32,033 bases of DNA from NCBI GenBank assembly GCA_020832455.1, contig JAFIEQ010000035.1, positions 1-32,033 of the forward strand, in the 5' to 3' direction. Below are positions 1 through 32,033 of this stretch, piece after piece. Within the stretch, counting starts at the first letter, position 1. Every line of letters begins with the position of its first letter. This DNA is from Nitriliruptoraceae bacterium. GTDB taxonomy: Bacteria; Actinomycetota; Nitriliruptoria; Nitriliruptorales; Nitriliruptoraceae. The notes below the pieces were generated by a model. That model saw nothing but the letters and a program-made list of their open reading frames with translations. It did not search any database and was not told the DNA's origin. The position numbers and the translations under genes were made by a program.

Positions 1-139
1 CCCGCCCGACAGCCCCCGCTCCCTCGCCCGGCGGCGGCCCTCCACGCTCCCCCCCCGCTGCCGGGGGTGTGCGGCCCCGAGACCGTGGTGTCCGTGGCTA
101 CGCCGGGCGAACCTCGCGATCAGTCGCTCCAGGTCCAGC

Positions 140-343
140 TCAGATCGGCTGGACCTCGGTGGCCTGCGGGCCCTTCTGGCCCTGCCCGACGTTGAAGCTG
201 ACCTTCTGGCCCTCGTCCAACGACTTGTAGCCGTCGGCCTGGATCGCGGAGAAGTGGACGAACAGGTCCTCGCCACCTTCATCGGGCTGGATGAAACCGA
301 AGCCCTTGTCGGCGTTGAACCACTTGACGGTGCCTTCTGGCAT
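140..343 (-). CDS. Cold-shock domain protein (CspA family)
   Basis: This 67-aa single-domain protein is a typical CspA-family nucleic-acid chaperone that binds single-stranded RNA/DNA in the cytoplasm. The start [10 protein letters not shown], the RNP1 motif KGFGFI (residues 13-18) and the RNP2 motif LFVHF (27-31) are all present, and the length matches the family exactly. The reading frame stays open far upstream, but the ATG at 341-343 is preceded by a GAGGAA Shine-Dalgarno at good spacing and gives the canonical N-terminus, so I chose it. It is a monocistronic minus-strand gene. Whether it is cold-induced cannot be told from sequence; many actinobacterial CspA paralogues are constitutive. 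Confidence 0.96.
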
Positions 344-471
344 GTGTTGTTCCTCATCTGGACGCGCGCCGGCGCGGGTGTTCGAGCGGGGATCGAAGGA
401 ACGTGAGACCCCGACCGGGCACGTAGGTGGACCAGGGTACCCGGTCGGAGCCCGCCGGGGGGCGCGACGCA

Positions 472-1431
472 TCAGGCCGTCGACGGAGCACCGGGAACGC
501 CACGCTCGAGCACCTCGATCGACATCCACGTACACAGGCGCTCGCCGATGCCGACCTCGCGCTCGTGGCCCAGCGCGATCGCCTCGGTGCGGGTCCGACC
601 CGCCGCGGAGGCCGGCTCGATCGCGAACACGTCCCCCGGCCAGGGACTCGAGCCCGGCAGGAAGTGCTCCCACAGCAGCGCGTAGGGCATCGCCGCCGCG
701 TCCCACGCGAGGCGCACCCCGGCCGTGGCGCTCGCATCGAGGATGTCGACCACGCCGTCCGGCAGGGCCACCTCGACGTGGTCGTGGCGACCGTCGGCAT
801 CGACGGGCAGGGCCGACACGTCGTGCGCATCGCCGTCGATGCCGGTCGCCACCGGCCAGGGGAAGTCCTGCTCGCCCGCGAGCGACGCGTGTGGGGGGTC
901 GGCGAGGCTGGTGACGCGGGCGGCCGCGGGGTGCATGACGAGCCGTCCCCCGGCGAACACCTCCCGAAGGAAGCACGGGTGCTCACCGAAGGTGATGGAC
1001 CGGACGGCGCCGGAGACGTTGTGCGCCTCGGTCTCCACGCGCAGGACCGGCCCGGACACGCGGAGCTCCCGCTCGAGCAGGAACCCGCTCACCGGCGTGG
1101 TCAGCCGGGCACGCACGTGGGTGTCGCTGGAAGAGGTCACCGACCACGGCAGACGCGGCGCCTCGCCGTGCATCCACCCGTCGTGACCCCGGCCGGGCGG
1201 CCCAGCCGAGGGGAACATCGGGAACCACCCCCCGGCGAGCACCCCCCGATCGAAGGAGCCGATGGACGCCTCACCCGTGGGACCGAGGTCGTCGCCGAGG
1301 GGCGCGAAGCTCGCCCCCGGCGGGTTCCAGAACACGTTGCCGAGCTGCGGCGTGGTCAGCGAACCGATGACGAACCCGTGCTCCGGGGAGCACGTGACCT
1401 CGATCCGGTCGGTCCGCAACACCACGCCCAC
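472..1431 (-). CDS. Aldose 1-epimerase / galactose mutarotase-like protein
   Basis: This 319-aa protein has the length and beta-rich pattern of the galactose-mutarotase-like superfamily, whose members interconvert alpha and beta anomers of sugars. Seen in the sequence: a histidine in [10 protein letters not shown] (about residue 88), a second histidine in GEHPCF (about 151) and a late glutamate in FAIEPAS (about 272). They sit where the family places its catalytic His/His/Glu set. The start is GTG. It is on the same strand as the pentose-phosphate genes but separated from them by the FAD-oxidoreductase relic and the Rieske gene, so a link with sugar metabolism is only suggestive. The exact sugar is unknown. 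Confidence 0.75.
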
Positions 1432-1665
1432 GGCCTACGCCACCGGTCTGTTGCGGTAGCGGCCGACCAGTTCGGGGGCGGCGATCCCCGCGCACGACGG
1501 TCCGTCGAGCTCTGCCACGTGCGCCCTCTCCCGGTCGTCGTGTGGGCAACGTAACCGCGATGATCGGATGACGAGCCGGACACCAGCGTGTCGCACGCGG
1601 GTCGTCAGCGGCTGGTCAGCGGCTTCGGCGACGTTGCGGCGGCTCGCGGGGGTGGGAGGTGGCTG

Positions 1666-2022
1666 GTGGAACTGCCCGCTCGTGCGCAGGTCGTGGTGGT
1701 CGGTGGCGGCATCATCGGCTGCAGCGTGGCCCACCACCTCGCCAAGCGCGGCGTGACCGACGTGCTGGTCCTCGAACAGGGGCAGCTGACCGGTGGCATC
1801 ACCTGGCACGCGGCCGGCCTGGCCTCCCAGCTGAAGTCCAACCACGGCCTCACGCGACTGGCCACCTACCCCACGCGGCTGTTCGAGTCGCTGGAGGAGG
1901 AGACCGGTCAGGGGACGGGCTACCGCACCTGCGGATCGATCTCCGGCGCGACCGAGCGCATCCCGGCCACGGCCTCGCTGCGCACCTTCACGGACCCGCG
2001 TTCCCGGCGGCCGCGCGGCTGA
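1666..2022 (+). pseudogene. N-terminal remnant of a FAD-dependent oxidoreductase (sarcosine/dimethylglycine dehydrogenase-like)
   Basis: The reading frame encodes a dinucleotide-binding N-terminus (VVVVGGGIIGCSVAHHLAKRG, shortened here to its core GGGIIGCS) followed by GGITWHAAGL, a signature of DAO-type enzymes related to dimethylglycine and sarcosine dehydrogenases. A GTG start at 1666 has a GGGAGG Shine-Dalgarno just upstream. About 119 codons in, shortly after YRTCGSIS, the frame degenerates and stops; such enzymes normally run 400-850 residues. No continuation is recognisable before the convergent Rieske gene begins at 2099, so most of the gene has been lost. I therefore call it a decayed relic rather than a functional protein. 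Confidence 0.75.
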
Positions 2023-2098
2023 CCCATGCCGACGCCATGCTGCTGATCTCTGCCGACGCCGTGCGCCGCGGACCCGCCGGGTGCCCGCGCCGGGCCTG

Positions 2099-2449
2099 CT
2101 ACCGCACGAACGTGGTGCCGTCTCGCTCGACGACCTCACCGCGACCGAGCGGCAGGATCCGGGTCAGCAGCTTGAAGCCGGCACCCAGCCCGGGGATCTT
2201 CGCGAAGATGCCCTGCGGTCCCCGCGTCATCCGACCGCTCGCGACGTCGTAGGTGGCCCCGTGCCACGGGCAGACGAGGCAGCCATCGTCGTCGATCGAC
2301 CCGTCGGCCAGATCAGCGCCGAGGTGGCGGCATCGGCGCGTCACCGCGAACCGCTCCTCGCCGGTGTTGCCCACGGCGTACCGGCCGGCCGGGTGGATGG
2401 TCCCTGGACGCAACTCGGCCGTCGCTCCGACCTCGACCTCGTCTGTCAC
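2099..2449 (-). CDS. Rieske [2Fe-2S] domain protein
   Basis: This 116-aa protein is a free-standing Rieske domain. The cluster ligands are visible as C40-x-H42 and C60-x-x-H63 (CRHLGADL ... CLVCPWHG), with the expected 17-residue spacer. Such small ferredoxin-like proteins carry single electrons, often to an oxygenase or nitrite reductase partner. No partner gene is adjacent: the FAD oxidoreductase relic beside it is on the opposite strand and broken. The start is GTG at 2447-2449 with a weak GGGA upstream. It lies 79 bp downstream of the lactonase gene on the same strand and may be read with it. The electron donor and acceptor are unknown. Confidence 0.9.
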   Translation of the reverse strand: MTDEVEVGATAELRPGTIHPAGRYAVGNTGEERFAVTRRCRHLGADLADGSIDDDGCLVCPWHGATYDVASGRMTRGPQGIFAKIPGLGAGFKLLTRILPLGRGEVVERDGTTFVR

Positions 2450-2528
2450 GCGGTGTCCCGTCCGTGGTGGACCATCACGCTAGTGGGCGTCGATCACCGG
2501 GTACCCCTGCCGGATGGCCCCGAGCCGC

Positions 2529-3233
2529 TCACACCGACAGCTCGCCGGCTGCCGCGGGGTCGAGCAGCAGCAGCGCCCGCTCACGAGCCACCCGTGCGGC
2601 CGGAACGGACACGTCGCCGTCGACGAGCTGTCGCACCGCGTCCGCCTTGTCCGCGCCGCGGACGAACCACAGCACGTTGCGGGCACCGGACAGGACCGGC
2701 AGGGTCAGGGTCATGCGTCGACGGCCCTGGTAGATGCCGGTGACCGCCACCGGGCCCGGAGCGTGCTCGAGCAGCGGGCTGCCCGGCACCAGCGACGCGG
2801 TGTGGCCGTCCGCGCCGAGCCCGAGGTGGACGAGATCGAGGCGGGGAGGGTCGCCGGCGACCGCTCGCAGCTGCTCGCCGTAGCGCTCCGCGGCGGCGTC
2901 GAGGTCGTCGTCCGCGACGGGCATCGGGTGCAGCTGGGTGTCGGGCAGTCCGACCCGGTCGACGAGCTGGGCGCGGAGCGCCGTCAGGTTGCGCTCCGGA
3001 TGCCCGGCGGGCGCGATGCGTTCGTCGACCTGCCACACCGCCACCCGCGACCAGTCGACCGGCTGGTCCACGAGCGCCGTGAACAGCGAGGTGGCCGTCC
3101 CACCCCCGCTGAACGCCACGCCCGCCCGCCCGCGTGCGGCGATCGCGTCACCGAGCACCGCGGCGACGTGGGCGGCCGCCCGCTCGTCGAGCGCTGACGC
3201 GGCGAGCGTCTCCCGCTTCACGGCGACGACCAA
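2529..3233 (-). CDS. pgl: 6-phosphogluconolactonase
   Basis: The enzyme hydrolyses 6-phosphoglucono-1,5-lactone to 6-phosphogluconate, the second step of the oxidative pentose-phosphate pathway. Family motifs in order: SGGGT (residues 42-46), VDERI (69-73), RNLTALR (81-87) and LGLGADGHTASLVPGS (137-152). The 234-aa length is normal. It follows zwf by 36 bp and completes a gnd-zwf-pgl operon. The start is uncertain: the frame opens with TTG at 3231-3233, while an in-frame GTG four codons later (3219-3221) is equally possible; neither has a good Shine-Dalgarno, which suggests translation depends on coupling to the upstream genes. Confidence 0.95.
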   Translation of the reverse strand: MVVAVKRETLAASALDERAAAHVAAVLGDAIAARGRAGVAFSGGGTATSLFTALVDQPVDWSRVAVWQVDERIAPAGHPERNLTALRAQLVDRVGLPDTQLHPMPVADDDLDAAAERYGEQLRAVAGDPPRLDLVHLGLGADGHTASLVPGSPLLEHAPGPVAVTGIYQGRRRMTLTLPVLSGARNVLWFVRGADKADAVRQLVDGDVSVPAARVARERALLLLDPAAAGELSV

Positions 3234-3269
3234 TGGCAGCGATCAGCGAGGCCCGATGCCTGGTCCGCG

Positions 3270-4730
3270 TCAGGCATCTGCGTCCACCTCGCCCGTGTCC
3301 ACCTCGTCCGCGTCGACCTCGTCCGTGTCGACCTCGTCCGTGTTCACCTGGGGGCAGTGCCACCCACCGTTGGCCGCGATCAGCGCGTCGGCCTCCGTCG
3401 GGCCCCAGGAGCCGACCGGGTAGCGGACCACCGGCGGACGGTCCTCGAGCACGGGGCCGACGATCCGCCAGGCCTGCTCGACGCCGTCGGCGCGGGCGAA
3501 CAGCCGCTGGTCGCCGTCGAGCGCGCTGTCGAGCAGCCGCGCGTAGGCCTCCGCGCGTGGCCCTTCGCGCTGCTCGTCGTAGTCGTAGACGAGCTCGACC
3601 GGCCGGCTGTGCAGCGCCTCACCGGGCTGCTTGATCTGCACGGACAGCGACACCCGCTCACCGGGTTTGAGGCGGAACAGCAGATGGTTGGGGTGGGGCG
3701 GCTCGGTCTCCGACTGGGCGAAGAACAACCTCGGCGGCTGCTTGAACTCGACCAGCACCTCGGTCGCCGTGGTCGCCAACTGCTTGCCGGCACGGATGTG
3801 GAACGGCACCCCGGCCCACCGCCAGGAGTCGATCCTCGCTTCCAGCGCCACGTAGGTCTCCACGTCGGAGTCCTCGGCGACACCCTCCTCGTCGAGGTAG
3901 CCGTCGTACTGCCCGCGCACGATCGACTCGGGCCCCAGCGCCGGCATCGCGGACAGCACCTTGACCTTCTCGTTGCGCAGCGCCTCGGCGCTCTCGTCGA
4001 CCGGTGGGTCCATCGCCACCAGGACGAGGACCTGCAGCAGGTGGTTCTGCACGACGTCGCGCAGCGCGCCCACCTCGTCGTAGAAGCCGCCGCGCCCCTC
4101 CACCCCGAAGTCCTCGGCCATGGTGATCTGCACGCTGTCGATGTAGTGGCGGTTCCAGGCCGGCTCGAACAGCAGGTTCGCGAAGCGGAAGACCAGCAGG
4201 TCCAGGACCTCCTCCTTGCCGAGGTAGTGGTCGATGCGGAACACCGCGGACTCGTCGAAGCGCTGCAGCACGCACCGGTTGAGCTCGCGTGCGGACTCGA
4301 GGTCGCGACCGAAGGGCTTCTCGATCACCAGCCGTCCGGACTCGTGCAGCCCCTGGGTCGCCAGGCCGGCGATGACCGTGCCGAACAGGCTCGGTGGGAT
4401 GGCGAGGTAGAGCAGGGGCCGCTCGCTGGCACCGAGGGCGTCGGCGATCCCCGCGTAGGTGGTGCCCGCGCCGTAGTCCCCGGACACGTAACGCAACGCC
4501 CCGACCAGACGTTCGAAGGCCGCCTCGTCGACGCCGTTCCCGAACTGCTCGATGCCGTCGCGGGCATGGTCGATCAGCTGCTCGACGGTCCACTCGGAGC
4601 GCCCGACGCCGACCACGACCTCGGGCAGGACGTCCTGGACCGCCAGCTGGTGCAGTGCGGGGAACAGCTTCTTGCGGGCTAGGTCCCCGGTAGCCCCGAA
4701 CAGCACGATCCCGTCGCTGCGCTCGGTCAT
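3270..4730 (-). CDS. zwf: Glucose-6-phosphate 1-dehydrogenase
   Basis: The 486-aa enzyme oxidises glucose-6-phosphate to 6-phosphogluconolactone with NAD(P)+. The nucleotide-binding GATGDLARKK (residues 12-21), EKPFGRD (137-143) and the catalytic-site signature RIDHYLGKE (165-173) are intact. The open frame extends upstream to 4976, but the ATG at 4728-4730 overlaps the gnd stop codon as ATGA and gives the canonical N-terminus. The overlap implies translational coupling. The C-terminus is odd: it ends in an acidic low-complexity tail built from (D/G)EVD(T/A) pentapeptides, encoded by the 15-bp tandem repeat at 3278-3352 and beyond the usual end of the catalytic domain. Confidence 0.97.
   Translation of the reverse strand: MTERSDGIVLFGATGDLARKKLFPALHQLAVQDVLPEVVVGVGRSEWTVEQLIDHARDGIEQFGNGVDEAAFERLVGALRYVSGDYGAGTTYAGIADALGASERPLLYLAIPPSLFGTVIAGLATQGLHESGRLVIEKPFGRDLESARELNRCVLQRFDESAVFRIDHYLGKEEVLDLLVFRFANLLFEPAWNRHYIDSVQITMAEDFGVEGRGGFYDEVGALRDVVQNHLLQVLVLVAMDPPVDESAEALRNEKVKVLSAMPALGPESIVRGQYDGYLDEEGVAEDSDVETYVALEARIDSWRWAGVPFHIRAGKQLATTATEVLVEFKQPPRLFFAQSETEPPHPNHLLFRLKPGERVSLSVQIKQPGEALHSRPVELVYDYDEQREGPRAEAYARLLDSALDGDQRLFARADGVEQAWRIVGPVLEDRPPVVRYPVGSWGPTEADALIAANGGWHCPQVNTDEVDTDEVDADEVDTGEVDADA
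3278..3352. repeat. 15-bp tandem repeat, five units, within zwf 3' end
   Basis: Five successive 15-bp units with consensus ccgtgtcgacctcgt (plus-strand sense) run from 3278 to 3352; the outer units are less exact. They lie inside zwf on the minus strand and encode a (D/G)EVD(T/A) pentapeptide tail. Because the unit length is a multiple of three, gain or loss of a unit would change the tail length without a frameshift. Confidence 0.9.
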
Positions 4731-5602
4731 GATGAGCGCACCTCGTGGCCACCGAACTGGTTGCGCAGGGTCGCGATCGCCCGCATCGCGGGCGAGTCGT
4801 CCTGCCGGGAGGCGAAGCGGGCGTAGAGCGCCGCGCTGATGGCGGGCACCGGGACCGCGTGCTCGATCGCCGTTTCGACCGTCCAGCGTCCTTCGCCGGA
4901 ATCCTCGGCGTAGCCGGTGACCGAGTTCAGGCCCGGGTCGGCGGCGACACCCGCGGCGAGCAGGTCGAGCAACCACGAACGCACGACGCTGCCGTGTCGC
5001 CAGACCTCCAGCGCACCCGGCACGTCGATGTCGAGGTCGACCTTGTCCAGCAGCTCGAAGCCCTCCGAGTAGGCCTGCATGAGCGCGTACTCGACGCCGT
5101 TGTGGACCATCTTCGTGAAGTGCCCGGTGCTGACCGGCCCGACGTGCGCGAAGCCGCCCTCGGTGACCAGGGCGTCGAAAATCGGCCGCAGATGGTCGAT
5201 GTCCGCCTCACCGCCACCGGCCATGATGCAGTAGCCCTCCTCGAGCCCCCACACCCCGCCCGACACGCCGGCGTCGACCAGGCCGATGCCCCGCTGCGCG
5301 AGCAGTTCGGCGTGCCGCTGGGTGTCGTGGTAGTTCGAGTTGCCGCCGTCGACGACGAGGTCGCCCTCATCGAGCAGCTCGGCGAGTTCGTCGATCGTGT
5401 CGTTGGTGGGCTCCCCGGCGGGGACCATGACCCACACGACGCGGCGCGGCTCCCCGTCCAACGCCGTCACGGCCGCCTGCACCGATGCGACGTCAGCCCT
5501 GTCGGGATCGCGGTCGAAGCCGATCACCTCATGGTCGGCGCGCCGGAGCCGTTCGGCCATGTTGGCGCCCATCTTGCCGAGCCCGATGATCGCGATCTTC
5601 AT
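4727..5602 (-). CDS. gnd: 6-phosphogluconate dehydrogenase, decarboxylating (short GndA/YqeC type)
   Basis: The enzyme converts 6-phosphogluconate to ribulose-5-phosphate and CO2 while reducing NAD(P)+. The 291-aa protein belongs to the short form. It shows GLGKMG (residues 7-12, Rossmann fold), DGGNS (85-89), SGG (114-116) and the catalytic-lysine segment GHFTKMVHNGVEY (160-172). The ATG at 5600-5602 has a GAGAGG Shine-Dalgarno. It is the first gene of the gnd-zwf-pgl operon and its stop overlaps the zwf start by 4 bp. The short forms in related bacteria are often NAD+-preferring; that cannot be settled here. Confidence 0.96.
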   Translation of the reverse strand: MKIAIIGLGKMGANMAERLRRADHEVIGFDRDPDRADVASVQAAVTALDGEPRRVVWVMVPAGEPTNDTIDELAELLDEGDLVVDGGNSNYHDTQRHAELLAQRGIGLVDAGVSGGVWGLEEGYCIMAGGGEADIDHLRPIFDALVTEGGFAHVGPVSTGHFTKMVHNGVEYALMQAYSEGFELLDKVDLDIDVPGALEVWRHGSVVRSWLLDLLAAGVAADPGLNSVTGYAEDSGEGRWTVETAIEHAVPVPAISAALYARFASRQDDSPAMRAIATLRNQFGGHEVRSS

Positions 5603-5989
5603 GTGGTGTCCCTCTCGGTCGTGGTGCCGGCGTCCGATGGCCGACCGGCTCCTCGCGTGGATCCTGCCGCGATCCCTCGTGCAACGACCAACGCTGCGCC
5701 GAAGCACGACATGCCCGCAGGGTTCCGGGCCGACCGATCAGCGAACCGGTGGACGCCAGTCGGTTCGCAGCTGCTCGACCTCGGCGACTGCACGGATCTC
5801 GATCCGCAGCCCTGGCAGCAGCCGTGGGCCACGATCCAGGCCGATGACGTCGGTCGGTCCCATCCGCTGCAGCTGTTGATCAGGTGTCCAACGAGACCGG
5901 GAGCGGCGGACCGGGAGCCGATGACGGGCTGGGTCTTCAGGTTCCAGCCTCACCGGCCGAGGTTCAGAGGAACCGATCTGGGGGGCGGG
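5603..5989. other. Intergenic region between gnd and the NERD gene
   Basis: This 387-bp stretch separates the divergent gnd and NERD genes and must contain promoters for both, but I cannot point to convincing -35/-10 pairs. A long plus-strand frame crosses it in frame with the NERD gene because it lies antisense to gnd and has no stops; I see no domain in that stretch. No RNA gene or repeat is visible. It also marks the passage from housekeeping genes to the accessory island. Confidence 0.5.
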
Positions 5990-6826
5990 ATGGCACGCCG
6001 GAAGCACGATCACCGATCAACGAAGCGCGCAGGCGTGGCGGCACGAGCGCTGGTGCGCGCCGAGTTCTACACGCACCTGAGCGCGAACAAGGGACGCTAC
6101 GTCGGGTTCCTGCTCGTCTGGATCGCGTTCGTGGCGGGTCTCGCTGCATTGATGATCGTTCTGAACGTCGCCCAGTTCGTCGTGGGACTGCTGGTGGGCA
6201 TGCTGCTCGGTGGGCTGCCGCTGTTCGCGCACGCGGTGTTCCTCAGCCTCGGCCTCGGCAACCGATCGATGGGTGCGGATGCCGAGCAGTGGACGGCGTG
6301 CGAACTGGAGAAGCTCGACCGCCGGTGGAAGGTCTTCCACGACGTCCCGCTGTCCCGGAGCAACGTCGACCACGTCGTCGTCGGACCGGGGCGTGTGTAC
6401 GCCATCGAGAGCAAGTGGACCGCCCGGAGCGACGTCGAACGCTTCCTGAACGGCGCGAGCCGGCAGGCGGCCCGCCAGGCACGCGAGCTCTCCGAGCAAC
6501 TCCGGGCGTACGGCGCGAGCCGCGATGTCCGCCCCTTGCTCGTCGTATGGGGACCGGGCATGGCGACGCGGCTCGGCGAGAAGCCCACCGCGATCAACAA
6601 GGTCCCGGTCGTCGCGGGACCTCACTCCGAGATCTGGCGCGAGCGCATGAACGGTGCGCTCGACCGGCTCGAGGCAGACCGCCCCGCCATCCAGGCGCTC
6701 ACGGCACTGCTCGCCGCCCACGAGGAACGACTCGACGCGGACGCCGATATCGAGGCAGACGACCGGCCGCTCCCGGACTTCGTCGACCCCCCTCCGTCGA
6801 CGACGCAGGCTGCCGCTGAGGCGTAG
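5990..6826 (+). CDS. Membrane-anchored NERD-domain protein
   Basis: This 278-aa protein has a basic N-terminus, two hydrophobic segments (about residues 37-59 and 63-88) and a C-terminal NERD domain. The NERD core is seen as GADAEQ (95-100), VDHVVVGPGRVYAIESK (126-142) with Asp127, Glu140 and Lys142 in the expected nuclease-like positions. NERD domains are related to restriction-endonuclease folds and are presumed DNA-processing; the role of this one is unknown. The arrangement would place the domain at the inner membrane face. I chose the ATG at 5990; an in-frame ATG at 5921 (preceded by GGGAG) would add 23 residues with no recognisable feature. The downstream hairpin at 6843-6866 may end transcription. 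Confidence 0.8.
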   Translation: MARRKHDHRSTKRAGVAARALVRAEFYTHLSANKGRYVGFLLVWIAFVAGLAALMIVLNVAQFVVGLLVGMLLGGLPLFAHAVFLSLGLGNRSMGADAEQWTACELEKLDRRWKVFHDVPLSRSNVDHVVVGPGRVYAIESKWTARSDVERFLNGASRQAARQARELSEQLRAYGASRDVRPLLVVWGPGMATRLGEKPTAINKVPVVAGPHSEIWRERMNGALDRLEADRPAIQALTALLAAHEERLDADADIEADDRPLPDFVDPPPSTTQAAAEA

Positions 6827-6842
6827 CGGATCGTCGAGGTGT

Positions 6843-6866
6843 CGGCCCGCCTGGCAGCACGGGCCG
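6843..6866. terminator. Possible bidirectional hairpin terminator
   Basis: A perfect 7-bp inverted repeat (CGGCCCG / CGGGCCG, 10-nt loop) lies 16 bp after the NERD stop codon and downstream of the convergent minus-strand gene ending at 7032. There is no T-tract, as is common in high-GC actinobacteria, so its function is inferred from position only. Confidence 0.35.
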
Positions 6867-7031
6867 CCGGACTCGCGGTGCACGTGACCACGCGCCACCG
6901 CCCGAACCCGCCGAGGCAGGTGGCAGGCGGCCGCTTCGGTACGCGCATGGCCACCGCCGTGGGGTTCGTCGTCTGGAGTGGCTTGCTGTAGCTGACGCCC
7001 GACGTCCGTGGACGACAGCAGCGATCCCGCC

Positions 7032-7418
7032 CTATCCGGCCGTCGACTCGAGGTCCGTCGCGGACGGCGGCCCCCCGGCATCCCAAACACGCGCGTAGGT
7101 GGCTTCGACCAAGGGCCAGATCCGCCGTAGCCCCTCCTCGACCGACGTGACCGAGGCCGCGAGTTCCCCGGACACGACGAACTCGTGGGGGATCACGCGG
7201 CCGACGTCGTCCCGACGTTGCTCTGGATCCGGGAAGCGCAGTGCGACCGTGTCGACCAGGCGTCGCCACGCCGTCGGCTCGTCGCCCACGTCCGCGAAGG
7301 CGCGTTCGTACGCCGGCAGCGGGTCGGGCAACCCGGCGTCCATCAGGAACCGGAACCCCCACGAGTGCCCGCGTGTGGCCCAGATGAGCTGCGTCGGAAG
7401 ATCTTGATCGGGACTCAC
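7032..7418 (-). CDS. Small hypothetical partner of the GTPase (128 aa)
   Basis: I do not recognise a named domain. The 128-aa acidic soluble protein has a conserved-looking N-terminal block ATRGHSWGFRFL followed by GLPDPLPAYERAF, and a C-terminal helical part ending in GLRRIWPLVEATYARVW. The GTG start at 7416-7418 overlaps the stop of the preceding GTPase gene by 4 bp (GTGA), so the two are translationally coupled and probably work as a pair. The frame stays open far upstream in antisense-like low-quality sequence, which I discard. By analogy with other coupled GTPase modules it could be a regulator, GAP-like subunit or effector, but nothing in the sequence proves this. Confidence 0.75.
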   Translation of the reverse strand: MSPDQDLPTQLIWATRGHSWGFRFLMDAGLPDPLPAYERAFADVGDEPTAWRRLVDTVALRFPDPEQRRDDVGRVIPHEFVVSGELAASVTSVEEGLRRIWPLVEATYARVWDAGGPPSATDLESTAG

Positions 7419-8605
7419 CGACGGCTCCTGATGAGCAGCCCGCTCTTTATGCCCTGCTCCAGGTCCAACTTGAACTGCGTGAGCGTTGCCGTCAGGAAGT
7501 CGTGGTTCTCGCGGGCCCGTGCGTTGATCTGCCGGGCCTGGGACTCCGCCATCCTGGCGGCCGCGATCAGCGCGGGGATCGCTGCCCTGCTCGCGAGGGG
7601 CCCGACCCTGGGCAACCTGCCGACGAGCTTGTTCAGTCCGGCGATCTTCCCACCCGTCAGCACCAGCGCCAGGGCGTCGGCGCCGACAGCCAGGGTGTCG
7701 AGCACCTTCCTCGGGATCTCCAGCCGCTCGTTCCACTGGACCCGGCGTTCGAGGGGCAGCAACGAGGCCACGGGCAGGATGAGGTCGAGGCCGACCCGTC
7801 GCGTCACATCGATCGTCACCGGCGTCGCGTCGGCCGAAGAGAGCTCGAACCTGGCGGACGACAGCAACAGGAAGTCCTCGCCCACCGACAACGCGTCGGG
7901 CGCCTCGACCAGGTCCTGGATCGTCGCGCGCAACTCATCGATGTGCTCGGCGGCCTGCCCGATGACCAGGTCGCGGAACGCGTAGACGTCCCAATCCGGG
8001 AACAGATCCGCCTTCGACAGCGCCAGGATCCAGATGCGGGGGAACTGCACCAGACGGGGCTGGCCGGCCAGCAGGTCCTCCCGCAGCCGCAGGATGCCCT
8101 GTCGGTAGTTCGTCATGAGCGACCGGAGGTAGCGCTCTTCCTCTCCCCGATGATCGAGCAGCTTCTGCCCGTCGACCAACAGCAGCGCCACGTCGGAGCC
8201 CAGCAGCGCCCGGAACGTCTCCACGCGCCGGCTGGCCTCCTCCTCGCTGCTCGGAGACTCCGTGAACCACTCCCCCGGGTAGTCGTGCCACACGAGCCGG
8301 AGGACATCGAAGGGGCGCTTCTTGCCGTCGGCGTCGTCCCCGCCACGGAGCTTCACCGAGAACCCGTAGGTCGTCGCGTTGAACCGCGTCGGCATCGGCA
8401 CCGTGGAGCGGTCCCGCATGCCGAGGAAGTTCTGGTACAGCCGGTTGCCCTGGCCGGCGTCGTCGGCGACGAGATCCCACAGGTTCTTCGAGTACCCGCC
8501 CTCCTGCGTCGGTCCGAAGAAGGAGGACAGCAACACGGTCTTCCCCGAGCCGCTCTCGCCGAACACGGCGATGTGCTGTTCGCGAACCCGCGGGTACTGA
8601 GCCAT
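7415..8605 (-). CDS. TRAFAC-like P-loop GTPase (possible double-GTPase/DO-GTPase relative)
   Basis: This 396-aa protein has a G1/Walker A loop GESGSGKT (residues 16-23), a G3-like motif WHDYPGE (about 106-112) and a G4-like SKAD (197-200) at the end of a hydrophobic strand, so it is most likely a GTPase of the TRAFAC class rather than an ATPase. The C-terminal 110 residues are helical and partly hydrophobic and might oligomerise or touch membrane. Related prokaryotic GTPases occur in predicted NTP-dependent conflict systems; I assign this one to that broad group by motif pattern and context only. It is translationally coupled to the 128-aa gene downstream. The ATG at 8603-8605 has only a weak Shine-Dalgarno. 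Confidence 0.7.
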   Translation of the reverse strand: MAQYPRVREQHIAVFGESGSGKTVLLSSFFGPTQEGGYSKNLWDLVADDAGQGNRLYQNFLGMRDRSTVPMPTRFNATTYGFSVKLRGGDDADGKKRPFDVLRLVWHDYPGEWFTESPSSEEEASRRVETFRALLGSDVALLLVDGQKLLDHRGEEERYLRSLMTNYRQGILRLREDLLAGQPRLVQFPRIWILALSKADLFPDWDVYAFRDLVIGQAAEHIDELRATIQDLVEAPDALSVGEDFLLLSSARFELSSADATPVTIDVTRRVGLDLILPVASLLPLERRVQWNERLEIPRKVLDTLAVGADALALVLTGGKIAGLNKLVGRLPRVGPLASRAAIPALIAAARMAESQARQINARARENHDFLTATLTQFKLDLEQGIKSGLLIRSRR

Positions 8606-8822
8606 CGGCTCACGCTACAGCACCCCTTCGTAGGAGCTTCTAGAGCACGCACCTACCTTCGACGCCCGCCCGGTGGCGTTCAGAGCTGCGAGCTACCTGC
8701 GACCGCGACGCGACTTGGCGCTGAAGACCTCTCGGGACCGCGTCGAGATGAACCACGGAGCCGCCGCCATGGTCGGCAACGAGCTGAGCTTCGCGCTCCA
8801 TCCTGGGAGAGTCTCGAACGGC

Positions 8823-11800
8823 TCAACCCGCCACGCGCCGCGCGGCCTGGAACACGTCCTCCGGCAGCGGGGTACGCAGCTTCCACGTGATCGCGATCGG
8901 CCGGTCGTTCTCCGCCGACACGAGCTCGGCTGCGCCCAGGAAGAGGAAGGGCCCCTTGGGCTCGATGCGCATGAACAGCAGGACTCTGGAGCTGCGCTCC
9001 AAATAGCGCTTCCCCGCACCGGTGTGTCGCGACGCGTTGGACTGCGACTCCCAGTGGAACAGGTCCCGGGAGATGACGTAGTCGCGGTACATCGTGGTGG
9101 GGGTGTAGAGCTCCTCGGATTTGTTGAGCGTCACGAAAAGCAGATCCGTGTTGGTCGCGGCGTCGTACTGCGCTCCGATGACCCGACCCTTGCCCCGCCC
9201 TCCGAATGTCTGGAGCACCTCAGCCCGCTTGTAGGTCCCGTGCACCTGCAGCGGCACCTCCGGCAGGTCGCTGAGCACGGTCGGCAGGTGCGGCGCTCGG
9301 TCCTCGAGGAGCGCCGCCAACTCCGACATCTCGGCCAACAACGCCGGACACGCCTGGATCTGCGCAGCCGCGGCAGCGAGGTCCTCGAGCGCCTCCTTCT
9401 CCCCCACGACCGCACCGACCAGCATCGTCACCACCCGCCGCGCGCGGCCATCCAGATCGGCAAGGTCGAGCTCCCCAGCCGCGAACCGGGCGAGCAGCCC
9501 CAGCCGTTCCGGGTCGTCGAGGTGGGTCAACGCCACGATCCGCTTGCCGAGCGCCGACTCGTCCGCTCCCGCCGGCGGCAGGTCGATCCCAGCCTCGCGC
9601 TGCAACCGGGTCCAGCCACCGACCGACGACTTGTAGACGTCGGCGAGCTCGACCCCCGTCTCGTCGAGGAAGGTCGCGAGCCGGACCTCGCCGAGCTGCA
9701 CGCGCAGCTGCTGCAGCTCCGCAACCAGGCTCTTGGTCGTGACCCGCAGCTGGCGTCGCACGTTGTCGAGCACGATCGCTTCGACCTGCCGGTCAAGGGC
9801 GATGTGGCAGCCGACGGGCAGGTAGGGGAAGCCCTCGTTCACATCGTGTTCGAGCTGCCGTCGGCTGCGCCCGGTGATGGCGCGGAACCGCAGGTCGAAC
9901 CGGAAGTCGCGGTGCTGGTTGCCGACGAAGTCCAACACCGTCAGACACGGCTTGTCTCGCGCCTTGCGCAACCCACGACCGAGCTGCTGGAGGAACACCG
10001 TCGCGGACTCCGTCGGCCGCAGGAACAGCACGGTGTCGATCTCCGGGACGTCCACCCCTTCGTTGAACAGATCCACGGTGAACAGCACCTGCACCTCACC
10101 GGCCTTCAGCCGCAGCAGGGAACGCTCGCGCTCATCCGCCGGCGTCGCGCCGGTGACCGCCTGCGCGGCGATGCCGTGCTCCTGGAACCGGCGGGCCATG
10201 AACTCCGCATGCTCGACCGACACGCAGAACCCGAGCGCCCGCATCCGTGTGGTGTCGGCGATCAGGTCGCGCACGGTGCGCAGCACCTTGGTGACCCGGG
10301 CGTCGTCACCGGTCAGCACGTTGGACAGCTCCGCGGTGGCGTACCCGCCACGGCGCCACGTCACCGCGGACAGGTCGGTGTCGTCCGCGATGCCGAAGTA
10401 CTGGAACGGGCTCAGCAGCCGCTGGTCGAGCGCATCCCATAGACGCATCTCGAACGCGAACCGGCCGTCGAACCAGCGCTTGATGTCCAACCCGTCGGTG
10501 CGTTCCGGGGTGGCGGTCATGCCGAGCAGCACCACAGGGTCGAGGTGGTCCAGCAACCGGCGGTAGGTGGCGGCTTCCGCGTGGTGGAACTCATCGACGA
10601 CGACCACGTCGAACCGACTCGGGTCGAGCTGCTCGATCCCGGCCGCGGTCAGCGACTGGATCGAGGCGAACACGTGCCGCCAGTCGCGCGGCTGTTCACC
10701 GCCGACCAGCAGCTCCCCGAACGCGCCGTCCTGCAGCACCTCGCGGAAGGTGCGACGGCTCTGCTCGAGCAGTTCCCGGCGGTGCGCGACGAACAGCAGC
10801 GACGGGCGCGCCGGCAGGTCGGGGTGTTGGTCACCCAGCCGGCGGTAGTCCAGCGCCGCGACCACGGTCTTGCCGGTCCCGGTCGGTGCGATGACCAGGT
10901 TGCGCCACCGGTCGCGCCGCCGACGCTCCACGTCGAGCGATTCGAGGATCTCCTGCTGGTAGGGCCAGGCGCGGACCTCGAGCCCGGAGGTGACGGTCAG
11001 CCGGCCGGCGTAGTCACCGGATCGTTCCGCGGCGATCGCGGCGTCGAAGCGCTCCCCGTCAGCGTCGCCGTACGGCTCGAACTCCGGGTCAGCCCAGTAG
11101 GTCTCGAAGGTCGCGGCGACCTTCTCGATCACCGTCGGCGCATGCGCTTGAGCCAGCCGCACGTTCCACTCGAGCCCGTCGAGCAGCGCGGTGCGTGACA
11201 GGTTCGAGGAGCCGATGAACGCGGTCGAGTAGCCGCTGTTGCGGTGCAGCAGCCAGGCCTTGGCGTGCAGCCGGGTCGAGCGGGTGTCGTAGGACACCTT
11301 CACGTCCGCGCCCAACGCACGCAGCTCATCAAGCGCCCGTCGCTCCGTCGAGCCGAGGTAGGTGGTGGTGATCACCCGCAGCGGCACGCCCCGCTCGGCG
11401 AGTCGCTGCAGTGGCTCCAGGACGATCCGGATACCGGCCCAGCGGATGAACGCGACGATCAGATCGACACGGTCGGCCGTCTCCAGCTCCCGAAGCAGCG
11501 CGTCGCCGAACCGCGGTTCGTCACGCGCGTTGACGAGCAGGTCGGAGTCCGACAACGGGATCAGCGGCAGCGGTGGTGGCGTCTCGCCGGGCAGCAGCGG
11601 CGCGCCGATCCGGGTGAGCACCGTGGCCGGCTCATCCAGCAGCGTCGAGGTAGCGGTCGCGTCATCCACCGCGTCCAACAGGCCAAGCAGCTGCTGGGTT
11701 AGGGCCACCTGCTCACCAAGATCACCGGCCCGTCGCAGGGTCGCGTGCAGGCGCTCCGCGAGGTGGGCGGCGAGCCGGTCCGGTGCCTCGGCCGCCAGCA

Positions 11801-11930
11801 GCGCACGCTCCTCGGCCGTCACGTCGGTCAGCCCAGCGAGCCCCTCGCGCGTGACTTGATCGATCAGCCGCTCGTAGACGCCCGAGACCAGCTCGCGCTC
11901 CCCCACCGTTGCCCCCTGCCGCCCCATCAT
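8823..11930 (-). CDS. PLD nuclease-SF2 helicase-DUF3427 fusion protein
   Basis: A 1035-aa multidomain protein. Residues about 150-260 form a phospholipase-D-type nuclease domain with one HxK motif (LHAK, 221-224) and GSSNLS (240-245). Residues about 320-660 are a superfamily 2 helicase: APTGTGKT (348-355), DEFH box (446-449), TATPER (472-477) and QLGRGLRK in the C-terminal helicase lobe. The rest fits DUF3427. The architecture recurs in bacterial defence neighbourhoods and suggests an ATP-driven motor coupled to DNA cleavage. The ATG-ATG at 11925-11930 lacks a clear Shine-Dalgarno; a GTG at 11904-11906 is preceded by AGGGGG and is a good alternative start, eight codons shorter. Confidence 0.92.
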   Translation of the reverse strand: MMGRQGATVGERELVSGVYERLIDQVTREGLAGLTDVTAEERALLAAEAPDRLAAHLAERLHATLRRAGDLGEQVALTQQLLGLLDAVDDATATSTLLDEPATVLTRIGAPLLPGETPPPLPLIPLSDSDLLVNARDEPRFGDALLRELETADRVDLIVAFIRWAGIRIVLEPLQRLAERGVPLRVITTTYLGSTERRALDELRALGADVKVSYDTRSTRLHAKAWLLHRNSGYSTAFIGSSNLSRTALLDGLEWNVRLAQAHAPTVIEKVAATFETYWADPEFEPYGDADGERFDAAIAAERSGDYAGRLTVTSGLEVRAWPYQQEILESLDVERRRRDRWRNLVIAPTGTGKTVVAALDYRRLGDQHPDLPARPSLLFVAHRRELLEQSRRTFREVLQDGAFGELLVGGEQPRDWRHVFASIQSLTAAGIEQLDPSRFDVVVVDEFHHAEAATYRRLLDHLDPVVLLGMTATPERTDGLDIKRWFDGRFAFEMRLWDALDQRLLSPFQYFGIADDTDLSAVTWRRGGYATAELSNVLTGDDARVTKVLRTVRDLIADTTRMRALGFCVSVEHAEFMARRFQEHGIAAQAVTGATPADERERSLLRLKAGEVQVLFTVDLFNEGVDVPEIDTVLFLRPTESATVFLQQLGRGLRKARDKPCLTVLDFVGNQHRDFRFDLRFRAITGRSRRQLEHDVNEGFPYLPVGCHIALDRQVEAIVLDNVRRQLRVTTKSLVAELQQLRVQLGEVRLATFLDETGVELADVYKSSVGGWTRLQREAGIDLPPAGADESALGKRIVALTHLDDPERLGLLARFAAGELDLADLDGRARRVVTMLVGAVVGEKEALEDLAAAAAQIQACPALLAEMSELAALLEDRAPHLPTVLSDLPEVPLQVHGTYKRAEVLQTFGGRGKGRVIGAQYDAATNTDLLFVTLNKSEELYTPTTMYRDYVISRDLFHWESQSNASRHTGAGKRYLERSSRVLLFMRIEPKGPFLFLGAAELVSAENDRPIAITWKLRTPLPEDVFQAARRVAG

Positions 11931-12056
11931 CGGAGCACGACCCTAGGGATCGCCGACGGACCGATCCAGGATCTACGCGACGAGAACGCCAGCGCCCCGA
12001 CCGAGGTCGTTCCGGCGCGCTACGGCGTGGGTGACGGTTGACGAGCCGGACGAGAG

Positions 12057-14186
12057 CTACACAACGCCGACCCACAACCCGTCCCGTGCACGCGTCATCG
12101 CGACGTACAGCTCACGTCGCAGTCGTTCCCACCGTTCTCGTTCCGCGCCATCATCAGGCGCGGCGCCGTCGCCGATCTGCTCGTCCCGAACGTCGGGGAG
12201 CAGGACCTGCTTGAACTCCAGGCCTTTCGCACGCTTGATGGTTCCGATCTTGATCGCATCGACCTGACCGCCGTCGTAGGTATCCAGCATGACGACCGGC
12301 GCACCGACGTCGCGAAACGCTTTCGCCGCGCGGTCCGCCCCCGATCGGCTGATGCACAGCACGCCGAGGTCGCCCATCCCCGTGCCGACCTCACGAAGCA
12401 CGCTGCGGGCACGCTCCACCATCCGCGACTCGCGATCCCGGTAACTCGAACACCGCTCAACGATCGGCTCGGGACCGTGGCGCGCCACCTCGCCCGGCGC
12501 GTCACCACGCGCGATGGCCCCCTCGATGTCTGCGAACTCGTCCTCAGCCACCATCCGGCTCGCGAAGTCGAGGATCTGTGCGGTGTTCCGGTAGTTCACA
12601 TCCATCACGACACCGCGTCCCGCGAGGTTGATGCCAGCCTCGGCGAGGGTGTAGCCGCCTGGGTAGATGGACTGCTGACCGTCGCCGATCAAGGTCAGGC
12701 CGTCCGGTGCATCGCCAACCAGCGAGTGCAGCATGCGGACCATGGCGCAGGACAGATCCTGGGCTTCATCGACGATGACGGCCGTGTAGGGCTCGTCAAA
12801 CGGCTGCGACAGCGCCGCTTCAGCGAGCAGGATCACGTCGCCGTAATCGTGAACGCCGCGCTCACGAAGTTGTTGCGTGTACGCCGAGTACAGGTCCCAC
12901 ACCGATCGGCGCTGATCGAGGCTCAGCGCTCGACGCCGCCCTGTCCGCGGCAGATCGGCGTACTGCTCCCAGCGGCTGATGCCGCGGCCCTTGAGGACGT
13001 AGTCGATCTCCTCCTTCCAGTAGCCACGCTCCGCACTTGATCGCTTGAGGGGGCTGTCCGCGGAGAGCTCCTCCCAGACGGCAGCGAACGCTGCATCCGC
13101 TTGACGTGGATGCAGGTTGCACTCGACACCGCGGTCGACCAGCACACGGCGGGCGAACTGGTGAACGCCGGTGAACTCGACCCGATCAGCGACGTCGGGC
13201 GCGAGTCGATGCAGGTTGTGACGCATCACCGCGGGCAAGGTCCGGACGAACGTCGTAACGAGGACCTTGCCTCGCCGCGTGCGGGCGAGATGTGCTGCAC
13301 GGTGTAGGCCTACAACGGTCTTGCCGGTCCCCGCCGCGCCGCGGATCCGGGCGGGGCCGTTGAACGTGCGGCGGACGAGCTTCGCCTGATCGGGGTGGAG
13401 GAACGACATCCACTCCTCGATGGGGCTCGCCATGATCCCCTCGAGCAGCGCATCCTGGATCTCCGACTCGCTGAGCAACGCTTCCTGCTCCGGGCCGGGC
13501 GCTGCGCCCGGCACAGCCGGGTCGGACGAAGGCATCGCCGCGTCGTCCGCGGCCGGTGCAGCGAGTATCGGCTCATCGACGACAGCGTTCACCGGTGCCG
13601 GTGCATTGACCTGCGGGAAGAGGGTGAGCGCCCGTGCGAGAACCGCGTCGATCTGCGACGCCGTGAGGCGGTTGCCATGTTTGGCGATGAACCGGAGTGC
13701 GTCATGCTCGCCGACGACGCGAACCGCGCCGACGAGTTCATCGATGCCCTTCCGTCCGGCGAGCACGATCATCGGTCGGACCTCGCCGGGAGCGAGACCG
13801 ACGTTCGCCAGTTCCGCCTCCGTCACGTCGCCGAGATCGGCCAACGCGTTGATCGAGTCGGTCGCGTCGTCCTGCCCCCGGAAGATGCGCCCATCACTGA
13901 TGGTGACCTCAGCCCAAGCCTTGGTGTCCACGATGAAGAGCCCACCAGGGCCGATGACGACCAGGTCGACCTGCGCGCGAGAACTCCCCGGCCAACCGCG
14001 ATCAGCGAGCAGGTGGTAACCGACGCCAGACAGCGGCGCCAATGTTGTCGCCGTGCGCCGCTCGGTCACTTCCGCGATCTCGTAGCGCGAGGCAGCGGCC
14101 CGGGCCTGGGTGGCGGCACGTACGTGCGCTTCCGCGAGCGCTTGCTGCCGACGGGCCTCCGCACCTGCCGAGTCTCCTGCTGCCAT
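12057..14186 (-). CDS. NERD-UvrD/SF1 helicase fusion
   Basis: The 709-aa protein joins an N-terminal NERD nuclease-like domain (about residues 40-190; VDLVVIGPGGLFIVDTK with Asp74, Asp87 and Lys89) to a UvrD/PcrA-type SF1 helicase. After a Pro/Ala-rich linker (about 195-235) come Walker A GAAGTGKT (283-290), DEAQD (473-477) and a C-terminal ELYVAMTRARDGLWV, the usual SF1 motif VI. The ATG at 14184-14186 has a GAAAGGGGG Shine-Dalgarno, so the upstream extension of the frame is not used. It lies in the same-strand run between the GIY-YIG-like gene (129 bp upstream) and the PLD-helicase gene (126 bp downstream). A DNA repair or defence role is likely; the substrate is unknown. Confidence 0.93.
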   Translation of the reverse strand: MAAGDSAGAEARRQQALAEAHVRAATQARAAASRYEIAEVTERRTATTLAPLSGVGYHLLADRGWPGSSRAQVDLVVIGPGGLFIVDTKAWAEVTISDGRIFRGQDDATDSINALADLGDVTEAELANVGLAPGEVRPMIVLAGRKGIDELVGAVRVVGEHDALRFIAKHGNRLTASQIDAVLARALTLFPQVNAPAPVNAVVDEPILAAPAADDAAMPSSDPAVPGAAPGPEQEALLSESEIQDALLEGIMASPIEEWMSFLHPDQAKLVRRTFNGPARIRGAAGTGKTVVGLHRAAHLARTRRGKVLVTTFVRTLPAVMRHNLHRLAPDVADRVEFTGVHQFARRVLVDRGVECNLHPRQADAAFAAVWEELSADSPLKRSSAERGYWKEEIDYVLKGRGISRWEQYADLPRTGRRRALSLDQRRSVWDLYSAYTQQLRERGVHDYGDVILLAEAALSQPFDEPYTAVIVDEAQDLSCAMVRMLHSLVGDAPDGLTLIGDGQQSIYPGGYTLAEAGINLAGRGVVMDVNYRNTAQILDFASRMVAEDEFADIEGAIARGDAPGEVARHGPEPIVERCSSYRDRESRMVERARSVLREVGTGMGDLGVLCISRSGADRAAKAFRDVGAPVVMLDTYDGGQVDAIKIGTIKRAKGLEFKQVLLPDVRDEQIGDGAAPDDGAERERWERLRRELYVAMTRARDGLWVGVV

Positions 14187-14315
14187 CTGATCCCCCTTTC
14201 GGAGACCTATCGGCGCGTACGCGTCGCTTCTGAACCTCGATGGTCGCGCCTCGCCATGACCGGGAACGTCGATCGGCGACACGGCCATCGAACCTGGGCG
14301 CAACCGCAGGACCGT

Positions 14316-15005
14316 CTAGCGCGACGACTCGATACAGGCCCGGAACAGATCGAGTCCCTCTGGCTCGGCCGTCCGCCTCGTGTGGTCGACGTTCCAGAGG
14401 CCAGAGGCCCTGATGGCCTCGCGGTCGGCGCCGTGTCCAAGCCACGTCGTAGACGCTGGATCGACGACGTCACGATCAGCGTTGGACAGCAGCGCGATCA
14501 GGTCGCGCTCGATGACGGCGCGGTCGCTCCGGTCGTCCACCGCGAGCCACAGCAACGGCATGGCGCCGATCTCGCGTGAGACCGCCTGCTCGAGCGCTAC
14601 CTCGCCCTCACGGACCTCCGGTGACGCCCGGATCCGTCGACCCCAGTACGGGGCATGGTGAGCCCGATCTCGGCTCTTAAGCGCCGTTCCGACGTGGAGC
14701 CTGAAGATCGATGCACGGTGGTTGCCACCGCCGGGGTTGCGCCCGCCAACGGCGCCTCGATGCTGCGCAAGACGTCGCCAGAGCGTGACGCGCGACGTTG
14801 CCGTCAGCGCGTGGGTTCCGACGCGAGTCACCCGCGGCGTGACCCCGTCCTCCCGGAACTCCCCCGACTCGAAGAAGAGGTAGACGCCGTGCCGCGGCCA
14901 GCCGGTCCGGCTGGTGCACTCGCTAAGCAGACGCGGCTCGCCGACCTGCTCCCGCAGCTCGGCGATCTGTTCGTACAGCGCGTCAAGTGCAGCTCGACGG
15001 TTCAT
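14316..15005 (-). CDS. Putative GIY-YIG-like nuclease
   Basis: This 229-aa protein carries GVYLFFE (residues 40-46) and RVGTHAL (61-67), matching in order and spacing the GIY and YIG strands of GIY-YIG nucleases; LWRRLAQHRG (76-85) offers the usual arginine and IERDLIALLSN (165-175) a candidate metal-binding glutamate (Glu166). The block GGGNHRASIFRLHVG between them is distinctive. The second motif is divergent (VGT rather than YIG), so the fold assignment is an inference. I chose the ATG at 15003-15005; a TTG eight codons upstream (15027-15029) is also open, and neither has a good Shine-Dalgarno. The HNH gene ends only 42 bp upstream, suggesting a two-gene unit. Confidence 0.6.
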   Translation of the reverse strand: MNRRAALDALYEQIAELREQVGEPRLLSECTSRTGWPRHGVYLFFESGEFREDGVTPRVTRVGTHALTATSRVTLWRRLAQHRGAVGGRNPGGGNHRASIFRLHVGTALKSRDRAHHAPYWGRRIRASPEVREGEVALEQAVSREIGAMPLLWLAVDDRSDRAVIERDLIALLSNADRDVVDPASTTWLGHGADREAIRASGLWNVDHTRRTAEPEGLDLFRACIESSR

Positions 15006-15047
15006 GATGCGACAGCTCGGCCTGGCCAACCGTCGCTACTCACCATG

Positions 15048-16181
15048 TCAGGACTCCCCGTACCCCGGACGCGGCTCAGCCGCCAGCCGGAGGCCGACGA
15101 ACACGCCCTCAAGCTGGCGCGGGTCGAACGCCTCGACGCGCCCCGTCCCTGCCCACAACATCGTGCCGGGCGGCTGATAGCGATACAGCCCGCGGGCGCC
15201 GGCAGCGGTCCTCTCGGGTCGGCGCGGCCATTGCAGTCGCTCAGCAACAAGCGCGAGGTTCCTGTCTCCATCGGTGTCCGGCAGCGTTCGCTGCCACCAC
15301 CGCTCCAGATGTGTCAGCGCCGGCAGGGCGGCTCGCTTGTCGTTGTTGCAGCGGCGATCCGCGAGGACCAGGTTGTCCAGGCGGTCGTCCGGCCATCGCG
15401 CCCAGGGGAGGAAGTGATCAACCTCCCACGGTCCACGCTCGCCACGACAGTAGAAGCAGCGGCCCTGCTGCATCTCGAGAAGCGGCTGGCGTAACGCCGC
15501 CAACGACGAGCGTTCGCTGCCGAAGAGGAACGCCTCCAGCCGCAGCTCATCGACGTCGCCCTCGTTCCGACGCGCGACATGCAGGAGCCACTCGCGTTCG
15601 ATGACCGGACGGATCAACCCGTTGAGCGCTGCGAGGTGCGACGCGGCGCCATCCACAAGGCGGAGTCGATCGTCGAACCCGGCACGTTGCACCTGCGCGG
15701 GCGACACCCCGTCGTCCCACGTCACGTCGTAGATGAACCGATCATCGATGGCGCTCGAGCCGGTCCCGAAGCGCTGCAGCAGCACGATCGGGTACCGCAT
15801 CACCGTGGCGACGACCTCCTGCTCGAGCTGGACGATGTCCGCAGGACGCTTCCGCCGAACCACGTCCAGCGGCTCGTGTGCTGACACCCCCAGGCGTTCG
15901 CGCAGCTCCGCGATCTTCACCACCAGGTCGCGCTGCCTTGACTGCCGCAACGGGCCCCTTTCGGTGTACGGGCGAGCTTGGCGCCAGTACAGCGCGAAGA
16001 CGCGACGCCCGAGATCGCGTCCCGACAGGTGCTCGGGAGGGGTGCCGTCTGGGTGGGTCTCCTCGACCACTGCGTCCAACATCGCCAGCAGCAGCGCGTA
16101 CTTGTACGACGTCGTGAAGCTGCCGGTACCCAACAACGCCAGCAGCTTCTCGCCGAACGCGATCGCTGACGTCTCACTCAA
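15048..16181 (-). CDS. HNH endonuclease family protein
   Basis: The C-terminal third holds an HNH domain: RCFYC (residues 241-245), EVDHFLPW (253-260) with the catalytic Asp-His pair, DNLVLADRRCNNDK (269-282). It is a metal-dependent DNA nuclease fold. The N-terminal part has a helical block, LALLGTGSFTTSYKYALLLAMLD (core TSYKYALLLAML), which I recall from related actinobacterial HNH proteins and which fixes the true N-terminus. The frame is open to 16586, but the TTG at 16179-16181 has a GAGAGG Shine-Dalgarno eight bases upstream and starts just before this block, giving 377 aa. It is the first gene of the minus-strand run that includes the GIY-YIG-like and NERD-UvrD genes. Confidence 0.82.
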   Translation of the reverse strand: MSETSAIAFGEKLLALLGTGSFTTSYKYALLLAMLDAVVEETHPDGTPPEHLSGRDLGRRVFALYWRQARPYTERGPLRQSRQRDLVVKIAELRERLGVSAHEPLDVVRRKRPADIVQLEQEVVATVMRYPIVLLQRFGTGSSAIDDRFIYDVTWDDGVSPAQVQRAGFDDRLRLVDGAASHLAALNGLIRPVIEREWLLHVARRNEGDVDELRLEAFLFGSERSSLAALRQPLLEMQQGRCFYCRGERGPWEVDHFLPWARWPDDRLDNLVLADRRCNNDKRAALPALTHLERWWQRTLPDTDGDRNLALVAERLQWPRRPERTAAGARGLYRYQPPGTMLWAGTGRVEAFDPRQLEGVFVGLRLAAEPRPGYGES

Positions 16182-16689
16182 CGACGAGGCCTCTCGCCGG
16201 CGTGGGATTTCGCGCTCAACCCTTTGAACACCAAGATCCTCCCGTTTGCTCGTTGTTCGCCGGATGTGCCGGGAGGCTCTCGCTCTGTGAACAACCTTGC
16301 GAGGAACTACAACTAGCCGCCGAAGGGACGCCCCGTCCAGGTCGGCCCGGGCTGACACATGGATCGAGGGCGAGGACGATCTCGTCTCGGCGCCACGCAG
16401 TACCTGGCCTTTCAGGCCGCGGCATCGTGAGCCCTTCCACGCGAGGTCGGCCTCGATGAACCTAGCGTCGACAGGACTCCCAAGGCCTGCGAGAGGGACC
16501 CACTCGAGCTCAGCTCCTTCGACCTGCGCCGAGTGTTCGAGGCGTAGATCCTTTCGGCTTCCGCCTGGCACGAAGGCCTGCTGCACGGTGCACTAGCTGC
16601 AGATCGGCGGCCCGCCTCACGAGCCAAAGGACGTCACACTCTTTCCGTAGGGTGCATCTCCTGGAAGGCGAGGTCATCCAATAGGGGGT
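16182..16689. other. Divergent intergenic region, lower G+C
   Basis: This 508-bp region separates the HNH gene (leftward) from the T5orf172 gene (rightward). It is visibly poorer in G+C than the flanks. The HNH reading frame remains open through most of it (to 16586), but the translated sequence is basic, without recognisable domain, and has no well-placed Shine-Dalgarno; short plus-strand frames are equally unconvincing. It probably carries promoters of both genes and perhaps debris of a lost gene. I see no clear promoter consensus, repeat or RNA gene. Confidence 0.45.
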
Positions 16690-16695
16690 ATGCAC

Positions 16696-18504
16696 GTGGC
16701 AAGATTGAAGCTCAACGAAGGGCACCTCAGCTTCGACGGCAGCACGGTCACCTTGGAGTTCACCGGCATTCTGACCCAAACCGTGAAGAAGCAGTCATCT
16801 CCGAGGATGATCCCGGTCAGCGACATTCTCGATGTCGAGGTCAGTGACGGCGGACGAATGACCCCCGGCTATGTGCGATTCCACCGTGCCAGCACGGCCC
16901 GGAACGAGGACTTCAAGGCCGCCTTCGATTGCGACACCATGACGTTCCTGCAGGCCAAGCGGCCGCCCGAACTTGATGTTGTCATCAATGAGATCCGGAG
17001 ACGGCTGGCCAGCGCGCCGCCGCTGCCGCCTTCGGCGAATCCTTCGACGCCGCCCCCTTCCGCGCCTCCGCCGACCTCGAGGCCGGCACCGATCTCGACA
17101 AACGCTCCCGGTTCGCCATCTGAGGCAACCGAGCCTGTCCCCTCGGCTCCAACGGAAGCTCCCCCGCGGTCGGCGACTGGCACCGAACCCGTGGAAGGTA
17201 CTGCCGACGAGCGTCCGGGACGAGGCGGCCTCTTCAAAACCAAGCGCCGCCAAGAAGCTGAGGCTGAACTCGACCGATTGCGCGAGATCGTGGAGCGCGC
17301 TGGTGGCGCGGAGGCACCGGGTCTCGCACGCGAGATCGCTCGACTCCGATCGGAACTCGCCGAGGTTTCGCGGCAGCTGACATCGACGCGCCAGGAGCTG
17401 GCAAAAGCTCAGACAGACGTGATCGAGACCCGAGAAGCCGCCTTACTGCAGGAGGTCGGAATCTACGAATTCCGACACCGACTGGAGGATGCGGCCGCCT
17501 ACAAGGGACGCCTTGCGGTGCTCTCCGACCAGTTCAAGACCCTTGCCCGCAACGGTGGCGCCGTCGTGGGTGCAACAACCTGGCAGGTCAACGGATCGGC
17601 CGCCCAGGGGCGCAAGATGGTGAAGGACTTCTCCAAGCTGATGTTGCGGGCATACAACAACGAGGCTGACAACCTCGTCCGCACGATGAAGCCATACAAG
17701 CTGGAATCCGCTCTCTCGCGGCTTAGCAAGTCGAGGGAAACGATCGCCAAGCTCGGGAAAACCATGTCGATCGAGGTGACAGACGAGTACCACCGACTGC
17801 GCACCGCCGAACTGGAACTGACCGCCGATTACCTAGCAATGGTTGCGGAGGAGAAGGAACGGGCTCGCGAGGAGCGTGAACGTCTCCGCGAGGAGCGCAA
17901 GGCGATGGCCGAATTGAAGCGCGAGGAGGAGCGCCTTCAGAAGGAAGCGAACCACCGGCGCAGCGTGCTCGCCCGACTCCAGACGTCAGGCGCCTCCCCC
18001 GAGGAATTGGAGGCTGCTCAGGCGGCCCTCGGAGAGGTCGAGTCGGCGCTGCAAGGCGTGCTTGACCGCGAAGCCAACGTTCGAGCGGGCTACGTCTACG
18101 TGATCTCGAACGTCGGCTCGTTCGGCGAGGGCATCATCAAGGTCGGGATGACACGCCGACTCGAACCGATGGACCGCGTCCACGAACTCGGGGACGCATC
18201 TGTGCCGTTCAAGTTCGACGCGCACGCCCTGGTGTTCTCTGAGGATGCCGTCGGACTTGAGGCCGACCTCCACCGGGCCCTGGCCGCCAAGCGGGTCAAC
18301 CTTGTGAACCTCAGGCGCGAGTACTTCTACGCGAGCCCGGCCGAGATCCAAACGCTTATGGAAGCCCGTCACGGTCAGCTGCTGCAGTTCGATGAGCTTC
18401 CGGAGGCTGTCGAGTGGCACCAGTCGGCCACGATCCGCCGAAAGGAACATGGTGACGTGGCCCTACCAGCAGGGGCCGTACCGGGCGGAGTGACCTCCCG
18501 TTGA
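16696..18504 (+). CDS. DUF4429-DUF4041-T5orf172 (GIY-YIG) multidomain protein
   Basis: A 602-aa protein with clear domain order. Residues 1-105 resemble DUF4429 (LSFDGSTVTLEF ... GYVRFHR). A Pro/Ser/Thr-rich linker spans about 108-170. Coiled coil occupies about 183-250, then a DUF4041-like block about 250-385 (VGIYEFRHRLEDAAAYK), a second charged coiled coil about 385-460, and a C-terminal T5orf172 domain of the GIY-YIG superfamily (GYVYVI at about 465-470, IIKVGMTRR, then ADLHRAL and RREYF). Such proteins are typical of phages and defence loci. An AGGGGG Shine-Dalgarno sits seven bases before GTG 16696 but only one base before ATG 16690, so I prefer the GTG. Confidence 0.85.
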   Translation: MARLKLNEGHLSFDGSTVTLEFTGILTQTVKKQSSPRMIPVSDILDVEVSDGGRMTPGYVRFHRASTARNEDFKAAFDCDTMTFLQAKRPPELDVVINEIRRRLASAPPLPPSANPSTPPPSAPPPTSRPAPISTNAPGSPSEATEPVPSAPTEAPPRSATGTEPVEGTADERPGRGGLFKTKRRQEAEAELDRLREIVERAGGAEAPGLAREIARLRSELAEVSRQLTSTRQELAKAQTDVIETREAALLQEVGIYEFRHRLEDAAAYKGRLAVLSDQFKTLARNGGAVVGATTWQVNGSAAQGRKMVKDFSKLMLRAYNNEADNLVRTMKPYKLESALSRLSKSRETIAKLGKTMSIEVTDEYHRLRTAELELTADYLAMVAEEKERAREERERLREERKAMAELKREEERLQKEANHRRSVLARLQTSGASPEELEAAQAALGEVESALQGVLDREANVRAGYVYVISNVGSFGEGIIKVGMTRRLEPMDRVHELGDASVPFKFDAHALVFSEDAVGLEADLHRALAAKRVNLVNLRREYFYASPAEIQTLMEARHGQLLQFDELPEAVEWHQSATIRRKEHGDVALPAGAVPGGVTSR

Positions 18505-18690
18505 TTGGAACCATGACGATTGGCGGCCGACAAGGTTCATGGCGCGGCAGGCAGTGCCAGTTCTGGGCTGACGGTGACTGCGCGGGCCGCGCTGCTTCCT
18601 CAAGGGCGGGACCCTGCGAATTGGCCCAGGGCTGCCTCTGGAAGAAGTCCCGGCTTGCTCTCCACCCATCACTACGCTCAGCCTCCGACG

Positions 18691-20634
18691 ATGAGGATTG
18701 GCGTGGCTGAGCTGTACTGGGGGACGACGAGCGTGTTCGTCGAGCACGCCAAGCAGAACGAGATCGCGGAGCGGCTCCGCACCGCGTTCTTCGACTACTA
18801 CGGCTGGAACCCGCCAGAGAGCGAGGTCCGCTCGTGGCGCAACTCGCTGAAGGCGCTCTCCAACGCCATCGAGATCGGCGGGCTCCTCGATCACGGGCTG
18901 CTGCTCGAGTACCAGCTGCCGCTGACCTCCAAGCGCCTCGACGCGATGATCACCGGCCACGACCGCGACGGGCGCCCGGCTGCCGTGATCGTCGAGCTCA
19001 AGCAGTGGAGCGACGACGTCCAACCCTCACGTGTCGAGGACCTGGTCACCGTCCGCTATGGCAAGGGTCTGAAGGAACAGCTGCACCCCTCCGCACAGGT
19101 CGGGCAGTACCAGCAGTACCTGGCCGACGCGCACGAGACCTTCCACGACGGCAACGTGCGGCTCCGTGCCTGCGCGTACCTGCACGACTTCACCCACGAC
19201 GACCAGTCCGAGCTGCTGTCGCCGCGGCACGCGAACACCCTGGGCATCTACCCGTTGTTCGCCGGCGACCGCGTGACGGAACTCGTGCAGTTCCTGGACG
19301 ACCACCTCGGCGACGGCCGCGGGCTCGGCGTGCTGCGCAGCGTCCGCGAGGGCAAGTACCGCCCGCACAAGAAGCTGCTCGACCACACCGCCGCCATGAT
19401 CCAGGGCGAGCCCGCCTACGTCCTTCTCGACGAGCAGCAGGTGGTCTTCAAGTCGATCCTCGCCAAGGTCGCCGAGGCACGCGACCTCGACACCAAGGCG
19501 GTGTTCGTCATCCGTGGCGGACCCGGCACGGGCAAGTCCGTCATCGCGCTGAACCTCGTCGCCGAGCTCGCAGCCAACGGCTACGCCGTCCACCACGCGA
19601 CCGGGTCATCGGCCTTCACCAACACCGTCCGCAAACGGGTCGGCACCCGGGCTGCCGGCATGTTCAAGTTCTTCAACTCCTACCTCAACGCGGAGGACGA
19701 CACGCTCGACGTGCTGGTCTGCGACGAGGCACACCGCATCCGCAAGTTCTCCTGGGACCGGTTCCGCAAGAAGAACGCCATCGACCCCGACCGCCCCCAG
19801 ATCGACGAGCTGCTGTCGGTCGCGCGGGTCAGCGTGTTCTTCATCGACGACATGCAGGCCGTGAAGCGCGACGAGATCGGCAACAGCGACGACATCGAGC
19901 GGCTCGCCGCCCACCACGACATCGAGGTCCACGAGTTGGAGCTCGAGGCGCAGTTCCGCTGCGGCGGCTCGGACGGCTACGTGCGGTGGATCGAGTCGAC
20001 GCTCGGCATCCGTCGTACGGCGAACGCGCTGTGGACCGGCGACGACAACTTCGACTTCGACATCGTCGACTCCCCCGAGGAGCTGGAAGCGCTGATCCGC
20101 CACAAGGCCGAGGAAGGCCACAGCGCACGCATGGTCGCGGGCTACTGCTGGCCCTGGTCCGATCCCCGCGACGACGGCACCTTGTCCCCCGACGTCCAGG
20201 TCGACGGGTGGAGCCGCCCCTGGAACGCGCGACCGAACGCGACCGGGCTGGCCGAGGGCATCCCGAAGTCGTACTTCTGGGCCAGCGAGCCGGGCGGGAT
20301 CGACCAGGTCGGCTGCATCTACACCGCACAGGGCTTCGAGTTCGACTACGCCGGCGTCATATTCGGCAACGACCTCGTCTACCGCCCACGCGAGGGCTGG
20401 GTCGGCCGCAAGGAGTTCTCCCACGACGGCGGACTCAAACGCGGCACCAGCGACGAGGACTTCACACGGCTGGTCAAGAACACCTACCGCGTGCTGCTCA
20501 GCCGCGGGCTCAAGGGCTGCTACGTCCACTTCACCGACGACAAGACCCGCGACTTCGTCGAGAGCCGCATCGACCAGATCGCGGTGCAGCTCGCTGCCGA
20601 ACGGGGCGCCGGCTACGCCGACGCCGAACGATGA
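18691..20634 (+). CDS. DUF2075/Schlafen-like helicase with N-terminal PD-(D/E)XK-like domain
   Basis: The 647-aa protein has an SF1-type motor of the DUF2075 family: Walker A GGPGTGKS (276-283), Walker B VCDEAHR, an arginine-bearing AQFRCGGSDGY and the late motif YTAQGFEFDYAGVI. Its N-terminal 230 residues include SWRNSL (48-53), KRLDAMITG (81-89), VIVELKQW (99-106) and VGQYQQYL (137-144); Asp84, Glu102, Lys104 and the following glutamine fit a PD-(D/E)XK nuclease core. So it may both translocate and cut nucleic acid. ATG 18691 has no Shine-Dalgarno, while GTG 18703 follows TGAGGA at five bases and would trim four residues. It is 186 bp downstream of the T5orf172 gene on the same strand. Confidence 0.88.
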   Translation: MRIGVAELYWGTTSVFVEHAKQNEIAERLRTAFFDYYGWNPPESEVRSWRNSLKALSNAIEIGGLLDHGLLLEYQLPLTSKRLDAMITGHDRDGRPAAVIVELKQWSDDVQPSRVEDLVTVRYGKGLKEQLHPSAQVGQYQQYLADAHETFHDGNVRLRACAYLHDFTHDDQSELLSPRHANTLGIYPLFAGDRVTELVQFLDDHLGDGRGLGVLRSVREGKYRPHKKLLDHTAAMIQGEPAYVLLDEQQVVFKSILAKVAEARDLDTKAVFVIRGGPGTGKSVIALNLVAELAANGYAVHHATGSSAFTNTVRKRVGTRAAGMFKFFNSYLNAEDDTLDVLVCDEAHRIRKFSWDRFRKKNAIDPDRPQIDELLSVARVSVFFIDDMQAVKRDEIGNSDDIERLAAHHDIEVHELELEAQFRCGGSDGYVRWIESTLGIRRTANALWTGDDNFDFDIVDSPEELEALIRHKAEEGHSARMVAGYCWPWSDPRDDGTLSPDVQVDGWSRPWNARPNATGLAEGIPKSYFWASEPGGIDQVGCIYTAQGFEFDYAGVIFGNDLVYRPREGWVGRKEFSHDGGLKRGTSDEDFTRLVKNTYRVLLSRGLKGCYVHFTDDKTRDFVESRIDQIAVQLAAERGAGYADAER

Positions 20635-20701
20635 GCGAAGACCTAATGGACACACTCCGCCTGGGGCGTGCCAATCGCAGGTTGACGGTTCCGGGCACGG
20701 T

Positions 20702-20723
20702 CGAGGATCACGGGGCATCCTCG
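20702..20723. terminator. Possible bidirectional hairpin terminator
   Basis: A perfect 7-bp stem (CGAGGAT / ATCCTCG) with an 8-nt loop sits between the convergent ends of the helicase gene (20634) and the ion-channel fragment (20733). No strong T-tract follows. The position between two converging stop codons is the main support. Confidence 0.45.
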
Positions 20724-20732
20724 CTGTTGCCC

Positions 20733-20999
20733 TCACGTGCCGTGTGGGTCGTCCTCGACGCCGGTTGCGGTCGCGAAGCCGGTGGCGATCAGCGCGGCCG
20801 GTAGGGCGAACATCCCGATTCCCAGTATCGCAACGACGGCACCCACGAGCTGGCCCAGGCCGGTCACCGGCACGACATCGCCGTAGCCGACGGTCGTGAG
20901 GGTGATGACTCCCCACCACATGGTCTCTGGGATGGAGGGGAACGCCTCTGGCTGGGCGGGATGTTCGACGAGGTACATCGCTGAACTGGACACCATGAG
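20733..20999 (-). pseudogene. Voltage-gated ion channel, C-terminal part (pore), cut off by ISL3 element
   Basis: The fragment encodes the end of S5, the pore helix and selectivity filter TLTTVGYGD (potassium-type) and the S6 helix VGAVVAILGIGMFALPAALIA (core GAVVAILGIGMFALP), then a short cytoplasmic tail. An ATG occurs by chance at 20994-20996, inside the target-site duplication, but there is no Shine-Dalgarno, and a pore without S1-S4 and half of S5 is unlikely to be made or to work. It is the downstream half of the gene whose upstream half lies at 22416-22933; together they form one 258-codon frame. Confidence 0.93.
20992..20999. repeat. Left 8-bp target-site duplication (accatgag)
   Basis: Identical to 22416-22423. 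It flanks the insertion sequence directly and belongs to the interrupted ion-channel gene. An 8-bp duplication is characteristic of ISL3 transposition. Confidence 0.95.
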
Positions 21000-21021
21000 G
21001 GCTCTTCGGATTTGAGCGGGG
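21000..21021 (+). repeat. Left terminal inverted repeat of the ISL3 element
   Basis: It starts GGCTCTTCGGATTTGAGC and ends in four G. It pairs with the reverse complement of 22394-22415 at 17 of 22 positions without gaps; mismatches are at positions 3, 4, 12, 13 and 15. Confidence 0.92.
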
Positions 21022-22317
21022 TCATGGGGTGACCGTGGGGAGCTTGGTCCAGTCGGGCTTGCCGGCGTAGAGCAGCACGCGGATGCGCCAGTGGACGAAG
21101 TTCCGCAGGCCGAACGCGACGCGCTTGATGCGCTTGGCGAGGCCGTTCATGGTCTCGGTCGGGCCGTTGGAGACCTGTGCCTGGTGCCAGGCGGCGATCT
21201 GGGTGCGCCACTTGCGCATCGTGCGGCCGAGCTGGCGGATCTCGGGCGGGCAGTCGCGCCAGCGCATGTCCTCAGAGAGCTGATCGACCCACTCGAGCGC
21301 GAGCTGCTCGTCGCGGTGGGCGTAGAGCTCACGGACCGCTTCCTTGGCGTGCCAAGCGACGGTGACCTCGCCCTTGGGATCGCCAGCCTTGAGCAGCCCG
21401 GTCAGCTTGCCCTTCGAGCGCTCGTCGAGGCGTTCCTGGGCGATGACCAGCAGCTTGCGGGCCCGGTAGAGCGGATCGGCCTTCCGGCCCCGATGCCCGA
21501 GCGTCTCGTTCTGCACGCGGCGTCTCACCTCGTCGAGCTTCTGGCCGGCCAACCTCACGAGGTGGAACGGATCGGCGACCTGGACCGCGTCGGGCAGCAT
21601 CGTGTCGAACACCGATCGGTAGGGCCCGGACATGTCCAGCGTCGCCCACTTGATCTGCTCACGCCACGCGGGGGTGCGTTCGGCCAGCCAGCGGGTCGCA
21701 GGAGCCGCTTCGCGGCCCTCGACGACGTCCAGCAGCTGGCCGGCGCCGACGTCAACGATCGAGGTGGACCACTGCTTGCGTCGCCACTTGCCCCGCTTGA
21801 CGAACAACGTCTCATCGAGCCCGAGCGCGGTGACCGAACCGATCCGCGCGGGGTCGTCCACGAGGCGTGCTCCGTAGGCGATCACGGCCCGGTTGACCGT
21901 GTGCCAGTCGCAACCCAGATCGGCAGCGACCTCCGCCACGGTCCGGCCGTGAGCTCCGACCTGGAAGGTCACCCACCGGCCCGCCCGATCCGTCAACCCC
22001 AGCCGCGGCGCCGCGATCGCCCGGGCGGTCTCGGTCCACGATCCGGCCGGACATGTTGGCTCGGGACAGTGCCAGCGGCGCTTGCGCCACAGCAGCCGAG
22101 CGGGACGGCCGAACGCCGGCAGATCCGTGAGCAGCACCGGATCGCGATCCTTGATCCGTGCCCGCGTCCCGCAGCCTCGGCATCGCTCGACGTGCTCGAG
22201 GGCGGTCTCGATCGCGACCACGATCGCGGCGTCAGGATGCTCGTCGATGACCCCGAGGATGGTCACCGCCGGGAGTCCCACGAGCAGTTGGCACATACGC
22301 GTAGCATCAGACTCCAC
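21022..22317 (-). CDS. ISL3-family transposase
   Basis: The 431-aa protein has the ISL3 layout: an N-terminal zinc-binding module (C46-x2-C49 and C84-x4-C89), a helix-turn-helix (GRTVAEVAADLGCDWHTVNR, about 124-143) and a DDE catalytic domain with GLDET (Asp168), LDMSGPYRSVF (Asp228) and a late glutamate in SNGPTETMNGLAKRIK, followed by the family hallmark RVAFGLRNF. It cuts and joins DNA at the element's terminal repeats. The start is GTG at 22315-22317, with an in-frame ATG seven codons later as an alternative. No frameshift or stop interrupts it. Confidence 0.97.
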   Translation of the reverse strand: MESDATRMCQLLVGLPAVTILGVIDEHPDAAIVVAIETALEHVERCRGCGTRARIKDRDPVLLTDLPAFGRPARLLWRKRRWHCPEPTCPAGSWTETARAIAAPRLGLTDRAGRWVTFQVGAHGRTVAEVAADLGCDWHTVNRAVIAYGARLVDDPARIGSVTALGLDETLFVKRGKWRRKQWSTSIVDVGAGQLLDVVEGREAAPATRWLAERTPAWREQIKWATLDMSGPYRSVFDTMLPDAVQVADPFHLVRLAGQKLDEVRRRVQNETLGHRGRKADPLYRARKLLVIAQERLDERSKGKLTGLLKAGDPKGEVTVAWHAKEAVRELYAHRDEQLALEWVDQLSEDMRWRDCPPEIRQLGRTMRKWRTQIAAWHQAQVSNGPTETMNGLAKRIKRVAFGLRNFVHWRIRVLLYAGKPDWTKLPTVTP

Positions 22318-22393
22318 AGGGGTCCTGTTCGAGATGTGGTCCTAGACACCCACAGCCTCGCAGGGCCCCTGTGCTGCGCCTACAACCCCCGCA

Positions 22394-22415
22394 CCCCGCT
22401 TACTTCCGAAGCCCC
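22394..22415 (-). repeat. Right terminal inverted repeat of the ISL3 element
   Basis: On the minus strand it begins GGGGCTTCGGAAGTAAGC and ends in four G. The ion-channel frame reads through it for five codons (GLRK-type tail) before stopping at 22400-22402. Confidence 0.92.
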
Positions 22416-22423
22416 ACCATGAG
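22416..22423. repeat. Right 8-bp target-site duplication (accatgag)
   Basis: Exact copy of 20992-20999, directly next to the right end of the insertion sequence. Confidence 0.95.
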
Positions 22424-22933
22424 CAGCACGAGGTTCGCCGAGAAGGCGATGACCAGCTTCTCCCGGCGGTCCTTCAGGACCTCGACGAACTTCTCCATCG
22501 CATCCGAGTACCGCGCGAGCTTGAGCATCCGGAACAGGCGCACGAGCCGCAGCGCGCGAAGGAACCGAAGGTCGAGGCCGATACCCATTGCCGCGAGGTA
22601 GAAGGGCAGGATCGCCAATAGATCGATCACCACCAGGAACTTCAGCGCAAAGCGAAAGCGACCGCGGATCGGCGCGCTGTACTCGGGAGCCTCCACCGCC
22701 GACCAGACGCGCGCCACGTACTCGACGGTGAAGATGGCAACCGACACGATCTCGAGCCAGTTGAACGCTTCGGCGAACCGCTCGAAGACCGGGTCGACCG
22801 TCTCCAGCATGACCGCGGTCACGTTGACGGCGATGAGGATCAGGATCGCCCAGTCGACCCGTCGTCCTGCTCGTCCACCGAGCCTCGGCTCGAACAACTC
22901 GTACACGCGACGTCGGTAGCTTCGGTAGGTCAC
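22416..22933 (-). pseudogene. Voltage-gated ion channel, N-terminal part (S1-S5), interrupted by ISL3 element
   Basis: This half encodes the voltage-sensor domain of a Kv-like channel: S1 (WAILILIAVNVTAVMLET), S2 (LEIVSVAIFTVEYVARVW), S3 (FLVVIDLLAILPFYLAA) and an arginine-studded S4 (LRFLRALRLVRLFRMLK), then the beginning of S5 (KLVIAFSANLVLLMV). The GTG at 22931-22933 is preceded by an AGGGG Shine-Dalgarno seven bases upstream and is preferred over the ATG six codons earlier. The insertion sequence splits the gene at codon 172; with the element and one 8-bp repeat removed it continues in frame into 20996-20733 as a 258-aa channel with the filter TVGYGD. A truncated sensor alone is unlikely to conduct ions. 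Confidence 0.93.
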
Positions 22934-23117
22934 CCGTGCACCCCTACGCATCGTTGGGCGGAGTCCCGGAGACCCCCGACGACACGGCAAAGCCTCGCGG
23001 GCTCGGATGCCTCGCGCGGCGCGTGCTGCCCCCGGCCAACCCTGCGCACCATCATGGCCTATCCATCGGATCCATCCGGCGTGACCGGAAACGGCGAGGC
23101 CAGCTCGGGAGCACGAG

Positions 23118-24521
23118 CTACAGGTCCACTTCCGGCGACGCAGACGGGGATGAACTCGCTGCATCAGGGTCGGCCGTAGGTGGTGCCTCCCAGGACTGCC
23201 GCGAGGGCTGGCCCTCGTCGGTTGGCTTCGACTCACTGCGCTGCCCACGCAGTTTCGGCGCCTTGGGTCGCCACTCCGTGAGTTGTTGAAACAGTTCCCG
23301 GTAGAAGTCGATGGCCTGCTGACGGGTGTCGGTGATGAACCCACCCTGCCCGGAGCTCCGCTTGATGCCCATAGGCCGAGCCAGAGACAACTCGAACTCT
23401 CGCGGCTCTCGCTTTGGGTCGTCGCTCAGCAGGACCTTCTTCTCATCTTCTCGTGCCTCGCCGAGCAGGACAGCGGTCGTTCGCTTCAAGCCGACGAACT
23501 TGGTCTCGATCCTCAGATCATCTGGCGCATCCTTCAACTGGCGAAGGATCCAACGCACCCTGGTATCCGGCCGTCCCTCGCCAGGGGCCTTGATACTCAC
23601 GCTGGTGGTGACCATCTGTGCGCGAAGGTCAGCAGTGAGCGACAGGGGCCCCACAGCGTCGGGGATGCGCAGACGCATCGACAACACTCCCCTGTCGACC
23701 AACTCGTCCTTGGTCACCTCGAGACGTGTTGCGAGGTCGGTCTTGACGCGATCGGGAACCACATCGACCCCGGTCTCCTGCGTGAATCCGAGTGCGACCC
23801 AGTGGACGAACTGTTCCCAGCGCCGGGAGATGTCACCTACCTCGGCCTGGCGCTTGTTCAGCGCGTTGTGACGCGCTCCGTCACGCACCTTCACCCACGA
23901 GGGACCCATGTCACCGAGCTCGGCGACCCCCGATCGCTCATGGGACAGGTAGGCGATCAGTTCGCTCAGGATCCAGGCCTGATCAGGGTCGGAAACTCCT
24001 CGGTAGTCATGCTGGAGGATGGCCTCGGTGACGATCCGCCACCACGACAGCTGCCACACCTGCACCTTGCGCAGCTTGCTCTTCGGCACCTCGACCGGCA
24101 CGTCATCCGCGCCGCCCAGGATGTTGTTGTCGATGATCAGCACGCCGTCGAAGCCCTCGCGGATCGCCGCGTCCACGTACTTCAGCACCTGCTCGGTGTT
24201 GGTCTGGTTGCTGCCTGTCTTGACCTCAACCAGGGCGCTCCATCGACGCTGACCACTATCCGCGATGATCACCCCATCTGGCCGGACCGTGCCGCCGCTC
24301 CCGTCGTCGAGAGACACCTCGACGAAGGTCTCCAGTTTCGTTCGTTTGCCTTTCGGCGCGCCGAGATCACCGACGAGCTCACGTCCGAACTCCGGCACGG
24401 CCTTCATTACCGAAAGGAGCGCCGAGGTGGCGCGCTGTTCCTGCTCCCGTGCCCCCTTGATGCCGGCCGTCGGGATCAGCCTCGCCGGATGCCACGTCGT
24501 CGTCTCGGCCTTGCTCGCCAT
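23118..24521 (-). CDS. PD-(D/E)XK-type nuclease-like protein
   Basis: The 467-aa protein shows a probable PD-(D/E)XK nuclease core near its N-terminus: an acidic residue in AREQEQRATSALLSVM (about 24-39), GTVRPDGVII with Asp82, ALVEVKTG with Glu99 and Lys101, and EQVLKYVD with a following Gln (111). This order matches restriction-endonuclease-like folds. The remaining 300 residues are unrecognised and end in a Ser/Pro/Ala-rich tail. The ATG at 24519-24521 follows GGCGGGG; the ORF extension to 24581 is not needed. It is monocistronic and divergent from the one-TM gene at 24859. Defence is likely from context, but I cannot name a system. Confidence 0.65.
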   Translation of the reverse strand: MASKAETTTWHPARLIPTAGIKGAREQEQRATSALLSVMKAVPEFGRELVGDLGAPKGKRTKLETFVEVSLDDGSGGTVRPDGVIIADSGQRRWSALVEVKTGSNQTNTEQVLKYVDAAIREGFDGVLIIDNNILGGADDVPVEVPKSKLRKVQVWQLSWWRIVTEAILQHDYRGVSDPDQAWILSELIAYLSHERSGVAELGDMGPSWVKVRDGARHNALNKRQAEVGDISRRWEQFVHWVALGFTQETGVDVVPDRVKTDLATRLEVTKDELVDRGVLSMRLRIPDAVGPLSLTADLRAQMVTTSVSIKAPGEGRPDTRVRWILRQLKDAPDDLRIETKFVGLKRTTAVLLGEAREDEKKVLLSDDPKREPREFELSLARPMGIKRSSGQGGFITDTRQQAIDFYRELFQQLTEWRPKAPKLRGQRSESKPTDEGQPSRQSWEAPPTADPDAASSSPSASPEVDL

Positions 24522-24858
24522 GTACGCCCCGCCAGTGGAAGCCCTCGTTTCCGCCGCGACAGTAGGCGGACGGCGCACCACTCGCCTTCGAGGCTGTCAA
24601 CCGGACAGCCGGTATCGGCGGATCCGAAGCCGGTGGCCGAAGTACTCGCTTGACGCGCCCCCAAAGAGTTCCAACCGGCCTTGGCGAGATACGTGAGGGT
24701 CAAAACCGTGATTTCGTGCGACCGTGGGTCTCAAGGTTGGTTCAGGAGAGCGGACAACAGTGAGATTGCTAGTGGCCAGCCGGAACTGCTCAACCGCCCA
24801 TGGTGGGCAGTAGCGCCGCTTCAGGGGGCGTGTCGGAGCTGTCTGCGACACTCCCGGC
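24522..24858. other. Divergent intergenic region
   Basis: These 337 bp separate the nuclease-like gene from the one-TM gene and should contain promoters for both. G+C is lower than in the flanks. Short minus-strand frames cross it (for example one ending at 24597), but none has a domain or a good Shine-Dalgarno. I find no convincing -35/-10 pair, repeat or RNA gene. Confidence 0.45.
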
Positions 24859-25635
24859 ATGGACCCCTTTGGCATGAGCCCTGAGCAGTACACAGCTGCG
24901 GCAACCTGGCTAGCGGCGCTGGCGGGCCTGGGCACTTTGGTCGTGGTGATCGTGACCGCGCTCTACGCCAAGGGCCAGCTAGAGGAGGCTCGAAGCCTCC
25001 GCCTTGCCCAGACCCGGCCCTTCGTGGTCGTATCGGTGGACGTCGAGCAGCAGACAATGTTCATGCTGGTCGTGGAGAACATCGGCTCGGTGCCCGCCCA
25101 CAACGTTCGTGTGGAGTTCGACCAGATGCCGCACTCGTCTGGTCGTGGCTTTGACGAACTGCGCTTGCTCAAGGAACCAATCCCGACGATGCCACCTGGC
25201 CACCGCTATCGCGCCTACTGGGAGTCTGCCCTCAGCGTCTTCGACAAGGAGGAGCCGTACGAGCACCCGATGGTGTACCGCGCCGAGGTGACCTACGAAA
25301 ATCCCGAAGGACACACCTACCCCACCGAGACGTACATCCTCGACTTCCGAGTGTATGAAGGTCAGGCCGCTGGGCCGAAGGGCATGCATGACCTTGTGAG
25401 GGCCGTTGAGACGATTCACAAGCAACAGAAGCAGTGGAGCCAGAAGGGATTACACGTTCGCGCACGCAACGAGGACCGTGCCGCTCGGCGACGCGTCCGT
25501 CCAATCAGTATCGCTCGGGCGCTGGGCGAGAAGGATGCGGACGGCTGGGTCGGTTTCGCGCGTGAAGTCGTCCGGGGGTTTCGACAACGGCACGGACTGT
25601 ACGAGCGGCCGGGGGTGCGCAAGCGAAAGGGCTAA
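24859..25635 (+). CDS. Single-pass membrane protein of unknown function
   Basis: The 258-aa protein has one N-terminal hydrophobic segment (about residues 14-37) followed by a short amphipathic stretch QLEEARSLRLAQTRP, then a beta-rich middle (FVVVSVDVEQQTMFMLVVENIG, core MFMLVVENIGSVPAHNVRV) resembling an immunoglobulin-like or transthyretin-like sandwich, and a basic C-terminal tail (ARRRVRPISIAR ... RKRKG). Proteins of this layout are common and unnamed in actinobacteria and often sit next to restriction or defence genes. The ATG at 24859 has no clear Shine-Dalgarno; a second ATG at residue 6 is possible. It lies 206 bp ahead of the McrB gene on the same strand. Confidence 0.75.
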   Translation: MDPFGMSPEQYTAAATWLAALAGLGTLVVVIVTALYAKGQLEEARSLRLAQTRPFVVVSVDVEQQTMFMLVVENIGSVPAHNVRVEFDQMPHSSGRGFDELRLLKEPIPTMPPGHRYRAYWESALSVFDKEEPYEHPMVYRAEVTYENPEGHTYPTETYILDFRVYEGQAAGPKGMHDLVRAVETIHKQQKQWSQKGLHVRARNEDRAARRRVRPISIARALGEKDADGWVGFAREVVRGFRQRHGLYERPGVRKRKG

Positions 25636-25841
25636 CCCCGGCCCCGCGCGGACAACCGCCAACACGCGGCACTTTGCGCTCTTCTGCCTGTTTCGTTGCA
25701 TTGGCCGTGCACCGCCGGCTGAATCGAAAGCGCCAGCGCTGAGGCACACGAAGCGGGGACTACAGAGTCGGTTAATCGTTGCAGGCGCGGAGGGGGCCGT
25801 CGTTGCTGGGCACCGCGGCCTAGCGTCCGTAGCGATCACTC

Positions 25842-28800
25842 ATGCTGGCAGAGATGGGGAACGCAGTGGCCCGAGCACATCGTCCCGATAATTCGTTGCT
25901 CTACGAGGTCGCGCACGAATGGGTGGCCACGTGCCTCCACGACGATGGCTCTCTCTTCCGAGCGCGTGATCGGCTCTGGATTCAAGAGAACTCCCACGAG
26001 CTCCACGGGCTGTTCAACGAGCAGCCGGACGAGTCGTCTGACCCGTTCCTGGTCAAGCTCGGGCGCCAACTTGCGGATGCGAACGATGATCTCGTTCTGC
26101 TCTTCGCCGAGATGCTCTATATCCACCTACTGATCGCACGCGACATCGGCGGCTCGGCCAAGCGCGACAACCTCGATGCAGTGCTGGGACAGATGCGCGA
26201 TCCAGTCGAGGTGCCAGAGGACCTCGACAGCGAACTCGATGCCGGACTCGTGCTGACGGGAGTGGCCTACAAGACCTACCGGCCACAGCAGCTGTGGTTC
26301 TTCATCGACGTGATGATCACACTGAAGGAGCTGGACGAGCCAGGTCGCAGCGAGGTCGTCTCGGACCCCTGGAAGTTCCGCGACTTGGTCGACCGCGTCC
26401 CGATCGAGGCCGCTTACGCGCAGCGGAACGCACTACTGCACCTCGTGCACCCAGACACGTTCGAGGACTGCGTCTCGCGCGATCACAAGGTGCAGATGAG
26501 CACCGCCTTCAGCCACCTGGCGAGGACCGACCAGGACGATGTCGATCGAGCCCTGCTGCAGATCCGCGAGGCGCTCGAGGCGGACGCTGGCCACCCCATC
26601 AACTTCTACGCGGAGCCGTACCGCTCGCAGTGGGCTCGCGAGCGGATCCGAGCATGGGAGATGCTCGAGTTAGCGGGAAGAGCGATCGTTGCCTGGGACG
26701 ACTTCGATGAGCAGGAACGGGGTTACAAGCTCGAACTGGCCGAAGGCCTGGGAGAGCTGTACCGCAGCGACCGGCTGACGGGCTGGGGTCTGGACGTCGT
26801 GCGCGCCGTCGGACGAACCAACCTCGTCAACTTCCGTCCGATGGGGCGACTCCGTGACCTCGCCAAACGCGAGCCGGATGCCTTCGATGCCGCCGTCGCA
26901 GGGCTCGTCGACGCTGATGACGCCGTGGTCGCGATCGATGGCTTCGCTGCGTACATCGGCGACACGGTCGGAGCTCGCGGAGCGCGGCTGAGTATCGCTG
27001 CGACACTGCTCATGGGCGTCGATCCGACGCGTTTCGTGCCCTGGCGTGCACAGGCGACGGTCACCTACGAACGGCTGCTCGGGACGGAACTCGAGGAGGG
27101 TGGCTCGGACGCGGCTCACTACGCCAGCTACCTCGAGATGCTCGATCTCGTCGTAGAGGAGCTCAAGCGGCGCGGCGTCGAGCTCCGCGACCGCCTCGAG
27201 GCGCAGTCGATGCTCTGGGTGGTGGCGGGCCGGTCGCTGGACGAGGAGCCGTTCTCCTCACTCTCCGGTGCGCAGAGGAACAAGCTCGCCAAGTGGAGGG
27301 GCGAGGAACTCGCTGAGGACGAGGAGGACACGACCGCATCGCAGGAGCAATGGCGGATGCTCCGGCTTCGCCAGATCACCGACGCATCGGAACAGCTCGG
27401 CCCGCGGGCCCCGCAGCTCGACCGCGACCGAACGGAGCAAGAGGCGAGGGCAGCGCTCCAGGAGCTTCGACGTGGTCGGGATGCCTCTGCGTTCGCGTCG
27501 CGGTACCGGGAGATGGAGCACGCCCTGCCCCATACCCGCAAGGGGGCGCATCAGACGTTCCTCGGTGCGCTGAGCAACAAGGCTGACGATCCCGTCGAGG
27601 TTGCGACGGTGCTCGCTGATGCATTCACCGCACCGAGTACGCGCGCCGAGGTCAGCGAACGGATCGAGCCCCTCGTCGAGCTCGCTGAACGCACCGGAAC
27701 AGCCCACTCGCCCTCGGCCGGGATGGCACCACTCGCAGCCTCGGCCTTCTGGCACCTGCAGAGCGATCAGTGGCTTCCGCTGTACCGCAACGTCGAGGAG
27801 GCGTTGAGCTGGTGGGACTGGCTGCCTGGCTACGAGACGGCCACCGAGCGCTACCTCAACTACCTCGATGTCTTCTCGGGCCCGGACACGACCCTGGAGA
27901 CCCTCCACGCGTTCGGACGTATCCAGACTGGCTGGTTCCCCGGCCTCGACCCCAGCCTCGTCGAGCGGCTCGCGGCCAACCAGCAAGCTGAACCAGCAGA
28001 CACCCCCGACGTCCGACGGAACCTGGAACACGTCCTCGCCGATCTGAAGGTCCTCGATCGCTGTATCGGTGAGTCGATGACCAACCTGCTAGGACAGCGC
28101 TTGGAGACCGTCACCTCCGCACGCGACGGCAGGGGCGCGCTCGATGCGTTCGTGGCGTGGCGCCCAGGGAGGAGCCTCGCGAAGCCGCCACCTGATGTGC
28201 GCGTCTGGATCACTGCGGACGGCGTCGCGATCGGAGTCCATCCAGGTGGTGGGCGGGAACGGCATGCGGAAGCGGCGCGCATCGCGCGGGAGCGCCGACC
28301 AGATGACGTCCAGATCCTCGCGATCACGCAGGATGGTCGGGGAGCCCGCGATCTCAGCGCAGTCGACGATCCAGGCGACGACGAGTTCCTGGTCGGCCGC
28401 TGGTACCCAGGTTCGACGATCCTCGGGCGACCGGACATCGTCGACGACCTCACGGCACTGGTGACCCGACTGAAGCCCCTGCTCGGTGCGTGGCTTTCCA
28501 GTCTCGGTGGCGGATCAGTGCCGATCACCGACGCGGCCGGCGACGAGCAGCTCGCTGCCGAGGTCGACCGCTTCCAATCCGAGCTCTCCTATCCGACCGC
28601 CAAGGATCGCCAGCGCATCGAAGCCAGGACCCAGCTTCGGGAGGTGCTCACCCCGGAGGGTCTGGACGGCTTCGACCTCGACGGGATACGACAGGTCGTC
28701 AACTCGCACGCGGGGGGAAGGCCAGGCCCCCAGGCGGTCCTGAACACCACCATCAACGAGGCAGATGCGGAAGGGCTCGATCGGCTCTTCGGCGCGATCC

Positions 28801-30068
28801 GCTACCTGCTGTGGGATGGAGACCTCTCGGAGGCCGAGCGCATCGACCGAATCCTCGACAAGCAGGATCTCGGCTTACCAGGCCTGGGCGAGGCCGTCAT
28901 CGTCAAGCTGCTCGCGACCGCACACCCGGATCGCTGGGTGCCGGCGTTCCCGCTCCACGGTGACATGGGCAAGCTGCGCCACCTTGAGGTGCTCGGCCTG
29001 CCGAACCAGCTCCTCGGGACACCAGGCGAGCAGCAGGTCGCTGCGAACGACGCGATCCGCGAGCGGCTCGAGCCCTTCTTCCCCGGCGACACCTGGGGGA
29101 TGAAGGAGTTCGTGTACTGGCTCGCCAGTCGCGAGGATGTCGAAACGAAGGTCGCGGACATCGACCTGATCGAGAAGGCCGCGCGCGAACTCTTCGTCTC
29201 CGTCGACTTCCTCCGCGAGATCGTCGACCTGCTGCGTGAGAAGAAACAGGTCATCCTCTACGGGCCACCAGGGACGGGCAAGACCTACCTCGCGCGTCGG
29301 CTCGCCCGCGCATTGGTCAACGAGGACGAGGGTCGCTACCGACTCGTGCAGTTCCACCCCTCGTACTCCTACGAGGACTTCTTCAAGGGATACCGACCGA
29401 TCACCGGTACCGACGGGCAGCTGAGCTACGAACTGCGCCAAGGCCCCTTCGCGCGGATGTCGGAGATCGCCGAGGCATCACCCGCCGCGGAGCACGTGAT
29501 GATCATCGATGAGATCAACCGGGCGAACCTGCCGAAGGTGTTCGGGGAGTTGCTCTACCTGCTCGAGTACCGCGATGACCCGGCCTACACGCAATACCGA
29601 CCTCACGAGCCGTTCACCGTGCCCGAGAAGCTCTACCTGATCGGCACGATGAACACCGCCGACCGCTCGATCGCGCTGGTCGATGCTGCGATGCGTCGGC
29701 GGTTCCACTTCGTACCGTTCTTCCCACACGAGGGTGAGGTGGCCGGGCTGCTCCGCAGGTGGCTCGAGGCCCGACAAGGGCCGCGTTGGGTCGCCGACCT
29801 GCTGGATCAGGTGAACGACGAACTCAGGACCGATCTGGGTGGCCCCCATCTGCAGATCGGGCCGAGCTACTTCATGGTCGACGACCTCGACGAGCCCAAG
29901 GTCGAACGCATCTGGAAGTACAGCATCCACCCCTACATCGAGGAGCAGCTGTTCGGCCAGCAGGAGCGGATCGACCACTACCGGTTCGACGCGGTCATGC
30001 GACGTCACTGGGAGGATCACGTCGACGAGCTCGACCAGAAGGTCGGTGACCACGATGACCTCGGTTGA
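25842..30068 (+). CDS. mcrB: McrB-like AAA+ GTPase with very large N-terminal region
   Basis: A 1408-aa protein. The C-terminal quarter is an McrB-type AAA+ motor: Walker A GPPGTGKT (1141-1148), HPSYSYEDFFKGYRP, Walker B MIIDEINRAN (1220-1229), and GTMNTADRS (1268-1276), the McrB signature, then DAAMRRRF. The N-terminal 1,100 residues are helical and acidic; two sub-parts stand out, a mixed alpha/beta block about 785-885 and a block about 944-1060 containing LPGLGEAVIVKLL, a hairpin-like motif seen in other McrB fusions. These regions probably recognise the target (modified DNA or another cue). It is coupled to mcrC by a 14-bp overlap. The ATG at 25842 lacks a Shine-Dalgarno; GTG 25866 follows GGGGAA and is an alternative. 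Confidence 0.92.
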   Translation: MLAEMGNAVARAHRPDNSLLYEVAHEWVATCLHDDGSLFRARDRLWIQENSHELHGLFNEQPDESSDPFLVKLGRQLADANDDLVLLFAEMLYIHLLIARDIGGSAKRDNLDAVLGQMRDPVEVPEDLDSELDAGLVLTGVAYKTYRPQQLWFFIDVMITLKELDEPGRSEVVSDPWKFRDLVDRVPIEAAYAQRNALLHLVHPDTFEDCVSRDHKVQMSTAFSHLARTDQDDVDRALLQIREALEADAGHPINFYAEPYRSQWARERIRAWEMLELAGRAIVAWDDFDEQERGYKLELAEGLGELYRSDRLTGWGLDVVRAVGRTNLVNFRPMGRLRDLAKREPDAFDAAVAGLVDADDAVVAIDGFAAYIGDTVGARGARLSIAATLLMGVDPTRFVPWRAQATVTYERLLGTELEEGGSDAAHYASYLEMLDLVVEELKRRGVELRDRLEAQSMLWVVAGRSLDEEPFSSLSGAQRNKLAKWRGEELAEDEEDTTASQEQWRMLRLRQITDASEQLGPRAPQLDRDRTEQEARAALQELRRGRDASAFASRYREMEHALPHTRKGAHQTFLGALSNKADDPVEVATVLADAFTAPSTRAEVSERIEPLVELAERTGTAHSPSAGMAPLAASAFWHLQSDQWLPLYRNVEEALSWWDWLPGYETATERYLNYLDVFSGPDTTLETLHAFGRIQTGWFPGLDPSLVERLAANQQAEPADTPDVRRNLEHVLADLKVLDRCIGESMTNLLGQRLETVTSARDGRGALDAFVAWRPGRSLAKPPPDVRVWITADGVAIGVHPGGGRERHAEAARIARERRPDDVQILAITQDGRGARDLSAVDDPGDDEFLVGRWYPGSTILGRPDIVDDLTALVTRLKPLLGAWLSSLGGGSVPITDAAGDEQLAAEVDRFQSELSYPTAKDRQRIEARTQLREVLTPEGLDGFDLDGIRQVVNSHAGGRPGPQAVLNTTINEADAEGLDRLFGAIRYLLWDGDLSEAERIDRILDKQDLGLPGLGEAVIVKLLATAHPDRWVPAFPLHGDMGKLRHLEVLGLPNQLLGTPGEQQVAANDAIRERLEPFFPGDTWGMKEFVYWLASREDVETKVADIDLIEKAARELFVSVDFLREIVDLLREKKQVILYGPPGTGKTYLARRLARALVNEDEGRYRLVQFHPSYSYEDFFKGYRPITGTDGQLSYELRQGPFARMSEIAEASPAAEHVMIIDEINRANLPKVFGELLYLLEYRDDPAYTQYRPHEPFTVPEKLYLIGTMNTADRSIALVDAAMRRRFHFVPFFPHEGEVAGLLRRWLEARQGPRWVADLLDQVNDELRTDLGGPHLQIGPSYFMVDDLDEPKVERIWKYSIHPYIEEQLFGQQERIDHYRFDAVMRRHWEDHVDELDQKVGDHDDLG

Positions 30069-31344
30069 CCCGGTCATCAGCCTACGGGAACACCGGTCCG
30101 CGGAACACGAGCTCACCCGGCAGCAGGTGGCGGCACTGCAGGCGACGGCATCCAAGCTGATCCGGCTTGAGGTGACCGCAGTCACCGACCGCTACCGGGT
30201 CGTTGCGGGCAGTGTCGTTGGGGCCGCGAACGTGGCGGGTGTCCAGGTCCTCGTGCGTCCCAAGATCCCGCTCCGGAACCTGCTGTACCTCCTCGGCGCT
30301 GGCTACGACGACATCCGGTGGTGGGAAGAGACGTTCCCCTACGACCGGGAGCAGGAACTGCTCCCGGCCTTCCTGGCCTTCTTCACGCGTTCTCTGCAGC
30401 GCGCTCTCGGCGTCGGTCTGCTGCGGACCTACCGATGGGAGGAAGAGCGCCTGCCGACGATCCGGGGCCGGCTCGACTTCACGGAGCATCTTCGACGCCC
30501 GGGCCACGACCTCCCGATCGCGTGCCGCTACGAGGAGTTCACCGCCGACAACCAGCTGAACCGCTACCTGCGCGCGGCCGTGCGGCGCGCCCTCTTCGTG
30601 CCTGACGTTCCGGCGGCACTGCGCCGGGTACTTCAAGCTGAACTCGTCCGCTTCGAAGAGGTAGAGGACACGGTGGTCAGGGTGGACGCCCTCGACGGCT
30701 ACGTGCATACGCGCCTCGATGACCACTACCGCACACCACTCGCACTCGCCCGGATCCTGCTGGCAGGTGGGACGATCGCTGACCGCCGTGGCTCGACCGG
30801 TGCGGGAACGTTCGCCATCGACATGAACAGGCTGTTCGAGAACTTCGTCGCCGAACGCCTGCGTCGCTACCTCGCACCCGCGTTCGTCCTCCAGCGAGAG
30901 CCGGTGACAGCGCTCGATGTCGATCGGAAGGTGCGTACGAAGCCCGACATCGTCCTTCGGCGTCGGGACGGGACGCTCGCCTACGTGGCGGACGTCAAGT
31001 ACAAGCTGTCGGGTACCGGTTTCGCCCGTAATCCCGACTACTACCAGTTGCTGGCCTACGCGACGATGATGAACCAGCCGGAGGGGATGCTGATCTACCA
31101 CGACGCCGGTGGCGATGATCCGCTGCCGACGCGGATCTCGGTTCGGAACTCACCGGTCTCGATCACGACGTACCGACTCGACCTCGGCGGAGATCCAGGC
31201 GCGGTCGAGCAGCAGCTCCGCGACCTTGCCGCTTGCATACGCGAGCAAGTAGAGAGTTCGCCAGATGCCATCGCTGTCCAGGGATCAAGCATCGAGTGGC
31301 TTCGAGGTCGGCGCCTCACGCCAGCAGCCAGACCACGACGGTGA
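30055..31344 (+). CDS. mcrC: McrC-like restriction endonuclease subunit
   Basis: The 429-aa protein is the nuclease partner of McrB. The N-terminal beta-rich part includes VRPKIPLRNLLYLL (67-80) and IRGRLDF (136-142), the middle FTADNQLNRYL (162-172), and FAIDMNRLFENFV (253-265) leads into a PD-(D/E)XK core: TKPDIVL (Asp298) and YVADVKYK (Asp313, Lys315), followed by YQLLAYA. In the known complex McrC stimulates McrB GTP hydrolysis and cuts DNA. The ATG at 30055 lies inside the last codons of mcrB (14-bp overlap), which favours coupled translation and a fixed ratio. The much longer open frame upstream is antisense-like and discarded. Confidence 0.95.
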   Translation: MTSVDPVISLREHRSAEHELTRQQVAALQATASKLIRLEVTAVTDRYRVVAGSVVGAANVAGVQVLVRPKIPLRNLLYLLGAGYDDIRWWEETFPYDREQELLPAFLAFFTRSLQRALGVGLLRTYRWEEERLPTIRGRLDFTEHLRRPGHDLPIACRYEEFTADNQLNRYLRAAVRRALFVPDVPAALRRVLQAELVRFEEVEDTVVRVDALDGYVHTRLDDHYRTPLALARILLAGGTIADRRGSTGAGTFAIDMNRLFENFVAERLRRYLAPAFVLQREPVTALDVDRKVRTKPDIVLRRRDGTLAYVADVKYKLSGTGFARNPDYYQLLAYATMMNQPEGMLIYHDAGGDDPLPTRISVRNSPVSITTYRLDLGGDPGAVEQQLRDLAACIREQVESSPDAIAVQGSSIEWLRGRRLTPAARPRR

Positions 31345-31468
31345 GGCACACCATGGCGACGATGACGGCGATGATGGCCAGGACCAGCACCAGGTCGGGC
31401 CTACCCGCCAGGTCGTTCCAAGCGGCGAGGACGAGTCGAAGAAGAGAGGTGGGATCGGGTTTTCTCAT
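31316..31468 (-). CDS. Possible 50-aa single-TM peptide
   Basis: A short minus-strand frame encodes MRKPDPTSLLRLVLAAW followed by a hydrophobic helix (about residues 27-49, LVLVLAIIAVIVAMVCLTVV) ending at the C-terminus. GGAGA lies seven bases upstream of its ATG. It overlaps the 3' end of mcrC tail-to-tail by 29 bp and its start overlaps the stop of the 84-aa frame upstream (ATGA). Small TM peptides accompany some defence and toxin-antitoxin loci, but no similarity is recognised. Confidence 0.45.
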   Translation of the reverse strand: MRKPDPTSLLRLVLAAWNDLAGRPDLVLVLAIIAVIVAMVCLTVVVWLLA

Positions 31469-31719
31469 GGGAGCATCTCCAAGTAGGGCTCCCCTTCTCT
31501 GGTCACCCGCTTCGTCGCAGCGGACAGCCCTTTCGTACACTGTCCGCCGAGAAGCAGAGTCTCAACCCCCAGATCCTGCAGAATCTCGTTCCTGCCACCT
31601 CGGTTTCCCCGTATCCGCAGGTGCGACTGACACGTGTTCACGACGGGCAGGCGCACGACCGTGGCTCGACGAACGAGCCCGTCCGAGGCCCGGCGACCGT
31701 CGCGCCAGCGCGGCGCCAC
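31465..31719 (-). CDS. Possible small ORF upstream of the TM peptide (84 aa or shorter)
   Basis: The frame ends NEILQDLGVETLLLGG ... KRVTREGEPYLEMLP and its TGA overlaps the ATG of the 50-aa peptide by 4 bp. The C-terminal 50 residues look more protein-like than the basic N-terminal 30, so a later start (for instance a GTG near VVNTCQSH) is possible. No Shine-Dalgarno or domain is visible. Reported because of the coupling, at low confidence. Confidence 0.25.
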   Translation of the reverse strand: MAPRWRDGRRASDGLVRRATVVRLPVVNTCQSHLRIRGNRGGRNEILQDLGVETLLLGGQCTKGLSAATKRVTREGEPYLEMLP

Positions 31720-31955
31720 TCGAGCGTGGCCAGCAGGGTGTCCAACTGGTCCGCGAACGCTACGCCTGGAGTGCTACGACCAGGCGTACCGGCGGTCGAC
31801 GCACGAGTGAGCTGCCTCGGGAGGTCCGCTCGATCTAGGGCGGGCACGCCACCTCGAGCACCTCGGGCGCGCCGGTGCCCCCCCCGCGGGGGCCGCACGC
31901 GGGGCACGGCGCGGTGGGCGGCTGACCCAGGCCCCACGGAGCCGCGTGTGGTCCA
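31720..31955. other. Gene-poor GC-rich stretch
   Basis: Between the small ORF and the partial gene at the right edge I see only very GC-rich sequence with overlapping spurious frames on both strands and runs of C. No gene, RNA or repeat can be supported. Confidence 0.4.
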
Positions 31956-32033
31956 TCACCCCCCGCGCACCTTCTTGTCCCCCCGCGCCGCCCCGGCGTA
32001 GTACAAGCCCACCGCGACCGGGTTGAGCCGGCT
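31956..32033 (-). CDS. 3' end of an unidentified gene running off the window
   Basis: At the right edge a minus-strand frame reads SRLNPVAVGLYYAGAARG DKKVRGG and stops at 31956-31958. Its composition (LNPVAVGLYYAG) is protein-like, unlike the neighbouring frames, so it is probably the last 25 codons of a gene that continues beyond the window. The family cannot be identified from this piece. Confidence 0.4.
   Translation of the reverse strand, partial: SRLNPVAVGLYYAGAARGDKKVRGG

What the first reader, a model, noticed from the sequence alone, without database searches (positions are those of the whole stretch)
25842..31344. McrBC variant with an about 1,100-residue N-terminal region
Escherichia coli McrB has roughly 160 residues before its AAA+ motor; here there are about 1,100. 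They include an alpha/beta block (about 785-885) and a block with LPGLGEAVIVKLL (about 1011-1024). Variable N-termini define what McrBC-type systems sense, so this may recognise something other than methylcytosine. The 14-bp gene overlap suggests strict coupling.
Basis: partly seen in the sequence, partly recalled or inferred. Interest (0 to 1): 0.5.

Follow-up and report, generated by a model that had tools for sequence, protein, structure and literature searches.

The report
McrBC enzyme with stacked swappable heads
A bacterial DNA-restriction motor of the McrBC kind carries, in one gene, two complete N-terminal heads that related bacteria use singly, which suggests a defence enzyme built from exchangeable parts whose targets are not yet identified.

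Summary
Window 25842-30068 encodes a 1,408-residue McrB with about 1,100 residues before an intact motor (MNTADRS, Walker A and B). McrC (30055-31344) overlaps it by 14 bp and keeps its D...DxK residues. I found no significant match for residues 1-1100 in Pfam, NCBIfam, PADLOC, PHROGs or PDB sequences.

The region is not one novel block. It is five modules in tandem: A (21-264), B (287-494), C (535-710), D (786-881) and E (911-1094). Relatives carry them in other sets before the same motor: A, B, A-B, C-D, C-D-E, C-D-B, B-E, A-B-C-D. A, B, D or E can be the last module, 3-41 residues from the motor. In other relatives A is followed by EVE (a known modified-base reader) or by a recurring unit of about 190 residues. 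On the motor tree, A-B, C-D, C-D-E, C-D-B and A-B-C-D proteins share one clade with the window.

Best reading: an active McrBC restriction enzyme with two complete targeting heads, [A-B] and [C-D-E], on one motor; ligands unknown. B is modelled confidently and resembles a DNA glycosylase (SsOgg, Z 7.3), only suggestively. C contains a B-type domain by profile comparison. D and E folds could not be tested. Verdict: new variant of a known kind.

The parts
25842..30068 (+). mcrB-like gene, 1,408 aa, N-terminal heads plus AAA+ motor
25902..26633 (+). module A (residues 21-264), all-helical in the model; N-terminal module of many other McrB proteins; no Pfam match found
   Evidence: AlphaFold pLDDT mostly above 90
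26700..27323 (+). module B (residues 287-494), all-helical in the model, GxG...S.LLM core; VIA match to 8-oxoguanine DNA glycosylase 3fhg
27343..27359 (+). candidate internal ribosome-binding site (AGGAG 27343-27347) and ATG (27357-27359, residue 506) at the B/C boundary; would give a 903-aa C-D-E-motor protein. A lead only
27444..27971 (+). module C (residues 535-710); contains a B-type domain by profile comparison
   Evidence: single-sequence model unusable
28572..29123 (+). module E (residues 911-1094) with LPGLGEAVIVKLL; also occurs without a motor in L021, L023 and L052
29178..29990 (+). AAA+ motor (residues 1113-1383)
29262..29285 (+). Walker A GPPGTGKT (1141-1148)
29499..29522 (+). Walker B MIIDEINR (1220-1227)
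29649..29669 (+). MNTADRS (1270-1276), the MNxxDRS signature of McrB motors, NxxD type
30055..31344 (+). mcrC, 429 aa, PF10117; overlaps mcrB by 14 bp if its ATG is the start
30940..31002 (+). McrC nuclease core KPD...VADVKY (D and DxK aligned with E. coli McrC)

Best explanation
It is a McrBC-type, GTP-driven restriction system in a defence island. Its McrB carries two complete targeting heads in tandem, [A-B] and [C-D-E], on one AAA+ motor. By analogy with characterised McrBC, the motor assembles as a hexamer, the heads bind a feature of incoming DNA, GTP hydrolysis drives movement along it, and McrC cuts. Shown here: the modular anatomy, the conserved motor and nuclease residues, each head occurring alone before the same kind of motor elsewhere, a B-type domain in C, and placement of the motor in a clade whose members swap these heads. 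Inferred: that the heads are the target-recognising parts, that the DNA is foreign, and that two heads widen the target range or require coincidence of two features. Not known: what either head binds (a modified base, a sequence or a DNA structure).
For: Motor and McrC residues conserved against E. coli. Residues 9-502 align to McrBs of 789-862 aa in which the motor follows; residues 528-1104 are nearly the whole N-terminus of McrBs of 947 and 976 aa (56-74 unmatched residues come first). HMM architectures give A, B, A-B, C-D, C-D-E, C-D-B, B-E, A-B-C-D and A-B-C-D-E before the motor. A, B, D or E can be the last module, 3-41 residues from the motor. In A-motor proteins the slot after A is empty in 11, holds Pfam EVE in L029 and L084, or holds a recurring unit of about 190 residues (12 of 13 pooled slots share it) that also follows C in L130. 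54 of 60 loci with a strong motor match also hold McrC, duplicates included. Motor tree: the window lies in a 10-row set (100/99) with A-B, C-D, C-D-E, C-D-B and A-B-C-D members. Neighbouring genes include helicase, NERD, HNH, T5orf172 and Schlafen-type domains. That N-terminal domains of McrB homologs set specificity is in PMC7680126 and PMC11090510 (passages and two sections read).
Against: No ligand or reader fold is established for any of the five modules. A and B are all-helical in the model whereas the EVE, YTH and PUA-like readers named in the passages read are beta-rich (my knowledge), so they could be oligomerisation or protein-binding modules. A also occurs without a motor in the fetched DNA (L018, L020, L022; L019 too, but near a contig end), and E does (L021, L023, L052), so neither is tied to restriction. 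The relatives were found with these modules as queries, so the set says nothing about how common they are among all McrBs. I found only one protein with the full A-B-C-D-E order. The deep nodes inside the motor clade are weakly supported. Several divergent motor proteins lack McrC in the fetched DNA (L070, L130, L134; L069).
Confidence: 0.6

Rival explanations
1. Only one module per head reads DNA; the other helical modules (A above all) are a structural collar or oligomerisation platform, so the length adds no second specificity.
For: A precedes many different slot contents: empty, B, EVE, the 190-residue unit, as expected of a constant platform. A and E also occur without a motor.
Against: Eleven A-motor proteins have nothing but A before the motor, so A is their only candidate head; C-D-E proteins exist without A, so A is not needed by the motor.
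Confidence: 0.25
2. It is a sequence-directed, methylase-linked system in the manner of LlaJI: the heads read unmodified sites and a methyltransferase protects the host.
For: L048 (A-B-C-D) is followed on the same strand by a SNF2 helicase gene and a PF01555 DNA methylase gene. The plasmid of L026 (A plus slot unit) has an annotated N-6 DNA methylase about 7 kb upstream on the other strand. PMC11090510 reports McrBC branches associated with DISARM-like genes and with methyltransferases (section read). LlaJI binds DNA site-specifically by a B3 domain (passage in PMC7680126).
Against: No methylase in the 13 other window ORFs scanned with Pfam (3, 10; the first 3.2 kb and small ORFs were not scanned). 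Of 10 neighbour proteins scanned around L045, L046, L048, L049, L050 and L130 one is a methylase, that of L048. The window's contig ends 689 bp past mcrC, so this stays open.
Confidence: 0.2
3. One gene, two proteins: an internal start at residue 506 yields a 903-aa C-D-E McrB besides the full-length form, so mixed hexamers bear one or two heads.
For: ATG506 with AGGAG 9 nt upstream lies at the B/C boundary, and by the stricter motif list it is the only such internal site in the ORF. L048 has an ATG with a GAGGT site at its own boundary (residue 551). The product would be close in length to natural 947- and 976-aa C-D-E ORFs. E. coli mcrB has an annotated short form.
Against: By the wider motif list four of 44 in-frame start codons in the window's head have such a site, L048 has six, and 76 of 1,411 have one over all proteins scanned, so one at the boundary is not unlikely by chance. 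It may be a relic of a fusion.
Confidence: 0.2
4. The protein is a fusion by-product without dual function: C-D-E (or A-B) is a passenger being lost.
For: Relatives in the same motor clade have one head only; the full order is seen once.
Against: The frame is open throughout and every module is recognised by its HMM; L048 also keeps A-B together with C-D.
Confidence: 0.12

Closest known systems
E. coli K-12 McrBC (DUF3578/ADAM head)
   Same: AAA+ motor with Walker A/B and MNTADRS, McrC with D...DxK, adjoining genes that overlap by 1 bp
   Different: E. coli McrB has about 200 residues before the P-loop, with one DUF3578 head (PF12102 match); here about 1,100 residues in five modules, with no detectable DUF3578
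A-B-AAA McrBs of Actinomycetota, Chloroflexota and Acidobacteriota (e.g. Salsipaludibacter albus L054, Propionicicella superfundia L072)
   Same: residues 9-502 and the motor align, McrC follows in most
   Different: lack C-D-E
   Same: residues 528-1389 and 534-1391 align through the motor at 38% and 37% identity
   Different: lack A-B
A-B-C-D-AAA McrB (L048)
   Same: tandem heads in the same order
   Different: E not detected; SNF2 and methylase genes next door
EVE-McrB and TgMcrB (YTH) systems
   Same: reader domain in front of the same kind of motor; in L029 and L084 an EVE domain occupies the slot after module A
   Different: the window has no EVE, YTH, SRA or ASCH match
CoCoNuT systems
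   Same: McrB-like motor with a long N-terminus
   Different: CoCoNuT motors have NxD and long coiled coils (PMC11090510); this one has NxxD, and its A-B part is modelled as many short helices, 25 residues at most

Membership tests
McrBC (Type IV restriction) | AAA+ motor with Walker A, Walker B and MNxxDRS | tested here: met
   motif definition from PMC7680126 passage
McrBC (Type IV restriction) | adjacent McrC with PF10117 and PD-(D/E)xK residues | tested here: met
McrBC (Type IV restriction) | N-terminal domain that reads modified DNA | tested here: inconclusive
   no known reader by Pfam, NCBIfam, PADLOC, PHROGs or PDB sequence; folds of C, D, E not modelled
McrBC (Type IV restriction) | GTP-dependent cleavage of modified DNA | not testable with these tools
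   needs enzymology
DUF3578/ADAM reader (module D considered) | sequence match to PF12102 or to the E. coli McrB N-domain | tested here: inconclusive
   no PF12102 match; hhalign of D against one E. coli sequence gives nothing, a weak test because the PF12102 family could not be collected
EVE/YTH/SRA/ASCH (PUA-like) readers | Pfam match in residues 1-1104 | tested here: not met
   no such match at E up to 5 in four segments; the same library does find EVE in L029 and L084. A fold relation is not excluded for C, D, E
HhH-GPD DNA glycosylase (modules B, E considered) | fold match | tested here: inconclusive
   VIA: 3fhg, Z 7.3, rmsd 4.3 A, 164 aligned of 207, model 277-465; below the Z 8-13 caution level; Foldseek finds nothing; E not modelled with confidence
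HhH-GPD DNA glycosylase (modules B, E considered) | sequence profile match to Nth-type HhH-GPD | tested here: not met
   hhalign probability 0.1% for B and for E against 27 sequences
CoCoNuT | NxD motor motif | tested here: not met
   MNTADRS is NxxD
LlaJI-like methylase-linked McrBC | linked DNA methyltransferase | tested here: inconclusive
   none in the 13 other window ORFs scanned, but the contig ends 689 bp after mcrC

The most novel reading that the evidence does not exclude
A dual-head restriction motor whose helical modules A, B, C and E are diverged copies of one DNA-glycosylase-like (HhH) base-probing domain, used as readers without glycosylase activity. Two different heads on each subunit would let the hexamer demand two DNA features at once, or switch between one- and two-headed forms through an internal start.
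Probability: 0.13. Interest if true: 0.8.

Novelty: new variant of a known kind. Interest (0 to 1): 0.5.

Why it matters
McrBC specificity is known for only a few N-terminal domains (my reading of the passages seen and my own knowledge). By record titles, several of them metagenome bins, module A fronts McrB-type motors in nine phyla, and Pfam had no match for it where it was scanned, so whatever it reads is a widespread, uncharted target. The natural series A, A-B, C-D-E, A-B-C-D and A-B-C-D-E on related motors makes it possible to test directly which module sets specificity and whether two heads act as alternatives or together.

Tried and rejected
Module D as a diverged DUF3578/ADAM reader: suggested by eye from strand order. 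Not supported: no Pfam match, no PDB profile match to McrB, hhalign of D against E. coli McrB-N gave nothing, and a single-sequence AlphaFold job gave mean pLDDT 39.8 and was not searched further. PF12102 rang in 0 of 149 phylum genomes and 0 of 14 control genomes although K-12 McrB matches it directly, so that search proves nothing.

All helical modules as copies of one domain: only B-C is solid (hhalign 68%, score 37.4, 0 of 100 column shuffles, best shuffle 18.5; best of 15 profile pairs). B-E (6%, score 24.6, best shuffle 21.8) and A-E (1.8%, 20.8, best shuffle 19.6) are marginal; B-A (18.3) is reached by 6 of 100; pooling B with C did not raise E (4.6%) or A (0.5%).

HhH-GPD by sequence: no. 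Foldseek against PDB and viral structures: nothing at E 0.001 or below. The model's C-D-E part has low confidence, so absence of matches there means nothing. The 49 other VIA rows shown fall on the low-confidence part.

First genome-contig scan with the single sequence found no relative. Viral collection: A-B in one IMG/VR contig (L053); pattern scans found no C-D and no E. No match to residues 1-1089 in the phage records. Own genome: no second copy. Internal start: kept as a lead only.

The slot unit after A: 12 of 13 pooled slots belong together; L134 does not. Its link to EVE is unproven (5.6%).

Literature: seven searches in an open-access library. I saw listings, the outline with abstract, two sections and passages of PMC11090510, and passages of PMC7641849, PMC7680126, PMC12458937 and PMC12707154. 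None of what I read describes these modules. PMC11090510 says that the canonical McrBC branches are left for a separate paper, so they may already be known to its authors.

Rows dropped before the 54-row motor tree: L054, L056, L060, L062, L076, L082 (duplicates of other loci, frameshifted or without a motor), proteins whose motor match spans under 200 residues, and proteins with the motor on a separate ORF.
Full report
Observation. The ORF at 25842-30068 and mcrC at 30055-31344 are real and intact. Pfam finds AAA_5 at 1137-1288 and McrBC (PF10117) in the partner. The best PDB sequence matches cover only the motor (1109-1372, E. coli McrB 7vsr/6ut6). Residues 1-1089 match no PDB sequence at E 10. 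In four segments (1-500, 501-783, 784-916, 907-1104) Pfam returns only one chance-level row (PF25063, E 0.27), PHROGs only weak rows (best E 0.037) and NCBIfam none; PADLOC rows lie in the motor. The start codon is uncertain by up to eight codons.

Anatomy from relatives. A search of 101 related genomes with residues 1-1089 found 12 with a match, own genome included. In four same-family McrBs (ORFs of 789-862 aa), the match to residues 9-502 or part of it is followed within about 30 residues by the motor. Residues 503-1104 alone were found in 1 of 66 class genomes (own) and, at E up to 0.01, in 14 of 396 phylum genomes including weak ones. There they form nearly the whole N-terminus of McrBs of 947 and 976 aa (37-38% identity over 900 columns through the motor), or parts of others. 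Module HMMs gave the boundaries: A 21-264, B 287-494, C 535-710, D 786-881, E 911-1094, motor 1113-1383. A conserved-pattern scan of the genome collection brought 32 loci, by record title from Actinomycetota, Chloroflexota, Acidobacteriota, Planctomycetota, Cyanobacteriota, Bacillota, Bdellovibrionota and Candidatus Binatota; the plasmid search (28 records) added Pseudomonadota, with motors seen in Rhizobium and Sinorhizobium.

Grammar. Among 54 proteins kept for the motor tree the head types are A-B 19, A plus another unit 15, A alone 11, C-D-E 2, and one each of A-B-C-D-E (window), A-B-C-D, C-D-B, C-D, B-E, B and C. These were collected with the modules as queries, so they are not a census. 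In a sample of 396 phylum genomes the A-B profile was found in 27 (A, B or both), C-D in 7 and E in 7, the own genome included each time. The last module before the motor can be A (13-39 residues away in 11 proteins), B (3-34 in 20 of 25 rows, duplicates included), D (27, 41) or E (15-19 in 4). In the other 17 A rows the slot after A is 166-219 residues. Two carry a Pfam EVE domain there (L029, E 1.6e-8; L084, E 3.2e-9). Of 13 further slots that I pooled, 12 share one unit by sequence and L134 does not; the pooled profile matches the stretch behind C in L130 (hhalign 99.6%), and its link to EVE is unproven (5.6%). A also occurs without a motor in the fetched DNA (L018, L020, L022; L019 lies near a contig end), and E does in L021, L023 and L052.

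Motor history. In the motor tree (54 rows, 280 columns) the window lies in a starred set of ten (100/99): four A-B, two C-D-E, and one each of C-D, C-D-B, A-B-C-D and the window. Head labels need 21 changes against a shuffled mean of 29.8, 0 of 200 as low. So related motors carry different heads; whether the long form is ancestral or fused late is not resolved.

Folds. AlphaFold on residues 1-1104, with 30 relatives that cover A and B only, gives A-B at pLDDT mostly above 90, all helical, and the rest at block means of 27-60. Foldseek finds no PDB or viral match at E 0.001. VIA-align, looking again at Foldseek's candidates, ranks first the 8-oxoguanine DNA glycosylase 3fhg over model 277-465 (module B): Z 7.3, rmsd 4.3 A, 164 aligned of 207. 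That is below the level the tool calls trustworthy for helical folds, but it spans nearly the whole glycosylase and is the only one of the 50 rows shown on the well-modelled part. B has a conserved G.G.R....S.LLM core: window residue 380 is G in 20 of 27 rows, 378 in 14 of 27, and 387 is S or A in 25 of 27. E has LPGLGEAVIVKLL. Both recall a helix-hairpin-helix (a motif I recall, from no call), yet sequence profiles of B and E do not match Nth-type HhH-GPD proteins. Profile comparison shows a B-type domain in C (hhalign 68%, E 4.9e-5 for one comparison, 0 of 100 shuffles); B-E and A-E are marginal.

Function. The motor keeps GPPGTGKT, MIIDEINR and MNTADRS, and McrC keeps KPD and DVK aligned with E. 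coli. 54 of 60 loci with a strong motor match have McrC, duplicates included; of the six without, L024, L057 and L078 stop at contig ends, while L070, L130 and L134 show none. L069, whose motor match was too weak for that count, shows none either. Nearby window genes are defence-like: NERD, a double GTPase, a PLD-ResIII-DUF3427 helicase, UvrD-NERD, HNH, DUF4041/T5orf172 and a Schlafen-g3 helicase. I therefore take it as an active restriction system with two targeting heads. The targets are unknown, and whether the heads act as alternatives or together is inference.

Internal start. ATG at residue 506 has AGGAG nine bases upstream and lies between B and C; L048 has a similar site at its boundary. 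With a short motif list it is the only internal site in the ORF; with a wider list four of 44 in-frame starts in the window's head qualify, so this is a lead only. It is worth a test because E. coli mcrB has an annotated short form.

Known or new. The kind is known: McrBC with exchangeable N-terminal domains (PMC11090510, PMC7680126 and PMC7641849, parts read). What I did not find in print within seven searches are these modules, their grammar or a tandem-headed McrB. That library lacks most subscription papers, and one group announces further McrBC work. I score it as a new variant of a known kind.

Noticed in passing
window 3270-20634: Defence-like gene cluster upstream: NERD ORF, double-GTPase-2 ORF, PLD-ResIII-DUF3427 helicase, UvrD-NERD, HNH endonuclease, DUF4041/T5orf172 protein beside a Schlafen-group-3 helicase. 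A glucose-6-phosphate dehydrogenase lies at 3270-4976.
   Followed up: partly
window 21022-23344: An Ion_trans (PF00520) ORF at 22400-23344 (-) lies next to an ORF at 21022-22317 (-) that looks by eye like a transposase; the channel gene may be cut by the insertion. Not tested.
   Followed up: no
window 23118-24581 (-): 487-aa protein with only very weak nuclease-like hits (Tox-REase-7 E 0.031; PADLOC REase_II E 0.014); may be another uncharacterised restriction gene.
   Followed up: no
L130:6253-9924 (+) (G050, same class): 1,223-aa protein with a distant module C, then a stretch matching the 190-residue slot unit, a further region and a divergent AAA+; no McrC found in the 14-kb stretch.
   Followed up: partly
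L021:6275-7408, L023:8145-8981, L052:7641-8528: Stand-alone proteins with module E; L021 has zinc-ribbon matches below Pfam's cut-off at its N-terminus and L023 a similar Cys pattern by eye; L052 lies on a conjugative Paenarthrobacter plasmid. Function unknown.
   Followed up: partly
L018, L019, L020, L022: Module A in ORFs without a motor in genomes of the same class (L018's contig is a Euzebyales bin, L082), so A may have a use outside McrBC; L019 lies near a contig end.
   Followed up: no
L026, L079, L136, L073, L132, L133, L135, L137-L139, L027, L066: A recurring 183-208-residue unit between module A and the motor (12 of 13 pooled slots), with PUA/EVE-like motifs by eye; in the eight of these scanned Pfam shows no domain there over its cut-off (lists of some were cut at 25; L026 has DUF7609 at E 0.17), and the profile scores 5.6% against EVE.
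   Followed up: partly
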